DNA of 64,000 bases from Martelella sp. AD-3 (GTDB lineage: Bacteria; Pseudomonadota; Alphaproteobacteria; Rhizobiales; Rhizobiaceae): contig NZ_CP014275.1 in NCBI RefSeq assembly GCF_001578105.1, positions 1,488,001 to 1,552,000 of the forward strand, read 5' to 3'. The translations under genes and the position numbers were made by a program. Of the stretch, positions 1 through 64,000 are shown piece by piece. Each line of letters starts with the position of its first letter. The first letter of the stretch is position 1. The notes beneath the pieces were generated by a model. That model was given only the letters and a program-made list of their open reading frames with translations, did no database searches and was not told the DNA's origin.

Positions 1-507
1 ATCCCAGTCGCCAGCCTCCATGGCATTCAGCATTTGCCCGCCATAGGCCTGGGCCTTCTGAACGTTCTTGTCCTTAACCCAGCTGTTCCACTTCTCTGCG
101 GTGTCGGGCTGGCCAATTTCCATGAAGTGCTGGGCCACCTTCGGGCCGTATTCATTGGCAAAATAGCTGTTGACCGCCGCAGGTGACCCGTCCGTGTTCT
201 TCTGTGCTTCCTCAATCCCCTGCTTGAACACGCCGCGCGTGGCCTGTGTGTCTTCATAGGCCTGCCGCTCGCCGGCGAATTGAAGGCGGTTGCGATCATT
301 GGCGATGCCGAGCCCCTCGATGCGCGCATTGTTCATGCGCTGGGTTTCGCCGAACTGTTGTCGCTGAAACCCCATCTGCTGCTCTTGCATATCGAGCTGC
401 CGCTTTTTCAGCGCGCGATTGAGGCGCGCATCCTTGATGCTCATGCCCGTGCCGATGCCCCGTGTCAGCCCTTCGGCAAATGCACCCAAACCAATGCCAA
501 AGCTCAT
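1..507 (-). CDS. Phage virion-associated protein, partial (C-terminus beyond window)
   Basis: An open frame runs from ATG at 507, behind a strong GGAGAGAG ribosome-binding site, to the window edge; 169 residues are visible. It begins MSFGIGLGAFAEGLTRG, a glycine-rich start often seen in phage internal virion proteins. A Gln/Arg-rich predicted coiled coil follows (about residues 40-95), and then a region rich in Lys, Asn and Trp. It follows the S74 protein gene by 27 bp and is probably cotranscribed with it. An internal or ejected virion protein is an inference from position and composition; no family is recognised. Confidence 0.75.
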   Translation of the reverse strand, partial: MSFGIGLGAFAEGLTRGIGTGMSIKDARLNRALKKRQLDMQEQQMGFQRQQFGETQRMNNARIEGLGIANDRNRLQFAGERQAYEDTQATRGVFKQGIEEAQKNTDGSPAAVNSYFANEYGPKVAQHFMEIGQPDTAEKWNSWVKDKNVQKAQAYGGQMLNAMEAGDWD

Positions 508-534
508 AGTCTCTCTCCTGCGCGCGCCTTGAAA

Positions 535-1842
535 TCAGGCGGCGATGCTCTGTTTTTCGGATTTCTTCGTTTTTGCTGGCGACCGGCGCGCGGGCAGGCC
601 AACACTGGCGAGCTTGTCGACTTTTCTGTCCAGCTCCTGCACGGCCTTCATGGTGACGCCGACTGCATCCATGACGGGGATGGCCTTGCCGTTGCCTTTG
701 CCGGTGATGCGCTGAAAGTCCTCGGCATAAGGGCCGATGTGCTCGCTCTCGCCGCTGTCGGCGATGCCCTTCTTGTAGCGCCACGCTTCGACCGGCATGT
801 CGTTGACCTGATCGAGCGCGCCGTCGACGGACTTCTTGTCTTCCTTGAAGTCCTTCGAGGAAAGCGCCATCACGCCAAGGCCGGCGAGCGAGCCGATGCC
901 GCCCCAAAGGCTGGAGCTTGATTGCGCATCGGCGGCATTTTGCGCCTGCCATGCATTGAGCTGATTACTGTACTGGGCGTTGAGGATATTGGCCTGATTG
1001 CCGTAGCCGGCCATCGCCGCCTGATAGCCTTGCCCCATGATCGACGCGTTTCCGGCCGACTGCGCGTTGTTGGCGGATGTCGTCTGCATCGCCGCTTGTC
1101 CGCTCGCCGAACTGAGACCCAGCGAGGCCGCCGGGTTGACGGCCAGCCCGTTGCCGAGGTTGATCGCATCCGCCTGCAGCGCGAGCCCCTGATTGCGCAC
1201 GGTGTTGCGGGCGTTGTTCTCGGCGCCTGCGGCGGCAAGAGCGGTTCCTTGCGCGCCGGCCCGCTCGACGCCGGCAAAACGCCCGCTTGTCGGATCGACA
1301 CCCATCGACGCCATGTTGCGTTCTGCGACTTGGCGTTGCTGATTTGCATTGTTCAGAACGTCGGCCTTGGCCTCGGCGGCGGACTTCTCCTGATTTTCCC
1401 TGCTATCCCAGTTTTTCGCCTTGTCGATGAATTCGTCTTGCAACGGCAGGAACCTGTCTTCATAGCGCGCGCGGTCATCGGTCGCCCAGCCCTGCGCCTG
1501 CGCGGCGGCGGCAAGCTGCTGTTCGGTCACCTGCTTTGCGAGCTTGTCCTGTTCGGCCTGTCGCGCATTGGCGACGCCATATTGTTCTCGCATCATCGCC
1601 AGATAGTCTTCGCCGAGTTCCGCCTGCTTCATGGCGGCCTTGCCGATATTCGGGTCGGGCTCCGGGGCGGATGCCTGGTTCTTCTTAAACAGGATCAGCC
1701 GTTCCCATGGTTTCGGCTCATCGTCGCAGTTGGTGTCATGCCGCCAGAACTGAAGGTCGCCAGAAAGGCAGGGGTTTCGCTGCTGCCAAATGGCAAGCAG
1801 CGCTACGGCCATGACAGCAAGGAGGGTGAGCACGTCGGTCAT
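535..1842 (-). CDS. Tail-associated protein with C-terminal S74 intramolecular-chaperone domain
   Basis: 435 residues. An N-terminal hydrophobic helix (about residues 4-18) is followed by a long Ala/Gln/Asn-rich helical region. The C-terminus (about 330-420) matches the S74 family: an SSKDFKEDKKS segment resembling the Ser-Lys cleavage site, then EAWRY, HIGPYAEDFQ and AIPVMDAVGVT. S74 domains help trimeric tail spikes and fibres fold and are then cleaved off. No beta-helix or receptor-binding repeat lies upstream, so the S74 domain may serve an internal virion or injection protein here. AGGAG sits 6 nt before the ATG. The ATG overlaps the stop of the acetyltransferase gene, suggesting translational coupling. 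Confidence 0.8.
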   Translation of the reverse strand: MTDVLTLLAVMAVALLAIWQQRNPCLSGDLQFWRHDTNCDDEPKPWERLILFKKNQASAPEPDPNIGKAAMKQAELGEDYLAMMREQYGVANARQAEQDKLAKQVTEQQLAAAAQAQGWATDDRARYEDRFLPLQDEFIDKAKNWDSRENQEKSAAEAKADVLNNANQQRQVAERNMASMGVDPTSGRFAGVERAGAQGTALAAAGAENNARNTVRNQGLALQADAINLGNGLAVNPAASLGLSSASGQAAMQTTSANNAQSAGNASIMGQGYQAAMAGYGNQANILNAQYSNQLNAWQAQNAADAQSSSSLWGGIGSLAGLGVMALSSKDFKEDKKSVDGALDQVNDMPVEAWRYKKGIADSGESEHIGPYAEDFQRITGKGNGKAIPVMDAVGVTMKAVQELDRKVDKLASVGLPARRSPAKTKKSEKQSIAA

Positions 1843-2270
1843 GGATCACTCCTGAATTCGGCGGGGATAAAGCGACATTCGGCGCGCAGCATTCCCATGA
1901 GGACGATGTCGTCGTCAGGCAAAGCATGGCGAACAAAGCCCTCTCTGCGAAAGCCGAGATGGGTGTTGAAGCGGATGGCGTCAGCGTTTTTGCTCGGGAC
2001 AAGCCCGGTCAGGCGGCGCAACCGCCATTGCACGAAAGGGTGCATAAAGCAGGCGGCAAGGAAAGGTCTGCGCAGCCATTGGCGAGTGCCGTCGCTGGCG
2101 ATATGGATGTTGCAATCGCATGTGGTGAAGTTTTCGTAGAGGGTCACAGCGCGCAGGCCCCCGGCATCGCTCCAGCCGATGGCTTTGACATCGGCGCCGA
2201 CGTCGAAACCGATAGCCTCTCGCGCCCAGGCGATCAGCTCCGGCTGTCGATCATAAATGAATTCGCCCAT
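1839..2270 (-). CDS. GNAT-like N-acetyltransferase encoded in the tail module
   Basis: 143 residues with a GNAT-like fold pattern. The C-terminal half has SKNADAIRFNTHLGFRREG, the usual helix-4/strand-5 region (Asn-x-x-Ala...Leu-Gly-Phe) of acetyltransferases; the acetyl-CoA pyrophosphate loop is degenerate. Similar small acetyltransferase-like genes occur in structural cassettes of many podoviruses, where their role is unclear. No good ribosome-binding site precedes ATG 2270. A predicted operator and a TACAAT -10-like box lie immediately upstream, so this gene may begin a restarted late transcription unit. It overlaps the next gene by 4 bp. Confidence 0.7.
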   Translation of the reverse strand: MGEFIYDRQPELIAWAREAIGFDVGADVKAIGWSDAGGLRAVTLYENFTTCDCNIHIASDGTRQWLRRPFLAACFMHPFVQWRLRRLTGLVPSKNADAIRFNTHLGFRREGFVRHALPDDDIVLMGMLRAECRFIPAEFRSDP

Positions 2271-2285
2271 GAGTACGCCCGCAAC

Positions 2286-2302
2286 GTTGCTGAAACAGCA
2301 TC
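2286..2302. promoter_or_regulatory. Predicted repressor operator (GTTGC-N7-GCATC)
   Basis: An exact match to the dyad GWTGC-N7-GCAWC that recurs in this prophage. It lies just downstream of a minus-strand TACAAT (complement of 2303-2308) and 16 nt before the acetyltransferase start, and directly after the cargo gene 2350..3147. Binding by the 29675..30256 repressor is inferred. Confidence 0.55.
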
Positions 2303-2349
2303 ATTGTAGCCGCATTCACTGTGCATGGACAGGTGCCAGACCAGTCCAC

Positions 2350-3147
2350 CTACTCGAATTTCGTAATTTCTCCGGAAAGGAAACGATCGATTTGATTTTC
2401 TTGGAGATCACCGAACTTGCGCTCGAAGCTTGCTCTGTCGCGGTATGAAAAATAGCGACTGGCGATCGACCTGAACAGATCGCCGCTGCTCCATTGCACT
2501 GTGACGTACCACTTGTCGCCAGCCCGATACCCGACAAGCTTGCAGAATTTATCGTCCGTTGTCTTTTCGCAATGTTTGATCTTGTCTTGGCTGGTCAGAA
2601 AAGTAATTTCCTTTCTGCCTGGCCATTTCACTCTCCACCCTCGGCCCGCCTGGTCCACTATCCTCACGCGCCTAATATGCCGAATATTTTTAACTCTCGA
2701 TGGAGAAATGGGAACCGTGCGGCTTGTTCCCTCCGACAGTTGAACGGGCTGATTATTGGGTTGGATTTCATCGTGTGAAACCCATTTCCGCCTCTTCCAC
2801 ATGTAATGTTTGCGCAGAAAAGAAAAGCGTTCCTCACTTGGCTGATAATAATACTCGACTTTGTCGAGCGTTACAGTTCGCCTACCGATAGCTCTCACAA
2901 CAATTGAAAACTTCGGATTAGCCTCCTCAGGATTAATCGTGAAATCAAAAACTGGCTCAGCGGCTATTTTTGACTGATCCCTTATGTGTTCTCTTACTCT
3001 AAGGACTAAATTTATCAGTCCGGCCAGAACCCCTATAGTGCCGGTGATGGCCCCCCAGGCCGCCAAATTGCTTGTGTCAGAGAAGAAGGAAAGCAAATCA
3101 CTATACCAATGGGCTTCGATAGAGTAGGGAACCTCGGCCATGTGCAT
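2350..3147 (-). CDS. Putative membrane cargo protein, function unknown
   Basis: 265 residues. One clear membrane segment near the N-terminus (about 29-50, AAWGAITGTIGVLAGLINLVL) is followed by about 210 soluble residues rich in Arg, Lys and aromatics. The base composition is AT-richer than the flanking tail genes. It interrupts the tail module between the coiled-coil protein and the acetyltransferase, and the next transcription unit restarts behind an operator. These are the marks of a phage cargo (moron) gene. The N-anchored soluble domain could be a defence or superinfection-exclusion protein, but no family is recognised. A second ATG at 3141 has better spacing from the AGGA motif. Confidence 0.6.
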   Translation of the reverse strand: MHMAEVPYSIEAHWYSDLLSFFSDTSNLAAWGAITGTIGVLAGLINLVLRVREHIRDQSKIAAEPVFDFTINPEEANPKFSIVVRAIGRRTVTLDKVEYYYQPSEERFSFLRKHYMWKRRKWVSHDEIQPNNQPVQLSEGTSRTVPISPSRVKNIRHIRRVRIVDQAGRGWRVKWPGRKEITFLTSQDKIKHCEKTTDDKFCKLVGYRAGDKWYVTVQWSSGDLFRSIASRYFSYRDRASFERKFGDLQENQIDRFLSGEITKFE

Positions 3148-3240
3148 TCATCCTATGAATAGCAGTACTAATTTTCGATAGCTGAATGGCAACCAAAAGT
3201 CGATGTTGTGACGTTCTGACAAACGACAGCCCCGCAGGCC

Positions 3241-3789
3241 TCAAGCAACACCGGAGCGAATTGTCTCGACGGCTTCCCGTAAGGATAAGACGTTCTCCAA
3301 AAGAACGTTGAAGTCTTCGGAAGTTGGAGGGACAGCCAGTGGCGTTGATGTGATAGCGGGAACCGTCGTGTCGCTGGCGTGCTGCCGAATTGCACTCAGT
3401 TCATCTGATAATGTCTGCAACGTACCGTCGGCCACGTCCTGGCGAACCTGCAATGCTTCCACGCTGTCACTGACAGCCGACAAACCGGTGAGCGTGGTGG
3501 CGATATCCCGCTGGAAACTTTCAAGGTTGTCGTTGATGTCGCCGATTGACGTCTTGGCGGCTTCGACGTCGTCCTGCGTGGTCTTCAGGTCCCTTTTCGT
3601 GTCGGACAGGTCGCTGTTGACGGATGCAAGGCTTTTTTCCAAAGCGGCGGCGCCGGTCTTGAGGTTGGCGATGAGCGATTGAAGGCCTGCGAGTTGACTG
3701 CGCAACAGGGCGGCTTTCTCGCCGCTGCCGCGCCAGCCCATCAAAACCTCGACCGCCTCCTTGATCTTGCTCAATTCCTGTTCGTTCAC
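3241..3789 (-). CDS. Coiled-coil tail-region protein
   Basis: 182 residues from GTG 3789, chosen because GGGAG lies 7 nt upstream; an upstream TTG would add 11 residues but has no such site. About residues 20-150 form an extended heptad-like region with many Leu, Ile, Val, Asp and Lys residues (LIANLKTGAAALEKS, DLSDTKRDLKTTQDDV), which predicts a long coiled coil. Such proteins in podovirus tail modules are often oligomerisation or needle-like parts. It follows the 3851..5593 gene by 61 bp and precedes the cargo gene. The specific role is unknown. Confidence 0.65.
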   Translation of the reverse strand: MNEQELSKIKEAVEVLMGWRGSGEKAALLRSQLAGLQSLIANLKTGAAALEKSLASVNSDLSDTKRDLKTTQDDVEAAKTSIGDINDNLESFQRDIATTLTGLSAVSDSVEALQVRQDVADGTLQTLSDELSAIRQHASDTTVPAITSTPLAVPPTSEDFNVLLENVLSLREAVETIRSGVA

Positions 3790-3850
3790 GGCCAATCTCC
3801 CTGTCGCATGGTCGGCACGCAAAAGCGCTGTGCACTTTGGCTGGACATGC

Positions 3851-5593
3851 TTATCCTCCCATTGCGATTTCCGTCGGGCTGTAGGCGAGCACGAGGCCGG
3901 TAATGCTCTGGTTCGAGCGGATTTCGATCTCCCATGTCCGGTATTGCTTCTCCCCAGGAAGGCGCATGATCCGGTTCAGGTCGTAGCCGGTCCAAATCGC
4001 TTCGCCGTCGCCGTAGAGCGTTGCCGAGAAGGTCACATCGCTCTCTTCAACCGGGTCGAGCAGGCTGCCGCCAATGGTCGTCAGGCCGATCGCCTCTTCG
4101 CCAATGGTGCCGCCGGTTTGGCCTGAGGCAATCAGTTTCGCGTTGCGTTCCCGTTTGGCGGCGTTCTTCGCGTTGATCTCCTGCAATTGCGCCGCCGTCA
4201 GCGAAGGATCGCCTTCGATCAGAATGCAGGTGAACATGCTCCACGAGTTCAGAACGAATTTCTTCGATCGCCACAAAAGCTCGCCATAGGGTTCCGAAAT
4301 CGCGTCCCATTCGTAGACATCGACGCCGTTGCGCAGGATGAAGAGGCGCCCGGCACCGACTTCGAAGAACATGGCGTCGGCATCATCGCTGGCGCGCACC
4401 AGAAAGGGCGTTCCGCCGGACAGGTCCATGATCATGATACCCCGGCGGGCGACGCCTTTTTCGTCGGCATAGTTGTAGGAGGCCATATAGCGGCCGGCGA
4501 ACTGGCCGGCGATGAAGGTTTCCGGCTGCATGAAGCGCCATTGATCCATGGTCAAAACGGTTTCCGACGCGACGACGGCACCGTTCTGTGACACGGCGAC
4601 AAGGCCGCGCGGCGATGGGTAGGCGACAGCATAGCCCAGGTCCACAATGCCTTGAGCGGACAGGCATGGCAGGTTCACGCGAAGGCGGTCCATCACCATG
4701 TTTTCCGGTGCCGTGCCCTGCGCCACATAGGGCGATCCGGTCGTCAGGATCGCGATGGAAGAGCCGAAGCAACCGAGGCCGACAATGTCGTAGTCCACCG
4801 TCAACACGTATTTTTCCGGCCATGCATGCGGCTTGTAGGGTTCAGAAAAATAGACCTTCTTGCCGGAGAACGCCGCCATCATCCCGTTGGGCATGGCGAT
4901 CAACCCGGAGAGGTCGTCCGGCGGCGCGTTGAAGTCGGTCGACGGGATAACCTCCTGAATGGGATTGTCGGCGATCACATCTACGAAATTGCCGGTCTGG
5001 GCGGCGCGTTCGGCGATGAAATAAAGTTCGGTCGCGCCAAGGGCTGAGGTTTGCGAACGATAGATGCGCATTCGGTTGACGCGCCTGCCTGCCGGCGGGT
5101 CGGCAAAGCCGTTCAGCGTCACCGTCGCGCTGGTATCCACCAAAACCTCGTTGGAAAGGTCCGAAGGCTCGCTTTCCTCATCCAGCGCGGTCACCCAGGT
5201 ATAGGCGTAGAGCACGGTAAAATAGGTGTCGTCGTCAATCGCAGAGCCGGTCGATGCGACAACCGGGCTTGTCGGGCGTGCGAGCGCAAGCAGTGTGGTC
5301 TGCCCATCGGCCATCACTTTCGGCGCGCCGTCGCCGGTGATGTAGAGGCGATCGGAGGCGACCGGTCCCGGAACGACATGAACATGCGATGCCCAGGCAA
5401 GCCATTGGTCGCCGGACTTGTAGATCGTCTTGGCCGCTTCATCGAGGCGCGTGACAAACCGGCCGCGCCGGATCGGCAAAAGGTCGCCTTCCTCAAGCTT
5501 GGTGTTTTGCGCGATCTGCGCGAAATTCTTCTGAAGCAGCCGTGGGATCAGGCGCGGAATTTCGCCTGCAAAGGAGGCTATCCGGATCGCCAT
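3851..5593 (-). CDS. Phage tail/neck structural protein, beta-rich
   Basis: 580 residues. Beta-rich sequence with repeated bulges (YTWVTALDEESEPSD, DFNAPPDDLSGLIAMPNGMMAAFSG, YVAQGTAPENM) that resembles the propeller-like packaged-DNA-stabilisation or tail-closure proteins of podoviruses such as P22 gp10. The resemblance is by pattern, not proven. ATG 5593 overlaps the stop of the preceding gene (TGATG). It is cotranscribed with the small protein 5593..5964 and lies after the tail enzymes. It probably belongs to the tail hub or neck. Confidence 0.7.
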   Translation of the reverse strand: MAIRIASFAGEIPRLIPRLLQKNFAQIAQNTKLEEGDLLPIRRGRFVTRLDEAAKTIYKSGDQWLAWASHVHVVPGPVASDRLYITGDGAPKVMADGQTTLLALARPTSPVVASTGSAIDDDTYFTVLYAYTWVTALDEESEPSDLSNEVLVDTSATVTLNGFADPPAGRRVNRMRIYRSQTSALGATELYFIAERAAQTGNFVDVIADNPIQEVIPSTDFNAPPDDLSGLIAMPNGMMAAFSGKKVYFSEPYKPHAWPEKYVLTVDYDIVGLGCFGSSIAILTTGSPYVAQGTAPENMVMDRLRVNLPCLSAQGIVDLGYAVAYPSPRGLVAVSQNGAVVASETVLTMDQWRFMQPETFIAGQFAGRYMASYNYADEKGVARRGIMIMDLSGGTPFLVRASDDADAMFFEVGAGRLFILRNGVDVYEWDAISEPYGELLWRSKKFVLNSWSMFTCILIEGDPSLTAAQLQEINAKNAAKRERNAKLIASGQTGGTIGEEAIGLTTIGGSLLDPVEESDVTFSATLYGDGEAIWTGYDLNRIMRLPGEKQYRTWEIEIRSNQSITGLVLAYSPTEIAMGG

Positions 5594-5964
5594 CAGATGT
5601 CCTCTACCGCGACTGACGAGACGGAAAGCCTCGGCAGGTTTTGGTCGCCGCCACCGATCGACAACGCCATCAGCGCGGCCACGGTCAGGCGCAATTCGAG
5701 TGCGTCTCCGGCGGAATAGGCGCGGGCCATCGAGCCTTCCTGCCCGCGCGCAACGGTGATGACATCGCCATTCCTGGAAGTGGCGCGGCAAAACTCGATC
5801 TCACCATTGACGTTTTCGAGCGCGACCGGAAACCAGCTTCCGTCGGATGTTGAAAGGGCGGGAAACCGCTGGCCGTGGCCGGTCAGCACGCGCAACTCCG
5901 TTTCGCTCGCCCCCACAGAGACCGCGAGCTTGCTGCGCACATTGTTGGCAAGCTTCACAGCCAT
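5593..5964 (-). CDS. Small phage structural protein
   Basis: 123 residues. The sequence has a compact beta pattern common in phage tail and fibre-attachment proteins: SETELRVLTGHGQRFPAL, then EIEFCRATSRNGDVITVARGQEGSMARAYSAGDALELRLT. The phrase 'ARGQEG...A...GD.LELR' is typical of small virion proteins that connect fibres to the tail. It sits 3 bp after the GH48 protein gene and overlaps the next gene by 1 bp, so the three are surely cotranscribed. It may link the enzyme-bearing tail proteins to the tail hub; that is an inference. Confidence 0.7.
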   Translation of the reverse strand: MAVKLANNVRSKLAVSVGASETELRVLTGHGQRFPALSTSDGSWFPVALENVNGEIEFCRATSRNGDVITVARGQEGSMARAYSAGDALELRLTVAALMALSIGGGDQNLPRLSVSSVAVEDI

Positions 5965-5967
5965 CGC

Positions 5968-8385
5968 TCACACCTCCGCCAGATCGGCGAAATACTGGTG
6001 CATCGCGCCAAGCGAAATCGCGTATTCGGCATTCGCCCAGAAGCGGTGATAGGTGAATTCGGGCACATTCGAGTCAATCGGATTGTCGAGATAGGCCTGC
6101 ACCTTCGGCCAACCGGGATCGTTCTTCATGAAGGAGCGCAGGCTGATAAAGGTCGCGCCGTTTTCGATCGGATCGCCATTCGGCATCGTGCCGGCAAAGC
6201 CGGGGGGCACATAGACGGGATCGCCGTAACGCGCGTAGTCGCTGCGCTTTTCCGGCTTGGTGACACCTTTCTCGTCACGGTAAAGCGTCCAGATGCCATC
6301 GAGCAGGCCTTTTGCCAGCGCATAGGCCTCCTCAGCGGTGTGGCTGCCATTGGGGATGGTTGACGTGAACTTGCCCATGACGCGCTTTGCCTGGGCATAG
6401 TGGATGAGCAGGCCGGCCAGTGAGGAGGCCACCCCGATATCCTTGCCCCATGCGACAATCTCGAATTTGAGGCTCGGATTGGGCACAGTATCGGCCTTCC
6501 AGAATGCGGCATAGTCGCCGGTGCCGTCCCACGAGGTTTGCGGGATAAACTCATACACCCCCTCAAGATTGGCTGTCGTCGTCGTCTCGCCTGCGACCTT
6601 TGCGCCCGTGGTCCAGTCTAGCGTGTCGGGCAGAAGGAAATCATTGTTCTCATCGATCTGGACCGTATCGAGCACAAAGTTGACGAACCGGTCGAGAATG
6701 ACTTGCAGATTGTTGCGGACAGTGGTGGCAAGCTCTGTGTTCTTGTCGGCCACCTCAAGCAGAAGGTCGGCCGAGCGGCCAAGCCCCCAGGCCTGAAAGC
6801 CGAACCAGTTGTTCGAGGGCGGATCGTGCCAGACCGGCGCATAGGTGTAGTACATGCCATAGAAGGTGGCGTTCTGGCGTCCATCGGTCGGGGTCTCGTA
6901 GCGCCCAAGCCACGAATTGGTGACGCCCCCGGCAATCGGCCCGGCCTCGGTTTGCAGCCAGCGCAACATCTCCATCTGCCGGTAGAGCGAGCCAAGCCAG
7001 ATATCGCCGGCTGATGGCGAGGCAGGTTGATAGCCGCCGCCGCCGGTTGCCATGAAATAGGCGATGTCGGGCGCCTGATACCCTTGATGCGATTCCGAGG
7101 AGCCGATGCGAAAGCCCCATGAGGCCTCCTGTCCGTTGGCGGGCACTTCTCCGCCCCATGATACATACCACGACACAAGGAAGTGGCAGGCAAGATAGGG
7201 GTCCTGATCGGTCGATCCTTCAGCCCGGTTCGGCCCGATCTGTCGGAAATATTTGTCCATCAGTGCGTAGCGCAGATAGTCGCCCATCTTCTTCGCTTTG
7301 GTGTCGGATACGCTGATCGCCGATGCGGAGCCTGAAGCTGTCGCGAATTTATTGGCCCAGAACGCCCATTGAATGGTGCGCGCCTCTGCATCGGGGGCTG
7401 AGGTGTAGCGCCATTGCCTGCCAAAATCGAAAGGGGCGTCCGAATGAACAGGCTTGCCCTTGGAGAACAGCGGCAGGTAGCCGTAATCGCTGCCGAATTG
7501 CCAGTCCTCCCACTCCGGGTGCGGCACCGTCTCCCAGGCGCTTTCCTGAAGGCCGCGCTGGTAGTTGTTCATGTAGACGTTCTTCGTCGCGCCGTCGCCA
7601 TTGTGGAAGCCATAGACGCCGTCAACGTCCAGAATCCAGTGCATGAGATACATGCTTTTGCTGCCGTAGGTGGTCACCAACTCATTGTAGAGCCCGTCCA
7701 CACCCTTGGCAGCATTTGGCTCGCCAAGGCGCGGATATTGATCCGGCGTGTCAGCTTCCGGCGTGTAGTCTGCCGGGCTGGAGGGGGAATAGGCGCCGAC
7801 CGGCTGGTTGGTGTCGCTCGGGATATAGACGTCTTCGATCGCTGCCCAGGCTTCGTTGTAGCCCGACCACGCGCCATCAATAATGCCTTTCATCGCCTCA
7901 AGGCCGACCCAGAAGGATGCCGTTTCGGAAACGGTCTGGTGGCCCCAGTCCGGCGCCTCGACAATCAGCGTTTCGGGGATGTGGTAGGGCAGTGACGGCG
8001 CGCCGGCGCTTGCCGGGCTGAAATAGCCGTTATCCGGGTCGCGCAACTGATCGTACATCCAACGGAAGCGTTCGGCATAGTTGATTGCGTCCGGCGGGGT
8101 GACCACGCCTGGCAAAATGGCGATGCCTGTGCCGTCGGCCACTGTCAGGCCGACAGGGTTGGAAAATTCGAGCGTGAACCGCTCCTCGGCCGCGCCTTCG
8201 ATATCGTCGCGAACCGGGACGACAACATCCTTGCTGGTTTCTCCGGGTGCGAATTCCAGCGTGCCGGCGGTGGCGGTATAATCGTCGGGCGCGGTCGCCG
8301 ATCCGTCCCTGGTGGTGTAATCCGCCGAAACCGTCGTATCGCTTGCCTTATCGAGAACGACGTTAAATCGTGCCTGTCGTGGCAT
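5968..8385 (-). CDS. Phage tail protein: Calx-beta domain + glycoside hydrolase family 48 catalytic domain
   Basis: 805 residues from ATG 8385, behind AGGAG. Residues 1-95 form a Calx-beta-like domain, related to the one that starts the neighbouring collagen-like protein. From about 101 to the end it matches GH48 reducing-end cellobiohydrolases along the full length. Landmarks: YAERF...DPDNGYFSP, PYHIPETLIVEAPDWGHQTVSE (Glu154, at the general-acid position), YNPSSPA-like YSPSSPADYTPE, LYNELVTTYG, MHWILDVDGVYGF, QRGLQESAWETVPHPEWE, and QWRYTSAPDAEAR (Asp332, at the proposed base position). The active-site motifs look intact. There is no signal peptide, dockerin or cellulose-binding module, which fits delivery as part of a virion rather than secretion. 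The likely role is cutting cellulose-like glucan on the host surface or in biofilm. Confidence 0.85.
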   Translation of the reverse strand: MPRQARFNVVLDKASDTTVSADYTTRDGSATAPDDYTATAGTLEFAPGETSKDVVVPVRDDIEGAAEERFTLEFSNPVGLTVADGTGIAILPGVVTPPDAINYAERFRWMYDQLRDPDNGYFSPASAGAPSLPYHIPETLIVEAPDWGHQTVSETASFWVGLEAMKGIIDGAWSGYNEAWAAIEDVYIPSDTNQPVGAYSPSSPADYTPEADTPDQYPRLGEPNAAKGVDGLYNELVTTYGSKSMYLMHWILDVDGVYGFHNGDGATKNVYMNNYQRGLQESAWETVPHPEWEDWQFGSDYGYLPLFSKGKPVHSDAPFDFGRQWRYTSAPDAEARTIQWAFWANKFATASGSASAISVSDTKAKKMGDYLRYALMDKYFRQIGPNRAEGSTDQDPYLACHFLVSWYVSWGGEVPANGQEASWGFRIGSSESHQGYQAPDIAYFMATGGGGYQPASPSAGDIWLGSLYRQMEMLRWLQTEAGPIAGGVTNSWLGRYETPTDGRQNATFYGMYYTYAPVWHDPPSNNWFGFQAWGLGRSADLLLEVADKNTELATTVRNNLQVILDRFVNFVLDTVQIDENNDFLLPDTLDWTTGAKVAGETTTTANLEGVYEFIPQTSWDGTGDYAAFWKADTVPNPSLKFEIVAWGKDIGVASSLAGLLIHYAQAKRVMGKFTSTIPNGSHTAEEAYALAKGLLDGIWTLYRDEKGVTKPEKRSDYARYGDPVYVPPGFAGTMPNGDPIENGATFISLRSFMKNDPGWPKVQAYLDNPIDSNVPEFTYHRFWANAEYAISLGAMHQYFADLAEV

Positions 8386-8480
8386 GGCCTTGTCTCCTTG
8401 CTTTGTCGCATCGGACGGAAGGACGACGTCGGCCGTCCAGCACGATGCCAGTCGAAAAAAATACGCGTCACCCGGCGCTG

Positions 8481-10781
8481 TTAGGCGCCGACCGCGCCGA
8501 CACTCTCCATCACCGCGAAACTCCCCCTGAGCGCGGCCACATAGTCGTAAGCAACACCGGGCGCGAACTGGAATGTGCACGTACCGGACCCCGTCGGCAC
8601 GAGAAGCGCCTCAACCAGCATGAGATTGCCTGAAACGTCGGAAAAGACGGTCTCGAAGACCACGCGCGTGTTCTTTTCATGCGCCTCGGCGACAGCGAGA
8701 GAGCCGTCGGCAATGCGGGTGCGCGCCAGGGCCGAAATCGTGCGATAGCCCGCCGTGCCGCCTAGCCCGAAGGCAATCCCGGAGCCCGGCACATTTGCCC
8801 TGTAGGCGAGGGTGACGTGAAGGCGATAGGCGTTTCCCGATACGACATCGAAGGTGAAGAGCGTGCTGAGCGCCTCCGCCGTCTGTCCCACATCATTGGG
8901 CAAAACGGCCTTCACAACCGCGCTGTCGCCCCCGCCACCGCTGCCGTCAGCGCCGTCGGCACCTTTGATGTTCACCTGAAACGCCCATGCCCCGCCATCC
9001 TTTCGGTAGACATCGCCGCCATTTTCCGCAGAGGCGTCGAGATACATGTCCCCGTCCGCGCCATCGGTATCGGACGGCGCGCCGTCGCCGGTCAGCCAGC
9101 GCGCGCCGTCTGCGCCGGGGCTCCCCTCGGTTCCGGGGTCGCCCTGATCGCCCTTGATGTCGGCAAGTGCGATCAGGGCATTCCAGTCCGCGTCGCCGGA
9201 ATAGCGCCACTCAATCGCCTCGGAACCGGCCTGAATTTCGATCTTGCGGCCATCCGCGCCCGGCGCACCCTCCGGCGGCTGAAGCTCGATCCAGTGGCCG
9301 GGGTCGTCCTTTGGGTCCTCGGTGGCGGTGTATGCGCTCTGGTCGATCAGAAAGAACAGCGATACTGCTTGCGGGTCGGCGCTGCTGGTTGCAGCAACGT
9401 AAGCGCCGGGCTGGTATTCCGTCCCGCTCACCCATGCCCCCTGATTTGAAAGGGTCGCGTTCTCACCCTTCTCGCCCTTGAGGTCGGCCAGTGCTGCCAG
9501 GTCCTGCCAGTCCGCATCGCCGGTATGGCGCCACTGGATCGCGTCAACGCCCATTTGCAGCTCGACCGCGCGCCCGTCCGCGCCCGAGAGGTCGGCAAGG
9601 GCCGCGAGATCGCTCCAGGCCGGTTCCCCGACATAGCGCCACTGAATATGCGTTCCACTGTTTTGAAGCTCGACTTCCAGACCATCGGCACCGGCTGCGC
9701 CGTCATTGCCAGGCGCGCCGTCGGCACCCGGCGCGCCCTCGTCGCCCTGTTCGCCCTTCAGGTCGGCAAGTGCGACCAGGTCCTGCCATTCCGCATCGCC
9801 GGCATAGCGCCACTGGATCGCATCAGCGCCCATTTGCAGTTCGATCTCGCGTCCGGCTTTTCCGGGCTCACCGGCAACACCTGGCGGGCCTTCGGGCGGC
9901 AACAGTTCGGCCCAATGCGCCGGGTCGTCGCCGGGCGCCGTTTCAGCGGCATAGTCCACCTGGTCGATCAGGAAGAAAAGCGCGTCCCCATTGCCGTCCG
10001 ATGCGGCGGCAATCACATAATCGCCCGGCTGGTAGGCGGTGCCAGCGACGAAGCTACCCCGGTTGGTGAGTGTCGCGTTTTCGCCCCTTTCTCCTTTGAG
10101 ATCGGCGAGTGACAGAAGATCGGCCCATTCGTCATCGCCCTCGCGGCGAAACTGGATCGCACCGTCGCCAAGCTGCATCTCGATGCCGGGGCCGGCAGCA
10201 CCCTTCAACTCGGCAAGCGGCACAAGCGCGCGCCATGCGCCGTCATCGGCTTCATCGGTGTATCGCCAGTAAATTGCTGTGTCATCGGCGGAAAGGTCCA
10301 CAGCGCGCCCCCGGATCGCGGTGAGCCATTCGGCAAGCGTTCCGGAAAACCCCTCCGCGAGCTGGGCGAGTTCATAGGCCGACAGGCCGGGGTCACCCTT
10401 CCGGCCTTTCGGGCCACGCGGGATCGTGAGCGCCGAGTAGGTCGCGCCGTCGTCGTCGCGCACCACCGTGATGTGGCATTCGCTCGATAGTGCCGCGCCG
10501 AGAATGATGCCGGGCGCGGGAGAGATGCGCAGGTTGAAATACCGGTCGGGAATATCGTCGGTATCGTCTTCCGGTCGGCCGTAAACGAGAACCTGCAACG
10601 ACTTTTCGGTCTCGCCCTGTTCAAAAACAAGCGTCCCGGCCGCAGCCTGATAATCGCGCCCGGCCTTGCCTGTTGCGTCCTCCGTGCTCCAGTCGATGGA
10701 TATCGCCTCCTCCGGGGCCGCCGAAAGCCTCACGGTGAAGAGGGCGTATGTTGCGCCTTCGAGCGTCTGATTGTCAGGCAT
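8481..10781 (-). CDS. Calx-beta / collagen-like tail fibre protein with six WRY-LADLKG repeats
   Basis: 766 residues from ATG 10781; ATGs at 10808 and 10823 are possible. It starts with a Calx-beta-like domain (about 1-105). Short collagen-like Gly-X-Y runs (GPKGRKGDPG, GEQGDEGAPGADGAPGNDG, GADGADGS) then alternate with six copies of a roughly 25-residue repeat with core WRY-x-GDA-x-W-x-x-L-x-ALADLKG. The C-terminal 140 residues form a beta-rich head of the kind that trimerises in fibres. The architecture suggests a rod-like trimeric fibre. It lies between the two enzyme-bearing tail genes and shares its N-terminal domain type with the GH48 protein, so all three probably belong to one tail appendage. 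Confidence 0.75.
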   Translation of the reverse strand: MPDNQTLEGATYALFTVRLSAAPEEAISIDWSTEDATGKAGRDYQAAAGTLVFEQGETEKSLQVLVYGRPEDDTDDIPDRYFNLRISPAPGIILGAALSSECHITVVRDDDGATYSALTIPRGPKGRKGDPGLSAYELAQLAEGFSGTLAEWLTAIRGRAVDLSADDTAIYWRYTDEADDGAWRALVPLAELKGAAGPGIEMQLGDGAIQFRREGDDEWADLLSLADLKGERGENATLTNRGSFVAGTAYQPGDYVIAAASDGNGDALFFLIDQVDYAAETAPGDDPAHWAELLPPEGPPGVAGEPGKAGREIELQMGADAIQWRYAGDAEWQDLVALADLKGEQGDEGAPGADGAPGNDGAAGADGLEVELQNSGTHIQWRYVGEPAWSDLAALADLSGADGRAVELQMGVDAIQWRHTGDADWQDLAALADLKGEKGENATLSNQGAWVSGTEYQPGAYVAATSSADPQAVSLFFLIDQSAYTATEDPKDDPGHWIELQPPEGAPGADGRKIEIQAGSEAIEWRYSGDADWNALIALADIKGDQGDPGTEGSPGADGARWLTGDGAPSDTDGADGDMYLDASAENGGDVYRKDGGAWAFQVNIKGADGADGSGGGGDSAVVKAVLPNDVGQTAEALSTLFTFDVVSGNAYRLHVTLAYRANVPGSGIAFGLGGTAGYRTISALARTRIADGSLAVAEAHEKNTRVVFETVFSDVSGNLMLVEALLVPTGSGTCTFQFAPGVAYDYVAALRGSFAVMESVGAVGA

Positions 10782-10815
10782 CTTCTGTTTTCCCTTTCGC
10801 CGCCTCATGCCCACC

Positions 10816-13800
10816 TCACGCATGGGATGAGGCCAGGTCCCTCAGTTCAACGGCGACATACTCATCCCCGTCATCCGTGCTTTCATTGGATTGCGCATAA
10901 GCGCCGGCCTTGAAGTACCAGCTGTCCGAGCCTGTCGATTGAAGCGCGTCGCTTTCGAAAAGCGGGGTGTTCATATCGCCGTAGAAGACGGAAACCGCGC
11001 CGTTTTCGATCCGGATCATCCACTCGAATTCGGTGCCGATGGCATAGTCTTCATCGAAGCGCGGCAGTCCGCTCGACGTGCCGTTGACGCGGCAGAGCAA
11101 CATGGTCTTGCCGCTGATCAGCTGCGTGCGGATCGCCACACGGTCGCGGTCGCCATTGTGGAGTTGGGCCACCACGACCTCGGGCTTGCTCGGCGGCAAA
11201 TGGGTGATCCTCGATTTTCCGCTGAGAACATGCGTGCCCGAAAACGGATTGAATCCCATATCGCCGCCGCTGGCAGTCGTCTCGCGAAGCTCGCTGCGCG
11301 CATACTGGCTGCCGCCGGTTCGCGGTGCGTCGAGGCGAACCTGAAACTGCACCGCCTGATTGTCGATGACGGTGAAGTATGGCGCCTCCTCGTAACCGCC
11401 GGAAAGCACCGATTGCTCGATATAGGTGACCTCGGTCTCGCCGGTCTTGCCGACCTGCAGCCTGAAATGGTTCTGGCCACTGGCCGCGCCGATATTCAGA
11501 ATGTCGGCCGGGCTCGGGTCTGGCGTTCCGCCGCCACCATTGCCGTCACCGCCCGTCAGGAGCGGCGCGATCAGTTCGAGCTTTGGCGTCTGCGGGGTCT
11601 GCCAATCGTCCTGGACCAATCCGCCGGTGTCGCCCGAATTCGGGTTGAACGACCAGTAGGCAAACGACATGCCGGGATTTGTCGGCCCGCGCGCATCGGT
11701 GCCATCGCCGTTGAAGTCGGCATTGAGGTATTTCACCAGCTCCTCGGTCCACTGGCGCTCATATTGGGCGTGTGGCTTGGTCAGGTTTCCGGAACCGTCC
11801 AGGCCGTAATGCCCGCCGAATTCGCCGATCCAGATCGGCGCGATATTGTCTTCAAAAATGAAACCCCAATGGTCGCGCCAGACGGAATAAAGGTTCAGCG
11901 GCCAGTTGGCCGGCAGGGTCTGGCCGTCATAGGCAAGCCATGGTTGAGAACCGACACTCTGGCCGTATTCATGCGGGCTGTAGGCCACTTTGTTTGCGAC
12001 ATTGAGCTGGATCGGCCGCGTCGCGACGCCCTTCAACTGACCGCCCCACCAATAATAATCGTCATCGATATTGCCGACGCCCTCGACAAAGATCAGCCAG
12101 TCCGGCGCAATCGACAGAATGTGGTTGCCGCAGGTCTCCGCAAGGCGCGCCCAGGCGTCCCAGGTCAGGTCATGCGGCTCATTGTGCAGATCGGCGCCGG
12201 CGATGGCCGGGTGGTTGGCATAGCGCGTCGCCATAACACCCCAGGCCGCCAGCCAGTCGGCCTCGGAGTAGAAGCTGCCGGTCGGCGCGCCGTCGGCGCC
12301 AACGCCTGCCTGCCGGCGGTGGTGATCGAGCACCACGTAAAGCCCTTTTTCGGCGCAATAATCGAGAATGATATCGAGGATTTCGAGGGCATTCTTGCCA
12401 ATGAATTCGGGGTTGAGATCGAAGTCGATTGCTGTCGCCGGCGGTGTACGCCCGCTGGCCGTGAAATCGCCGGAAAACGGCAGGCGGATCGTATTGAAGC
12501 CGAAAGCGCGAATTTGGTCGATGATCGCGCGAAAACCGCGCGCCCATGTTCCGTGCGGCGTGTAGTTGGTGCCCTCGGCACCGAACCAGTTGACGGATTT
12601 GAGGCGCACCCGAAACCCGTTATCGACGCGGGCAAACTGGTTGAAGGCGATCTTGAGGCGCGATATTCCCCCGCCGGTGCCGGTGAGTTGCACGCGGTCG
12701 GCGTTGACGATATCGGCGTCCGACGTCACCGAAAGCGTGCCCGTCGCGACACCTTCCGTTTCCGGTTGGAAATAGAGGCTGAAACCAACGGAATTGCCGG
12801 CCAGCTCAAGCGTGCCCGATGTCGGCGGCAGGCCTTCGGCCGCATCGAAATAAAACGGCGGGGTCACCTGAAGGTTCTCGTAGTGGAGCGGCCGGTCGCC
12901 ACCCTTGATCAGGCGACCGGTAAACGACAGGCTGCGCGATCCGACCGGCACGTTTCCGAAATCCGTCCGGAAGGCAACCAAAGTGATGCTTGAGCCGTCT
13001 TCAACATCGATCGTTTCAATGATGGCTGGGCCGACACTGAGGGCTGGCCGGACCAAATCGACATCCTCGATGACGGCGTCGCCCACGCTGAGCACGGGCG
13101 GCGTCGCCGTCACGATTGCCTCGCCGACAAGGCGGGCGACCAGCAATGTCTCGTCGTCGCCTGTCAGGAGAAAGAGCTTGCCGGTGCGCACGCCCTCGCT
13201 CACGGGGGAAAAGGTCAGATGAACGGGGAAAGACGTGCCGGGGCGCAGAAGAAGCAAGGGCTCGGAGGTGAACGCGAAATCGCCGGTCACCTTGAGCGCG
13301 CGCACCGGTGCATTGATGTCGCCGCGATTGGCAAGGGTCAGCGAGAGCGGTGCGCTTTGCGTACCAAGTTCTATCATGCCGAAATTGACCACCGCCGGAT
13401 CGGCGACGATTATCGGCCCGATGGGGTCCGTTTCCGTCTCGGGAATGGCAAGGCGGCCGATTTGAACGCCATCCGTCTCGACCGACACAAAGATGAATAG
13501 CGGTTCCTGGCCGATGGTGAGAACCACAAAGCGGAAAATCTTGATTTTGTCCCGGGACGTGGTGACCGTCAGGCGCACGCTGTGGCGCATATGGTCCTTG
13601 CCGCCGGCCATCCAGAGCACGACGTCGGTATCGGTAAACCCGATCTCGGGAATGATGAGGTCGGAGGGAAATGCCGTCGCGACGACGCCGGTAATCGCCT
13701 CGTCGGGTTCCAGCCAGCGCATCAGGTCGAGCCGCCAGTCGAGCCAGTCTTCCGAGCGTTTGACGATGTGTTCGGCCATGTGCGCGCCGTAGTCGAACAG

Positions 13801-13896
13801 CCGCCGCGCCCGCGTGATCGGGACGTCTTTCTCTTCAATCCGGCGGCCAACGGTCTCCGGATCAAAAAAAGCTGGGTTTTGTACGCTTTGCGGCAC
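10816..13896 (-). CDS. Tail depolymerase: GH5 endoglucanase fused to PL7-like alginate lyase domain
   Basis: About 1026 residues from GTG 13896 (GAGG 8 nt upstream). Residues 1-140 look like a virion-attachment domain. About 165-410 hold two immunoglobulin-like 'choice-of-anchor' modules (VNFGMIELGTQSAPLSLTLANRG). About 413-780 is a GH5 catalytic domain with IRLPFSGDF, VLDHHR, LHNEPHD (acid/base Glu near 574) and IWIGEFGG (nucleophile Glu near 693). A Gly-rich linker leads to a PL7-like lyase (about 800-1026) with ARSELRE, AQLH (Gln/His near 912/914) and YFKAGAYAQ (Tyr near 1001). All catalytic landmarks are present. It should cut beta-1,4-glucan and a uronate polymer. It overlaps the preceding gene by 35 bp. 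Confidence 0.85.
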   Translation of the reverse strand: MPQSVQNPAFFDPETVGRRIEEKDVPITRARRLFDYGAHMAEHIVKRSEDWLDWRLDLMRWLEPDEAITGVVATAFPSDLIIPEIGFTDTDVVLWMAGGKDHMRHSVRLTVTTSRDKIKIFRFVVLTIGQEPLFIFVSVETDGVQIGRLAIPETETDPIGPIIVADPAVVNFGMIELGTQSAPLSLTLANRGDINAPVRALKVTGDFAFTSEPLLLLRPGTSFPVHLTFSPVSEGVRTGKLFLLTGDDETLLVARLVGEAIVTATPPVLSVGDAVIEDVDLVRPALSVGPAIIETIDVEDGSSITLVAFRTDFGNVPVGSRSLSFTGRLIKGGDRPLHYENLQVTPPFYFDAAEGLPPTSGTLELAGNSVGFSLYFQPETEGVATGTLSVTSDADIVNADRVQLTGTGGGISRLKIAFNQFARVDNGFRVRLKSVNWFGAEGTNYTPHGTWARGFRAIIDQIRAFGFNTIRLPFSGDFTASGRTPPATAIDFDLNPEFIGKNALEILDIILDYCAEKGLYVVLDHHRRQAGVGADGAPTGSFYSEADWLAAWGVMATRYANHPAIAGADLHNEPHDLTWDAWARLAETCGNHILSIAPDWLIFVEGVGNIDDDYYWWGGQLKGVATRPIQLNVANKVAYSPHEYGQSVGSQPWLAYDGQTLPANWPLNLYSVWRDHWGFIFEDNIAPIWIGEFGGHYGLDGSGNLTKPHAQYERQWTEELVKYLNADFNGDGTDARGPTNPGMSFAYWSFNPNSGDTGGLVQDDWQTPQTPKLELIAPLLTGGDGNGGGGTPDPSPADILNIGAASGQNHFRLQVGKTGETEVTYIEQSVLSGGYEEAPYFTVIDNQAVQFQVRLDAPRTGGSQYARSELRETTASGGDMGFNPFSGTHVLSGKSRITHLPPSKPEVVVAQLHNGDRDRVAIRTQLISGKTMLLCRVNGTSSGLPRFDEDYAIGTEFEWMIRIENGAVSVFYGDMNTPLFESDALQSTGSDSWYFKAGAYAQSNESTDDGDEYVAVELRDLASSHA

Positions 13897-14464
13897 GCTG
13901 CTGCCCTCGCATATTGTAGGCGAAATGACGGTCGAGAACCGCGTCGAACTTGTTTTGGAAAAACACGCCCATCTGCGGGTTTGAATAGGATTGGTTCGGC
14001 AGGATCAGGAGAGAGGCTACGGCCCCGTCGGCAATGGCCTGCCCGAACTCGGCAACAATGCTGGCAGGCAGCATGTCGGCATCGTCGGCAGGTTTCAGAT
14101 AAAGCGAAAGCGCCAGTTTTCCCGCGCCGCGCGGCGCGAGCGATACCGAATTGGCCGAGAATTGCGTGATGAATTTGGGCTGGCCTGCGCCGTGGTGGCT
14201 GATTTTGTCAGGTGTTGGCGCTGCCGCCTCAAGCCTGTGGCCATCAAACGTCGCCCAGTCGATCTCGAACAGGCTGGCAAATGGCGGCACGCACATCACC
14301 TCGACCGTATCGCCGAAAGTCTCGAACACGTCGAAGAAGCGCCAGCACCGTGTGCGCTTGCACAGTTCGCTCGCCGCGTCGCGTAAGTGCATGACGGCGA
14401 GCGGTTCCGGGCATGCCGGGGCATAGGTGTTGACGCGCGGCAGCAGGGTTTCGATTTCGATCAT
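13862..14464 (-). CDS. Phage neck/tail structural protein
   Basis: 200 residues. No enzyme motif is visible. An N-terminal segment (PRVNTYAPACPEPLAVMHLRDAASELCKRTRCWRFFD) of helix-forming residues with two Cys is followed by a beta-rich region and a basic C-terminus. Genes of this size and type directly after the DUF6682-like adaptor are common in podoviruses and encode virion connector proteins. ATG 14464 overlaps the stop of the adaptor gene (TGATG), and the 3' end overlaps the GTG start region of the GH5/PL7 gene. All three genes are therefore likely translated in a coupled way. Confidence 0.7.
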   Translation of the reverse strand: MIEIETLLPRVNTYAPACPEPLAVMHLRDAASELCKRTRCWRFFDVFETFGDTVEVMCVPPFASLFEIDWATFDGHRLEAAAPTPDKISHHGAGQPKFITQFSANSVSLAPRGAGKLALSLYLKPADDADMLPASIVAEFGQAIADGAVASLLILPNQSYSNPQMGVFFQNKFDAVLDRHFAYNMRGQQRAAKRTKPSFF

Positions 14465-15195
14465 CACGCGCCCCCGGTCTGATCGACGCCGGAGGCGGCA
14501 AACGGCACGCCGGGCTTGATATTGGGTGAGGTATTGGCCTCGACCCGTACCTTGATGCCAAGTGCGTTGGCGAATTGCTGATAGTGCAACACGGCGCGCT
14601 GGGCACTGCCGGCAAACTGGGCGTCCTTGGAATAGGCGCGATACATCACATAGTCGATCAGCGCGTCATGGTAGGTTTCATCGAGCGGGATCGGGATTTC
14701 ATAGCTTGCAAGCTTGGTGAAATCGCCATCCGGCCTGATCTTGTCGGGAATTTTGGCCAGCACGGCCTCGATCGCGCCGGTCCCGTCATTGCCGGGATAG
14801 ACATAAAAGGTTTTCGGGTTGGCCTCATCGAACAGCACATGCTTGACCTGGCCTTCAAAGCGAACGGAAATTTCATCGTCCCAGTCCGGCTTGACCGCGC
14901 TCAAAGCCTCGCTGCTGACAACGGTAATGCGGCGGCGCGGCAGCCGGTCGGTGGCGTTGGTCCGGATGTTGCGCACGGGCCGGAGCAGTGCTGTAAACCC
15001 GTCCGACACATTCTGGCGCACGCCGCGCGCCATGCGGAGCGTTTCCGTCACCGCTGATGCGCTCGGCTTTTGCAGCGTGATGGCGTCGAGGCCAAAATTC
15101 AGCCATTGGCAAAGCTCGGGGAGCGACCAATGCACATAGCCGTCATCCAGAAGCAGCGTGGACGCCGCCGAAAAGATTTCACTGGCCGTGCGCAT
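14464..15195 (-). CDS. Head-tail adaptor-like protein (DUF6682-like)
   Basis: 243 residues. It begins RTASEIFSAASTLLLDDGYVHWSLPELCQWLNFGLDAI, the typical start of podovirus adaptor proteins annotated as DUF6682. Later motifs are NPKTFYVYPGNDGTGAIEAVLAKIP and DETYHDALIDYVMYRAYSKDAQFAGSAQRA. Related proteins of T7-like phages (tail tubular protein A) form the ring that joins portal and tail. AGGAGACAGCAGTC precedes the ATG. It is placed after the capsid genes and before the tail genes, as expected for a connector. Confidence 0.78.
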   Translation of the reverse strand: MRTASEIFSAASTLLLDDGYVHWSLPELCQWLNFGLDAITLQKPSASAVTETLRMARGVRQNVSDGFTALLRPVRNIRTNATDRLPRRRITVVSSEALSAVKPDWDDEISVRFEGQVKHVLFDEANPKTFYVYPGNDGTGAIEAVLAKIPDKIRPDGDFTKLASYEIPIPLDETYHDALIDYVMYRAYSKDAQFAGSAQRAVLHYQQFANALGIKVRVEANTSPNIKPGVPFAASGVDQTGGA

Positions 15196-15254
15196 GACTG
15201 CTGTCTCCTTGACGGTTCCCTGTTCGCACCTGCGGCGCTCACCGCCTCTTGTCG

Positions 15255-15896
15255 TTACGCTTCCTTCACGGCGCGCTTGATCTGGGCTGCGGTCATCCGT
15301 TTGTTGGGCGCGCGGCCGAAGAGCTTCTTGTAGGCAGCGATCATGTCGTCAGGGGTGTCGGCCGCCGCTGTGCTCCCGGCGTCGCGACTGTCATCAGAGC
15401 CGTCTTCGCTCTCACTCGAGTCGCCTGGGTCTTCGCCGCCATCCTGCTCTTCGGGCTCCTCATCGGTGTCAGATGGCGTAGTCTCGGCCGGTTCCTCGGC
15501 CTCATCACCGCCCGTCAGCTCCTTCAGCACCTGATCGATCCATTCATAGCGCTCCTGATCGGCGAGCGCGTTCCAGGCATCCTCGTCGAGGCCGCTTTCC
15601 TCAAATGCCATATCCACAAGGTCGCTCAGCGCGATCTGGTCACCGCCGGCCATGTCGTAGGACTGATTGTGGATTGTGCTGCCATTGAGCTTGCGCGCTG
15701 GCGGCTCTGCCCGCGCGTCTTCCGCGTCAACGGGCCGATAGCCTTCGGAAATGCGCAAAAGGGTGTTGATATGAGCCGTCTCAGCCACGCTGGCGATGTG
15801 TCGCGGGTCGTCTGCATCCGGCTTGAAATGATAAGTCATCGCACCGAGCGTTACATGCGAGCCGTGCGGGCGACGGATGAGGCATTCGATTTTCAT
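15255..15896 (-). CDS. Acidic phage head-region protein
   Basis: 213 residues. The N-terminal 75 residues look globular (LIRRPHGSHVTLGAMTYHFKPDADDPRHIASV). A very acidic low-complexity stretch of Glu, Asp and Ser follows (about 130-175). The C-terminus, YKKLFGRAPNKRMTAAQIKRAV, resembles the short helical motif (x-x-FGR/K-x-P...M...I) found at the ends of several phage head proteins. AGGAG lies 7 nt before the ATG. Its place between the 16094..16546 protein and the adaptor suggests a head-decoration or head-completion role. That is inferred from position only. Confidence 0.65.
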   Translation of the reverse strand: MKIECLIRRPHGSHVTLGAMTYHFKPDADDPRHIASVAETAHINTLLRISEGYRPVDAEDARAEPPARKLNGSTIHNQSYDMAGGDQIALSDLVDMAFEESGLDEDAWNALADQERYEWIDQVLKELTGGDEAEEPAETTPSDTDEEPEEQDGGEDPGDSSESEDGSDDSRDAGSTAAADTPDDMIAAYKKLFGRAPNKRMTAAQIKRAVKEA

Positions 15897-16093
15897 GTGC
15901 TTGCTCCTTTGTCTTGTCCTCAGGCTGTCGCCGCTTCGCGGCTTCGCTCCGGACGGGGCCTCGCATCAGCTCGGACGGCCGGTCGGCCTTGCGAAGCCAA
16001 AAGGGCTTCGGATTCTTTTCCCCGGCGCGGCCTTGCCGTATCGCCTCCCGAAACCCACAAGGGCTTTGCAAGCGCGACCGCGTGAAGACAAAT

Positions 16094-16546
16094 TCATTGC
16101 GCGAAACGCAGCATCAGACCGATGGCCTTGCCGTCACCGGCAGCGATATCGCCGGTAATCTGCACGCCGATGGAGCGGTCTCGCTCGACGGACTTGATCT
16201 CAAGCGCGGACGCCTTTGAAAGCGGGGTCATCTCGTGTTCAAGCGCCTGGGCCGCGAAGAGTTCCGTTCCGACCGTGCGGGCCGAACCGTCCTGATTGGT
16301 CTTCTCGCCGGTTTCCCCAGACATCAGGCCGATATTGACCGTTGCCGCGCCAAGATCGCCGGTCTTGACCAGTTCGGCACCGACGACATGCGCAAACGGC
16401 GGCAGGACGGCAAGTTCCAGAATATCGCCATCGGCGAGGCCGCTTTCGGGCACCTTCATCATGAAGAGCTGCGCATGAACGGCGGCGGCGGTTTGCGGGC
16501 GCGGTACGGGGCGCGCACCTTTGACCCATTCGGACTGATAGAGCAT
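16094..16546 (-). CDS. Phage structural protein next to the major capsid gene
   Basis: 150 residues from ATG 16546 (GGGAG 8 nt upstream). The protein has a beta-rich pattern (DGDILELAVLPPFAHVVGAELVKTGDLGAATVNIGLMSG, RDRSIGVQITGDIAAGDGKAIGLMLRFAQ). Proteins of this kind regularly follow N4-gp56-type capsid genes and are probably capsid decoration or stabilising proteins. It lies 76 bp after the capsid gene stop. The following 197 bp (15897..16093) carry no gene, only short GC-rich hairpins such as GAAGCC-CTTTT-GGCTTC. Confidence 0.7.
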   Translation of the reverse strand: MLYQSEWVKGARPVPRPQTAAAVHAQLFMMKVPESGLADGDILELAVLPPFAHVVGAELVKTGDLGAATVNIGLMSGETGEKTNQDGSARTVGTELFAAQALEHEMTPLSKASALEIKSVERDRSIGVQITGDIAAGDGKAIGLMLRFAQ

Positions 16547-16622
16547 ATGTCTGTCTCCCAAAAATCGTATCCAGGTGAAGTGGAAACCGGTTCACCGTCC
16601 GGACAACGTGCCGGGCGGCGCT

Positions 16623-17726
16623 TCAAGCCTCGTTCGGGTCACTCGCTGCGGTATCGATGGCGACAACGCCGAAGTCGCGCTTGTTGAAGCGGGTTTTCGA
16701 AACGCCAATGATGGTGCCGGCGGCGACCGACGGCTCATTGCCGTAGTCGTCGACCTCTTCCTTCCAGGTAAAGCGCAGACCACCCGCCGTGCCATGGGCA
16801 ACAACGGCTGCCTGCGTGCCCAGGAACAGCGCGCGCGAGGCGCTGACATCCTGCCCGGCGCCATAATCGGAAAAGCGGATCACGCTTTCATGGCTGTGCA
16901 GCACGACATTGTTGATCATGCCCATCGAGCCCCGGAAGATCGGGCTCTTGCGTCCTTCGGACGCGGCCGCCGCCTTCTGGATTTCAAGCCAGCCGGTCTG
17001 GCCGGATTCGGTCCTCAGGTCATGCTCCTGATAGGGCGACATCACGGTGACATAGTGCTTCTCGCCACTGATCTTGATCGGCAGCAGATTGGCGTTGCGC
17101 GGGTCCTTGGCGCGCATCATCCGCGCCTTGTTGGCCGCACGCTCGATCATCAGGCGCGACATCTTGTCATCGGCGGTGATCGTTGCCTTGCTGGCAGCAT
17201 CGCCGCCAAACAGGATATGCTGGCCATCCGGCGCCCGCAGCTCGTTGCCGGCATGGCCGTCATAGTCGAGCGGGAAGGCTTCATAATCCTCGTTGATGCC
17301 GCGCGCGCCCGACATATAGATGAAGAACAGCTGATCGACATATTGCGACCACCAGTCGGAAAGACGGTCCTTGGCGACGCGGCGCAGATCGTGCGCGGTG
17401 CGCTTGCGGGTCATCTTGCCGCCGGCCGAGACCGACTTGCGAAGCTGGTCGATGATGACCTCGTCGGTGAAGAATTTGAGCTGTTCTTCCGTGCCCTTCA
17501 GGCGGTTGTCGCCCGATGTCGGCCCGCCGCGCAGCTGCACCGACAGGTCAAAGGAAATGCGGTCGCCCGCATCGGATTCCAGTTCGGTCTTGCGCTGGAT
17601 CACGGCGTTTTCGGAAGTGCTGATAAAGCGCTCCCAGTAGCTTTTCGCCAGGGTCTCGACCAGCAGACGGCCAGACCATTTCATCTGGGCCTTCGGATCG
17701 CCGAAGGGGATCGTGGTTTGTCCCAT
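16623..17726 (-). CDS. Major capsid protein, N4-gp56 family
   Basis: 367 residues. The sequence fits the N4-gp56/HK97-fold major capsid family: an N-terminal KWSGRLLVETLAKSYWERFISTSENAVIQRKTELE, then DRISFDLSVQLRGGPTSGDNRLKGTEEQLKF, DRLSDWWSQYVDQLFFIYMSGARG, MRAKDPRNANLLPI and VNNVVLHSHESV-type segments. ATG 17726 is preceded by GAGGGTGG. An own promoter is visible 66-95 bp upstream, which suits a gene needing high expression and restarts transcription after cargo gene 17921..18526. Confidence 0.88.
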   Translation of the reverse strand: MGQTTIPFGDPKAQMKWSGRLLVETLAKSYWERFISTSENAVIQRKTELESDAGDRISFDLSVQLRGGPTSGDNRLKGTEEQLKFFTDEVIIDQLRKSVSAGGKMTRKRTAHDLRRVAKDRLSDWWSQYVDQLFFIYMSGARGINEDYEAFPLDYDGHAGNELRAPDGQHILFGGDAASKATITADDKMSRLMIERAANKARMMRAKDPRNANLLPIKISGEKHYVTVMSPYQEHDLRTESGQTGWLEIQKAAAASEGRKSPIFRGSMGMINNVVLHSHESVIRFSDYGAGQDVSASRALFLGTQAAVVAHGTAGGLRFTWKEEVDDYGNEPSVAAGTIIGVSKTRFNKRDFGVVAIDTAASDPNEA

Positions 17727-17792
17727 AATTGCCACCCTCAAAGTGCGGTTTTGGAGCGCCGCACGTCCTGCGCAGCAATTGGATACGATGCT

Positions 17793-17821
17793 ATTATCGT
17801 TGAAACGATGCTGAAATGCAA
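17793..17821 (-). promoter_or_regulatory. Predicted promoter of the major capsid gene
   Basis: On the minus strand GATAAT (17793-17798, 5 of 6 to the -10 consensus) lies 17 bp from TTGCAT (17816-17821, 3 of 6 to -35). A degenerate copy of the phage dyad (GATGC half, 17808-17812) covers the spacer. It stands between the cargo gene and the capsid gene. Confidence 0.4.
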
Positions 17822-17920
17822 ACACTACGGGCGAGCACTTTCAAATCCTTCGTGTTGGGCGGCTCGTTCAACATTTCAGGCTATCGGTGTAGCTTCACGC
17901 GTTATGTCGCTCTGTTCAAT

Positions 17921-18526
17921 TCAGCTTCCCAGAAATGTGCTGGTAAGGCGGGCCAAGATTGGAGCGAAAACAGTCATGTGATCCGCTGCAGAAGACATGA
18001 AGGCCAAATAGGCGTCTCTCCGGCTTTCCTTCGTTTCAGCGCTCGCCATTCGATCAATCGCGGTTTGGCACGCTTGAGCTTGCTCGCTGGGAATTTGGGA
18101 GGCCTCAAGCAGCCTTCTTAGTTCGTGGAGAACCGCAGAGGTATCGGAGCCAGAAACCGTATTCTGCGAATTGTCTGTAGAATTAAAGTTTATTCGAGAG
18201 TTGTTGCCACTGATAGTGAAATTGTGCGTGATATTTTGGATAATAGAAGTGGCAGTTGCGACCGGCGCATCGCTTCTCCTCACTTTCGTTTGAAAGTGAG
18301 AAGGAAGCATTGATCCGCCTGCAAAAAATCCCGGGTCTTCAACAATATATTCCTCTACCAATCCCGAGGGTAGAATCCTTAGGAGGCTATCTTCAGGTTG
18401 TAGCTGAAGAGTCTCGTCGTCCATAAAAATTCTGTTTGTCTGAACGGAAGCGCGGATGTTTTCCTTCATCACTGTTCCGTCTTTTTTAACGTGCGTCACG
18501 CGATCATGCATAAGATTTCTAATCAT
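17921..18526 (-). CDS. Cargo protein with Asn-rich RHIM/amyloid-like motif, function unknown
   Basis: 201 residues, AT-richer than its neighbours. The middle (about 95-125) holds IIQNITHNFTISGNNSRINFNSTDN, an Asn/Ser/Ile alternating segment like the amyloid-forming or RHIM-like motifs found in some bacterial immune and abortive-infection proteins. The C-terminal 70 residues form helices (SEQAQACQTAIDRMASAETKE). It lies in the capsid module between the CsrA-like gene and the major capsid gene, where a structural gene is not required. A role in host or prophage defence is a guess from motif and position. No known family is recognised with certainty. Confidence 0.55.
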   Translation of the reverse strand: MIRNLMHDRVTHVKKDGTVMKENIRASVQTNRIFMDDETLQLQPEDSLLRILPSGLVEEYIVEDPGFFAGGSMLPSHFQTKVRRSDAPVATATSIIQNITHNFTISGNNSRINFNSTDNSQNTVSGSDTSAVLHELRRLLEASQIPSEQAQACQTAIDRMASAETKESRRDAYLAFMSSAADHMTVFAPILARLTSTFLGS

Positions 18527-18607
18527 AAGCCGCTTCCCCTACATCAATTGCCTGTAGTTTATCTGGCTTAGAAGAGCCTCCCGGTGCAAGTGGCAAAGCG
18601 CTTGCGT

Positions 18608-18808
18608 TTAGCCGACTTCTCGATTCGGTTCCTTTATTAGGGGATTTTGGGAGGTGATCTTCATTTCTCGAGGCGCATCAATCACCAGCGTCGCCACCTG
18701 TCCGGCCTTGCGAACCAGCTTCAGGCGGGCTTCCCCCACCTGAAGTGTTTCACCGACGCGTAAGTCGATTTTCAAAGCCACGGGCTTTGTCCTCCAAAGG
18801 CCATTCAC
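18608..18808 (-). CDS. CsrA-like small protein
   Basis: 66 residues. Residues about 14-52 follow the CsrA/RsmA pattern closely: LRVGETLQVGE (CsrA RRVGETLMIGD), then a beta stretch, GQVATLVIDAPREMKI (CsrA NQVRIGVNAPKEVSV). CsrA is a homodimer that binds GGA motifs in mRNA leaders. The RNA-contacting Arg of the CsrA VHREE motif is replaced here (KITSQ), so binding may be altered. ATG 18808 overlaps the scaffold gene stop (ATGA), showing translational coupling. It may regulate phage or host translation or be a divergent structural paralog. The call rests on motif reading alone. Confidence 0.5.
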   Translation of the reverse strand: MNGLWRTKPVALKIDLRVGETLQVGEARLKLVRKAGQVATLVIDAPREMKITSQNPLIKEPNREVG

Positions 18809-19746
18809 TGCGTGTTGGCATAGGCCTCGAATTCGGCCTCGTTCATCTTGGCGATCTCTTCCTCATAGGCCAGCGGATCGCTCTCGCTTAGTCGGTCGAG
18901 CGCGGAATATTTGCCGTCATCGGTCTGCTCCAGCCCGGCAGCGGGTACCTTTGCCAGCGAAGGCGGAATTTCTGGCTGTTTCGGCGCGGGGTTTTTCGGG
19001 GCGGGTGCCGGATTGGGCGCCGGGTCCGCCTTGATGCCAAGGTCTGCGGCCCATTGCTGATAGGCCTCTTCAATCTCGGCCTGGCCCGGCCATCCGCCAC
19101 TGGCGATCACCGCGCTCGTCACCTTGCGCAAGACAACGTCGAAACTGGCATAGCGCGTCTCGTTGGCGGCGATTTCTGGGTGCTGCTCAAGGAAGCCATT
19201 GGCGGTGTTGTACCAGGCCTGTTCGCGCTGGCTCTGGGTGCTCTCCTTGGAAAGCTCGGCCTTGTGCACCTGCCATTCCAGCGTAGAGCGTTCCTTGTTC
19301 ACCTTGCGAAGCTCGGCATTATATTCGCGCGTCGTCAGGTCGCCGTCCTCAAACTTGTCTACGAGCGCGTCTTCCTTTGCGTCCAGCGCCTTGAGGCGAT
19401 CGCTGATATCCTTCGGAACATCGGACTTGAACAGCGGGACGTCTGTCTGGGGCGGGGCAGCCTTGGCCTTGTCCGGCGTCGCTTCATGGCCCGGCTCCTT
19501 GTCTTCGCCCGCGATGTCACCTTTTTCCGACTCTTTGCCGGGGGCCTTTTTGGGCTCCGCTTCCGGATCGGCCTCGGGATCAGGCTCCGGTTTGGCCTTC
19601 GCCTTGTCTTCAGGCTGACCTTCACCCGCATTGCCGGTTTCCTCGTCGCCGACCTCGTCATCGCCATCATCGGCTTCCAGCCCGGCACGTTCGGCCGGCG
19701 TCAGCATTGCAAGCTCTTCGGGGCTCAGCCCGTGTTCATTGTCCAT
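18805..19746 (-). CDS. Capsid scaffolding-like protein
   Basis: 313 residues from ATG 19746, chosen for AGGAG 6 nt upstream. The protein is highly acidic and low in complexity at the N-terminus (Glu, Asp, Lys, Pro to about residue 100), followed by a helical coiled-coil segment (DISDRLKALDAKEDALVDKFEDGDLTTREYNAELRKVNKERSTLEWQ). A Pro/Ala linker leads to a short C-terminal helical part. This composition and the position between portal and capsid are typical of podovirus scaffolding proteins, which guide procapsid assembly and then exit. No sequence signature proves it. Confidence 0.75.
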   Translation of the reverse strand: MDNEHGLSPEELAMLTPAERAGLEADDGDDEVGDEETGNAGEGQPEDKAKAKPEPDPEADPEAEPKKAPGKESEKGDIAGEDKEPGHEATPDKAKAAPPQTDVPLFKSDVPKDISDRLKALDAKEDALVDKFEDGDLTTREYNAELRKVNKERSTLEWQVHKAELSKESTQSQREQAWYNTANGFLEQHPEIAANETRYASFDVVLRKVTSAVIASGGWPGQAEIEEAYQQWAADLGIKADPAPNPAPAPKNPAPKQPEIPPSLAKVPAAGLEQTDDGKYSALDRLSESDPLAYEEEIAKMNEAEFEAYANTQ

Positions 19747-19768
19747 GTTGGTCTCCTGCTTCATCGGG

Positions 19769-22138
19769 TTACGGATTGGGAGCGGTGCCGGGCGGCATGG
19801 AAGGTGGCCTGCCTTGCTGCGGAATGCCTTGTTGATCTTGCTGGGGCGGCGACTGGCCCTGCTGTGCGGCAAGCGCCTGCTGCCGCGCGGCTTCGTCGCG
19901 CATATTGTCGGATTGCATGATGGCCGCCTGCCGCTCGGTTTCCTCTTGTTCGGATCGGCCCATAAAGCCGCTTTCATGCAAAATGCCGTCGGCCACCGGC
20001 ACGGCGGCGGGCGCGGAAAGGGCGGCCATCGCGGCCTCAAGCGCCCGTATCTGCGTATCGACATTCTGGCCGGCGAGAGAGGCGAGCACCTGCCGCGTTG
20101 CCGCCTGATCTTTCGCCGATGATACGATGTCGCGCTGCGCGCTGGCGGCGGATTTCTGGGCGCTGGCCTCGTCCTTGGCGATCTTGGCCATCACCGCGCG
20201 TTCCTGAATTTGCTGCTGGCGCATTTTCAGCTGCTCTGCGGCCTGTTCTTCCGGCGTCATTTCCTCGGCGTCGGGGTCGCGCTGGCCGGTGATCTGGCGA
20301 ATGCGCTTGACGAGTTCTTCGCGGCTGTCGATGTCCATGCCCTCGACCAGAAGATCGAGCATCACCAGCACCACCTGCGGGGCCACAGGGCCGATCTGTT
20401 GCAGCAGCGCAAACAGTTCCTCGGTCTGAGTCTGGCGCACGCTGGCGCGCCAGTCGGTGTCGGAGATGATGAAATCCGCCTTGGAGCGGATAATGTCGTT
20501 TTCCGGCAACCCGTCATTCACGTCCACCCATTCCGGCGTGCCGCGCGTGTTGGTGATGCGAAATTGCTTTGGCTGGGTGAAGAATTGCTCGATCGCCGAA
20601 AGCTCCTTGCCGCCATGGATCAGCACGGCAAGGCGCAGATTGTCGAAAATGCCGGCGGTCGCCAGCGAGCCCTGGTCCTGCCGTGCGGTGATCGCCCGGC
20701 CGGAAACCGCATTGGTGGTGCGCCCCAGGCTTTCATCGGTCACGCCGGAAACCGACTGGATCATCGAAATATCGCGGCTCATCATGTCGAGATGGGCGGC
20801 GGCCAGCTCCCGCTCGGCATTGATGGTCAGGTCATAACCCTTTTTCTTCACGAGGATCGCGTCCGGGCGGGCGGCCTCCTCGCGGAATTCGTCAAGGTCA
20901 TCGACCGCGCCTTCATCCATGATGACCTTGTTGGTCGAGATGATGTGCAGCGCCTTGGAGGCGCGCTTGTTGATGTCCTCCTGAATGTCGCGCAGGCCCC
21001 GGATCACACCGTAAGGCAGCTTGTCGCGGCCGCGCCGGTAACACCAGATCGGCGTGAACGGAAAATCATTATGCCGATACGGGCTTTCGCCATCATAAAG
21101 CATGCCGGACGGGCAGAAGATCGAAACATGCATGCGCATCGAGCGCGGTCGCTCGACAGGTTCGCCGCGTCCTTCGGCAATGTCAGCCTCATGGCCCGGC
21201 GCCGGGTTTTGCGGATCGTAGATTTCGCCGGTAAAATCGCCGCCGGCCATGCGATGCACATCACGCGGATAGCGGTGCCAGCACTCGATCAGCCGCACAC
21301 GCGGCCGCTGAACGTCGTAAAGCGAGGTCGAGCTGGAAAGCCGGGTAAAGGCGCTTTCCAGTATCGCCTCCTGGCTGTCCATCGCCTCGTCGCCATCCGT
21401 GTCCGATCCGTAGACGCGCACGCCGTCGGCAAGGGCCGCGCGGGCCAGCAATCCGCGCCGTTCGGGAAACATCGCGCTCGCCACATCCAGATCGACCCAT
21501 TTGGTGCGGAAGATATAGCGGCAATCGGAAAGGTCCTTTTCGGTGCAGGCGCTGTCCCAAAGCATATTGCGCCAGCTCTCGGCGCGGACATAGACCGGCT
21601 CGCCTTCGTCCTGCGCCTGCAACCCCACCTCAAGCCAGCCAATGCCGGTCTTGACGCTTTCCTCAAAGGCGTTGGAGCGGTGAAACGGCGAGCGGTTCAC
21701 ATCGCTCAGATATTTCATCAACTGGGTCTTGCGGGTCGCGGGCTTGCCCGCCTCCTTGCGCCGGGGCAGGATTTTATAATCCGTGCGGCCGCGTTTCTCG
21801 GTGCCGATGATCCAGTTGACGGTGGTGTTGATGACGTTGAAGACCAGCGCCTTCTGCCCGCGCTCTTCCAGTTCGCGGGCATTTTCCTCGCTCCACTGGA
21901 TGGAGTCGTAGAAATCTTCATCGAGCGCCTGTTGCGCCCGGTTTTCCGCCTGCCGCTCCAACTCGTTTTCGTAGAGCCCTAAAAGCCGTTTCAGCCGGGC
22001 AACAGCCCTTTCGCTATCGAGCCTGTGCAGCGCCTTGCCTTCAGGCTGCGCCGTCTCATTCCTGTCCCACGGATCGGACGCGCGCACCATCCGCCCTTCG
22101 CGCAGGTCCATGCCACTTTGGGTTTCCGGCTCAAACAC
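19769..22138 (-). CDS. Portal protein (P22-like)
   Basis: 789 residues from GTG 22138, which overlaps the stop of the upstream gene by 8 bp (ATG 22111 is an alternative). The sequence matches the large podovirus portal family: FYDSIQWSEENARELEERGQKALVFNVINTTVNWIIGTEKRGRTDY near the N-terminus, then WRNMLWDSACTEKDLSDCRYIFRTKWVDLD, YRHNDFPFTPIWCYRRGRDKLPYGVIRGLRDIQEDINKRASKALHII and ESLGRTTNAVSGRAITARQDQGSL. The C-terminal 170 residues are Gln/Ala-rich and helical, like the barrel of P22 portals. It forms the dodecameric DNA entry ring and docks the terminase. Confidence 0.88.
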   Translation of the reverse strand: MFEPETQSGMDLREGRMVRASDPWDRNETAQPEGKALHRLDSERAVARLKRLLGLYENELERQAENRAQQALDEDFYDSIQWSEENARELEERGQKALVFNVINTTVNWIIGTEKRGRTDYKILPRRKEAGKPATRKTQLMKYLSDVNRSPFHRSNAFEESVKTGIGWLEVGLQAQDEGEPVYVRAESWRNMLWDSACTEKDLSDCRYIFRTKWVDLDVASAMFPERRGLLARAALADGVRVYGSDTDGDEAMDSQEAILESAFTRLSSSTSLYDVQRPRVRLIECWHRYPRDVHRMAGGDFTGEIYDPQNPAPGHEADIAEGRGEPVERPRSMRMHVSIFCPSGMLYDGESPYRHNDFPFTPIWCYRRGRDKLPYGVIRGLRDIQEDINKRASKALHIISTNKVIMDEGAVDDLDEFREEAARPDAILVKKKGYDLTINAERELAAAHLDMMSRDISMIQSVSGVTDESLGRTTNAVSGRAITARQDQGSLATAGIFDNLRLAVLIHGGKELSAIEQFFTQPKQFRITNTRGTPEWVDVNDGLPENDIIRSKADFIISDTDWRASVRQTQTEELFALLQQIGPVAPQVVLVMLDLLVEGMDIDSREELVKRIRQITGQRDPDAEEMTPEEQAAEQLKMRQQQIQERAVMAKIAKDEASAQKSAASAQRDIVSSAKDQAATRQVLASLAGQNVDTQIRALEAAMAALSAPAAVPVADGILHESGFMGRSEQEETERQAAIMQSDNMRDEAARQQALAAQQGQSPPQQDQQGIPQQGRPPSMPPGTAPNP

Positions 22139-22562
22139 GGTCGATGATCTCCGCACGCGTCTCCTTGCCCGTATCGTGCTCGACCTTGAGGACATCGGCG
22201 ACGACACGGACAAGCGCTTGCTTGGGAGGAATGGAAAGCAGATCGCCCAAATGGTCATGGATCAGCGAGACGACACGCATCGAGGCGCGCATATTGCTGA
22301 AATCCATCCCGTTGAGGTCAAGAAACTGCTGCACCATCGCCGCATTCGTTTCCGGCATGGCATCAGGATCGTCCGGGTTCCACTGCCACGCATCATCAAT
22401 GGTGACCACCAGCGGCCGGCACCGCTCATGCCCAATGCGGTTGGCGGGCACGACCACAAGGCAAGGCCGCGCCTTGTCGGCATACCATGTGCCGTAGAGG
22501 GCCAGCTCGCCCCGGCGTTTTTGAAAGTGGTAGTGGGACAGGTCAATGGCGTGCTGAATCAT
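22131..22562 (-). CDS. Conserved-looking phage protein upstream of portal, function unknown
   Basis: 143 residues. No catalytic motif is visible. It has aromatic and His-rich N-terminal sequence (AIDLSHYHFQKRRGELALYGTWYADKARPCLVVVPANRIG) and an acidic middle. Its stop overlaps the portal start, so it belongs to the portal transcription unit. It is the first gene after cargo gene 22736..25084 and has a predicted operator and an extended -10-like TGCTATATT 31-48 bp upstream on the minus strand. A role in packaging or head assembly is plausible only by position. Confidence 0.6.
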   Translation of the reverse strand: MIQHAIDLSHYHFQKRRGELALYGTWYADKARPCLVVVPANRIGHERCRPLVVTIDDAWQWNPDDPDAMPETNAAMVQQFLDLNGMDFSNMRASMRVVSLIHDHLGDLLSIPPKQALVRVVADVLKVEHDTGKETRAEIIDRV

Positions 22563-22592
22563 GCTGGATCGCGCCTCATTTCAGGATGCAAT

Positions 22593-22609
22593 GATGCCAA
22601 TATAGCAAC
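22593..22609. promoter_or_regulatory. Predicted repressor operator (GATGC-N7-GCAAC)
   Basis: An exact GWTGC-N7-GCAWC dyad. On the minus strand it contains TGC-TATATT, an extended -10-like element reading toward the 22131..22562 gene. It lies between that gene and the oppositely oriented cargo gene 22736..25084. Confidence 0.55.
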
Positions 22610-22735
22610 GTTCAAGGCGAGCCACCATGGGGCGGTGTGCAGCTTCCGCAAATTGAAGCGCAGACCGGAGTTTAATTTTGCATTTGTGTCTGCGGCAAAA
22701 GTTCGCGACTGTAAGTCACGAATGGTGGCGAGGAC

Positions 22736-25084
22736 GTGATTGAGAAAATGCTGAACTCATTTAAAATCAGTTGGGTTCAGCGCTTGCGGCGAAGCTATAG
22801 GTTGTGCCGTCGCCGAATGAGCTCAAAGCGCAAGAGTTTTTACACACAACTGTCACGGCGCAGGGCGCTCCTGTGGCTGAGCTTGCACAAATTACGGTAC
22901 AGAACGTCCAGAATGAAACGCTTCGTGATTGCGCCGCTCGCAACCGCAATGACGCTTGCTGTGTTCTGTTTTTCTGCGAGATATTGGTCCGTCTTAGTTG
23001 AAGCGCTTGAGCCAATCGCCGCGACAGAAACAGAATTGGCGCCCTTGCGGTCGCTTCTTGTCACGTTGGGCGGCGCCTTGACAAGTGCCGCAGCCATCGT
23101 TTCATCGCTCGTCCTATTTTCTATGCAGGCCAACATCGAGCGAATTCCGCACGGGCTTTTTCGCAGACTTAGCTCTGATTTTCGTTTACTTGGCGCCTTT
23201 GCTCTGACCTTCCTTCTTTCAATAATACTGGCTGCTCTTTCTCTTTTCATGAGTAGCGAACAAGCTGCAGTTGTTGTGGTAGCGTCCGTCTGTATATGCA
23301 GCGCCATCCTAGGGCTTTTTCTCTATAGCTACCGGCGAGCCTTATTTCTGGTAAATCCGGCGCAGCAAATCTTGATGGTGGTGAGGCAATCTCGGCGCGA
23401 TTTGCGTGCTTGGGGGAAGCGTGCCGAGTGGGCGGTCCCCTTGATGTCAGCTGAATATCGTCGCGCTGTAGCTATCGAAACCGATAAGGTTGATGCTCCT
23501 CGAGCTGTCTTCTTCAACGCAAATCCGCATTGGACTGCCGGGGCAGTTCAGGGGTTGCGGTATGCCGAGGCGCTTGTCCGGGGTTATGCCGAGCGCGGCG
23601 ACCACGAAGTCAGTCGTGCGGCACTGGATGCGATTGTTGCAATCAACAAAGCTTACATCGACGTGAAGAGGAAGACCTTCTTTTCCAACAGTCTGATGTC
23701 GCACGATTCGTTGGCTACCGATCAGTTCATCAACACCACGCTCGAGAGCATGCGGCAAACGATACAGATCGCGCTCAGCCGAGGGGATGAACGTCAGGCC
23801 GAACAAGTGCTGGAGTCTCTCGCGCAACTGGTAGAGCTTTATCTGTCGATAGATTACGCGAGCGAACACGCCTCAAAGAGTCATGCCCATTTGGCAGGTG
23901 GATACCTCTCAAGCGCAGTCGAGAAGATACTGCCGCACCGTATGCCAGATGTCGTCATGCAAGGAACGCGGTTAATGGGGCGCTGCGCGAAACTCCACCT
24001 GGCAGCGGAAGGCCCAAACGCCATTTCAACGCTGGTAGAGAAGATCGGAGTGATCTCGCGCATGGGGGTTGAGCGGCAAGAGTATCGTCCGGTCACGCTT
24101 GTTGGACTGGAGCAACTCGCAGACATCAGCGTTGGCCTGCTAAAAACGGATGCCGGCGATGTTCGGTATGCTTCTGAAGACCTCCGCAAAGCAGTTTCCT
24201 TTGTGGCTAAGCCGTTGCTGAACATTCCGGATATCCCGCTTTTCGGCGTTCATAGCAACAATCTGTCGCCCTACTATTCCAGTAGAAGTATGCGCGGATT
24301 TGTTTCCCAGCTTACCAATATTGTTAGCGCCGTATCCGGCGCAGATGGGGCGAATCCACAAGCAAAGAAAATCATCTCAAATCTAGTCCAATGGTCGGAA
24401 GGGCTGCATAGCAGTGAGAAGGACCTATTCGTAACTTCGATAGAGAAGCAGTCAAATTTCGTCCTAGACATGACGCAATGGATTGAAGATGTTGCGTTAA
24501 ATTTGACAGCGGCCTCATTGGCGCCCGCCTGCAGCGCCGGAGATAAAGAAAAACTGCAATCACATGCTTATCGATTAATTGCGGTTCTAACATGGGTGCC
24601 TAATGACCTCGAAGCCGTGACGCATGCTGAGCAATATAGAATAACGGAATCCTTTTTTGAAATTGCAATGCAGATACATGATTGCGGTTGCTCTGAGCTT
24701 TTTGAAAAGGTGAAGCAGCTGTTTATTCAATGGGCCTTCAAAGCGGGCGTATATCAAACGGGATTTCCTATTCTGGAACGATGCATTTACGGGCTCGCAG
24801 TTTTGGCTGCAATTGGTGGTGAAGAAACAGTCGAGAAATTGAAGTTGGATGTAGCCAAACGCGTTGCGCGTGGTGGCCTGCCGGATCGCGACTTACGGGA
24901 CGGAGCGGCGATAGAAATACGGGGGCGAGCCGCTTCGCCAAATGCAGAAGCTCATTGGGGGTCACCGATTGAAATGGGCTTGCAGCAGTCCGACCAAGAG
25001 GTATTGCGACCATTGTTAGAAGACCTGGCCAACATAATTTCCCCAGAAACCGAGGGGCAAGCCTCTGAAGACCACTTCTTCTGA
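22736..25084 (+). CDS. DUF2254-like membrane protein, opposite-strand cargo gene
   Basis: 782 residues from GTG 22736; the start is uncertain because GAGG lies only 2 nt away and later ATGs lack a ribosome-binding site. After a very basic N-terminus there are four membrane segments (about 62-85, 105-130, 152-175, 180-200). The order LRSLLVTLGGALTSAAAIVSSLVLFSMQANIE then LLGAFALTFLLSIILAALSLF resembles the membrane part of DUF2254 proteins. The remaining 570 residues are a helical soluble domain of unknown type. It is the only plus-strand gene in the late region and separates terminase from portal. AT content is higher than around it. A defence or exclusion role is conceivable. Confidence 0.6.
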   Translation: MIEKMLNSFKISWVQRLRRSYRLCRRRMSSKRKSFYTQLSRRRALLWLSLHKLRYRTSRMKRFVIAPLATAMTLAVFCFSARYWSVLVEALEPIAATETELAPLRSLLVTLGGALTSAAAIVSSLVLFSMQANIERIPHGLFRRLSSDFRLLGAFALTFLLSIILAALSLFMSSEQAAVVVVASVCICSAILGLFLYSYRRALFLVNPAQQILMVVRQSRRDLRAWGKRAEWAVPLMSAEYRRAVAIETDKVDAPRAVFFNANPHWTAGAVQGLRYAEALVRGYAERGDHEVSRAALDAIVAINKAYIDVKRKTFFSNSLMSHDSLATDQFINTTLESMRQTIQIALSRGDERQAEQVLESLAQLVELYLSIDYASEHASKSHAHLAGGYLSSAVEKILPHRMPDVVMQGTRLMGRCAKLHLAAEGPNAISTLVEKIGVISRMGVERQEYRPVTLVGLEQLADISVGLLKTDAGDVRYASEDLRKAVSFVAKPLLNIPDIPLFGVHSNNLSPYYSSRSMRGFVSQLTNIVSAVSGADGANPQAKKIISNLVQWSEGLHSSEKDLFVTSIEKQSNFVLDMTQWIEDVALNLTAASLAPACSAGDKEKLQSHAYRLIAVLTWVPNDLEAVTHAEQYRITESFFEIAMQIHDCGCSELFEKVKQLFIQWAFKAGVYQTGFPILERCIYGLAVLAAIGGEETVEKLKLDVAKRVARGGLPDRDLRDGAAIEIRGRAASPNAEAHWGSPIEMGLQQSDQEVLRPLLEDLANIISPETEGQASEDHFF

Positions 25085-25116
25085 TTGCTGAAGAAGCAAA
25101 ATCAACCGTACTTTGC

Positions 25117-26751
25117 TCAAACCGCCATCGCCGACTTGTTCCGCCGCTTCGGCACTCTTTGCCGCTTGCTTCCCGCGCCAGCATCACTGCCATAAACCTG
25201 TGCCCATTGCCTGAGCGCGTCGGCAGCCTCCGAATTGCCGTCGCTCTTCACCGGCTCGTCGCCGAAAGCGCCAACGCTCGCAATCCATTTCTTGCGGTAA
25301 TTGTCGATATGGTCGATGCCCTCCTTGCAGTTCTCGGCATCGATCCATGCCAGCGCCAGCATGTCGCGGGTCGCCTGAATGCCGTGCTGCAGTTCGGCAA
25401 CGCGCTCAACGATCTCGACATTGCGTAGTCCCAGCCGCTCCAGCATCTGCTTGGGCGTCAGATTACTGTTTTCGCCCTGCCGCTCGTGGTTGCCGTCATG
25501 CGGCAAATAGTGCCGGCCCCAGGTGTAGCCGAGCGCCTGCATTTCGCTGACAAAGAAGCTGTAGGGCTCGCCCCAGCCTTCGAGAAAATGGATAAAACGG
25601 TGCTGCTGGCCCACCTGCTGGTGAAACCAGATTGCGGTGCCGTCCGAATTGCCAATGTCCCAGAAGGTGTTGACCGGATAGCCGGGCGTAAACGGCACGG
25701 TGGTGATTCGCCGCTCCTTGCGCATCCGTGTCATCTGAACGGTGTAGTAGCAGCCCTGTGATGATTTCTGGAATGCCTCGTCGGGTGTCGACGGGTATTC
25801 CTGCCACATCTTTTCGTCTTCGCCGGAGAATTCGTTGTCGCGTGTGCTGATCCACCAGGCGCGCTGCTCGATGTCGAGCATCGTCGCCATTTTCTCCTCG
25901 ACCTCATTGAAATATTGATGCTCGATGGCCGATATCTCCACGTCGTCGGGGTCCATGCGGTAATGCATGTCGTCCCACCACGGGAAGAAGTTGAAATGAT
26001 ATTCCTTGTTGGTCAGCCGCCGGGGGAGCGAGGCAAGCCGTCGGGCACGCTGGCACATCTTGAAGAAATGCCCCTCGCGGCCTTCCGCCGTGCTTTCGAT
26101 GAAGATCATGCCGCTGGCCGCCGCCGGAATGGTGCCGGTAATCACCTCGTCGGCGCGGTCCGGCCGCTTGGCGCAGATTTTGCCGAACTCGGAAACATGC
26201 AGATAATGCAGCGTGCCGGAGCGCAGCGAGGTCGCCACCCGGATCGAGCAATTATTGTGGGCAAACAGCAATTCGTCGGCGCTGTCGCGCTTCAGCGGCA
26301 TGGCGGCGCGCAGCGCTGCCGGCAGGTTCTCATAGGCGAACTTCACCTTGTCGCGAAAGATCGCCTTGGCCGCGTCCTCTTCATGCGCCACGATGCCGGC
26401 CCGGATCGGCCGGTCCTTGTGCGAAAACAGCGCGCAATCCAGAAACAGAATGCAGATCAGCGTGGTAAAGCCGAGCTGGCGCGCCTTTAAGATGATATTG
26501 CGCTTGTGCAGCCGCTTCAAAAGCCGCCGTTGGGCGCGGTTGGGCCTGAACGGCACGACAAGCGGCTCCGCGTCGGCGTCTTCCTCGCCGTTCTCGTCTT
26601 GCGGCTTGATCATGATCTTGTAGAGCTGCCCGGAACAAAGCCGCCACAGCGGATCGGACAGGCACATCGCCATGTCTTCGGGCGAGGACGGCACGAAATC
26701 GAGCGGCACGCCGCCTTTCACGTCCTTTCCGCGCTGCGTGCCCAGGATCAT
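25117..26751 (-). CDS. Terminase large subunit (packaging ATPase-nuclease)
   Basis: 544 residues. The ATPase part has PFRPNRAQRRLLKRLHKRNIILKARQLGFTT (the KARQLGFTT Walker A variant of terminases) and a Walker B region LHYLHVSEFGKI, then GMIFIESTAEGREGHFF. The nuclease part has FWDIGNSDGTAIWF (first catalytic Asp), HYLPHDGNHERQGE and DNYRKKW. It drives ATP-dependent DNA packaging through the portal and cuts concatemers. The start ATG overlaps the small-subunit stop (ATGA). The 33-bp gap to the convergent cargo gene stop at 25084 holds no clear terminator. Confidence 0.93.
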   Translation of the reverse strand: MILGTQRGKDVKGGVPLDFVPSSPEDMAMCLSDPLWRLCSGQLYKIMIKPQDENGEEDADAEPLVVPFRPNRAQRRLLKRLHKRNIILKARQLGFTTLICILFLDCALFSHKDRPIRAGIVAHEEDAAKAIFRDKVKFAYENLPAALRAAMPLKRDSADELLFAHNNCSIRVATSLRSGTLHYLHVSEFGKICAKRPDRADEVITGTIPAAASGMIFIESTAEGREGHFFKMCQRARRLASLPRRLTNKEYHFNFFPWWDDMHYRMDPDDVEISAIEHQYFNEVEEKMATMLDIEQRAWWISTRDNEFSGEDEKMWQEYPSTPDEAFQKSSQGCYYTVQMTRMRKERRITTVPFTPGYPVNTFWDIGNSDGTAIWFHQQVGQQHRFIHFLEGWGEPYSFFVSEMQALGYTWGRHYLPHDGNHERQGENSNLTPKQMLERLGLRNVEIVERVAELQHGIQATRDMLALAWIDAENCKEGIDHIDNYRKKWIASVGAFGDEPVKSDGNSEAADALRQWAQVYGSDAGAGSKRQRVPKRRNKSAMAV

Positions 26752-27572
26752 GCGGTATTCCCTTTATCCGGGATGTCCTTGTCTGAATCGGTTTCGCTCA
26801 CAGGGCGGATCAGGGCGCCGGGCAGTTGCTGCAACAGCATCTCAAGCGGGTTTTCCTTGTCGCCGCCCAGCATCAGCTTGTCGTTGAACATGCCCAGATG
26901 CCGCATCAGCTTGTCGTAGATCACGGCGCGATCGATCATTTTGACCCTGGTGCCGAACTGGGTTTCCTCGACACCCTGATAGATCAGCCTTGCGCCGCCG
27001 GTCAGAAACCGCGTGTCTTTGATATGGGCGCTGCCGATCCCCTCGCCATGGCAGCGCGGGCAATCGTCATGTGGCAGCTTGCTGGCGTCATAGCCATAGC
27101 CGCCTTCATCGCCCGGAAGGTCGGGTTCCACATCGCGCGCGCGCGCTTTCTCGGCAATCTTCTCGCAGGTGTCGAGATACTCGGTCTCATCCACCCACTG
27201 AAACCCGTTGTCGATCCCATAGCAATGGCGGCACGCGCCGCGCCGGTATTGCACAAGCTCATTGGTATCGGCGGTCAGCATCGCATAGAGCCGGCGCACA
27301 ACGTCATTATGCTCGATGGCGACAGCCTCGCGCCGTGCCGCCATGGCGGCGTCGATGGCTGCTTTGACCTTAGCATTTTTTAGCAACTTGGAGGCGCAAA
27401 CAGCAGCGGTTCGCTCATTCGGCTGCCGAAACGCCCGCATATAGGCATAGGTCGCCCGCATATCCTCATCGGCCAGCAATGCGTCGATAAATTCCTGCTG
27501 ACGCGGCGTCAGCCGCGCGCACCGTCGCTTGGGCGCGGCTTTGCTGGTGGGGTTCTTCGTGGTTCTGGGCAT
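26748..27572 (-). CDS. Terminase small subunit with embedded zinc-finger-like motif
   Basis: 274 residues. The N-terminal domain (LTPRQQEFIDALLADEDMRATYAYMRAFRQP...ASKLLKNAKVKAAIDAA) is the helix-turn-helix DNA-recognition part of small terminases. About residues 108-185 contain CRHCYG and CPRCHGEG, a four-Cys metal-binding pair known from a subset of longer small terminases. It recognises the packaging site and loads the large subunit. The gene is the first of the late operon and has its own promoter and operator upstream (27616..27645). GAGGGAAG precedes the ATG at a long spacing. Confidence 0.85.
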   Translation of the reverse strand: MPRTTKNPTSKAAPKRRCARLTPRQQEFIDALLADEDMRATYAYMRAFRQPNERTAAVCASKLLKNAKVKAAIDAAMAARREAVAIEHNDVVRRLYAMLTADTNELVQYRRGACRHCYGIDNGFQWVDETEYLDTCEKIAEKARARDVEPDLPGDEGGYGYDASKLPHDDCPRCHGEGIGSAHIKDTRFLTGGARLIYQGVEETQFGTRVKMIDRAVIYDKLMRHLGMFNDKLMLGGDKENPLEMLLQQLPGALIRPVSETDSDKDIPDKGNTA

Positions 27573-27615
27573 AGCCGGATTTGCTTCCCTCGGGGCGGCA
27601 AGGTGTTCCGGTGCT

Positions 27616-27645
27616 ATTTTAATGGACTGTTGCTGTATTCACAAC
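27616..27645 (-). promoter_or_regulatory. Predicted late promoter with overlapping repressor operator
   Basis: Minus-strand TAAAAT (27616-27621, 5 of 6 to -10) lies 17 bp from TTGTGA (27639-27644, 4 of 6 to -35), upstream of the small terminase gene. The dyad GTTGC-N7-ACAAC (27629-27645, one mismatch to GWTGC-N7-GCAWC) covers the -35 and most of the spacer, so a bound repressor would block it. It lies directly after the SIR2 cargo gene. Confidence 0.55.
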
Positions 27646-27732
27646 GATGTAGCTGCAAAGCGCACCATGTCGCAGACAACTTGTGTCAAGCGCTTTGACG
27701 TCAGGCAGTTGGGAAGACCGAAACCGCCTTAT

Positions 27733-29523
27733 TCAGTGCCAATGGTAGCTTGCGATGCAGTTTTTATAATTCTGCAAAGCTGTTTTGATGAATTCCTCGC
27801 TTCCGCCACCGAAGCCACCATGGGCTAAGCGGCGACAAAGATCGGCATTCTCAAGACGCGGCAGAGTTTTGGTCATATAATCACTGTGGCTCCAGCCAGC
27901 GCGTCCCACCGGCGCCCAAACATAATTTCGCTCATGCCTGGATCGGTCTATTGCCGTGCGCAACGTCTCCAAGTCTGATCTCTCAAGATATTGGATGGCC
28001 GTTAGCGCTTCGCTCAGAAGAGTCATTTCATCAATGGGCGCGCGTGAGGAAAGGAAGGACGCGCGCCAGTCCTTAAACACTGTGTTGGCCAAGTGGTCCT
28101 GAAAAGGGGTATAGCGTCTTTCCAGTCCAGGCAATGCCTTCCAAGCTGCGCTGACTGAACCTTCCCATGTAGAGGGTCCCACTGTGTCAAGCAAACACTC
28201 CATATTTCCGTGTTTGTTTTGGACCTCTGTTCCCATGAATTCGTGAAGGTCAGGCCACTTTTCGGCATATTGAAGGCCCAAAGCACAGGCGTGATACGCA
28301 AGAACAGCGGGATATTGACGCAATTCAATATATATAACCAAGCCCCCATTATTGTCGTTCGCGAAATTGAGAATCGTGCGGATCGCATCTATAACGATTG
28401 CAATTTGTGAGGGCTCTCCCCACCTGCCAATCAGTCCGCAGGCTTTTGTCAGACCCTCCGATATACTTTCATAGACGGCGACCCGGCGCTGAATATCTTC
28501 AGGTGCAATGGCGCCGTGGAGGTCCATGTCACCCTGATCGTGTCGTGCAATAATCTTCTCAACCTCTTCAAATACCAAATCAGCCAATTGGATTCGGTAT
28601 TCAGCCTTAGACAAATATCGCTTTGCGCGGCCGACTAGCATGTCAACCCCAACTGGGTTTTGCCGCTGGGACTGAGCCAAGGTATCTACTTGCGACACTA
28701 GCGTTCCGAAAAATGTGTCCGCGTCCGAAATTGGCACTACTACACCCTTCCGGCTGCTGCACAAATCCGCGCCACGCTCTGCGAGCACACCTCTTGATGC
28801 CCAAAACATTGGATAGCGACGGTTCGGTGCGCGTTGGATTGCCGCTCTCAGTGCATGGTCCCATTCGCCGGACCAGCCGCAGACAATTAGTCCGTATTCA
28901 TCAAAAATGCGGTCCAAAAGACTATTGTAGGCTGCAGGATAGTTATCCAATTCTTCGTCTGTATTTAGAATACGGGCATCCTTGTAGTCCCCGTGCAATT
29001 TCAAAATATAGCAAGAGCTGTGCGTGATCGGTTCCGCGCCTTGCAATGCGTCCGGTGACGTTATGACCGTTGGCTCAACGCCAACTTCGCGCAATGCGTT
29101 TTCCATCAAACGGTCAAAGTTTGTTGTGACAATGACTTTGATGTAGCCCTTTTGAACCAAGCTGGCGATGGCCTTGTGACCCGCAGTTGGCACTTTTCGG
29201 CCTTCTTGTCGGTCTTCTTCGTTTGGTTCAATGTAGCTGTGTAAAATTGCACGCCGTTCTGACGGAGAAGTTGCAATTTTTTCGAGCAGCTCTGAGTAGT
29301 TTGGCTCTTTACCTTCGTTCTCGCTGTACCACTTCGCCCAATCCTCCTGTTCGTCAACACCTTTAGCAGTGGCAATGCGTCGTACGAGATCGGTCGTGAT
29401 TTCCCAGCCCGTCGGTATCTCGGCTGAGCGCGATAGGCCAGAACCCAGCAAAAGGGCAAAAACTCCCCGATTTTCATGTACCGAAAATGCGAGCTGTGTT
29501 GCTGGATCACCAAATGCGCTCAT
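27733..29523 (-). CDS. SIR2-domain protein, probable anti-phage NADase effector
   Basis: 596 residues. The N-terminal 260 residues carry the SIR2 NAD-binding motifs: GSGLSRSAEIPTGW (27-40), TTNFDR with Asn135 and Asp137, LKLHGD with His177, and CGWSGEWD (215-222). The C-terminal 330 residues are helical and unrelated to deacetylases. This layout, a diverged SIR2 fused to a large helical sensor-like domain, is typical of bacterial defence proteins that deplete NAD on infection (DSR, Thoeris and SIR2-APAZ relatives). Its AT-rich composition and position between repressor and terminase mark it as cargo. The exact system type cannot be fixed by eye. Confidence 0.8.
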   Translation of the reverse strand: MSAFGDPATQLAFSVHENRGVFALLLGSGLSRSAEIPTGWEITTDLVRRIATAKGVDEQEDWAKWYSENEGKEPNYSELLEKIATSPSERRAILHSYIEPNEEDRQEGRKVPTAGHKAIASLVQKGYIKVIVTTNFDRLMENALREVGVEPTVITSPDALQGAEPITHSSCYILKLHGDYKDARILNTDEELDNYPAAYNSLLDRIFDEYGLIVCGWSGEWDHALRAAIQRAPNRRYPMFWASRGVLAERGADLCSSRKGVVVPISDADTFFGTLVSQVDTLAQSQRQNPVGVDMLVGRAKRYLSKAEYRIQLADLVFEEVEKIIARHDQGDMDLHGAIAPEDIQRRVAVYESISEGLTKACGLIGRWGEPSQIAIVIDAIRTILNFANDNNGGLVIYIELRQYPAVLAYHACALGLQYAEKWPDLHEFMGTEVQNKHGNMECLLDTVGPSTWEGSVSAAWKALPGLERRYTPFQDHLANTVFKDWRASFLSSRAPIDEMTLLSEALTAIQYLERSDLETLRTAIDRSRHERNYVWAPVGRAGWSHSDYMTKTLPRLENADLCRRLAHGGFGGGSEEFIKTALQNYKNCIASYHWH

Positions 29524-29674
29524 TCTATCCCCCCCCCAAAAAATACTCGATACTACTGGCTAAGCATATCTAACGGCTGAGCGTCTCTAATTGTAGTGAA
29601 ATGGCGTTCTGTCGCGCATCAGTTGTTTCAAATACACAAAACAGGATCATAGATAAATGCGGACTCATTCCATG

Positions 29675-30256
29675 TCAGCAATGCCGCGTCACCTGCACCC
29701 GCCGGGCCCAGCTCAACACCAGCCCCTCGCGTTCGCGTCCGTCCAGCAGCGTCACCCGAAAAACGCCGCGCTGCTTGCCGTAACGAACGACACCGAGCAT
29801 TTGCGATCCATCATCGGCCTGCACCAGGGCAAGCGCGTCGAGCGCGCCTTCCGGCGGCGCCTTGCCGGTCACGAAGAAGGCCCAGCCGTCCATATAGGAA
29901 ACGCTTGAACCGGCGACCTGCGCAATGATCGCCTCGATGCCGTCCGGCAGCCCGTCAAGCGTTTGCACGCGCTCGCCCTGTTTTGCTGGCAGAACTGTCA
30001 TCTTGGGCGTCAGATAGCCAATCACCGGACAGGTGCGTTGGCGGGGCGGCGGCGCATTGATGCCGGATTCAGCAATAATCTCATCCACCGTAACGCCCAG
30101 CAGCACGGACAACTCGACGGCTTCCTCGATTTTCATCCTGCGGTGTCCGGAAAACGTCCGCGATAGCTGCGACGACGCGATCCCCATCTGGCGCGCGAGA
30201 CCGCGCATCGTGAAACCTTTTGCGGCAATACGGCTTTCGAAATAGGACTTGTTCAA
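29675..30256 (-). CDS. Phage repressor-like HTH transcriptional regulator
   Basis: 193 residues from TTG 30256, chosen for GAGAGG 6 nt upstream; an upstream TTG at 30289 would add 11 residues. Residues about 1-60 are an XRE-type HTH (KGFTMRGLARQMGIASSQLSRTFSGHRRMKIEEAVELSVLLGV). The C-terminal part (about 75-190) is beta-rich, as in S24-fold repressors, but an obvious Ser-Lys protease dyad is not evident. It is divergent from the early plus-strand genes, and an operator-like dyad lies in between (30369-30385), so it is the best candidate for the lysogeny repressor that binds the dispersed dyads. Confidence 0.75.
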   Translation of the reverse strand: MNKSYFESRIAAKGFTMRGLARQMGIASSQLSRTFSGHRRMKIEEAVELSVLLGVTVDEIIAESGINAPPPRQRTCPVIGYLTPKMTVLPAKQGERVQTLDGLPDGIEAIIAQVAGSSVSYMDGWAFFVTGKAPPEGALDALALVQADDGSQMLGVVRYGKQRGVFRVTLLDGREREGLVLSWARRVQVTRHC

Positions 30257-30368
30257 GGCTTTCCTCTCGGTCTCCCTGGCTGGTTTCAACGCCGTGCGCT
30301 GGACCGGACGTCATGTTGCTCTGCATTCACTTTGAAGTGCTGCTAATAGAACCCAGCGATAGGCGAAA

Positions 30369-30385
30369 ATTGCCAAAATAGCAAC
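30369..30385. promoter_or_regulatory. Predicted repressor operator in the divergent control region
   Basis: ATTGC-N7-GCAAC, one mismatch to GWTGC-N7-GCAWC, midway between the repressor gene and the first plus-strand gene at 30497. A TTGCCA -35-like box lies inside it on the plus strand, but no convincing -10 box follows. Confidence 0.5.
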
Positions 30386-30496
30386 CGATAATGGGTGTTT
30401 TGACCGACAGGGTTAAGGCAAGCCTGTTGCCGGATGGTTGACTTGGGGTCTTGCCGGGTGTGAAAATAAACCCCGCATTCATGAAGGCGAGGCGTC

Positions 30497-30691
30497 ATGC
30501 GTAAAGTCCTGAGCGAGGCGCGGCTCCTCTGCGCGATCATGAACCCGCTCTGGTTCGCGCGCAGTCTGGCGGACGGCTCTGTCGATGCCTTCGAGCTGGT
30601 CTGGTACATCCCGGCCTTCCTCGTCTTCTGGGCCGGCGTTGCTTTCCCTTTTTTCCTTGTTTATCTCATGGCATCAGCGATCTTTTTTTAA
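30497..30691 (+). CDS. Small membrane protein, first early gene
   Basis: 64 residues. One strong hydrophobic segment near the C-terminus (about 37-62, VWYIPAFLVFWAGVAFPFFLVYLMASAIFF) follows a short amphipathic N-terminal part. A GAGG motif lies 4 nt before the ATG. It begins the plus-strand early region and stops 13 bp before the nuclease gene. A holin-like role is unlikely because the position is early and no endolysin is near. It may be an early membrane-active protein; the function is unknown. Confidence 0.55.
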   Translation: MRKVLSEARLLCAIMNPLWFARSLADGSVDAFELVWYIPAFLVFWAGVAFPFFLVYLMASAIFF

Positions 30692-30704
30692 AGGATGCGC
30701 CGCC

Positions 30705-31157
30705 ATGCGCTGGACCGAGGACGACTACAACCAGATCATGTCGCGCCGTAAGGCTGGTTCGGCGACGGAGGCGCTGCCCGCAGCCGGTCAGCCGTCGGCT
30801 GCCGCGAAAGGCAAGTTGCAGGCACTTGGTCGGCTCGCTCCCGGCAAGATGAACAAGACGGAGGCGCGCTTCGCCTCCCATCTCGATGCTCTTATGACAT
30901 CGGGCGATCTCCTGTGCTGGCGCTTCGAAGCCATCAAGCTAATGCTCGCCAAAAACACCACGATCACCGTCGATTTCGCAACATTGCCAGCGTCCGGCCT
31001 TTTGACGATGATCGACGTGAAAGGGTCCAAAGCGATCTACACCGACGATGCGCGTGCGAAAATGAAAATCGCCGCCGATATTTTCCCCTTCGTCTTTCAG
31101 GTCGCATACCCGAAGGAGAAGGGTGTCGGCTGGGTGATCGAGACTATTCATGTCTAG
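30705..31157 (+). CDS. DUF1064-family nuclease-like protein
   Basis: 150 residues. The C-terminal 100 residues match the phage DUF1064 pattern: NKTEARFASHLDALMTSGDLLCWRFEAIKLMLAKNTTITVDFATL...MIDVKGSKAIYTDDARAKMKIAADIFPFVFQVAY. The Glu of NKTEAR, the Asp of TVDF and the D-x-K of IDVKG form a PD-(D/E)xK-like nuclease triad. Family members are thought to act as phage recombination or resolvase-type nucleases. It is early and directly before the putative replication origin region, which fits DNA processing. Confidence 0.75.
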   Translation: MRWTEDDYNQIMSRRKAGSATEALPAAGQPSAAAKGKLQALGRLAPGKMNKTEARFASHLDALMTSGDLLCWRFEAIKLMLAKNTTITVDFATLPASGLLTMIDVKGSKAIYTDDARAKMKIAADIFPFVFQVAYPKEKGVGWVIETIHV

Positions 31158-31160
31158 AGT

Positions 31161-31177
31161 GTTGCCAAAACAGCATC
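31161..31177. promoter_or_regulatory. Predicted repressor operator over an early promoter
   Basis: GTTGC-N7-GCATC, an exact dyad match. TTGCCA (31162-31167, 5 of 6 to -35) lies inside it and TATTTT (31184-31189, 4 of 6) follows after 16 bp, giving a plausible promoter toward the replication initiator gene. Confidence 0.5.
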
Positions 31178-31238
31178 GTTTGATATTTTTGGGGCATTGA
31201 TTCTGTGGGTGTGAGGCCTTGAGGATCAGGAATGCGCA

Positions 31239-31350
31239 GATCAGCGGCAGGCAAAAACCGCCTTGCTGTGTCGTGTCCCCGTCCGATTGGCCCTGGCCGC
31301 TGATCTTGATCGGATAAGGGGTCCTCACCACGACACTGCAAGGCGGTTTT
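31239..31350. repeat. Nested inverted repeats, candidate phage replication origin
   Basis: Outer arms 31254-31275 and 31329-31350 pair over 22 bp with one mismatch (core AAAACCGCCTTGC with GCAAGGCGGTTTT). A second pair, GATCAGCGGC (31239-31248) and GCCGCTGATC (31296-31305), interleaves with it. The region has no gene and lies 90-200 bp upstream of the initiator gene. Such structured, repeat-bearing DNA before an O-like initiator is typical of phage origins; that use is inferred. Confidence 0.5.
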
Positions 31351-31380
31351 CCTATGGGGGCTCTCTTGTACGGCTCCTCT

Positions 31381-31418
31381 TGCATTTTGCAGTCACGCGG
31401 CGACGTCTGCAAAATGCA
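31381..31418. promoter_or_regulatory. Perfect 12-bp inverted repeat before the initiator gene
   Basis: TGCATTTTGCAG (31381-31392) and CTGCAAAATGCA (31407-31418) with a 14-nt loop, ending 24 bp before the initiator start. It could be an RNA hairpin controlling translation or an operator for the initiator itself. Confidence 0.5.
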
Positions 31419-31442
31419 GCAGAAAAGACGACGGAGCACCGC

Positions 31443-32498
31443 ATGCAACCTTCCGACCTCCTCAAGCATTTTGGCAATCCGGTCGCCTATTATCCCGGTC
31501 TTGTGGAGCATCTGGGCGGCGTCAATGCGGTGGTGCTGTTTTGTCAGCTCTTCTACTGGAGCGGCAAGGCCCATTCTGAGCTTGGCGTCTACAAGACGCG
31601 CGAGGACATCAAATCCGAGACCGGATTGACGTTCCGAGAGCAGATGAGCGCGCGCAAACAGTTGAAAACACGCGGCGTCCTGACCGAGACCAACAAGCGG
31701 CTTGAGCATCGCATCTATTACCGGATCAACATACAGCGCCTTGATGAAATCCTGAATGAAGCCTTGCGCGCGTCCCGAAATGCGCAAGGTGCATCTGGGG
31801 GCGCATCCGGGGGACAAAATCGCGAAACCTGTTCGCCCCGAAATGCGCAAAGCGCGCGTCGGGGCGAGACGAAAGCGCACGCCGCCGGTGAACAAAAGCG
31901 CACGCCGCCGGTCGCCGAAACAGCACAGCCCGGAACGACGAAAGCGCATTCCGATGTAACAGAGACTACTTCAGAGATTACGACAGAGACTACCTCAGAG
32001 ATTACCTCAGGGCGCCCCATTGGCGGTGGCGCGATTTCGGTTCACCGGGAAGAGGCAGCCCCGCCCGAGGATGGTCAGCCCCTCAGGGGCGAAACCGCCT
32101 TTCAGCTTAAATGCCGCGAGGCGTGGCGCAGTTATCGCGAGGCCTATGAGCATCGCTACGGCACGCCGCCGGTGCGCAACGCCAAGATCAACGGTCAGGT
32201 CAAATCGCTTGTCAGTCGGCTTGGTGGCGAGGCGGCACCGGTCGCGGCGTTTTACGTCAATCGCATCAATGATCAGTATGTCGTGCGCAACAGCCATGAA
32301 CTGGGGCTCTTGGTTGCGAAAGCCGAATCCTATCGCACCCAGTGGGCGACAGGGCGAGCGATGACCACCGGCACAGCCCGTCAGATCGACCGCACCCAAA
32401 CCAACGCCAATGCCGCCGACGAGGCGATCAGGATGCTGGAGGCGGAGGTCGATGCTTTCGGCGCAAAACCTGTCGGTGAGGTCGAGGATGACGCTTGA
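31443..32498 (+). CDS. Phage replication initiation protein (O-like)
   Basis: 351 residues from ATG 31443 (GGAG 6 nt upstream). The N-terminal 105 residues look like the winged-helix part of phage replication initiators (VVLFCQLFYWSGKAHSELGVYKTREDIKSETGLTFREQMSARKQLKTRGVLTE). A long Thr/Glu/Arg-rich low-complexity linker follows (about 110-200), then a conserved-looking C-terminal domain (AFQLKCREAWRSYREAYEHRYGTPPVRNAKINGQVKSLVSRLG). This matches lambda O-type layout: origin-binding domain, linker, helicase-contact domain. It overlaps the next gene. Specificity for the nearby repeats is inferred. Confidence 0.75.
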   Translation: MQPSDLLKHFGNPVAYYPGLVEHLGGVNAVVLFCQLFYWSGKAHSELGVYKTREDIKSETGLTFREQMSARKQLKTRGVLTETNKRLEHRIYYRINIQRLDEILNEALRASRNAQGASGGASGGQNRETCSPRNAQSARRGETKAHAAGEQKRTPPVAETAQPGTTKAHSDVTETTSEITTETTSEITSGRPIGGGAISVHREEAAPPEDGQPLRGETAFQLKCREAWRSYREAYEHRYGTPPVRNAKINGQVKSLVSRLGGEAAPVAAFYVNRINDQYVVRNSHELGLLVAKAESYRTQWATGRAMTTGTARQIDRTQTNANAADEAIRMLEAEVDAFGAKPVGEVEDDA

Positions 32499-33126
32499 AG
32501 AGCAAAAGCAGGTCATCCAGGCGCTCGTTGTGACGGCCGAGGTGATGGGTGGCGAAATGACGCCGATCGCCGCAAGGGTCTTTGCCCGTGACCTATCCGT
32601 CTATCCATTCGCGTCCGTTATGCGCGCGCTGGAGCGGTGCCGCAGGGAGCATGCGGGACGGCTCGTCCTCAAGGTGATCCTCGACATGGTCGATCCCGGA
32701 CGCGGCTGGCCGAGTGCCAGCGAGGCATGGGCCGCCGCCCTGCCGGCGCTTGATGAGCGTGAAACGGTCGTCTGGTCAAAGGAAACCCGTGCGGCATGGA
32801 ATGTTGCCCGGCCGGTCATGCTGACCGGCGACAAGGTCGGCGCGCGGATGGCGTTCATTGCCGCTTATGATCGCCTCGTCGGCAACGCCAAGCTCAACGG
32901 CTGCACGCTTTCCTACGAGGTCTCCTATGGCTGGGATGAAACCGGGCGCGAAGCCGCTATCGAGCGCGCGCGCGAACACGGACTTCTCGGCAACGGTCGC
33001 GCCGAATCAGGCGACGCAAGGTCGCTGACGGATTGCAATGATGTCGAAATCGAAACGAGCTTAGAGGTTGATGAATCCGGCGTTGCCTCTCTTTCTTCAG
33101 CCAGCATCGACAGAAAAAATAAATAG
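32488..33126 (+). CDS. Phage replication accessory protein, possible helicase loader
   Basis: 212 residues from ATG 32488 (GAGG close upstream), overlapping the initiator gene by 11 bp. The N-terminal 110 residues (EEQKQVIQALVVTAEVMGGEMTPIAARVFARDLSVYPFASVMRALERCRREHAGRLVLKVILDMVD) resemble the helical domain of phage P-like or DnaD/DnaT-type replication partners. The C-terminal part has a VARPVMLTGDKVGARMAFIAAYDRLV segment seen in similar phage proteins. No Walker motif is present, so it is not an ATPase of the DnaC type. The loader role is inferred from position after an O-like gene. Confidence 0.6.
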   Translation: MTLEEQKQVIQALVVTAEVMGGEMTPIAARVFARDLSVYPFASVMRALERCRREHAGRLVLKVILDMVDPGRGWPSASEAWAAALPALDERETVVWSKETRAAWNVARPVMLTGDKVGARMAFIAAYDRLVGNAKLNGCTLSYEVSYGWDETGREAAIERAREHGLLGNGRAESGDARSLTDCNDVEIETSLEVDESGVASLSSASIDRKNK

Positions 33127-33201
33127 AAAACAGATAACTACAATAATTGCGAGCAATTTTCTATCGCCGCTATTGCCTTGGTATTGGAGGTTGTGCTTAT
33201 T

Positions 33202-33235
33202 TTGAAACTGTTAAATATGATGACATAATAGCATC
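33202..33235 (+). promoter_or_regulatory. Predicted early promoter with operator over the -10 box
   Basis: TTGAAA (33202-33207, 5 of 6) and CATAAT (33224-33229, 5 of 6) with a 16-bp spacer read toward gapR. The dyad GATGA-N7-GCATC (33219-33235, one mismatch to the phage operator) covers the -10 box. The 260-bp gap 33127..33386 also holds a half-site at 33333-33337 (GATGC). Confidence 0.6.
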
Positions 33236-33350
33236 AATAGTTCGGCTCGATCGGTGATCGTGTTCGAGGTCTGCAAGGCTCGGGGCGGATAGTCAGCGGT
33301 CAGCGCGGCGGTGTCCAAACTGCGCCTATCGTGATGCTGTTTTGTAAATT

Positions 33351-33367
33351 GATGCATTGTTTGCATC
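33351..33367. promoter_or_regulatory. Predicted repressor operator, symmetric copy
   Basis: GATGC-N7-GCATC, an exact and nearly perfectly symmetric dyad (GATGCA/TGCATC with 5 nt between). It lies 19 bp before gapR, downstream of the predicted promoter at 33202..33235. Confidence 0.55.
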
Positions 33368-33386
33368 GTGTAACTGGAGGCTGGAT

Positions 33387-33668
33387 ATGTCGGATGCACA
33401 CGGCGTCGCGCGCGACCAACTCAGGTCATTTATCGAGCGGATCGAGCGCCTTGAGGAAGAGAAAAAGACCATCTCCGACGACATCAAGGATGTCTATGCC
33501 GAAGCCAAGGGCACCGGCTTCGATACCAAAGTGCTCAGGAAAATTATCGCTCTGCGAAAACTGGATGAGCAGGAGCGCATGGAAGAGGAGGCCGTCCTCG
33601 ACACCTATATGATCGCGCTCGGCATGATTGGCGCGTCCGAAGACGTGCCAGAAGGCGAAGGTGCGTGA
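33387..33668 (+). CDS. gapR: GapR-family DNA-binding protein (DUF2312)
   Basis: 93 residues from ATG 33387, with GGAGG 6 nt upstream. It matches the alphaproteobacterial GapR/DUF2312 family almost end to end: [70 protein letters not shown]. Caulobacter GapR is a clamp-like nucleoid protein that binds overtwisted DNA ahead of replication forks and promotes topoisomerase action. A prophage copy next to replication genes suggests support of phage replication or takeover of the host nucleoid. Two operators lie upstream. Confidence 0.88.
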
Positions 33669-34072
33669 TGGCCGGTCTGGTCGTGTTTGATCCCGTCACC
33701 CTCGAACTGGACCTTGATGACGTGTTGGAGGCGCTGGAGGCGGCGTTCTTTGGTGCCGAAGACGGTTCCCTTCGTGACCTGTTCGACAAGGTCGACACTG
33801 AAAAGCCGGTGGCGATTTCGATTGAGCAGGAGACCTTCTACGAAAAGGTCGCCGATGAAGCGCTGATCGAGGAGCTGAGCAATCGCGATATCGGTGTGAT
33901 CCCCAACCGATTGCCGCCAAGCACCTACCAGCTTCTCGCGGACATGATTGCCGGTGGCGAAACCCGCGATGCTCTGGACCTGCTGTCGGAGCTTGCGCCG
34001 GGCGACGCAGATCTTCTCAACGCTCAAACCACATTGCGGCTCGTGGCCTTACGGCGGGGGGCGGTGGAATGA
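33668..34072 (+). CDS. Phage protein of unknown function between gapR and the sliding clamp
   Basis: 134 residues from ATG 33668, overlapping the gapR stop (TGATG). It is acidic: LELDLDDVLEALEAAFFGAEDGSLRDLFDKVD, then a beta-alpha stretch (IGVIPNRLPPSTYQLLADMIAGGETRDALDLLSELAPGD). The last residues form a basic tail. No catalytic motif is recognised. It is translationally coupled to gapR and to the sliding clamp gene (4-bp overlap), so it probably acts in replication or its control. Confidence 0.6.
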   Translation: MAGLVVFDPVTLELDLDDVLEALEAAFFGAEDGSLRDLFDKVDTEKPVAISIEQETFYEKVADEALIEELSNRDIGVIPNRLPPSTYQLLADMIAGGETRDALDLLSELAPGDADLLNAQTTLRLVALRRGAVE

Positions 34073-35208
34073 ACCTCTTCACCGTGGAAAAGCCGAAACT
34101 CGTGTCAGCGCTTGAACGCGCCCGCAATGCCGTCGAAAAGAGCATCAATATCCCGATCCTCGAAAACATCCTGATCGAGCGGGCGGAGGACGGTGAGGGC
34201 TTGAGCGCCCGCGCCACCAATCTCAATATCGAGGTCCGTTGCCGGTTCGAGGCGAGGGTTGACGAGGCATTCTCGGCCTTCACGCTTCCGGCCCATCGGC
34301 TGTTCGACATCGTCAAGACATGGCCCGATGGCCGCGAAATCCAGTTTGCCTGGGCCGATGACGCCAGGAAGAGCGTCGTTGTAAAATCGGGGCGCTCGCG
34401 CTTTGTCCTGCCAGTGCTCCCGGCGGAAGGTTTCGTCTGGATGCGCCCGGAACAGGGCACGGCTGCCTTCACCATTGACGCTGGGCAACTGACAGCGGCG
34501 CTGTCGCAATGCGCCTACGCCGTCTCACGCGAGGCGGTCCATTTCTATCTCAATGGCGTTCTTTTGCAGCGCGGCGAGGATCATCTCCATCTGGTTTCGA
34601 CCGATGCGCATCGCATGGCGGTTCGCAACATCGATCCCGGCAGCGCCCCGCCCAGCTTTCCGCCAGCGATTATTCCCGCCGCGACCGTCGCCTATATCAC
34701 CCGTTATCTGGTCGAAGGCGCGGTGAGGCTTGAGGTCGGCGCAAACCTGATCCACGTCGGCCAGGACGGGCTTTCGGTCACCTCGAAGTTGATCGAAGGG
34801 AGTTTTCCCGATTGGCGGCGGGTCATCCCCGAAAACGAGTATCATGCGGTCATCGACAAGGTAGAGTTTGCCGCCGCCGTCGCGCGCGTTGCGCTGGCCG
34901 CCGACCGAGGGCGCGCGAGCGGCGTTCTGCTCACCTTTTCGCAAGGCTTGCTCGCGATCGAGGCAAGCGGCATTGACGGCCGTTCCGGTCAGGACGATGT
35001 CGAGGCGGAATGCGATTTCGATCTGGAGATCGGTTTCAACGCGCGCTATCTCACCGAGGCGCTGGCCAATCTCCCCGGCGACACGGTGCACCTTTTCCTC
35101 AAAACCAATCGCGACACGATGGTCATCAAGGGCGACGCCCCCAGCGCGCCCGACGATCTCTTCCTCCTGTTCCCAATGCGGGTGACGCGCGGTGTCGGCG
35201 ATGTCTGA
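34069..35208 (+). CDS. dnaN: Phage-encoded DNA polymerase III beta subunit (sliding clamp)
   Basis: 379 residues, the usual length for DnaN. Landmarks are VEKSINIPILENILIE, LPAHRLFDIVKTWPDGREIQFAW, HFYLNGVLLQ, LVSTDAHRMAVR (the conserved TDGHRLA site), SKLIEGSFPDWRRVIP and FNARYLTEALANLPGDTVHLFLKTNRDTMVIKG with FPMRV at the C-terminus. All three clamp domains are present. Unlike typical DnaN, the last residues (GVGDV) extend past the usual MPMRL end. A phage clamp would bind host polymerase or phage partners and could favour phage replication. It overlaps both neighbours. Confidence 0.9.
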   Translation: MNLFTVEKPKLVSALERARNAVEKSINIPILENILIERAEDGEGLSARATNLNIEVRCRFEARVDEAFSAFTLPAHRLFDIVKTWPDGREIQFAWADDARKSVVVKSGRSRFVLPVLPAEGFVWMRPEQGTAAFTIDAGQLTAALSQCAYAVSREAVHFYLNGVLLQRGEDHLHLVSTDAHRMAVRNIDPGSAPPSFPPAIIPAATVAYITRYLVEGAVRLEVGANLIHVGQDGLSVTSKLIEGSFPDWRRVIPENEYHAVIDKVEFAAAVARVALAADRGRASGVLLTFSQGLLAIEASGIDGRSGQDDVEAECDFDLEIGFNARYLTEALANLPGDTVHLFLKTNRDTMVIKGDAPSAPDDLFLLFPMRVTRGVGDV

Positions 35209-35440
35209 TTGGTCGTCAAAAGAGGCCGCGCCGGCCCCCCGCATGATTTCGCTTCTTGAGCTGGACGACGCCGTGTGCCGCTGGCCCGTCACCGAAGCCG
35301 GCGAGAATACCGGCTTTTGCGGACACGCGACTGGCGGAAAGCCGCCTTACTGCCCGTATCACCGCGACAAAGCTCATGGTGAAGGCACGAGCGCCGAGCA
35401 GGCGGCGCTGAAGAACCTGAAGCGGATTATGCATCGATGA
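35201..35440 (+). CDS. Mini GcrA-like protein, C-terminal domain only
   Basis: 79 residues from ATG 35201; GTG 35192 is an alternative. Residues 26-55 follow the GcrA C-terminal pattern CRWP...FCGHATGGKPPYCPYH. In Caulobacter GcrA this domain binds sigma70, while an N-terminal helical domain recognises methylated GANTC promoters; that N-terminal domain is missing here. The Cys/Cys/Cys/His arrangement may bind zinc. It lies between the clamp gene and a DNA methyltransferase gene, overlapping both, so it may link phage methylation to host sigma70. The mechanism is inferred. Confidence 0.6.
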   Translation: MSDWSSKEAAPAPRMISLLELDDAVCRWPVTEAGENTGFCGHATGGKPPYCPYHRDKAHGEGTSAEQAALKNLKRIMHR

Positions 35441-36636
35441 CCGAGCCTCTCGACATTCTCGGTGACGGACGCGCCACGATCCTCATCGGCGATTGCCGCG
35501 ACGTGCTGGCCGAAATGGAGCCAGACAGCGTCGATTGCGTGGTGACGTCGCCGCCCTATTGGGGCCTGCGCGATTATGGCGTCGAAGGTCAGATCGGACT
35601 TGAACCGACGCTTGCCGAACACCTGTCCGTGATGGTGGACGTCTTCGAGGCGGTCAGGCGCGTTTTGAAGCCGACGGGAACGCTATGGCTCAATTACGGG
35701 GATTGCTATGCCACGGCACCGAACGGGCGAAGCGCTCAGGATACGAAGAATTTCGGCGGGGATGATCGGACGTTTCGGGACAAGCCGTTCTCCACGGTTG
35801 GAAACGGGCTGAAGCCCAAAGACCTGTGCATGGTGCCGAACCGGCTGGCGATTGCGCTTCAGGATGCGGGCTGGTGGGTGCGATCGGAAATCATCTGGGG
35901 CAAAACCAATCCAATGCCGGACAGTTCCGGCACGGCGCGCCCCTCGACCGCGCACGAAAAAATCTTCCTGCTCACCAAGAGCGCGGACGGCGATATCTGG
36001 CGCGCCCGCGACACCGGCGAATTGAGCTTCTTCCCGGACCTTTCCGAAACCTGCCCGCTCGTCACCGATGCCACGCGCCAAGGGCCGCGATGGCTGCGCA
36101 TTGGCAGCTATTACGACGCCGGGGCCGTCAGCATGGGCAGCAATCCCGCAAATCACGGCGGCGCCAGGGGCGCTGCACGCGCCACGGTTCCGCCGCGCCA
36201 CGAAGGGCAGATCAATCATACCGGCCTTCATGCATTGGGACGCGGCACCGGGCGGTTGCTCAGGAACTACGAGCCAGCACCAATCGCACCCGCATCGCTC
36301 GATGTCTGGCCGATGGCAACGCTCGCCTTTCGTGCGGCCCATTTTGCGACCTTTCCGCCGGTCCTTGCCAGCCGCTGCATTCTGGCGGGCTGCCCGAAAG
36401 GCGGCACCGTGCTCGATCCGTTCGGCGGCGCGGGCACAACGGCATTGGTCGCGCTTCGTCACGGGCGCAAGGCGCAGCTTGTCGAGATCAGTCGGGCCTA
36501 TGCCGAAATCACCTGCGACCGGATCGCGGCCGACTGGAAGGCCGCGCCGCCCATGGCGCACGCGCCATCCACACTGCCTGAAGGCGGACTGTTCCAGGGC
36601 CGTTCAAACGATATGGGAGAAGCCGATGGCCGGTAG
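35437..36636 (+). CDS. Beta-class DNA methyltransferase (N6-adenine or N4-cytosine)
   Basis: 399 residues. The catalytic motif TSPPYWGLRDYG (37-48) precedes the AdoMet-binding motif DPFGGAGTTALVA (near 327-339), the order of beta-class enzymes. The middle (about 110-300) is the target-recognition region. TSPPY fits either an N6-adenine or an N4-cytosine enzyme. No restriction partner is nearby, so it is an orphan phage methyltransferase, perhaps protecting phage DNA or marking regulatory sites. The last 11 bp overlap the ssb gene. The target cannot be read from sequence; GANTC is a reasonable first guess because of the GcrA-like neighbour. Confidence 0.85.
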   Translation: MTEPLDILGDGRATILIGDCRDVLAEMEPDSVDCVVTSPPYWGLRDYGVEGQIGLEPTLAEHLSVMVDVFEAVRRVLKPTGTLWLNYGDCYATAPNGRSAQDTKNFGGDDRTFRDKPFSTVGNGLKPKDLCMVPNRLAIALQDAGWWVRSEIIWGKTNPMPDSSGTARPSTAHEKIFLLTKSADGDIWRARDTGELSFFPDLSETCPLVTDATRQGPRWLRIGSYYDAGAVSMGSNPANHGGARGAARATVPPRHEGQINHTGLHALGRGTGRLLRNYEPAPIAPASLDVWPMATLAFRAAHFATFPPVLASRCILAGCPKGGTVLDPFGGAGTTALVALRHGRKAQLVEISRAYAEITCDRIAADWKAAPPMAHAPSTLPEGGLFQGRSNDMGEADGR

Positions 36637-37135
36637 CGTGAACAAGGTCATTCTGGTTGGCAATCTCGGGCAAGACCCAAGGATCAGCCGCACGCAGGAC
36701 GGCAAGGCCATGGCCAATCTGTCGGTCGCCACATCCGAGAGCTGGCGCGAGAAGAGTACCGGCGACCGTAAGGAACGCACCGAGTGGCACCGCGTCGTCA
36801 TCTTTGCCGAAGGCCTGGTGACGCTTGCCGAGCAGTGCCTGAAAAAGGGCGCCAAAGTCTACATCGAAGGCAAGCAGCAAACGCGCAAATGGACAGCGCA
36901 AGATGGCACCGAGCGCTATGCGACCGAAGTGGTTTTGAACGGCTTCGGTGCCCGCCTTGAAATGCTCGACGGCCGCAATAGCAGCGGGCCTCCGCCCGCG
37001 CAAACGCCGGATGACTACGGCTACACCGAAAGCACATCCGTTGATCGGGGCGCCGGCGAACACGGCGCCAGCGAACGGGCCGGCAAACAACTTTCCTACC
37101 AATCCAAAGACCTGGACGACGACATCCCATTTTGA
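36626..37135 (+). CDS. ssb: Single-stranded DNA-binding protein
   Basis: 169 residues from ATG 36626 with GGGAGA upstream. The N-terminal 110 residues are an OB fold of the SSB family: SVNKVILVGNLGQDPRISRTQDGKAMANLSVATSE, RTEWHRVVIFAEGLVTLAEQCLKKGAKVYIEGKQQTRKW, YATEVVLNGFGARLEMLDG. A Gly/Pro/Gln-rich linker leads to DDDIPF, the acidic tip that recruits replication proteins. It binds single-stranded DNA during phage replication. It is cotranscribed with the methyltransferase and clamp genes. Confidence 0.92.
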   Translation: MAGSVNKVILVGNLGQDPRISRTQDGKAMANLSVATSESWREKSTGDRKERTEWHRVVIFAEGLVTLAEQCLKKGAKVYIEGKQQTRKWTAQDGTERYATEVVLNGFGARLEMLDGRNSSGPPPAQTPDDYGYTESTSVDRGAGEHGASERAGKQLSYQSKDLDDDIPF

Positions 37136-37148
37136 TGGAGAGACGATA

Positions 37149-37961
37149 ATGGACAACGAATGGCAGGCGAACACCGACCAGACGACGCTTAAGGCGATCC
37201 TGGCGGTGATCCGGGAGCGATACCGCCAGATTGCGGCAAAGGACTTCGGTGCTGCCGATGACGACAAATGGGGGAGAGGCGAACTGGCGCTGGCCGCAGC
37301 GCTTTATGCACTTCCCTATGAAGCCGGCCTCGTGCACCAGGACGATTACCTCATGCTGCACATGGCGCTCGACATGGCGGCGGATTTCGAGCTGAAGCCG
37401 GAGCCGGACGTCAAAAGGCGGATCGTCAAGGCGGCAGCGATGCTGCTGGCGGAATTCGAGCGGCTTGAGCGCGCCGAAGCAGGTGCAATCGAAAGCATCC
37501 CGAACAAGGATGGCCCGAGAGAGGGTCAAACGGGCGCGCTCGTTCGCTATGCCGCCGACGAGCTGAAGCGCGCCGGTATGTTCGGCGAGGACAGTGATTA
37601 TAACGGCTGGCTTGGCGTCGCCGTTTTGAGAATGGTCGAGCTTTTTGCGTCCGAACGTCATTCCGGCATCAGCGCCGGGTTGGCGATCGACGCTTTCTCA
37701 AAACTCGCCCGTTTTGAACCGCTGACCCCGTTGACGGGCGAGGATGGCGAGTGGATCGCCGTTGACGAAGGCCTCTATCAAAACCGCCGTGCCGGCAGGG
37801 TCTTCAAGGATGAAGACGGCGCCTACGATATCGAGGGCAAGGTGTTCCGGCAACCGAACGGGGCGTGCTTCACCGCCGCCGAAAGCCGCGTGCCGATCAC
37901 GTTCCCCTATGTCCCGCAATCAGACTATGTCGACGTGGCCGACGAAGGCGGTGAGGCATGA
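37149..37961 (+). CDS. Phage protein with two fused phage-type domains, function unknown
   Basis: 270 residues from ATG 37149 (GGAGA 7 nt upstream). Residues about 15-110 (AVIRERYRQIAAKDFGAADDDKWGRGELALAAALYALPYE...VKRRIVKAAAMLLAEFERLER) match a domain common in phage early regions. Residues about 125-165 (ALVRYAADELKRAGMFGEDSDYNGWLGVAVLRMVELFA) and the C-terminal part (RRAGRVFKDEDGAYDIEGKVFRQPNGACFTAAESRVPITFPY) match other pieces that usually occur as separate phage proteins. No catalytic residues are known. It sits in the replication operon with an SSB upstream. Confidence 0.65.
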   Translation: MDNEWQANTDQTTLKAILAVIRERYRQIAAKDFGAADDDKWGRGELALAAALYALPYEAGLVHQDDYLMLHMALDMAADFELKPEPDVKRRIVKAAAMLLAEFERLERAEAGAIESIPNKDGPREGQTGALVRYAADELKRAGMFGEDSDYNGWLGVAVLRMVELFASERHSGISAGLAIDAFSKLARFEPLTPLTGEDGEWIAVDEGLYQNRRAGRVFKDEDGAYDIEGKVFRQPNGACFTAAESRVPITFPYVPQSDYVDVADEGGEA

Positions 37962-38116
37962 CTGGCAACGAAAAAGACCTGATCGCCGCCGTCAGAGACC
38001 TGGCCCGCATGCTGGAAGCGGTTCGCTACACGGTCGGGCTTGGCAACAAGCAGATGGCCCGCATCGAGCACACACTGGCCGTCGCCGCGCGCATCGAGAA
38101 AGGCGGTGATGCATGA
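37958..38116 (+). CDS. Small phage protein (52 aa)
   Basis: 52 residues from ATG 37958, overlapping the preceding stop (ATGA) and, with its own ATGA at 38113-38116, the next start. The sequence is predominantly helical (EKDLIAAVRDLARMLEAVRYTVGLGNKQMARIEHTLAVAARIEKGG). The tight coupling on both sides supports a real gene despite its small size. No function is recognised. Confidence 0.6.
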   Translation: MTGNEKDLIAAVRDLARMLEAVRYTVGLGNKQMARIEHTLAVAARIEKGGDA

Positions 38117-38277
38117 ACGCGGCCGGTTGGTTCGAGCCAGTGTCCAATGACACCGATAAAGCGCCGACGCGAACGCCGGACGATGTTCGCACAGCACTCC
38201 ACATCGGTCTCCTGATGGGCTTCGTCTGTGGCCTGTTCTCAAGCTCCATGATGGCACTGCTCATCTTCACCCCTTAA
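38113..38277 (+). CDS. Small membrane protein (54 aa)
   Basis: 54 residues from ATG 38113, overlapping the preceding stop. The N-terminal half is polar. The C-terminal half is one membrane segment (about 33-52, GLLMGFVCGLFSSSMMALLIF). It ends 17 bp before the XRE regulator gene. Function unknown; a small phage membrane protein in the early operon. Confidence 0.6.
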   Translation: MNAAGWFEPVSNDTDKAPTRTPDDVRTALHIGLLMGFVCGLFSSSMMALLIFTP

Positions 38278-38294
38278 CCGGAGGAGAAAACGAT

Positions 38295-38684
38295 ATGTCT
38301 CTGAAAACCCAGAACGTGGAAAAGGATGCGGCCATCGGGTCGCTGATCCGGGAGGCGCGCAAGTCGCGCGGACTGAGCCAGATGAAGTTGGCCGAGGCGA
38401 TTGGCGTCACATTCCAGCAGGTTCAAAAATACGAGAAGGGCAGCAACCGTGTTGCACTGTCGACGTTCCTGCTGATCTGCGAACGGCTCGATCTTTCACC
38501 GACCGAACTGGTTGGCAGCGTGGCCGAAACCCGTGAGGCGGACACGCTCCTGGCTGCCAAAGTCCGGGAATGCGACCAGCTGAAGAAGCAGTTGGACGGC
38601 ATTCGCTCGCTCGCTATGCCGCAGCCCAAAGCGGGCACGGGGACCGAAGGCTTTGCCATAGGAGCCCAAAATGGAACCGAATAA
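38295..38684 (+). CDS. XRE-family transcriptional regulator
   Basis: 129 residues. A clear HTH at about 12-67 (IGSLIREARKSRGLSQMKLAEAIGVTFQQVQKYEKGSNRVALSTFLLICERLDL) is followed by a helical tail with a coiled-coil-like KVRECDQLKKQLDGIR. This is the short cI/Cro-like or alphaproteobacterial XRE type. GGAG lies upstream of the ATG. Its end overlaps the AlpA gene by 14 bp. It is probably a second phage regulator besides the 29675..30256 repressor, perhaps controlling excision. Confidence 0.82.
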   Translation: MSLKTQNVEKDAAIGSLIREARKSRGLSQMKLAEAIGVTFQQVQKYEKGSNRVALSTFLLICERLDLSPTELVGSVAETREADTLLAAKVRECDQLKKQLDGIRSLAMPQPKAGTGTEGFAIGAQNGTE

Positions 38685-38907
38685 AGAGGCCGACGAAATC
38701 CGCTTCCTCTCGCTCGCGCAGGTTTGCGAGATGACCAGCCTGTCACGCACCCAGATTAACAACTACCGCAACGACGGACGCTTTCCCCAGGCTGTCCCCC
38801 TCGGTATGAAGCGCCTGGCGTTTGTGAAGGCTGAGGTTGTCGCGTGGATGGAAAAAAGGATTGCAGAACGATTGAATGTTCAGCCCCGACCTCGCGATAA
38901 TGCATGA
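38671..38907 (+). CDS. AlpA-family regulator / excisionase-like protein
   Basis: 78 residues. The pattern RFLSLAQVCEMTSLSRTQINNYRNDGRFPQAVPLGMKRLAFVKAEVVAWMEKRIAER is the MerR-like winged helix of AlpA proteins. AlpA-type proteins activate integrase genes or help excise P4-like elements. TAGGAG lies 6 nt before the ATG. The integrase is about 2 kb downstream on the opposite strand, which fits an excisionase-type role. Confidence 0.8.
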   Translation: MEPNKEADEIRFLSLAQVCEMTSLSRTQINNYRNDGRFPQAVPLGMKRLAFVKAEVVAWMEKRIAERLNVQPRPRDNA

Positions 38908-38927
38908 TCTGCCGAAGGCAGAATAAG

Positions 38928-38952
38928 CAACTTAACTGATGGCGTTAAGTTG
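38928..38952. promoter_or_regulatory. Inverted-repeat operator upstream of the higBA-like module
   Basis: CAACTTAAC (38928-38936) and GTTAAGTTG (38944-38952) form a perfect 9-bp inverted repeat with a 7-bp spacer. It precedes TTGACG (38957-38962) and TATCAA (38980-38985), a plausible 17-bp-spaced promoter for the toxin gene. The antitoxin HTH is the likely binder. Confidence 0.55.
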
Positions 38953-38992
38953 TTTGTTGACGCGAATCTCCCATTGGGCTATCAACCTCATC

Positions 38993-39289
38993 ATGGAAGT
39001 GAAGTTCGCTAACGATGATCTGGCGCGAATATGCACAGATGAGGCGCATAAACTGGGCCTGCCGGTTGCGGTCATAAGGGCTGCGCGAAAAACGCTAATC
39101 AAATTAGAAGCTGCGACCTTCGAATCTGATCTCTTTAATCTGGGAGGTTTGGATTACAAAGTCCTGAAGGGAAATGGCAATGACACAAGGCAAGTTCGCG
39201 TGAACAAGCAGTACCGTATTCAGTTCACAGTTGTTGGCGAAGGAACCGGCGCAATTGCAACAATCACCTTTATCGGTGATCCACATTAA
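38993..39289 (+). CDS. higB: HigB/RelE-like toxin
   Basis: 98 residues. It matches the HigB branch of the RelE superfamily: MEVKFANDDLARICTDEAHKLGLPVAVIRAARKTLIKLEAATFESDLFNLGGLDYKVLKGNG...VRVNKQYRIQFTV. Members are mRNA interferases that act on translating ribosomes. No ribosome-binding site precedes ATG 38993, and the predicted -10 box ends 7 nt upstream, so the message may be leaderless. An in-frame start further upstream would add 18 residues. The toxin-first order is typical of hig loci. Confidence 0.78.
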   Translation: MEVKFANDDLARICTDEAHKLGLPVAVIRAARKTLIKLEAATFESDLFNLGGLDYKVLKGNGNDTRQVRVNKQYRIQFTVVGEGTGAIATITFIGDPH

Positions 39290-39301
39290 GGAGGGACAGT
39301 T

Positions 39302-40456
39302 ATGAGCATTGTATCTATGTTGAAAGAAGTCCCTCATCCTGGGGAGTTTATTCGGGACGAGTTGGAAGCTCGTGGGTGGGCTCAGCGAGACTTAGCCTAT
39401 ATTCTGGGTGTTAAGGAGCAAGCTATTAACCCGATCATGTCCGGCAAGCGCGGAATTAGCCCTGATATGGCAAGGGCGCTGTCTAAAGCCTTTGGGATTT
39501 CACCGGAATATTTTCTGAACTTGCAGAAAGCTTATGAGCTATCCACTTCGCGTGAAGCCGACCCCGCGATAGAAAGGCGTGCCAAACTTCAGTCGATCTT
39601 CCCCATTCGGGAAATGATCAAGCGCGGATGGTTTGAAGACACCCAGGACGTATCTTTGCTTGAGACACAGGTTATGAGGTTTTTCCGAACTAACTTGCTT
39701 GAGGATGTGCCTTGTTTCGCCCATAGCGCGAAGAAAAGCGGCGACTATTCTGAGACCACACCGCTTCAAATGGCTTGGCTTTTCCGTGTTAGGCAAATTG
39801 CGGATGAGATGGTGGCCCCAAGGTACTCAGAAGCTAAGCTTAAAGCCTCTCTCGTTGAGCTTGAGCGGTTGATGGTAGACCCAGAAGAGATTCGGCATGT
39901 GCCTCGCATTCTCGCTGATGCTGGTATTCGTTTTGTTGTCGTTGAGACATTACCAAAGGCCAATATCGACGGAGTTTGCTTTTGGTTGAGCGCATCGGAG
40001 CCTGTCATTGGTATGACCTGCCGACATGATCGGATTGACAATTTTTGGTTTGTCCTGCGGCATGAGATTGAGCATTTGCTTAATAAAGACAGCCTCGAGT
40101 CCGGGTTGTCGTCGTCAATCGTGGACGTTGACATCGATCCAAGCAATGAAAATCTACCTTTAGTGGAAGTTCGTGCGAATACAGCTGCCTCGAAGTTTTG
40201 TGCTGACCAGGATGCAATAAACTCGTTTCTCATTCGAAAGTATCCATATCTTTCAGAGAAAGACACCTTGGGGCTGGCTCGTCGGTTGCAGCGACATCCA
40301 GGGATCGTTGTCGGTCAACTGCAATTTCGGATGGCCGTTGAATACAAAGTCAATAAGTATAATTGGCTTACTCGGCATAAGGTTAAGATTCGGCAATTTT
40401 TGAGGGGATCAGCAAATGTCGATGGTTGGGGCGATGCAATTCCGGTAAATCTTTAA
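39302..40456 (+). CDS. higA: HigA-type antitoxin fused to ImmA/IrrE-family metallopeptidase
   Basis: 384 residues behind AAGGAGGG. Residues 11-75 are a HigA-like HTH (HPGEFIRDELEARGWAQRDLAYILGVKEQAINPIMSGKRGISPDMARAL). The C-terminal two thirds resemble ImmA/IrrE metallopeptidases, with zinc motif HEIEH (254-258) in FWFVLRHEIEHLL. ImmA proteins cleave phage repressors; antitoxin-ImmA fusions occur in some toxin-antitoxin loci, where the protease part may control antitoxin stability. It lies 12 bp after the toxin gene. Confidence 0.82.
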   Translation: MSIVSMLKEVPHPGEFIRDELEARGWAQRDLAYILGVKEQAINPIMSGKRGISPDMARALSKAFGISPEYFLNLQKAYELSTSREADPAIERRAKLQSIFPIREMIKRGWFEDTQDVSLLETQVMRFFRTNLLEDVPCFAHSAKKSGDYSETTPLQMAWLFRVRQIADEMVAPRYSEAKLKASLVELERLMVDPEEIRHVPRILADAGIRFVVVETLPKANIDGVCFWLSASEPVIGMTCRHDRIDNFWFVLRHEIEHLLNKDSLESGLSSSIVDVDIDPSNENLPLVEVRANTAASKFCADQDAINSFLIRKYPYLSEKDTLGLARRLQRHPGIVVGQLQFRMAVEYKVNKYNWLTRHKVKIRQFLRGSANVDGWGDAIPVNL

Positions 40457-40465
40457 GGAACCAAG

Positions 40466-40936
40466 ATGGCTACTTACAAGGAACAACTTCAAAAAGTCTG
40501 GCATCTGTACGAAAAAGAAAACGGCTCTGTGCCAGCGACAGCGAGGGAGGCCGTGTCTTGGGGAATCTCCCGGAATTTACTTGAGATTCCCGAGGTTGAC
40601 CCCCTCGACAAGCTCGCATCCGATATGTCGACGGCTTTGCGCGAAGAGTATGCCACTGACCAGGACGGGCGACGTTATAGGGTCAATCACGCAGTTCGTG
40701 TCAACAAGGCTGGCGTGCAGTATACTTTTTGGGCGATCATGAAAGACGCGCCTAGAGAGCATATGCAAAAGGCCTTTATTCAGCGTCGTGAGCAAATTGT
40801 TGGTGATTGCGTTCAGCTCAATACTGATGTTGAGGCATATAATGCAATACACATCGAACAGCGTCCCATTCAAATGCTCTTTGACTTCCGCGATGATATC
40901 GAAGAACGAAAATTTGGTGACGACCGCGCAGCGTGA
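40466..40936 (+). CDS. Third gene of the HigB-HigA/ImmA module, function unknown
   Basis: 156 residues, AAGGA upstream, 9 bp after higA. No family is recognised. The sequence is mixed alpha/beta (TYKEQLQKVWHLYEKENGSVPATAREAVSWGISRNLLEIPEVDPLDKLASDMSTALREEYATDQDGRRYRVNHAV). The strict spacing and orientation suggest it belongs to the toxin-antitoxin module, perhaps as a substrate, chaperone or regulator for the ImmA part. It converges on the integrase gene. Confidence 0.6.
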   Translation: MATYKEQLQKVWHLYEKENGSVPATAREAVSWGISRNLLEIPEVDPLDKLASDMSTALREEYATDQDGRRYRVNHAVRVNKAGVQYTFWAIMKDAPREHMQKAFIQRREQIVGDCVQLNTDVEAYNAIHIEQRPIQMLFDFRDDIEERKFGDDRAA

Positions 40937-40975
40937 TTTTATCTACGTTATGGGTGCCCCTGAAACGGAGGGGAT

Positions 40976-42154
40976 TCAGAGCTGACAAACGCAGAACTTT
41001 GCCCAAGCGTCCATGAGTTTGCGCCGCTTATCGAGAGCATCACCCCGGCGGTAGGCGCGCTCTGTTTCATCGCCGACAATATGGGCAAGAGCGGCTTCAG
41101 CGACCTCGCTCTGAAAATTGGTTTCCTCCGAGACCCAATCGCGGAACGACGAGCGAAAACCGTGAACGGTGAAATCGCCACCGCCATAGGTCTTGAGTGC
41201 CTTGGTCATGGTCATATTGCTGATCGGTCGATCCGCCCGCGCGCCGGGAAACACAAAGCCATCCATCCTGATTTGCTTCATGCCCTCAAGCACCGCCAGT
41301 GACGGCGGTGAGAGCGGCACACGATGCAGCCGCTTGGCTTTCATGCGGATCGCCGGAACGGTCCAGACCGCTTCATCAAGGTCAAACTCGTCCCAAAGCG
41401 CGCCCATGACCTCGCCTGTCCGCGAACCTGTCAGGATGGTGAAAGCCAGCGCCCGTGCGCCGACCCCGTTTGAGGCCGACAGGCGCTGAAAGAAAGCCGG
41501 CACGTCCTTGTAGGGCATGGCCGCGTGATGTCCGCGTGTGAGCTTCTCTCGCTTCGGCAGGATATTGTCGAGGTGACCGCGCCAGCGGGCCGGGTTCTCG
41601 CCGTCGCGCAGGCCGCGCGCCTTGGCGTGATCCAGAACCTTTTCGATCCGGCCACGAAGGCGGCTTGCCGTCTCTGCTTTGGTTTTCCAGATCGGCTTGA
41701 GGACACGGACAATGTCGTCGGTGGCGACGTCGGGCACCGCGATCTTGTGAAGCGGTTCGGCGTAGACATCGAGCGTCATGCGCCACTGCGCGCGATGCTT
41801 CTCGTTGCGCCAGCTGTCTTCCATGGCCGCGATATAGTCGTCGGCGCATTCGCCAAATGTCGTCACCCGCCGGGCCGCCTTGCGCTCTTCCATTTCCGTG
41901 AAAGGATTGCCGCCGCGCCCCAGTATCGCTCGGATTTCCTCAGCCTTTGCGCGCGCGTCGGCGAGCGAGACCTGCCCGGTCCCGGCGCCATAAACGCCGA
42001 GCCCCATTTCGCGGCGCCGGCCGTTCCTGATATAGATGAAAACGAAGTGTCGATTGCCCGACTTGGCGCGGTGAAGCCAAAGACCATCGCCATCGCGCAG
42101 CTTGGCCTTCGTCGCGTTTTTGATCTCTTTTACGGTGAGAAGATTGCGCGCCAT
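40976..42154 (-). CDS. int: P4-type tyrosine integrase
   Basis: 392 residues. It starts with the DUF4102-like arm-binding domain of P4-family integrases (KATKAKLRDGDGLWLHRAKSGNRHFVFIYI). The catalytic domain has ILTGSRTGEVMGALW (first Arg), FTVHGFRSSFRDW (His-x-x-Arg) and ALAHIVGDETERAYRRGD (His and the nucleophile Tyr). All catalytic residues are present. It integrates and excises the prophage by site-specific recombination. It is transcribed leftward into the phage, with its 5' side facing the right attachment region. Confidence 0.92.
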   Translation of the reverse strand: MARNLLTVKEIKNATKAKLRDGDGLWLHRAKSGNRHFVFIYIRNGRRREMGLGVYGAGTGQVSLADARAKAEEIRAILGRGGNPFTEMEERKAARRVTTFGECADDYIAAMEDSWRNEKHRAQWRMTLDVYAEPLHKIAVPDVATDDIVRVLKPIWKTKAETASRLRGRIEKVLDHAKARGLRDGENPARWRGHLDNILPKREKLTRGHHAAMPYKDVPAFFQRLSASNGVGARALAFTILTGSRTGEVMGALWDEFDLDEAVWTVPAIRMKAKRLHRVPLSPPSLAVLEGMKQIRMDGFVFPGARADRPISNMTMTKALKTYGGGDFTVHGFRSSFRDWVSEETNFQSEVAEAALAHIVGDETERAYRRGDALDKRRKLMDAWAKFCVCQL

Positions 42155-42533
42155 TTCACCCCTTGGAAGCAGGTCCGGGGCGAACGAATATCTAAACCCT
42201 TAACGGCTTCTGATCCTAACGGTGATCCTAATATCAGTCTGTTGCTGTAAATGTCAATATTGACATCATTGAACTCTAGTTCACTGATTTTATTGAAATT
42301 GCTGATGCTAAAATGTTATCAATTTCGATATTGTCTCTATAAGAACGGACTTCCTCTCCGCCAGATTTCCCTAAGTGTTTGATGTCCTTAAAATCGTTGC
42401 GTCTTCAAAGGGTTGCGTATAGCGTGGCACAATGATTTGGTGCAAAATGTAGCGCGCAAAACCGAGTGGCGCACTGCAAAAGCTCTCGCCCTTTGCCGCC
42501 GACTTCCTGCCATTGATCGATCAGACATCATTG
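42155..42533. other. Intergenic region right of integrase, probable attachment-site region
   Basis: No gene is visible in this 379-bp stretch. It contains a perfect 16-bp palindrome ATGTCAATATTGACAT (42251-42266), a GAACT/AGTTC inverted repeat (42271-42282) and a GATGC half-site of the phage dyad (42304-42308). It is AT-richer than its surroundings. No tRNA or other usual integration target is recognised. The palindrome may bind integrase or its regulators. Confidence 0.4.
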
Positions 42534-42557
42534 TCTATATAATAGGGATTATATAGA
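42534..42557. promoter_or_regulatory. Palindromic operator over the promoter of the AbrB-Doc pair
   Basis: TCTATATAAT (42534-42543) and ATTATATAGA (42548-42557) are a perfect 10-bp inverted repeat with a 4-bp spacer, overlapping a consensus TATAAT (42538-42543) just upstream of the antitoxin gene. This is the classic layout of toxin-antitoxin autoregulation. Confidence 0.7.
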
Positions 42558-42569
42558 GAGGCAGAAGCT

Positions 42570-42797
42570 ATGCACAGCGTGAAGATTACAACGGTTGGCG
42601 CATCGTCCGGCGTCATCCTCACCAAGGAAATAATGGCCCATCTGAAGGTCAGGAAGGGCGATACCCTTTATCTGACGGAAACAGCGGATGGCGGCTATCG
42701 CCTTACGCCCTATAATCCGGAGTTCGTCCGCCAGATGGAACTCGCCGATGAAATCATGCACGACGACCGCGAGGTATTGCGCGCGCTGGCCAAATGA
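42570..42797 (+). CDS. AbrB/MazE-like antitoxin
   Basis: 75 residues. The N-terminal half has the swapped-hairpin AbrB pattern (VKITTVGASSGVILTKEIMAHLKVRKGDTLYLTETADGGYRLTPY). The C-terminal helix (FVRQMELADEIMHDDREVLRALAK) is the toxin-binding tail. It is behind GAGG. It represses its own operon, probably through the palindrome at 42534..42557, and neutralises the Doc toxin, whose start overlaps its stop (ATGA). Confidence 0.85.
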   Translation: MHSVKITTVGASSGVILTKEIMAHLKVRKGDTLYLTETADGGYRLTPYNPEFVRQMELADEIMHDDREVLRALAK

Positions 42798-43195
42798 CGG
42801 GTGTCGCAATGAAGAACTGGCGATGGGTGGAACCGGCTGTCATATATGCGGTTCACGACAGGCAATTGTCGGAACATGGCGGCTCCGAGGGCATCCGAAA
42901 CGCTGACGGGATAGAAAGCGCCTTGGCCCGTCCGCAAAATCCGGCTGAATATGGCGCCCCGGACGCGTCAGACCTTGCCGCAGCCTATGCGTTTGGTCTC
43001 GCCAGGAACCATGGTTTCATGGATGGCAACAAGCGCACGGCCTGGATCGCGGCGCGTCTTTTCCTTGCCGATAACGGATACCGGCTTCGCTTCCGGCCCG
43101 TCGATGCAGTTCAGTTGATGGAAGGCGTGGCTGGCGGCGTGATTGGGGAAGACGAACTCGCGCGCTGGTTCAGGGAGCGGCTGGTCGAAGCCTGA
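42794..43195 (+). CDS. doc: Doc-type Fic-fold toxin
   Basis: 133 residues. The Fic/Doc motif is HGFMDGNKRTAW near residues 74-85, in the variant used by Doc kinases (H-x-F-x-D-G-N-K-R). Doc of phage P1 phosphorylates EF-Tu and blocks translation. The N-terminal HDRQLSEHGGSEGIRNADGIESALARPQ also fits the family. ATG 42794 overlaps the antitoxin stop; an internal ATG 42809 is possible. A GC-rich hairpin follows the stop. The pair may stabilise the prophage or belong to the flanking chromosome. Confidence 0.88.
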   Translation: MTGVAMKNWRWVEPAVIYAVHDRQLSEHGGSEGIRNADGIESALARPQNPAEYGAPDASDLAAAYAFGLARNHGFMDGNKRTAWIAARLFLADNGYRLRFRPVDAVQLMEGVAGGVIGEDELARWFRERLVEA

Positions 43196-43210
43196 CGGAA
43201 AATCAGGCTA

Positions 43211-43522
43211 GTGTCGGACTTTGGGCGTAGCCATTTGCTTCGCCCAAAGTCCAGCTATCAACCCCGTATCGCGCCGGAGAAGAGACCGATCGGTGTCAGC
43301 CGCGACACCATCGCCTCACTCCGAAACGCCGCTCTCATCGCCTCCGGCCCCCGCAGCCCGACACCCGGCGCGCCGTGCACCTATGTCACGACCAAACACC
43401 TCCTTTCCGCCTTCGGCAAGGTGGCGCTCCGCGACTTGCAGGATATCTCGGTGCTGGAGGAAGCCGGGCTGCTCAGCCGGGCAGCCGTGCAGGAGGAAGT
43501 GCTGGCGGGCGAGGCAGAGTAG
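43211..43522 (+). pseudogene. scpB fragment (C-terminal part of segregation and condensation protein B)
   Basis: About 85 residues (43265..43516) match the C-terminal winged-helix region of alphaproteobacterial ScpB: VSRDTIASLRNAALIASGPRSPTPGAPCTYVTTKHLLSAFG, then LRDLQDISVLEEAGLLSR. A complete ScpB has about 200 residues more at the N-terminus, and these are missing here. A GTG at 43211 could start a short protein, but the first 20 residues do not match ScpB. A decayed duplicate left by recombination near the phage or island border is the simplest view. Confidence 0.6.
43216..43252. terminator. Terminator-like hairpin after doc
   Basis: GGACTTTGGGCG (43216-43227) and CGCCCAAAGTCC (43241-43252) form a perfect 12-bp stem with a 13-nt loop, 20 bp after the doc stop. 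No T-tract follows, so termination efficiency is uncertain. Confidence 0.45.
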
Positions 43523-43733
43523 GACCGTTGCGCAATGCGTCAAAGAAAGCCTTTCACGGCCAGTATTCAGCTGATTTCTGCTGCAGGAAGCGGCGCTCGC
43601 TTCAGTCTGGTTTGTATTTGCGAGTCTGCGTCAAGCATGTTCTGGATTGCTCGAGCGGTAATCCCTTTGATACCTTCTCGGTGCCATCGCTGGTAGGCTA
43701 TATTGATTGTATAGATGTAGGGACCTGCGACGG

Positions 43734-44456
43734 CTACAAAACAAGAAGAGAGTTTCTGTCTGAAATCAGAGACTTAAGTAGGCCAAGGCGCGTGTTTTCC
43801 GTATGCAGAATAATCGCCTCGCGCGTGGCGTCGCCGTCGTGGCGACGCAGCGCTTCCACAATGCGGTTATGATCGGTTGTCGTCTCCGGATTCACGTCGC
43901 GCACTGCTGCCCCCATATGGAAGAGGCGGGTGGATTCCTCCAAGTATGAGCAGATCAACATGGTCAGGCGCGGCACCTGCGCGCCTTCAGCAATGGCGAC
44001 ATGGAAGTCATTGTTCTGCTGGATGAATGCCTCGATCGTCGGCTGTTCGCCCGGCACATAGGTCGCGACCGACAGCGCTTCGACATGGTCGAGCTCGTCT
44101 TCGCTCATGCGCTCGGCGGCAAGCTCGCCGGCAACGCCCTCGATCGCCTTGCGCACCGTGAAAACATCATTGACACTTTTAACGGTCACGGCGGTGATGC
44201 GGTAACCGCGGCGCGGAAAGGCTTCCACAAGCCCTTCGAGCGTCAGCCGCGCCAGCGCTTCGCGCACCGGTGTCTTGCTCATTTGCAGCTTTTCGGCAAG
44301 CTCCTGCTCGCCAAGGTCGGTGCCTGGGGCCAGTTTGCAGGTAATGATTTCCTTACGGAGTTGATCATAGGCCTGATCGGTCAGCGACTTCGATTTCTCC
44401 GACTGGCTGTCGGATTTGCGCGCTGCCGTTTTGGCCCCGCCATTGCCACGAGACAT
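43734..44456 (-). CDS. GntR-family (FCD/FadR subfamily) regulator
   Basis: 240 residues from ATG 44456, chosen for GAGGG 6 nt upstream (an ATG at 44474 lacks one). The winged HTH is at about 25-90 (DQAYDQLRKEIITCKLAPGTDLGEQELAEKLQMSKTPVREALARLTLEGLVEAFPRRGYRI). The FCD ligand domain fills the rest, with His residues in FHVAIAEG and DHNRIVEALRRHD fitting the metal site. It is the last gene of the leftward operon and probably represses both divergent operons in response to a substrate or intermediate. A 14-bp motif shared by both control regions may be its operator. Confidence 0.88.
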   Translation of the reverse strand: MSRGNGGAKTAARKSDSQSEKSKSLTDQAYDQLRKEIITCKLAPGTDLGEQELAEKLQMSKTPVREALARLTLEGLVEAFPRRGYRITAVTVKSVNDVFTVRKAIEGVAGELAAERMSEDELDHVEALSVATYVPGEQPTIEAFIQQNNDFHVAIAEGAQVPRLTMLICSYLEESTRLFHMGAAVRDVNPETTTDHNRIVEALRRHDGDATREAIILHTENTRLGLLKSLISDRNSLLVL

Positions 44457-44473
44457 CCGTTTCCCTCTTTGCA

Positions 44474-45619
44474 TTATTCTTTTGCCAAAGCCCTTGCCAT
44501 ACGCGAGAGCGCTTCTGCAAGTGTTTCGGGGGCGCAGGCGAAATTAAGCCTGATCCAGCCGCCCAGATTTTCACCGAAATCGGTACCGCTGCTGACGCCG
44601 ATCCGGGCATGTTGCAACAGCCACTCGGCGGCGGGCTTGTTGAGCCGATAGGCTGACAGGTCGATCCATGCCAGAAAGCTGGCCTCCGCAGGCACGCATC
44701 CGGTTTCAGGAAGGTGTTCCGCCAAAAAGCGGTGCAGGATGGCGCGGTTTTCGGCCAGCGTTTTGCGCACAGCATCGCGCCAGTCCTGGCATTGGCCATA
44801 GGCAGCTTCCATGGCCGCAAGCCCCAGAACGTTGACGCTATCGACAAGGCCCTTCTTTGCGCCCATGAATTTCTGCCGGACTGCGTCGTCGGCGATAATC
44901 GCAAAGGCAGCCTTCAGCCCGGCGATATTCCAGGTCTTGCTGGCGGCCATCAAGGTGATGGTGCGAGCTTCGATGTCCTTGGAAAGCGATGCAACGGGAA
45001 TGTGCCGTCTGCCATCCAGCGTCAGGCCGCTGTGAATCTCGTCCGAGACAAGAAGCATGTCATGCTTCAGGCAAAGCTGACTGATGAACAGCAGTTCGTC
45101 ACGGGTATAGACGCGTCCTGTCGGGTTTTGCGGATTGCACAGGAGCATCAGCGAAGACCGTTCGGCCGCTGCCGCAAGGTCACCGCTGTCTGAGTGCCAG
45201 TGTCCTTTGTCGTCCGGCGTCTGCCAGACGGCAGCTGTTTTAAGGCCCCATGTTGCAGGTGCCGTGCGCAAGGGCTTGTAGACCGGGTATTCCTGCATGA
45301 CGGTCTGACCGGGTTCGCTAAAGGCGCTCAGCGCCATGTTGAAACCGGGTTCGACGCCTGGCAGGAAAACCAGCCATTCCGGTTTGATGGCCCAGCCGAA
45401 CTCGGCGAGCATGGCGTCGACGATGGTCTGACGCAGTTCGTCCGTGGCTGAGCCATAGCCGAGAACCGGATGGCTGATCCGCTTTTCAATCGCGGCGATG
45501 ATAGCCGGATCGGCGGCGAAATCCATATCGGCGACGGGCAGGGGGATCACATCCGCCTCAAAGCTTCGCCACTTGTTGCAGTCGCTGCCGCGCCGGTCGA
45601 TAGGGACGATCTTGGTCAT
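44474..45619 (-). CDS. PatB/MalY-type PLP enzyme, probable C-S beta-lyase
   Basis: 381 residues. Fold-type I aminotransferase with the PatB pattern: VIPLPVADMDFAADPAIIAAI, YGSATDELRQTIVDAM, NPQNPTGRVYTRDEL, VSDEIHSGL, and the PLP lysine in AASKTWNIAGLK. The Arg near the end (WIRLNFA) binds the substrate carboxylate. PatB-like enzymes release thiols, pyruvate and ammonia from cystathionine or Cys S-conjugates. With the sulfurtransferase gene in the divergent operon this points to a sulfur-containing substrate. The start overlaps the SDR stop (ATGA). Confidence 0.85.
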   Translation of the reverse strand: MTKIVPIDRRGSDCNKWRSFEADVIPLPVADMDFAADPAIIAAIEKRISHPVLGYGSATDELRQTIVDAMLAEFGWAIKPEWLVFLPGVEPGFNMALSAFSEPGQTVMQEYPVYKPLRTAPATWGLKTAAVWQTPDDKGHWHSDSGDLAAAAERSSLMLLCNPQNPTGRVYTRDELLFISQLCLKHDMLLVSDEIHSGLTLDGRRHIPVASLSKDIEARTITLMAASKTWNIAGLKAAFAIIADDAVRQKFMGAKKGLVDSVNVLGLAAMEAAYGQCQDWRDAVRKTLAENRAILHRFLAEHLPETGCVPAEASFLAWIDLSAYRLNKPAAEWLLQHARIGVSSGTDFGENLGGWIRLNFACAPETLAEALSRMARALAKE

Positions 45620-46389
45620 CAGATGCTCCGGATCATGCCGCCATCGGCGCGGATCATCGAACCGTTGACGAAGCTTGCCTGTTCGGAGGCGAGAAAGGCG
45701 ACGACGGCGGCAAATTCTTCCGGTTTCCCGTAGCGGCCGGCAGGGATCGTGGCGCGCGAGGCTTCGCGCACGGCTTCGACCGATTGGCCGCTCTTTTCCG
45801 CCTTGCCTGCATCCAGCTCGGCAACGCGATCGGTCGCGATACGGCCGGGCAGAACCATGTTGACGGTGACGCCCTTGGCCGCAACTTCGCCGGCAAGCGT
45901 CTTCGACCAGCCGGCCATTGCGCCGCGCACGCCGTTGGACAGCGCCAGATTGGGGATCGGGACTTCAATGCCGGACGAGCCGATGGTGATCACCCGTCCC
46001 CAGCCATTGGCGGTCATGCCGGCAAGGGCTGCGTCAGTGATTTCAAACACTGGCGTCGCCATGGCCATGAAGGCGGCCTGCCATGCGGCAGCCGACTGGC
46101 CGTGCGCCGGGCCGGCCTTAGGGCCACCGCAATTGTTGACAAGAATGTCGACGGGATTTTTGGCCAGATCGTTCTTGGCTGCCTCAACTGATTCCGGGTC
46201 GGAAAGGTCGAGCTTCATCGCTGCAACCCGGCTTCTCAGTGCTTCCGGCAGACCCTGCGGCAGGCTGCCAGAGCGTGAAGCGGCGACGACGGTCGCGCCT
46301 TCTTCGGCCAGCAGAATGGCCGATGCGGCGCCAAGCCCGCGGCTCGCGCCCAGAACAAGGGCGCGTTTTCCGGTCAGTTTGAAATCCAT
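45619..46389 (-). CDS. SDR-family oxidoreductase with atypical active site
   Basis: 256 residues. Rossmann motif GASRGLGAASA, then NNCGG and GSSGIEVPIPNLALSNGVRGAM. In place of Tyr-x-x-x-Lys the aligned stretch reads L-A-L-S-N, so the catalytic Tyr and Lys appear replaced, while the Ser of GSSG is kept. The C-terminus has GRYGKPEEFAAVVAFLASEQASFVNGSMIRADGG, standard for the family. Either the enzyme uses other residues or it is not a classical dehydrogenase. It overlaps the aldolase gene by 1 bp and lies between it and the C-S lyase gene. Confidence 0.78.
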   Translation of the reverse strand: MDFKLTGKRALVLGASRGLGAASAILLAEEGATVVAASRSGSLPQGLPEALRSRVAAMKLDLSDPESVEAAKNDLAKNPVDILVNNCGGPKAGPAHGQSAAAWQAAFMAMATPVFEITDAALAGMTANGWGRVITIGSSGIEVPIPNLALSNGVRGAMAGWSKTLAGEVAAKGVTVNMVLPGRIATDRVAELDAGKAEKSGQSVEAVREASRATIPAGRYGKPEEFAAVVAFLASEQASFVNGSMIRADGGMIRSI

Positions 46390-47315
46390 TATTTCAGCTC
46401 CTTCAGTTTCTTCGTCTGGCGTTCGATAAGGCGCTCGACCTCTGCAATAGCAGCCGGCGCAAGCCCTGCGCCGGGTTTGCGCAGCGCCGAGGAGGCGATA
46501 GCGCCGCGCTTTGCCAGCACATATTTGCGAACGGCGAGGCCAAGGCCCGGCTGCTGCTCGTAGCGCACCAGCGGCAGATAGGCGTCGAAGAGGTCCTGTG
46601 CGTTGTCCATGTCGCCCTTTTCACAAAGGCCGACGACTTCAGCCATCATCTCCGGATAGCCGAACCCGGTCATTGCACCGTCGGCGCCGCGTCCCATTTC
46701 CTCCGGCAGGAACAAGGCACCATTGCCGCAGAGGATGGAGATACGGCGGCGGCCTTCTGCCTCTGCCTTACGGAGGGCGGAAATCTTGGCAAGACCCGGC
46801 CAGTCCTCATGCTTGAGCATGACGATCTGCTCATTTTCCTCGATAATAAGGCCAAGCGTGCCGTTTGAGATCTGGACGCTTGTCGAAAGCGGGAAATCCT
46901 GCAGCACCACGGGAACGCCGTCACCGGCTGCCTGGCAGGCCTGGGCATAGTAGTTCGTGATCTGATCGTCGGTTCTGAGGCTTGCGGGCGGTGCGATCAT
47001 CACGCCTGCAGCTCCCATATCCATGGCTGCCGAGGAAAGCTCGGAAATGGCCGCAAGGCCGGGGGCCGAGACGCCAGCGACAACCGGCGTGCTGCCAGCG
47101 CGCTTGATCACGCGCCCGACGATTTCGCGCGCTTCGGCCTGCGTCAGCTTCGGCGCTTCACCCATCATGCCCAGCACGGTGATGCCTGTGGCGCCCTTCT
47201 CGAGGTAGAAATCGGTAACGCGATCGAGGCTGTCGAAGTCGATTGCGCCGTTCTCGTGGAAGGGCGTGACCGAAATCACGAAAACGCCCTTGTTTGAGGC
47301 TGTCAGTTTGCTCAT
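46389..47315 (-). CDS. DapA-family aldolase/lyase, atypical
   Basis: 308 residues from ATG 47315 (GAGG 8 nt upstream). It has the (beta/alpha)8 DapA layout: VFVISVTPFHENGAIDFDSLDRVTDFYLEKGATGITVLG, a Schiff-base Lys in MLKHEDW and GNGALFLPEEMGRGADGAMTG. The pyruvate-binding GTTGE of DapA is GMMGE and the Tyr-Asn of the LYNVP motif is Gln-Asp in LQDFP, so it is not dihydrodipicolinate synthase. It may cleave or condense a keto acid or act on a ring-opened intermediate. It is cotranscribed with the amidohydrolase (10-bp gap) and the SDR. Confidence 0.8.
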   Translation of the reverse strand: MSKLTASNKGVFVISVTPFHENGAIDFDSLDRVTDFYLEKGATGITVLGMMGEAPKLTQAEAREIVGRVIKRAGSTPVVAGVSAPGLAAISELSSAAMDMGAAGVMIAPPASLRTDDQITNYYAQACQAAGDGVPVVLQDFPLSTSVQISNGTLGLIIEENEQIVMLKHEDWPGLAKISALRKAEAEGRRRISILCGNGALFLPEEMGRGADGAMTGFGYPEMMAEVVGLCEKGDMDNAQDLFDAYLPLVRYEQQPGLGLAVRKYVLAKRGAIASSALRKPGAGLAPAAIAEVERLIERQTKKLKELK

Positions 47316-47325
47316 CAGTGTTTCC

Positions 47326-48693
47326 TCAATTGCCAAACCAGCGATCGGCGCCGCGCGCCACGTAGCGTCCCGCGCCCGCCTTGCCGGTTATATCTTTTCC
47401 GTTGAAAGCCAGTTCGCCGCGCAGATAGGTGGCGGCAATGCGGACCGTAAACGTCTCGCCATGGAAGGGAGACCAGTTCAGGCCATCATGGGCGCGTTCC
47501 TCATCGAAGATGAATGAGCCGGTCTCAAGGACTGCAAAATCTGCATCAAGCCCAACCTGGATTGCGCCCTTGCGATCCGAAAGCCCGAAGAAGACGGCAG
47601 GCCGCTCGCAAAGCTGGCTTGCGGCAAGCGCAGCGGCGTCCAGCCCGCGGGCTTCCGCTGCGGTGAAAAAGGCCGGGAGCAGCGTTTCGAGCCCCGGAAC
47701 GCCAGCGCCGGCATCAAAGATAGAGCTGGTCAGTTTGCCGTCGATCGGCCAGCTGGAATGGTCAGACGAGGTGAAGGCGACCTTGCCGTCTACAATCGCG
47801 TCCCAGAGGTTGTCGACCTCGCCCGGACGGATCGGCGGGTTGACCTTCATCCGCGGTCCAAGCCGCAGACCGTCGCGGCCGGCATCGAACCACAGATAGT
47901 GAACGCAGGTTTCGCCGGTGGCCCTGACACCCATCCCGGCAAAGGCTTCAACCATCGCAAAGCCGTCGCCGCTGGTCAGGTGTACGGGGTGCGCATGGGC
48001 ACCGGTGGCCTGTGCAAGGGCGAGAAACTGTGCCGTGGCGGCAAGCTCCGCAGCAGGCGGCCGGGAGGTGGAGTGGGCAGTAATGCCATTCTCACCTGCT
48101 GCCCGTGCGCGTGCCATCCGCTCCAGCACGATTTCCTGATCCTCGTTGTGAAGACCGAGCGGCAGATCGCTGTCGGAGAGCTTTTCCATGATGTCGAGCA
48201 TCAGGTCTGCGCCGATACGGGGAAAGCGGGTCGGCGAGCTTTCGAAGGACGAGATCTTGAAGGCAGCGACGCCGCCCTCGACAAGCGCATCCATATGCGC
48301 CGTGCCGGTGTCTCTCGTCACTGTCGCGTAGAGCGCCATGTCGGCATAGCTGTATTCGCCGATGGCTGTGACCTTGGCTTCAAGCCGTTCGGGCCGGTCA
48401 AGCGGCTCCGGGTTATCGAACGGCATATCGACAAGCGTGGTAATGCCGCCGGCAATGGCCGAGCGTGTCGTGTCCGCGATGCCGGAAAGGCCCTTGGCGC
48501 TGGTCGCATGGGTCTGGCCATCAATCACGCCCGGCAGAATGAGCCTGTCGCCATGGTCGGTGGTCTTCGCTGCCGAGGGGGGCGTTGATTGTGCATCGCC
48601 GATAGCGGCAATCTTGCCATCTTTCACCGCTACCCAGCCGCCTTCGATGGCGGCGAGCGGCGTCACGACGGTTCCACGCAATACGAGGTCCAT
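47326..48693 (-). CDS. Dihydroorotase/allantoinase-type cyclic amidohydrolase
   Basis: 455 residues. The subtype is the allantoinase/hydantoinase branch: LILPGVIDGQTHAT, GGITTLVDMPFDNPEP, FKISSFES (the carbamylated Lys), LHNEDQE, HLTSGDGF, MKVNPPIRP and FTSSDHSSW (catalytic Asp). The first metal-binding His of the usual H-x-H is Gln (GQTH), an unusual change that may affect the first metal. Together with the hydantoin-type racemase it suggests ring opening of a cyclic amide, with carbamoyl-type products. A specific substrate cannot be named. Confidence 0.82.
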   Translation of the reverse strand: MDLVLRGTVVTPLAAIEGGWVAVKDGKIAAIGDAQSTPPSAAKTTDHGDRLILPGVIDGQTHATSAKGLSGIADTTRSAIAGGITTLVDMPFDNPEPLDRPERLEAKVTAIGEYSYADMALYATVTRDTGTAHMDALVEGGVAAFKISSFESSPTRFPRIGADLMLDIMEKLSDSDLPLGLHNEDQEIVLERMARARAAGENGITAHSTSRPPAAELAATAQFLALAQATGAHAHPVHLTSGDGFAMVEAFAGMGVRATGETCVHYLWFDAGRDGLRLGPRMKVNPPIRPGEVDNLWDAIVDGKVAFTSSDHSSWPIDGKLTSSIFDAGAGVPGLETLLPAFFTAAEARGLDAAALAASQLCERPAVFFGLSDRKGAIQVGLDADFAVLETGSFIFDEERAHDGLNWSPFHGETFTVRIAATYLRGELAFNGKDITGKAGAGRYVARGADRWFGN

Positions 48694-48698
48694 ATGCT

Positions 48699-49364
48699 TT
48701 AAGCCTTTGTCATATATTTCAAGTTCAGAATCGAGATCGCAGCCGCGACGCCGGCCTGCACAGGGTCAATGACCGGCAGCCCGATTTCGCGCTGAAGAAA
48801 CGGTCTCTGCCGTCCCATGCCGGCGCAGCCGAGTATGATGGCATCGGCGCCGTCCTCTCCCGCCAGCGTTCGTCCGGTTTCCATGACCTTTGTGCGGGCC
48901 AGTCCATCATCACCGGATTCCTCGACGCTGAGTGCTGCGGATCGGTCGCCGGCAAGGCGTGCCGTCAGGCCCAGTTCGTCGATCCGTCTTGCATGGCGCG
49001 CGATCGAGGCAGGACCTAGCGAGACAATGCCGAAACGACGGCCAAGCTGGAGAGCTGCGTAATAACCGGCCTCGGCAATGCCGATCACTGGGATGTGTCG
49101 GACGTGCTGGCGCACGGTTTCCACACCCGGATCGGAGAAGCAGGACACGACGAGAGCATCGGCCTTCGTCGATTTTGCGTACTCAAGCACCATGGGGGCG
49201 ACGCGCGCCACATCGTCATCGCTCTCAATGCCGCTGGGCGCTTCGGGCAGAAGATCACAGATGATTTCGTGTTCGCTCGTGGATTTCAGGTCATCGAGGC
49301 AGGCCTCGATGGACGCGGTGACCTTTTTCGAGCTGTTGGGGTTCAATACGAGAATGCTGGGCAT
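48699..49364 (-). CDS. Asp/Glu/hydantoin racemase family protein
   Basis: 221 residues. The two catalytic cysteines lie in VSCFSDPG (about residue 75) and LGCAGMG (about 181). The N-terminus ILVLNPNSSKKVT is typical of the hydantoin/Asp racemase branch. It probably racemises a cyclic amide or amino acid derivative by two-base proton exchange. Placement right before an amidohydrolase gene is the classic hydantoin-utilisation order. No strong ribosome-binding site precedes the ATG; the gene is 30 bp downstream of the ABC ATPase gene. Confidence 0.85.
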   Translation of the reverse strand: MPSILVLNPNSSKKVTASIEACLDDLKSTSEHEIICDLLPEAPSGIESDDDVARVAPMVLEYAKSTKADALVVSCFSDPGVETVRQHVRHIPVIGIAEAGYYAALQLGRRFGIVSLGPASIARHARRIDELGLTARLAGDRSAALSVEESGDDGLARTKVMETGRTLAGEDGADAIILGCAGMGRQRPFLQREIGLPVIDPVQAGVAAAISILNLKYMTKA

Positions 49365-49394
49365 GGGATGTCTTTACTGGTCGCGCAGATCGCC

Positions 49395-51188
49395 TCAAGC
49401 GGCCGCGTCGCGCATGACGAAATGATCGGGGCCGACGGCATCGTAAGTGCGGTGCGGTGGCACAAAGTCGGACGGGAAAATCGGGCTTTTCAGTTCCTGA
49501 AGCGGGATGTTTCTGCGCATGTTGCGGCGAGCGGGATCCGGCTCTGGAACGGCGGACAAGAGCCGCCTTGTATAAGGGTGCCCTGGGTTGGCAAAAATTT
49601 CGGCGCGGGGACCGATTTCCACGATCTCGCCGAGCAACATCACGGCCACCCGGTGGCTGATCCGCTCGACCACAGCCATGTCATGACTGATGAAGAGATA
49701 GGACAGGCCGAGCTCCTGCTGCAGCTTCATCATCAGGTTGACGACCTGCGCCTTGATCGTGACATCCAGCGCAGAGACTGATTCATCGGCGATGATGACC
49801 TTGGGGTTCAAGCCCAGGGCGCGGGCGATTGCAATCCGCTGACGCTGCCCTCCGGAAAACTCATGGGGCCAGCGGCTGGCCATATCGGCGGAGAGGCCGA
49901 CCTGTTCAAGAAGCGAGGCGACGCGCGCTCGCGCCTCCGTCGGCGTTGCAATAGCATGGGCAAGCATCGGCTCCGCAATGGCTTCGCCGATCCGCATGCG
50001 GGGATTGAGGCTGGAGAAGGGGTCCTGAAAGATCATCTGCATCGACTGGCGAAGCTTCATCAGGTCACGACGCGGCAGCTTTCCGACATCCTGACCCTCA
50101 AGTGTTACCCTGCCTTTCGCCGGTTCGGTGAGGCGCAGGATCGACCGGCCGGTGGTTGATTTGCCGCAACCCGATTCCCCCACAAGCGCAAGCGTCTCGC
50201 CCTTCTTCAGCGCAAAGGAAACATTTTCGACAGCATGAATCCGTGCGTGAACGCGGCCGAGAACGCCCTTTCTCAGTTCAAATCGGGTTGTCAGATTCTC
50301 GACGTTCAAGAGAGCCGGGCCATCGCGGTCAACGGTGTCGGCGGCTTCTGCGGTGACGCCGTTGCGGTCGGGGTAGGGGCGGGGCAGCGGACTGTCGCCG
50401 AGATCGCCGAGACGGGGCGCAGCGGCCAGAAGTTCGCGCGTGTAATCGGTCGCGGGATTGGAGAAGATGTCTTCGGTTGCTCCGGCTTCCATCATTTTGG
50501 AGCGGAACATCACGACCGTGCGGTCGGCAATTTCAGCGACCACGCCCATGTCGTGGGTGATGAACATCACCGCCATGTGGTCTTCCGCCTGAAGCTCTTT
50601 GATCAGCTCCAGTATCTGCGCCTGAATGGTGACATCCAGCGCGGTGGTCGGCTCGTCGGCAATCAAAAGCTTGGGCGAGCAGGCGAGCGCGGTCGCGATC
50701 ATGACGCGCTGCAGCATGCCGCCCGACATCTCGTGCGGATATTCATGCGCCCGCTTGGACGCTGCCGGGATGCGCACCCGATCCATAAGGCGGATGGCCT
50801 CTTTCATGGCATCGTGGCGGGGCAGGCCCCGGTGACGCATGATCGGTTCGGCAATCTGCCGGCCGACGGCCATGACCGGGTTGAGCGAAGTCATCGGCTC
50901 CTGAAAGATCATCGCAGCCTCGTTGCCGCGCACCTGCTGCATTTCGGCATCCGTCAGTGCCAGCAAATCGCGCCCGCGAAAATTGATCGTGCCGGTTACG
51001 CGTGTCTTGTTCCGTGGCAGAAGCCCCATGAGCGAGAGTGCCGTCACGCTCTTGCCTGAACCGGATTCGCCGACGATCGCCACTGTTTCACCCGCGTCGA
51101 CATCGAAACTCACGCCTTCGACAACATTCCGCCAGCCGGAGGGTGTGGCGAAGGCCGTGGTCAGATCTCGAATGGAAAGTACGGACAT
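49395..51188 (-). CDS. Dipeptide/oligopeptide ABC transporter, fused dual ATPase (DppDF/GsiA type)
   Basis: 597 residues, two ATPase units in one chain. Walker A: GESGSGKSVTA in unit 1 and GESGCGKSTTG in unit 2. Signature motifs are MSGGMLQRV and FSGGQRQRI, with LLIADEPTTALD and VIIADESVSALD Walker B regions. Each unit ends with the peptide-ABC C-terminal extension (GHPYTRRLLSAVPEPDP in unit 2). It powers import together with the permeases and binding proteins of the divergent operon. It is the first gene of the leftward operon, behind a near-consensus promoter. Confidence 0.92.
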   Translation of the reverse strand: MSVLSIRDLTTAFATPSGWRNVVEGVSFDVDAGETVAIVGESGSGKSVTALSLMGLLPRNKTRVTGTINFRGRDLLALTDAEMQQVRGNEAAMIFQEPMTSLNPVMAVGRQIAEPIMRHRGLPRHDAMKEAIRLMDRVRIPAASKRAHEYPHEMSGGMLQRVMIATALACSPKLLIADEPTTALDVTIQAQILELIKELQAEDHMAVMFITHDMGVVAEIADRTVVMFRSKMMEAGATEDIFSNPATDYTRELLAAAPRLGDLGDSPLPRPYPDRNGVTAEAADTVDRDGPALLNVENLTTRFELRKGVLGRVHARIHAVENVSFALKKGETLALVGESGCGKSTTGRSILRLTEPAKGRVTLEGQDVGKLPRRDLMKLRQSMQMIFQDPFSSLNPRMRIGEAIAEPMLAHAIATPTEARARVASLLEQVGLSADMASRWPHEFSGGQRQRIAIARALGLNPKVIIADESVSALDVTIKAQVVNLMMKLQQELGLSYLFISHDMAVVERISHRVAVMLLGEIVEIGPRAEIFANPGHPYTRRLLSAVPEPDPARRNMRRNIPLQELKSPIFPSDFVPPHRTYDAVGPDHFVMRDAAA

Positions 51189-51241
51189 GGATGTTGGTTC
51201 CCGCAGGTGAGCGACTGGTGGATTCTTTTTTCTTGCCTCGA

Positions 51242-51270
51242 TTTACACCGTATTGCATTCCCTATGTCAA
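51242..51270 (-). promoter_or_regulatory. Predicted promoter of the leftward operon
   Basis: Minus-strand TTGACA (complement of 51265-51270, perfect -35) and TGTAAA (complement of 51242-51247, 4 of 6) with a 17-bp spacer, 53 bp upstream of the dual ATPase start. Confidence 0.6.
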
Positions 51271-51281
51271 ACATAAAGTTT

Positions 51282-51295
51282 CTCGTGATATATCT
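51282..51295. promoter_or_regulatory. Shared 14-bp motif, candidate GntR operator (copy 1)
   Basis: CTCGTGATATATCT, repeated as its exact reverse complement at 52296-52309. This copy lies in the divergent control region, 11 bp upstream of the leftward -35 box. Confidence 0.5.
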
Positions 51296-51321
51296 AGAGT
51301 ACAAAATATGAGGTTGGTTTG

Positions 51322-52182
51322 ATGAAAATCGATGACGAAACACGGCGCAAGGTTCTGGTCACGCCTGAAGATCTGAATGTGATGATGAAGGGTGAGCGTG
51401 CGCCGCACATCATCGCCGTCCAATCCATCAACCCTTATACGGGTGCGGACTCTCATGGTGATGGTTTCATTCCCGGTGCGGTCGAGGCTGAAGCCTATGC
51501 GGACTTTCAGGCGCCGGCCCGTGCGGATCTGGGAAACCGGCCGCTGCCGGATATCGCTGACCTGGAGGTCGCGGCGCGGCGCTGGGGGCTGACGGAAGAT
51601 CGGCCTGTTGTGGTTTACGATGGCGACCGGGCGATGACTGCCGCGCGCGCCTGGTGGGTGTTGAAATGGGCCGGACTGAAGGATGTCAGGGTGCTCGATG
51701 GCGGCCTGCCTGCCTGGGTTTCAGCTGGATTTCCGTTGAGTGAAGCCCCTGACACAAAAGCAGAAAGCGCCATTTCCCTTTCGCCGGGCCATATGCCCGA
51801 ATTCGGTGCGGATGAGGCGCTTGCCATCGCACGCGATGGCGTTCTCCTCGATGCCCGGATACGGCCGAATTACATCGGTGGGCCTGAAAAGGGCGGAGAT
51901 CCGAAGCGCGGCCATATCCCCGGTGCGATCAGTGCGCCGACACTTGATACGCTTATGGATCCGGGACCTTTCACAGACAGTGCAACACTGAAGGAATTGT
52001 TTTCAGGCCTCGGCGTCGACGGAGCGAATCGCGTCGGTGTTTATTGTGGAGCGGGCATGTCTGCGGCCCATGAAGTTCTGGCGCTTGCCGCAATCGGTGT
52101 TGAGGCTGCCCTTTATCCGGGATCGTGGTCCCAATGGGTCAATGATCCATCCCGGCCGGTCAAGCGCGGCCCGCATCCGTGA
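51322..52182 (+). CDS. Sulfurtransferase (3-mercaptopyruvate/thiosulfate type, two rhodanese domains)
   Basis: 286 residues from ATG 51322 (AGG 8 nt upstream). Two rhodanese domains: the first (about 10-130) is inactive-type (FIPGAVEAEAYADFQAP, VVVYDGDRAMTAARAWW), the second (about 165-280) has the active Cys loop YCGAGMSAAH. It transfers sulfur from a persulfide donor such as mercaptopyruvate or thiosulfate. The gene is first on the rightward side and divergent from the ABC ATPase gene. With the PatB-like lyase it suggests handling of sulfur released from the transported compound. Confidence 0.85.
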   Translation: MKIDDETRRKVLVTPEDLNVMMKGERAPHIIAVQSINPYTGADSHGDGFIPGAVEAEAYADFQAPARADLGNRPLPDIADLEVAARRWGLTEDRPVVVYDGDRAMTAARAWWVLKWAGLKDVRVLDGGLPAWVSAGFPLSEAPDTKAESAISLSPGHMPEFGADEALAIARDGVLLDARIRPNYIGGPEKGGDPKRGHIPGAISAPTLDTLMDPGPFTDSATLKELFSGLGVDGANRVGVYCGAGMSAAHEVLALAAIGVEAALYPGSWSQWVNDPSRPVKRGPHP

Positions 52183-52295
52183 TGCCTTTGTGGCGTGCAG
52201 TGTTGGGTGCAAGTGCACAAATGATGTTCAATTTGCATTTGAGATTAAAAAAATGACGGATATTTGATGAAAAGTTTCGTCATAGATATTGCAAA

Positions 52296-52309
52296 AGATA
52301 TATCACGAG
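52296..52309. promoter_or_regulatory. Shared 14-bp motif, candidate GntR operator (copy 2)
   Basis: AGATATATCACGAG, exact reverse complement of 51282-51295, 60 bp upstream of the solute-binding protein gene. A partial direct relative (AAAGTTTCGTCATAGATAT, 52271-52289) lies just before it. The 186-bp gap 52183..52368 otherwise holds only weak promoter-like boxes (TTGATG at 52264, TATTGC at 52287). Confidence 0.5.
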
Positions 52310-52368
52310 TATTGAAATACGTGTGTGCCGGGAGCTCCGGTGAGAATAAACAATAAGAGGAGATCAGT

Positions 52369-53967
52369 ATGACGCTGACCCGCAGAACTTTTAATGCGAT
52401 GTCGGGCGCTGCATTGGCCGCAGGGTTTGTCGCTCTCACATCCGCTGGTGTTGTCGCAGGATTTGCAACCACTGCCACGGCTCAGGAAAGCGAGACGCTT
52501 GTCATCGCCGTACCGTCTGATCCGGCGGGCCTCGAGCCGGGTGCCAACAAGGCGGAGCCGGTCGGCAGCGAAATCATCTTGAATGTCTTTGACACCTTGG
52601 TCGCTTGGCAGGCACCGGATTTCGCCGAACTCGAAGGTCGTCTGGCCGAAGACTGGTCGATCTCTGACGACGGCAAGACCTTTACCTTCGATCTGCGCGA
52701 CGGCGTTTCCTTCCAGGATGGCACGCCGTTCGATGCCGAGGCTGTGAAGTTCTCGCTCGAACGCACGAAAGAGATGAACCCCTACGTTGAAGCTTCGCTT
52801 GGCATGATCGAAAGCATCGAGACGCCCAACGATGACGAGGTCGTCATTCAGCTCAGCGAAGCCTATCCGGCGTTCATGTCCATTCTGGCGCAGCCGCAGG
52901 CCGCCATCGTCTCACCGGCAGCCGTCGAGAAATACGGCGATGACTTTGCCAATCATCCGGTTGGCACGGGGCCGTTTTCTTTCCGCGCCTATGAGCCCGA
53001 TACTCGCGTTGTCCTTGATGCCAATCCCGATTACTACCGTGGTGCCCCGGCGTTGAAGCGCATCATCTACCGCATCATCCCGGAAGCGTCGACCCGCAGG
53101 CTCGAGCTTGAAAACGGCGGTGTCGATATCATTCAGCAGCAGAGCCAGCTTTCCGCCGTTCCTTCCGAAGAAATGAAGGCCTTTGCCGCAGACCCGGATA
53201 TCAAGATCATCGAAAAGCCGTCGCAGATCATCCGTCAGCTGGAATTCAACAATTCCAATGCCGATTCTCCGGTTGCGGACATCAAGGTGCGCGAAGCCAT
53301 TGCCCATGCGATCGATTATGATGGACTGCTGTCGGGCGTCTTCGATGGTACGGCTGACCGCGTTTACGGACCGCTGACCTCAAACAGCTGGGCCTTCGAT
53401 CCGAAGGTCGAGGAAATGTCGCCGAAATACGACCCCGAGCTTGCCAAGGAGCTTCTGGCCGAAGCTGGCTACGGTCCGGGCGAACTGGATCTGACGCTCT
53501 ACTCCTTCCAGGGTTCGCTGTGGGGCGACGTTGCAACCTTCGTTCAGGCAAATCTCGCCGATGTCGGCATCAGCACGCAGATCGCCCAGACCGAGTTTCC
53601 GTCCTACCGCGCGCTGCATGTCGCCGGCGATTGGGACATTGCCCTTGACGGTCGCCAGCCCTGGTACAACGACCCGGACGCGCACGTCACCATCGGCTAC
53701 CTTTCGGCTCTGAAGAACTCTGCGATGACGTTCCGCATGCCGGAAAACGCGGAACTGGACGCGCTGATCCTTGAAGCACAGCAGGAGCCCGACATGGAAG
53801 CCCGCAAGGCGCTCTATGCCGAAATCCAGGAAAAGCTCGTTGAATATGTCCCGGCGGCCTATCTGTTCAGCCCGAAGCTGATTGTCTTTGCCCGTTCGAA
53901 TGTCGACGGTCTGGTCATCAATTCGGCGCCGCCGCTCAATGAATATTGGGGTGTCTCCAAGAACTAG
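52369..53967 (+). CDS. Peptide-type ABC transporter substrate-binding protein (SBP_bac_5)
   Basis: 532 residues behind AGAGGAGAT. The N-terminus TRRTFNAMSGAALAAGFVALTSAGVVAGFATTATAQ is a Tat-like (RRTFN) signal peptide ending near AQ-ES. The mature part has the family pattern VIAVPSDPAGLEPG, ILNVFDTLV, LAEDWSISDDGKTFTFDLRDGVSFQDGTPFDAEAVKFSLER and LSEAYPAFMSILAQP, ending YWGVSKN. It captures the substrate in the periplasm. The gene starts its own rightward unit. A stable hairpin follows (53996..54034). Confidence 0.92.
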   Translation: MTLTRRTFNAMSGAALAAGFVALTSAGVVAGFATTATAQESETLVIAVPSDPAGLEPGANKAEPVGSEIILNVFDTLVAWQAPDFAELEGRLAEDWSISDDGKTFTFDLRDGVSFQDGTPFDAEAVKFSLERTKEMNPYVEASLGMIESIETPNDDEVVIQLSEAYPAFMSILAQPQAAIVSPAAVEKYGDDFANHPVGTGPFSFRAYEPDTRVVLDANPDYYRGAPALKRIIYRIIPEASTRRLELENGGVDIIQQQSQLSAVPSEEMKAFAADPDIKIIEKPSQIIRQLEFNNSNADSPVADIKVREAIAHAIDYDGLLSGVFDGTADRVYGPLTSNSWAFDPKVEEMSPKYDPELAKELLAEAGYGPGELDLTLYSFQGSLWGDVATFVQANLADVGISTQIAQTEFPSYRALHVAGDWDIALDGRQPWYNDPDAHVTIGYLSALKNSAMTFRMPENAELDALILEAQQEPDMEARKALYAEIQEKLVEYVPAAYLFSPKLIVFARSNVDGLVINSAPPLNEYWGVSKN

Positions 53968-53995
53968 GTCTGCCCCCCGGACCTCGCCCCGATGA

Positions 53996-54034
53996 GGCAT
54001 CGGCCCGCTCCGTTCATTCAGGTGGGCCGATGCC
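53996..54034 (+). terminator. Intercistronic hairpin after the solute-binding protein gene
   Basis: GGCATCGGCCC (53996-54006) and GGGCCGATGCC (54024-54034) form a perfect 11-bp stem with a 17-nt loop. Such hairpins often stabilise the binding-protein message and lower expression of the permease genes that follow. There is no strong T-tract. Confidence 0.55.
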
Positions 54035-54134
54035 GTAAATTCTTGAAGATCGGAGCCGCGTTTGTGCTTTCAAGCGAATGTGCCTCCCGCCGGTTCAGTA
54101 TCGAGCTGAACCGCCTTGCGAGCAAGGTGTTTAG

Positions 54135-55145
54135 ATGTTTGCATTTCTTGTGCGGCGATTGCTGTCATTGATCCCCGTCCTGCTGCTTGTACTGGTGATC
54201 GTCTTTTCGCTGGTGCGCATGATCCCGGGCGATCCGGCTGTCACCCTGCTCGGTCCCGGCGCTACGGACAGCCAGATTGCGGCTCTCCGGGCGCAGCTGG
54301 ATCTCGATCAACCCGCGCTTCTGCAGTTCTGGAACTATCTGGTTGGCCTGTTGCACGGCGATATGGGCAACTCGCTGAAAAGCGGACGGCCGGTTCTCGA
54401 CGAGATCATGCTTCGCCTGCCGGCAACGCTGGAAATCTCCGTCACCGCCGTCCTGGTCGCCGTGCTGATCGGTATTCCGATTGGCGTGATTTCGGCAACC
54501 CGCGCCAATTCCGGCTTCGACCACACGGTTCGCGTCATTTCCCTGACAGGCGTTTCGATGCCGGCCTTTCTGCTGGCGCTGCTGCTTCAGCTGATTTTCG
54601 CCACATGGCTCGGCTGGCTGCCGGTCTCCGGCCGCATGTCCTCCTATATTTTTGTTGATCGCGTTACCGGTTTCTCGATCATCGATGCTGCGCTTTCCGG
54701 CGAGCCGGGCGCCGTCGGCAGCGCCATTGCGCATATGATCCTGCCAACCACCGTACTTGCCGTCTTTCTTGCTGCCACGCTTGGCCGGTTCGTGCGTTCG
54801 ACCATGCTGGAAGTGATGGACGAGGACTTTGTCCGCACCGCCCGCGCGAAGGGGCTGAGCCAGCGCGACGTCGTCTATACGCATGCATTGCGTAATTCGC
54901 TGCTGCCAGCAATCACGGTGGTCGGTCTGAAGTTTGCCGAAATGCTCGGCGGTGCAATCCTCACGGAAACCATCTTCTCCTGGCCCGGCATCGGTCGCTT
55001 CATGTACGAAGCCATCCGCAACCGCGACTATCCCGTCATCCAGGGGGCGACGCTGGTCTTCGCGCTGATGTTCATGCTGACCTCGGTCCTGGTCGATATT
55101 CTCTATGCGCTGCTTGACCCGCGCGTTCGCCGGAAAATGAGCTGA
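54135..55145 (+). CDS. Peptide-type ABC transporter permease (DppB-like)
   Basis: 336 residues. The six-helix DppB pattern is complete: FLVRRLLSLIPVLLLVLVIVFSLVRMIPGDPA at the N-terminus and the EAA loop MDEDFVRTARAKGLSQRDVVYTHALRNSLLP. ILTETIFSWPGIGRFMYEAIRNRDYPVIQG is the typical segment near the last helix. It forms one half of the membrane channel. AAGGTG lies 6 nt before the ATG. The 3' end is 10 bp before the second permease gene. Confidence 0.92.
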   Translation: MFAFLVRRLLSLIPVLLLVLVIVFSLVRMIPGDPAVTLLGPGATDSQIAALRAQLDLDQPALLQFWNYLVGLLHGDMGNSLKSGRPVLDEIMLRLPATLEISVTAVLVAVLIGIPIGVISATRANSGFDHTVRVISLTGVSMPAFLLALLLQLIFATWLGWLPVSGRMSSYIFVDRVTGFSIIDAALSGEPGAVGSAIAHMILPTTVLAVFLAATLGRFVRSTMLEVMDEDFVRTARAKGLSQRDVVYTHALRNSLLPAITVVGLKFAEMLGGAILTETIFSWPGIGRFMYEAIRNRDYPVIQGATLVFALMFMLTSVLVDILYALLDPRVRRKMS

Positions 55146-55155
55146 GGAAAGAGCG

Positions 55156-55989
55156 ATGCAAGAACTGACCACATTTTTGAGGAACAATACCCTCGCTCTT
55201 GTCGGAACCATCGTGCTCGGCGTGCTTTTGATTGCGATTGCCATCGGGCCGTTTTTCCTGCCGTCGCCATTGACGATCGATATGGCCGTCAAGCTGCAGC
55301 CGCCATCCTTCTTGCATCCGATGGGCACCGACAACTTTGGACGAGACATGCTCTCGCGGGTTCTGAACGGTGGTCGCTACACGCTGGCGATCGGCGTATT
55401 CGTAGTGGCGATCGCCTTTGCCGTCGGTGTGTTCTTCGGCCTTGTTGCGGGCTTTGCCGGTGGCTTCGTCGATACCATCATCATGCGCGTTGTCGACGCG
55501 ATCCTGTCGTTTCCCGCGCTGGTTCTGGCCATTGCGCTTGCTGCCGCTTTCGGTCCCAGCCTGCAGAATGCGATGCTGGCCGTTGCCATCACGCTTGCGC
55601 CGCAGTTTGCTCGCGTTGCCCGTGCGCAGGCACTCGGTGTTTCCTCACGGCTTTATGTCGAGGCGGCTCATGCGCTCGGCCTGCCACGCGCCAGGATCCT
55701 GAACCGTTATATTCTGGTCAATTCGATCGGTCCGCTTCTGGTGCAGGCGTCTCTCGCCTTTGGCAGCGCGATTTTGCAGACCTCGGCGCTTGGCTTTCTC
55801 GGGCTCGGCGCGCAACCGCCCATGCCGGAATGGGGCGCGGATGTCTCGGCCAATCTCAGTTTCGTCCGGTCCAGCCCCTGGACGGTCTTTGCTCCGGGCT
55901 TTGCAATCCTGATCACGGTTTTGTCCTTCAACCTTATCGGTGACTCGCTCGCCGACTGGTTCAATCCGCGCCGCAGGAGTGCAGCATGA
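55156..55989 (+). CDS. Peptide-type ABC transporter permease (DppC-like)
   Basis: 277 residues. N-terminal membrane helix (TIVLGVLLIAIAIGPFFLP), HPMGTDNFGRDMLSRVLNGGRYTLAIG, and the EAA loop ARAQALGVSSRLYVEAAHALGLPRARILNRYILVNSIGPL match DppC. LGFLGLGAQPPMPEWGADVS and the C-terminal helix (FNLIGDSLADWFNPR) are also standard. It pairs with the DppB-like subunit. GAGGAAAGAGCG precedes the ATG. It overlaps the next gene by 4 bp. Confidence 0.92.
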   Translation: MQELTTFLRNNTLALVGTIVLGVLLIAIAIGPFFLPSPLTIDMAVKLQPPSFLHPMGTDNFGRDMLSRVLNGGRYTLAIGVFVVAIAFAVGVFFGLVAGFAGGFVDTIIMRVVDAILSFPALVLAIALAAAFGPSLQNAMLAVAITLAPQFARVARAQALGVSSRLYVEAAHALGLPRARILNRYILVNSIGPLLVQASLAFGSAILQTSALGFLGLGAQPPMPEWGADVSANLSFVRSSPWTVFAPGFAILITVLSFNLIGDSLADWFNPRRRSAA

Positions 55990-57347
55990 TTACAATCGCG
56001 CTCGAGAAGATCGATTTTCTGCCGGCAGACAGAGTAACCGATGATGCCAGCATCCTGACGCTGAAAAACCTGGTCATGGAGCCCATGTTGCGCTGGGAAA
56101 ACGGTGCGGCTCGCCCCGGCCTTTTCGAAAAATGGTCGATTTCTGAAGATGGATGCAAGTGGACGCTCACCTTGCGTGAAGGCGCGACCTATCACGACGG
56201 CACGGCCGTCATCGCAGAGGATGCAAGGCGTTTCATTGAAGCGATCTGTGATGCACGTGACATGTTTGGCATGCCCTGGTCCTATGCGCGCTATCTTGAA
56301 GGCGCGACAATCCGCGCAGAGGGACCGACGCTTGAGATTACAACACCGAAGCCCTTTCCCGACCTGCCCGATATCCTGTCCGAATTCTATCTGCCGAAGC
56401 TGGACGCGGAAGGGCGGCCGACGCTGGGTACGGGGCCGTGGCGCGTGGAAGCGTTTGAACGCGGCGAAGCCGTCGTCGTAAAGCATGGCGATGGACGAAG
56501 CCTGACGCTTGTGGCCGTCGCCGACCCGCAGGCGCGGCTTGCGGCGCTTCAGACGCATGAGGTAGACCTTGCCACGCATCTGGAAAGGCTTGAAACGCCG
56601 ATCCGCGCGCTTGCCGGCCATGTCTGGCACGAGCAGGCCACCACCATGTCCGTGATTGCCTACATGAACGGGCGGGAAGGGGCGTTTGTTGACCCTGCGC
56701 TGCGTCTTGCTGCCAATCTGGCAATTGACCGGGATCGGTTGATCAAGACCGTGATGGGCGGCCTCGGCGTGCCTGCGAAGACCATCGTCAGTCCGTTTCA
56801 CAATGGCATGAACGAGGCGTTTGCGGAGATTCCCCACGATCCCGAGCGTGCAGCAGGTCTGGTTCGTAAAGCTGGTACAGCGCCTGCCGTTACGCTGCGA
56901 ACGCCGCTTTACATGCCGGAGCGAGCGCCCGAGATCGCAGCCTTTATCAAGGATAGTCTCGAAGCGGTGGGCTTTGCCGTCACCATCGATGTCGCTGAAG
57001 ACCGGCCAAGCTATGCGCGGCAGCTTGGCGAGAAGAAAACCGGCGATCTCGCGATCTTCGATTCTTCGCCGCACAGCACCTTTCGTGTGCTGGATGACAA
57101 AATATCGAGCCGCTCGCGGGCCGTCTGGTGGCAAGGCGTTGTGGACGAAACTGCCGATGCGCTGTTTGAGGATGCGCGGCGGATCGTTGACGCGGAAGCG
57201 CGCGCCGGAGCCTATAGCCGGCTTCTTCGCCATCTCGGCGAGAACCCGCACTGGCTCTACCTTTTTCACCCGATTGATTGCATGGCGCACAAGCCCGGCG
57301 TCGAGGGCTTCAGCCTCGATCCCAAGGGCATTTTGCGCGTTGCCTGA
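55986..57347 (+). CDS. Second SBP_bac_5-like protein, without signal peptide
   Basis: 453 residues. The binding-protein fold is recognisable: VMEPMLRWENGAARPGLFEKWSISEDGCKWTLTLREGATYHDGTAV, LPKLDAEGRPTLGTGPWRVEAFERGEAVVVKHGDG, LATHLERLETPIRALAG and AANLAIDRDRLIKTVMGGLG. The first residues (MITIALEKIDFLP) have no signal peptide and no in-frame upstream start is visible within the dppC overlap. It may therefore stay in the cytoplasm, or its true start was lost. Its job may be intracellular sensing or storage; the periplasmic one is covered by the 52369..53967 protein. Confidence 0.78.
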   Translation: MITIALEKIDFLPADRVTDDASILTLKNLVMEPMLRWENGAARPGLFEKWSISEDGCKWTLTLREGATYHDGTAVIAEDARRFIEAICDARDMFGMPWSYARYLEGATIRAEGPTLEITTPKPFPDLPDILSEFYLPKLDAEGRPTLGTGPWRVEAFERGEAVVVKHGDGRSLTLVAVADPQARLAALQTHEVDLATHLERLETPIRALAGHVWHEQATTMSVIAYMNGREGAFVDPALRLAANLAIDRDRLIKTVMGGLGVPAKTIVSPFHNGMNEAFAEIPHDPERAAGLVRKAGTAPAVTLRTPLYMPERAPEIAAFIKDSLEAVGFAVTIDVAEDRPSYARQLGEKKTGDLAIFDSSPHSTFRVLDDKISSRSRAVWWQGVVDETADALFEDARRIVDAEARAGAYSRLLRHLGENPHWLYLFHPIDCMAHKPGVEGFSLDPKGILRVA

Positions 57348-57368
57348 CCCCATAGAAGGAATGAATGC

Positions 57369-57761
57369 ATGACGACTTTGCCGAAAGAATGCGCCATTAC
57401 GTTTTTCTATTACGAGGACATTCTGGCCGTGGCGCCTTTTTACGAAGAGGTGCTCGAACTGGAACTTGTTCTCGATCAGGGCCTGGCGCGCATCTACCGC
57501 ATTGCCGGCAATGCCTATTTTGGCATTGTTGATGGCAACAAGGGGCATATCAAGCATCAGCCCAAAAGTGCGGCCCTGCTGACGATCGTGACCGAAGAGG
57601 TCGAAGCCTGGCATGAAAAGCTGAAAAAGATTGGCGTGACCGGGCTTTCCGAAATGCTGCGCGGTAATTACTGCGAGCACTTCTTTTTCGAGGATCCCGC
57701 CGGCTATGCCGTCGAGATTCAGCGTTTTCATAATCCGGAAGTCGCCAAGCTTTTCAAATGA
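57369..57761 (+). CDS. VOC (glyoxalase/bleomycin-resistance fold) protein
   Basis: 130 residues. Two beta-alpha-beta-beta-beta modules of the VOC type: ITFFYYEDILAVAPFYEEVLELELVLDQGLARIYRIAGNAYFGIVDG, then VEAWHEKLKKIGVTGLSEMLRGNYCEHFFFEDPAGYAVEIQRF. A possible metal-binding set includes His and Glu in CEHFFFEDPAGYAVEIQ. These proteins are lyases, isomerases or dioxygenases, and some bind drugs. The substrate is unknown. It is cotranscribed with its neighbours and overlaps the next gene by 4 bp. Confidence 0.82.
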   Translation: MTTLPKECAITFFYYEDILAVAPFYEEVLELELVLDQGLARIYRIAGNAYFGIVDGNKGHIKHQPKSAALLTIVTEEVEAWHEKLKKIGVTGLSEMLRGNYCEHFFFEDPAGYAVEIQRFHNPEVAKLFK

Positions 57762-59617
57762 CCGATGATTTCGAACGCAAGATGAGCGGCAATGGCGGCG
57801 GTGCTTGGAGGGGCGTTTTCCTGCCCTTGCTTGCCAGCTTCACGCATGAAGATCGGGATGCCAAGGGCCTGCGCGCCTTCAGTGATGAGGATGGCGGGCC
57901 GCAGCGTCCGGTGCATTTCACAGCGGCGGAAATGGTGTTCATGTTTCCGAACCTGCTGCTGCATGCTCCCCATGGCGGTGGCAAGACCTGTTTCGCCGAG
58001 ATGCTTGAAAAAGCTGTGCATGGCGAGGCAGATGGGCAGTCTGCGTTTGACCGGACATTTCTGGCTTCGCCCGCCTATCGCAATAGCGAAGGGGATTGCC
58101 TGGGGCAGGATATACCGGAAACCTTGCCGGATGTCGTGGTCTGCCGGGCAGGCGAGGATGTCGCGGCTACGCTTGCGAATGCGTTGAAGCAGGATCGTGC
58201 GCCGTTTCTTCTGATTGTCGATGCCCTGGAAACCCGTGACGATCCCGAAGCGCTTCTGAAGCATCTGTTGGAAGTCGGAGCCCAGGCCAAGCGCTTTCGT
58301 CTTCTGGTTCTGTGCGAAAGCCACGCACTCGAGAGCATTCGCCGCCCGGCCAGCTTGCCTGAATATGGACTTCTGGGCCTGCCGCGCAGCGCGCGTGCCG
58401 CACTGCTCGCAGATGAAGGTATCGATGACCCCTGCGCGGAGGAGGACTATATTCTTCCGGGGCGCTGGTACGTTTCCATGGAGGCCGGACGTGCCGTTCC
58501 CGTGATGGAACTCGGCGAGGCTGCGTCATCGTCTTTTGCATGGGTGCGCGACTATCGGCGCGCGGCTGAACTCAAGGCGATGTCCGTCGATGAGATCGTG
58601 CGAAAGGTGACGACGGGCCCTGAAGTATGGTCCGGTCCACTTTCCCTTTATTGCCGGTCGGTGGTGCCGGGCACACAGCGGGCGCAAGCGCTGGCGCGCG
58701 CTTTGGCCGCCATTGACTGCGGGCTTTCTGTCCTGATTTCGGCGGGTGTGCTGTGTGCCCGGCTGAGTGAAGAGGCTGAAATCGTCACCGAAAGGCTGGC
58801 AGAGGCGATCGCAGCGGGCGGCGCGCCGGCACGGCTTCGTCGAAGTGCCGGTGAAACACTCGCGCGCCTGGGTGATCCGCGTGACTTGCGCGAGCTTGTT
58901 GCGGTCACTGCCGGGACCTACGATATGGGCGGTGAGATCCATCCGAACTCGGAGCCTGCCCATAGCGCGCCGGTCGGTTCATTCCGGATAGGGCGTTATC
59001 CGGTGGTCAATTCCGACTATAGCCGTTTCATCGAAGAAACCGGTCGCAACTGGTCGAGCATGAGCGGGCGTCAGCCAGAACGCGCGTCTCACCCGGCGAC
59101 CGATCTGACCTGGCATGATGCGCGTGCCTATTGTCAATGGTTGACCGAGCGCTGGCGGCGGGAGAGCCGCATTGGCGAAGACGAGGTTGTTCGCCTGCCC
59201 ATGGAACGCGAATGGGAAGCTGCCGCTCGGGGCCAACAGGGCAAATTCTATCCCTGGGGCAATGACTGGGAGCCGGAGCATGCCAATGGCGAGGAAACCG
59301 GCTTCAACGATATCTGTACGGTCGGTCTCTTTCCCGAAGGCCGTTCGGATTTTGGCTGCGACGACATGGCCGGTCAGGCCTGGGAATGGTGCACCACGCT
59401 CTGGGGACCGGATATGACAAAGCCGGACTTTGCTTTCCCATGGGCCGGTGATGGTCGGGAGGCGCTTGAGGCGCCGGGGAATATTCGCCGTGTTCTGCGC
59501 GGCGGCTGTTTCTCAAGCCCCGACTGGAAGGCCAACGGTGTCTATCGGGGCTCTCTGGAACCGGCCGGCTCCTGGCGCGGAAACGGCTTTCGCATTGTCG
59601 TCTCTTCAGAACGATAA
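57758..59617 (+). CDS. P-loop ATPase fused to FGE/SUMF1-like domain
   Basis: 619 residues. An N-terminal Walker A (APHGGGKTCF, 70-79) with a Walker B-like LLIVD forms a P-loop NTPase part (about 60-270). A helical middle region (about 280-385) is followed by an FGE-sulfatase/SUMF1 domain (about 388-619): VAVTAGTYDMGGEIHPNSEPAHSAPVGSFRIGRYPVVNSDYSRFIEETG, DLTWHDARAYCQWL, LPMEREWEAAARG, GQAWEWC and RGGCFSSPDW. The copper-binding Cys pair of true FGE (in CHRSYC) is absent, so it may be inactive as a formylglycine enzyme or act differently. It ends the rightward operon; its role is unknown. Confidence 0.72.
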   Translation: MTDDFERKMSGNGGGAWRGVFLPLLASFTHEDRDAKGLRAFSDEDGGPQRPVHFTAAEMVFMFPNLLLHAPHGGGKTCFAEMLEKAVHGEADGQSAFDRTFLASPAYRNSEGDCLGQDIPETLPDVVVCRAGEDVAATLANALKQDRAPFLLIVDALETRDDPEALLKHLLEVGAQAKRFRLLVLCESHALESIRRPASLPEYGLLGLPRSARAALLADEGIDDPCAEEDYILPGRWYVSMEAGRAVPVMELGEAASSSFAWVRDYRRAAELKAMSVDEIVRKVTTGPEVWSGPLSLYCRSVVPGTQRAQALARALAAIDCGLSVLISAGVLCARLSEEAEIVTERLAEAIAAGGAPARLRRSAGETLARLGDPRDLRELVAVTAGTYDMGGEIHPNSEPAHSAPVGSFRIGRYPVVNSDYSRFIEETGRNWSSMSGRQPERASHPATDLTWHDARAYCQWLTERWRRESRIGEDEVVRLPMEREWEAAARGQQGKFYPWGNDWEPEHANGEETGFNDICTVGLFPEGRSDFGCDDMAGQAWEWCTTLWGPDMTKPDFAFPWAGDGREALEAPGNIRRVLRGGCFSSPDWKANGVYRGSLEPAGSWRGNGFRIVVSSER

Positions 59618-59685
59618 CTGCGAATAAGCTTCTCTGAAATGCCTGGCTGCCGGACGTCGGCTCATCCCTTTGAGAACGCGAGGCC

Positions 59686-60735
59686 TTATTGTTTCACCGT
59701 GAAATCGAACCGCATCAGGTGGCGGTAGGTTTCGCCGGGCCGCAGCACGACGGAGGGGAAGTTTTCGTGGTTGGGGCTGTCGGGGTAGGCCTGCGTCTCG
59801 AGCGCGAAACCGGCGAACTCCCGGTAAAGAGCGCCGCTCTTGCCTTCAGTCGGCTGTGCCTGATAGTGACCGGCGGTATAGAACTGGACGCCGGGCTGGT
59901 TTGCGAAGAGCTGAAAACCGCGCCCGCTTTCCGGATCTTCGGCCTCGGCCACCAGCCGCATCGCGCCGTCGTAGCGGGCGACGCAGAGATTGTGATCGTA
60001 CCCCACGCCCGGCCAGGTTTCACCAATCCGGTCGCCGATCGGATGCATTTCGGTAAAGTCATAGGGCGTGCCGGCGACCGCGACGATCTCGCCTGACGGA
60101 ATCTTGTCCTCGCTCACCGCCGTATAGCCGTCGCAGAGCAGGCGCAGATGCTGGTTCTCGACGCTGCCGCTGGTATGACCGGCAAGGTTCCAGTAGCCGT
60201 GATGGATGATGTTGAGAATGGTGGCCCGATCCGTGACCGCTTCCATCTCGATGGCAAGCGCGCCGCCGTCATCGACACGGTATGTCACGCTTGCATCGAG
60301 CGCGCCGGGATAGCCCTGATCGCCGTCCGGGCTCCCGATACGGAAGGTGACGGCATTGATCTCCGGGTCGGGCTCGGCCTTCCAGAAACGCTTGCCGAAA
60401 CCGGGGAGCCCGCCATGCAGGTGGTGCGGGCCGGAATTCGCCGGAAGCTGATAATCGACGCCGTCGAGCGTGAACCTGCCAAAAGCGAGCCTGTTGGAAA
60501 GCCTGCCGCAGATGGCGCCGGCATTGCCGGGTTTCGTCACATAATCGGCCGGATCGTCATAGCCGATGACGATGTCCTCGATCGTGCCGTTGCGATCCGG
60601 GCGCATGACCCGACGCAGGATCGCGCCATAGGTCATCACCTCGATTTCAGTGTCGCCGCCCTTCAGGCGATAGGCATCGACCGCCTGTCCGTCGATTTCG
60701 CCGATGACGGCATGTGCAATTGTGTGACCGGCCAA
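59686..60735 (-). CDS. galM: Galactose mutarotase (aldose 1-epimerase)
   Basis: 349 residues from TTG 60735, chosen because GAGGAGG lies 5 nt upstream; upstream ATGs would add 37 odd residues. Family motifs: NRLAFGRFTLDGVDYQLPANSGPHHLHGG (the catalytic-region His pair), HHGYWNLAGH (His general acid), YDHNLC (with the region preceding it), and HENFPSVVLRPGETYRH at the C-terminus. The Glu of ALETQAYPDSPNHENF completes the catalytic set. It interconverts alpha and beta anomers of galactose or other aldoses. It follows transketolase in the same direction. Confidence 0.9.
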   Translation of the reverse strand: MAGHTIAHAVIGEIDGQAVDAYRLKGGDTEIEVMTYGAILRRVMRPDRNGTIEDIVIGYDDPADYVTKPGNAGAICGRLSNRLAFGRFTLDGVDYQLPANSGPHHLHGGLPGFGKRFWKAEPDPEINAVTFRIGSPDGDQGYPGALDASVTYRVDDGGALAIEMEAVTDRATILNIIHHGYWNLAGHTSGSVENQHLRLLCDGYTAVSEDKIPSGEIVAVAGTPYDFTEMHPIGDRIGETWPGVGYDHNLCVARYDGAMRLVAEAEDPESGRGFQLFANQPGVQFYTAGHYQAQPTEGKSGALYREFAGFALETQAYPDSPNHENFPSVVLRPGETYRHLMRFDFTVKQ

Positions 60736-60856
60736 GACAGCCTCCTCCCGAAAATGCCGGAGACGTCGTTCGCCTTCTCGATAGGCGAAGACGCTCCTTT
60801 CCTTGTTATGCAGCAGGCCCGGCGGCCAGCGCCAGGCATTGTTCATTCATGACGCA

Positions 60857-60891
60857 AGCGCCGCCCCAGCCAATGCCGGAAGGGCGGCGCT
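60857..60891 (-). terminator. Possible terminator hairpin after transketolase
   Basis: AGCGCCGCCC (60857-60866) and GGGCGGCGCT (60882-60891) form a perfect 10-bp stem with a 15-nt loop, 23 bp after the transketolase stop. No T-tract follows. Confidence 0.45.
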
Positions 60892-60913
60892 CTACGATGA
60901 CAGGCCCTCGCGA

Positions 60914-62926
60914 TTAGCCGATCACCGATTTCACGGTCTTGGCGACCCCTTCGGCGGTGATGCCGAAGAGTTCGAACAGGACCGGCGGGGGAGCGGATTC
61001 GCCAAATGTGTCGATGCCGACGCAACCGCCCTCAAGACCGACATATTTGCGCCAGTATTCGGTTCCGGCCGCTTCGACGGAAACGCGCGGGATACCGGCC
61101 GGCAGGACCTCTGCCTTGTAGGCTGCGTCCTGGCTGTCGAAGACGAAGGTCGACGGCATCGAAACGACGCGCACCTGAATGCCGTCCTTCGCGAGCGCTG
61201 CCCTGGCATCAAGCGCCTGACGCGTTTCCGCACCCGTGGCGATGATGACGGCGGCTGGCGCGCCCTCGGCTTCCGCCAGAACATAGCCGCCCCTGCGGAT
61301 GGCTTCGGCCTGCGAGGCAGAGCGGGCAAGCGGCGGCAGAACCTGGCGGCTGAGCGACATAAGCGTCGGCGTGCCCGTGTGCTTCAGCGCCGTTTCCCAG
61401 GCGATCGCGGCTTCCACCGCATCGGCCGGACGCCAGACATCGAGGTTCGGCATCAGGCGCAGCGAGCCCAGATGCTCGATCGGCTGGTGGGTCGGACCGT
61501 CCTCGCCGACGGCAATCGAGTCATGCGACAGCGCGTAGACCACACCGAGCTTCATCAGGGCCGCCATGCGGATGGCGTTGCGCTGATAATCGGAGAAGAC
61601 CACATAGCCGCCGCCGAAGGGCCGGAAGCCGCCATGCAGGAAAATGCCGTTCATCATCGCGCCGAGGCCGAACTCGCGCACGCCGCAATAGATGTAATTG
61701 CCGCCGGATTCTGCCGTCACCGGCTCGATCTTGTCCCAGATGGACAGGCAGGAGCCGGCAAGGTCAGCGGAAAGACCCACCAGTTCCGGCAGCTCGTCGC
61801 CCAGCATCTGCAGCACGTTCTGGCTCGCCTTGCGCATCGGGATCGTGTCCGTCAGCCCTTCGGCGGAGGCGATGAAGGCGCCCATCTCGGCATCGAAATC
61901 GGCAGGAAGCTCTCCGCTCATGCGGCGCTTGAACTCGGAAGCCTCAGCGGGATAGGCCTTTTCATAAGCCGCGAAGGCTTTGTCCCATGCGCTTTCGGCT
62001 TCTTTCCCGGCCTCTTCGGCATTGAAGGTCTCGTAGACATTTTCCGGCACTTCGAAGGGCGGCAGCGTCCAGCCGAGCGCTTCGCGCACGCGGGCGATTT
62101 CAGCGTCACCAAGCACATTGCCGTGGCAATGGGCATCCCCGGCATAGGTCGGAGAGCCCTTGCCGATCGTGGTCTTGCAGCAGATCAGCGTCGGCTGTTT
62201 CGTGTTCTTCTTGGCTTCGGCAATCGCGGCATCGATCGCCTCGACATCATGGCCATCGACATCGCGGATCACCTGCCAGCCATAGGCCTCGAAACGCTTT
62301 GGCGTGTCATCGGTGAACCAGCCGCTGACATGGCCGTCGATGGAAATGCCGTTGTCGTCGTAAAGCGCGATCAGCTTGCCGAGGCCAAGCGTGCCGGCGA
62401 GCGAGCAGGCTTCATGCGAAACGCCTTCCATCAGGCAGCCGTCACCGAGGAAAACGAAGGTGTTGTGGTCGACAATTCTGTGGCCGGGCTTGTTGAAGCT
62501 TGCTGCCAGCATCTTTTCGGCAACGGCCATGCCGACGGCATTGGCAATGCCCTGGCCGAGCGGGCCGGTCGTGGTTTCGACACCGGGCGTCACGTCATGT
62601 TCGGGATGGCCCGGCGTCTTGGAATGCAATTGCCGGAAGTTGCGGATATCGTCCATCGACAGGTCGTATCCGGTGAGGTGCAAGAGGCTGTAGAGCAACA
62701 TCGAACCGTGGCCGTTCGACAGCACGAAGCGGTCGCGGTCATACCATTGGGGGTTCTTCGGGTTGTGCTTCAGGTGGCGGGTCCACAGCGCGACGGCGAT
62801 TTCGGCCATGCCCATCGGCATGCCGGGATGGCCGGAAACGGCCTTCTGCACGGCATCCATGGACAGAACGCGGATGGTGTTTGCAAGCTCGGTGGACGAG
62901 GCGGTGGCGGGAGATTTGTTCAGCAT
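60914..62926 (-). CDS. tkt: Transketolase
   Basis: 670 residues from ATG 62926, with a weak GAGA upstream. Diagnostic segments: [83 protein letters not shown] (thiamine-diphosphate binding), [16 protein letters not shown] [14 protein letters not shown] with the active-site Glu, and [22 protein letters not shown]. It transfers two-carbon ketol groups in the pentose phosphate pathway. Length and motifs are complete. It is 73 bp downstream of the RidA gene. Confidence 0.95.
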
Positions 62927-62999
62927 TTTCTTGTCTCGAAAGGCTGGGGAAAGCAGGAGGCGGCGCATTGGGGCGCGGGGCTCAGGGCTTCCCGGATCA

Positions 63000-63344
63000 T
63001 TACTTGTAGGCGATCAGGGTGACTTCGATCAGCACGCCAGGGCCAAGATCACCGGGGCAGATGGTGGCGCGCGCCGGCAGGCTTTCGGCCGGGATCCATT
63101 CGGCCCAGACATCGCTCATGGCCGGTTTCAGGCTGAGATCGGAGAGATAGATCGTCGCGAACAGCAGTTTGGACTTGTCGGAGCCCGCAGCCTCAAGATA
63201 GGTTTCGAGCTTGGCGATGGTCTGGCGGGTCTGTCCGGCAATATCGAGACTTGTGTCGTCGCATGCGGTGCCGCCGACAAAGACCAATCCGTCTTTTTCG
63301 ACGACACGGTTGAGGACAGGGGTTGGAAGATATCTGTTTGTCAC
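63000..63344 (-). CDS. RidA/YjgF/YER057c family protein
   Basis: 114 residues, the usual RidA length. [50 protein letters not shown] and [25 protein letters not shown] follow the family; the substrate-binding Arg is in PARATI. RidA hydrolyses reactive enamine/imine intermediates made by PLP enzymes; whether this member does so is unknown. It lies between the Gfo/Idh/MocA gene and transketolase in one direction, after a hairpin. Confidence 0.85.
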
Positions 63345-63364
63345 GGTGTTTCCTTTCCTTGTGA

Positions 63365-63405
63365 GGGGCTTGCCGCAATGCTTGTGGAAGGGCGCGGCAA
63401 GCCCC
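63365..63405. repeat. Intercistronic hairpin upstream of ridA-like gene
   Basis: GGGGCTTGCCGC (63365-63376) and GCGGCAAGCCCC (63394-63405) form a perfect 12-bp stem with a 17-nt loop, between the oxidoreductase stop and the RidA start. It may act in mRNA processing or partial termination. Confidence 0.45.
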
Positions 63406-63469
63406 GTCTTCGTCTTCCGGCAAAGGCGCGGATTGCGCGCATCCCGCCGGCATGTTTCTCCTCAGTCCG

Positions 63470-64000
63470 TCATTTCCGGCGTCTCCTGAGATCATCGTCG
63501 ATAAGGGCGGTCATGCGTTCAAGCGACTCCATGGCGCTCACTCCATCGGTGATATCGGGGGCGGTGTTTGCCTCGCCCCGGAAGGCTTTCGCCGCATCGG
63601 CCATCAGGGCGGCATAGCCCTTGTGGTCCTCATTGGCGGCGGCGGTGAAATTCGGCGTCCAGCTCAGCGTGTCGGCGCCGCCTGCGAGGCTCGCTGCCGG
63701 GTCCTCCGCCTTGAACGGCGGATTGCGGAAATAGCGGACATTGATGACATTCTCGATCTCGATACGGCGATGATCGCCCATGATCGTGATGTCCTCCGTC
63801 GGCGTCCCGCGCGACTGGATCGTGCCCATGACAACGGTGCCGATCGCGCCGTTCTCGCAGGTGAAATTGAGGTGCAGCAGCAGGTGGCCGGGCGCGGTCT
63901 CGACCGTGCGCACCGCCATGTCATCGAATGCCGAACCGGCAAACCACGGGATCAGGTCCATGTAGTGGACGCAGTGGTGCAGGTAGAAGCCGGAATAGTC
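63470..64000 (-). CDS. Gfo/Idh/MocA-family oxidoreductase, partial (N-terminus beyond window)
   Basis: 177 residues are visible up to the window edge, with the open frame continuing. DYSGFYLHHCVHYMDLIPWFAGSAFDDMAVRT has the His-x-x-H-x-x-D-type helix of the C-terminal domain. VMGTIQSRGTPTEDITIMGDHRRIEIEN and ALMADAAKAFRGEANTAPDITDGVSAMESLERMTALIDD are typical of the family. The NAD(P)-binding N-terminal domain lies beyond 64000. Substrate unknown, likely a sugar or polyol; it precedes RidA and transketolase in the same direction. Confidence 0.88.
   Translation of the reverse strand, partial: DYSGFYLHHCVHYMDLIPWFAGSAFDDMAVRTVETAPGHLLLHLNFTCENGAIGTVVMGTIQSRGTPTEDITIMGDHRRIEIENVINVRYFRNPPFKAEDPAASLAGGADTLSWTPNFTAAANEDHKGYAALMADAAKAFRGEANTAPDITDGVSAMESLERMTALIDDDLRRRRK

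Follow-up and report, generated by a model that had tools for sequence, protein, structure and literature searches.

The fusion of a Calx-beta domain to a family 48 glycoside hydrolase (GH48) is already known from the Erwinia phage S6, where it forms the protein gp094, encoded beside the GH5 cellulase gp095 (Roemling 2022 on Knecht 2022, PMC9544554). According to this source, E155 and D331 of gp094 are conserved, S6 needs bacterial cellulose, with cellulose serving as its first receptor, and the S6 hydrolases might double as receptor-binding proteins; activity on a model substrate was verified for the GH5 protein gp095 and not for the GH48 protein gp094, and where in the particle the two are located had yet to be established at publication. 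PMC13101476, PMC9376448 and PMC11512310 agree on the cellulose dependence of S6, the first of these leaving additional LPS use possible, while an endoglucanase is described for the Klebsiella phages LASTA and SJM3 in PMC10052179. GH48 and viral terms also occur in PMC6784887, but GH48 is there assigned to two bacterial genomes. Neither a GH5-PL7 tail protein nor a GH48 enzyme in a prophage was found in the literature searched, the coverage of which excludes most subscription journals.

A further example of the fusion is encoded in the window, the 64,000-nucleotide stretch of the Martelella sp. AD-3 genome (5.04 Mb, three contigs) analysed here. The surrounding genes are transcribed from the minus strand in the order terminase, portal, capsid, virion proteins and SU10-type adaptor, followed by tail genes for the GH5/PL7, Calx-beta/collagen, GH48, tail-fibre-like, internal virion and S74-domain virion proteins (Table 1). 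The S74 chaperone-of-endosialidase domain occurs in the last of these, though PHROGs classes the protein as virion structural and not as a fibre. Beyond the left edge of the window come a gene for a virion protein, a single ORF of 5060 amino acids (L006:3936-19118, minus), an endolysin gene and then the tRNA-Ser gene (G000:C1:1469374-1469463) which carries the left copy of the putative attachment repeat. Judged by its position alone, the 5060-aa ORF may be the counterpart of a DarB-like antirestriction gene found in the phages PEp14 and Atu_ph08. The repeat copies start at C1:1469450 and 1530350, 60,900 bases apart, a distance near the length of phage PEp14 (60,714 bases). When the joined left and right host flanks were searched in thirteen genomes of the genus, no match spanned the junction and the relatives matched the tRNA side only, and the placement of the integration site thus rests on the tRNA, the repeat and the integrase. 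In one genus relative (G010, C1:113029 and 125281) the repeat and right flank have a second match approximately 12 kb away from its tRNA-Ser, which looks as if this site had also been used by another element. The capsid, portal, terminase and adaptor families fit the Pavtokvirus/Bcep22-like temperate podoviruses (the capsid alone was compared with PEp14 by sequence), and the capsid relatives include Agrobacterium, Sinorhizobium and Ochrobactrum phages. The element is apparently a complete prophage of a temperate podovirus.

Table 1. Features of the prophage, with positions counted within the window
Feature	Position	Strand	Evidence
Virion structural protein with S74 chaperone-like domain	535..1842	-	phrog_8003, PF13884
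Internal virion protein	3851..5593	-	phrog_511, E=8.6e-168 (match computed on the longer ORF 3851-5791)
Tail-fibre-like protein, 123 aa	5593..5964	-	PHROGs tail fibre families, e.g. phrog_8469
Calx-beta + GH48 tail protein, 805 aa	5968..8385	-	Pfam, structure model, catalytic residues
Calx-beta + collagen-like tail protein, 780 aa	8481..10823	-	Calx-beta, E=6.9e-9; Collagen under cut-off; PHROGs tail families
GH5/PL7 tail protein, 1026 aa	10816..13896	-	Pfam: Gp77 fibre-tail adaptor, Ig-like, GH5, PL7
Virion structural protein	13862..14467	-	phrog_437
SU10-type adaptor	14464..15195	-	PF24175, E=2e-27
Major capsid protein	16623..17726	-	PF13252; 77.1% identity to phage PEp14
Portal protein	19769..22258	-	phrog_156, E=3.9e-171
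Terminase large subunit	25117..26751	-	phrog_2, E=9e-30
Terminase small subunit	26748..27572	-	phrog_51
Tyrosine integrase	40976..42154	-	PF00589, PF22022, PF13356; phrog_1
Putative right attachment repeat (17 bp, identical to the tRNA-Ser 3' end)	42350..42366	.	Sequence script and ARAGORN

A preliminary description of this DNA had proposed that a prophage tail protein carries a complete GH48 domain fused to a Calx-beta domain, with Glu154 and Asp332 at the catalytic positions, and all of these elements were recovered. The ORF is read on the minus strand from an ATG at 8385 (the plus-strand reading of 5968-8385 contains nine stops), and its product begins with a Calx-beta domain at residues 5-79 (Pfam, E=5.1e-15). 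The HMM search against PF02011 (Glyco_hydro_48) which that description had suggested gave a strong match in two stretches, the best at residues 103-595 (E=3.9e-209), and the score of 696.7 bits, well over the curated cut-off of 25 bits, places the protein in the family; a chance match of the ORF is ruled out by this E value. In the structural comparison, likewise suggested there, solved GH48 structures covered residues ~97-805 of the model, in agreement with the family fold. A search of a viral structure library with the predicted structure gave partial best matches, none of them named GH48; given the phage homologues known from sequence, this is no sign of absence.

On this basis, and by analogy with S6, the protein is best explained as a tail-borne cellulase of a temperate podovirus which would degrade host cellulose during adsorption, a reading to which we assign a probability of about 0.75. 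That it acts as a tail enzyme is supported by its place in the tail operon, by its Calx-beta N-terminus, which is common to phage tail proteins (the first 92 residues by themselves share 46-48% identity with tail proteins of other phages), and by the lack of a hydrophobic stretch at this end. The best 11-residue mean is 0.46, as calculated in hydrophobicity windows and not with a signal-peptide predictor, and means of 2.0 or above occur in 1/93 Calx-beta-type relatives, among the matches listed, against 11/19 of the secreted type. The same three features make it unlikely that the gene serves lysogenic conversion, with the lysogen releasing GH48 to digest plant cellulose or remodel its own and the enzyme having no role in the virion, even though the gene lies in a prophage and cellular GH48 enzymes are cellulases that are secreted. 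The fusion is also found in Erwinia phages, among them S6, which PMC9544554 describes as lytic, and this too speaks against the alternative.

The action of the tail-borne protein as a cellulase is suggested by its residues as well as its family and fold. The proton donor E154 and the proposed base D332 line up with the GH48 family, D332 being aligned to the position changed in the D224N mutant of T. fusca GH48 (4jjj, residue 224). Among the Calx-beta-type rows of the alignment (n=57), E143 and D332 are kept in 57/57 and E154 in 55/57, and all three residues are kept in 27/27 secreted-type rows (28 rows minus L033, the frame of which was misread, with 125/522 aligned residues identical). Two related Calx-beta-type GH48 proteins, P0042 and P0050, have R and A at the position of Glu154 and may bind rather than cut; the Calx-beta-type family is therefore not always a plain cellulase. 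These two proteins, together with the suggestion that the S6 hydrolases act in receptor binding (PMC9544554), favour a view of GH48 as a cellulose-binding adhesin in which catalysis no longer matters, but this is likewise improbable, as the three residues are kept in the window protein and E154 in all but two of the Calx-beta-type rows, which is expected under selection for catalysis. With a complete domain and its catalytic residues, the predicted enzyme is apparently intact, and a cellulose-cutting function, also raised in the preliminary description, is plausible from the sequence.

The one part of that description which did not stand is the statement that no phage-encoded GH48 was known, as the Erwinia phages S6, phiEaP8, Hena1 and others carry the same fusion; published phages with this fusion had been named there as removing its novelty, which is thus gone. 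Among 50,697 phage records, thirty gave a match to the GH48 protein. Seventeen of these, some of them duplicates and all from Erwinia phages, are full-length homologues (57.4-62.1% identity), and in the other thirteen the match covers residues 1-92 (twelve records) or 1-175 (Stean). S6 and phiEaP8 belong to the Schitoviridae, and Hena1 to the Vequintavirinae, with its GH5/GH48 pair encoded between a baseplate wedge and a tail fibre. The S6 protein gp094 is 58.5% identical to the present protein over its whole length, and both systems pair a Calx-beta and GH48 protein, its acid and base residues conserved, with a GH5 gene nearby on the same strand. S6 is, however, a lytic N4-like phage without PL7, and its GH5 and GH48 genes are adjacent, whereas the present phage, a temperate podovirus, belongs to a different group and has one gene separating the two. 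Pavtokvirus and its allies (PEp14, Pavtok, Parlo and SopranoGao) have capsids 68-77% identical to the present one, and PEp14 shares the head and tail gene order and a GH5 tail gene, 'cel'. In contrast, the matches of these phages to the GH48 protein are confined to its Calx-beta end and the PL7 part of its partner is left uncovered, and in PEp14 'cel' is followed by an EPS depolymerase gene.

A search of 5.8 billion proteins returned 1246 matches over the threshold, with Calx-beta and GH48 combined in 93 of the best 120 (precomputed Pfam column). Of 334 loci confirmed in the genome collection, 80 were retained. Two of these, L010 from Rhodoblastus acidophilus (57% identity) and L011 from Azotobacter beijerinckii (62%), are near the Calx-beta type, and the rest show at most 44% identity. 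L011 neighbours P2-like tail genes (Tail_P2_I, sheath, baseplate V), and L010 and L093, the latter encoding P0011, named Novosphingobium sp. PhB55, adjoin capsid genes 68% and 70% identical, respectively, to that of the window. A scan of viral contigs gave nine loci with an alignment as query and one with a single protein. A GH5 gene lies upstream of GH48, adjacent or one gene apart, at 12/12 loci examined, although L010/L092 and L095/L096 look like copies. Variations in domain composition were also observed, with GH5 and GH48 joined in a single 1326-aa chain in P0043, and Calx-beta and GH48 combined with a GDSL lipase domain in P0090.

A phylogeny placed 57 Calx-beta-type and 27 secreted GH48 proteins (84 rows; L033, in the wrong frame, left out) on either side of one branch with an SH-aLRT of 100, in an unrooted tree from a short search with SH-aLRT as sole support. 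The Calx-beta-type rows were drawn from the 93 two-domain proteins among the best 120 of 1246 matches plus the named loci, and the secreted rows from part of the 80 kept loci and the listed protein-search matches; 'phage-type' is a label for most of the 57 rows and not an assignment by gene context. The present protein differs from the secreted GH48 cellobiohydrolases (the C. bescii CelA module, Cel48F, CelS and T. fusca Cel48A) in its Calx-beta domain, which stands in the place of the CBM2 domains often found in cellular relatives (Pfam column). A full GH48 was found in 1/13 genomes of the genus and 1/385 of the class sample, in each case the window's own, and in the family sample 19/247 genomes match the Calx-beta/GH48 profile, with the other eighteen, among the matches listed, matching within residues 2-97, the Calx-beta part. 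A host cellulase, as the simpler reading, was rejected on the grounds that the sole full match in all three samples is this genome. Thirty-nine plasmid records match the protein, six over at least 80%, and the full-length ones are of cellular type (37-42% identity).

The nearby GH5/PL7 protein, to which the preliminary description does not refer, is a clearer sign of a cellulose-targeting tail, and its PL7 domain and the temperate podovirus background are the features peculiar to this prophage compared with the known S6 kind. The structures nearest to its GH5 part are the endocellulases CelE2 and Acidothermus E1, and eighteen aligned sequences all keep E573 (HNEP) and E692 (GEFGG). Behind this phage GH5 cellulase is fused the PL7 lyase domain (window 10816-11496, minus), which matches PF08787 (E=8.4e-27; 94.9 bits, cut-off 29.7) and is thus a member of this family. 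Its nearest solved structures are alginate lyases, and RSELRE, QxH and YFKAG, which we take to be the PL7 motifs, occur at 867, 911 and 994 and align with 5zqi and 1uai. The predicted structure of the whole protein has a mean pLDDT of 62.0, below 50 in the PL7 part, which is too weak for use on the jelly-roll fold. Thirty-four phage records match the protein; none covers 80% of it, and the listed matches end at residue 780, ahead of PL7. When the PL7 part was searched alone, eighteen PL7-type proteins were found, the best fifteen at 44-60% identity. Only P0121 among 89 homologues contains PL7. Both P0121 and P0001, a 97% homologue of the GH48 protein, lie on contigs of 72,117 bases, so that they may share one prophage of the same kind.

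The host itself encodes a bcsN-bcsA-bcsB locus, with BcsN, BcsA with PilZ, and BcsB as products and a diguanylate cyclase gene near (L008, G000:C1:630001-648000); BcsN is linked with the Rhizobiales, and together with the phages among the capsid relatives it points to an alphaproteobacterial host of this order. No GH8 (BcsZ family) was found in the host genome. BcsB is present in the window's host, in 2/2 named cellular hosts tested, in 13/13 genomes of the genus (the window's included) and in 28/385 of the class. The co-occurrence of GH48 and BcsB across three hosts is no more than a hint, and BcsB does not set the window's host apart within its genus; as BcsB occurs in all thirteen genus genomes and GH48 in one, host cellulose does not predict GH48. 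That some other beta-1,4-linked polymer of the surface, and not cellulose, serves as substrate is also improbable, for although the well-supported branch between phage-type and secreted GH48 and the PL7 lyase domain of the partner would suit it, the closest structures to the GH5 partner are endocellulases, a cellulose synthase locus is present in the host and no member of the Alginate_exp family was found in its genome.

The tail-cellulase reading is thus supported by the GH48 family, fold and catalytic residues, by the GH5 partner with its Gp77 adaptor domain, and by a bcs locus in the host and the cellulose requirement of S6, which has the same pair. Against it stand the genus-wide BcsB with GH48 in one genome, the possible LPS use of S6, and the absence of E154 in P0042 and P0050. 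As inferred from S6, both the GH48 and GH5 enzymes would be carried on the virion tail, where GH5 would cut inside the cellulose secreted by the host and GH48 would degrade the chains processively, so that the particle, as has been suggested for S6, could cling to the cellulose layer and work its way across it as far as the outer membrane; the PL7 domain may cut a second, uronic-acid polymer. The enzyme thus probably serves passage through the cellulose coat of the host. We suggest tentatively, at slightly less than even odds, that GH5 and GH48 form a mobile virion cellulase cassette, occurring in no fewer than four kinds of virion (N4-like podoviruses, myoviruses of the Vequintavirinae, P2-like prophages and temperate podoviruses of the Pavtokvirus type), with a GH48 lineage distinct from the secreted enzymes and far larger than the published Erwinia examples. 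In the present prophage, PL7 would have been gained, giving a single tail that would attack a mixed biofilm matrix with two cellulases, one an endocellulase and one processive, and with a polyuronate lyase.

The kind of cellulose-targeting tail described for a lytic Erwinia phage is hence encoded in a different phage group as well, by a prophage that is apparently complete, and the database matches suggest that there are many more. The GH5-PL7 and GH48 set makes the crossing of a cellulose biofilm by a phage directly testable, and would be a source of cellulases without cellulose-binding modules. Cellulose-making bacteria may face a widespread class of phages which attack their cellulose.
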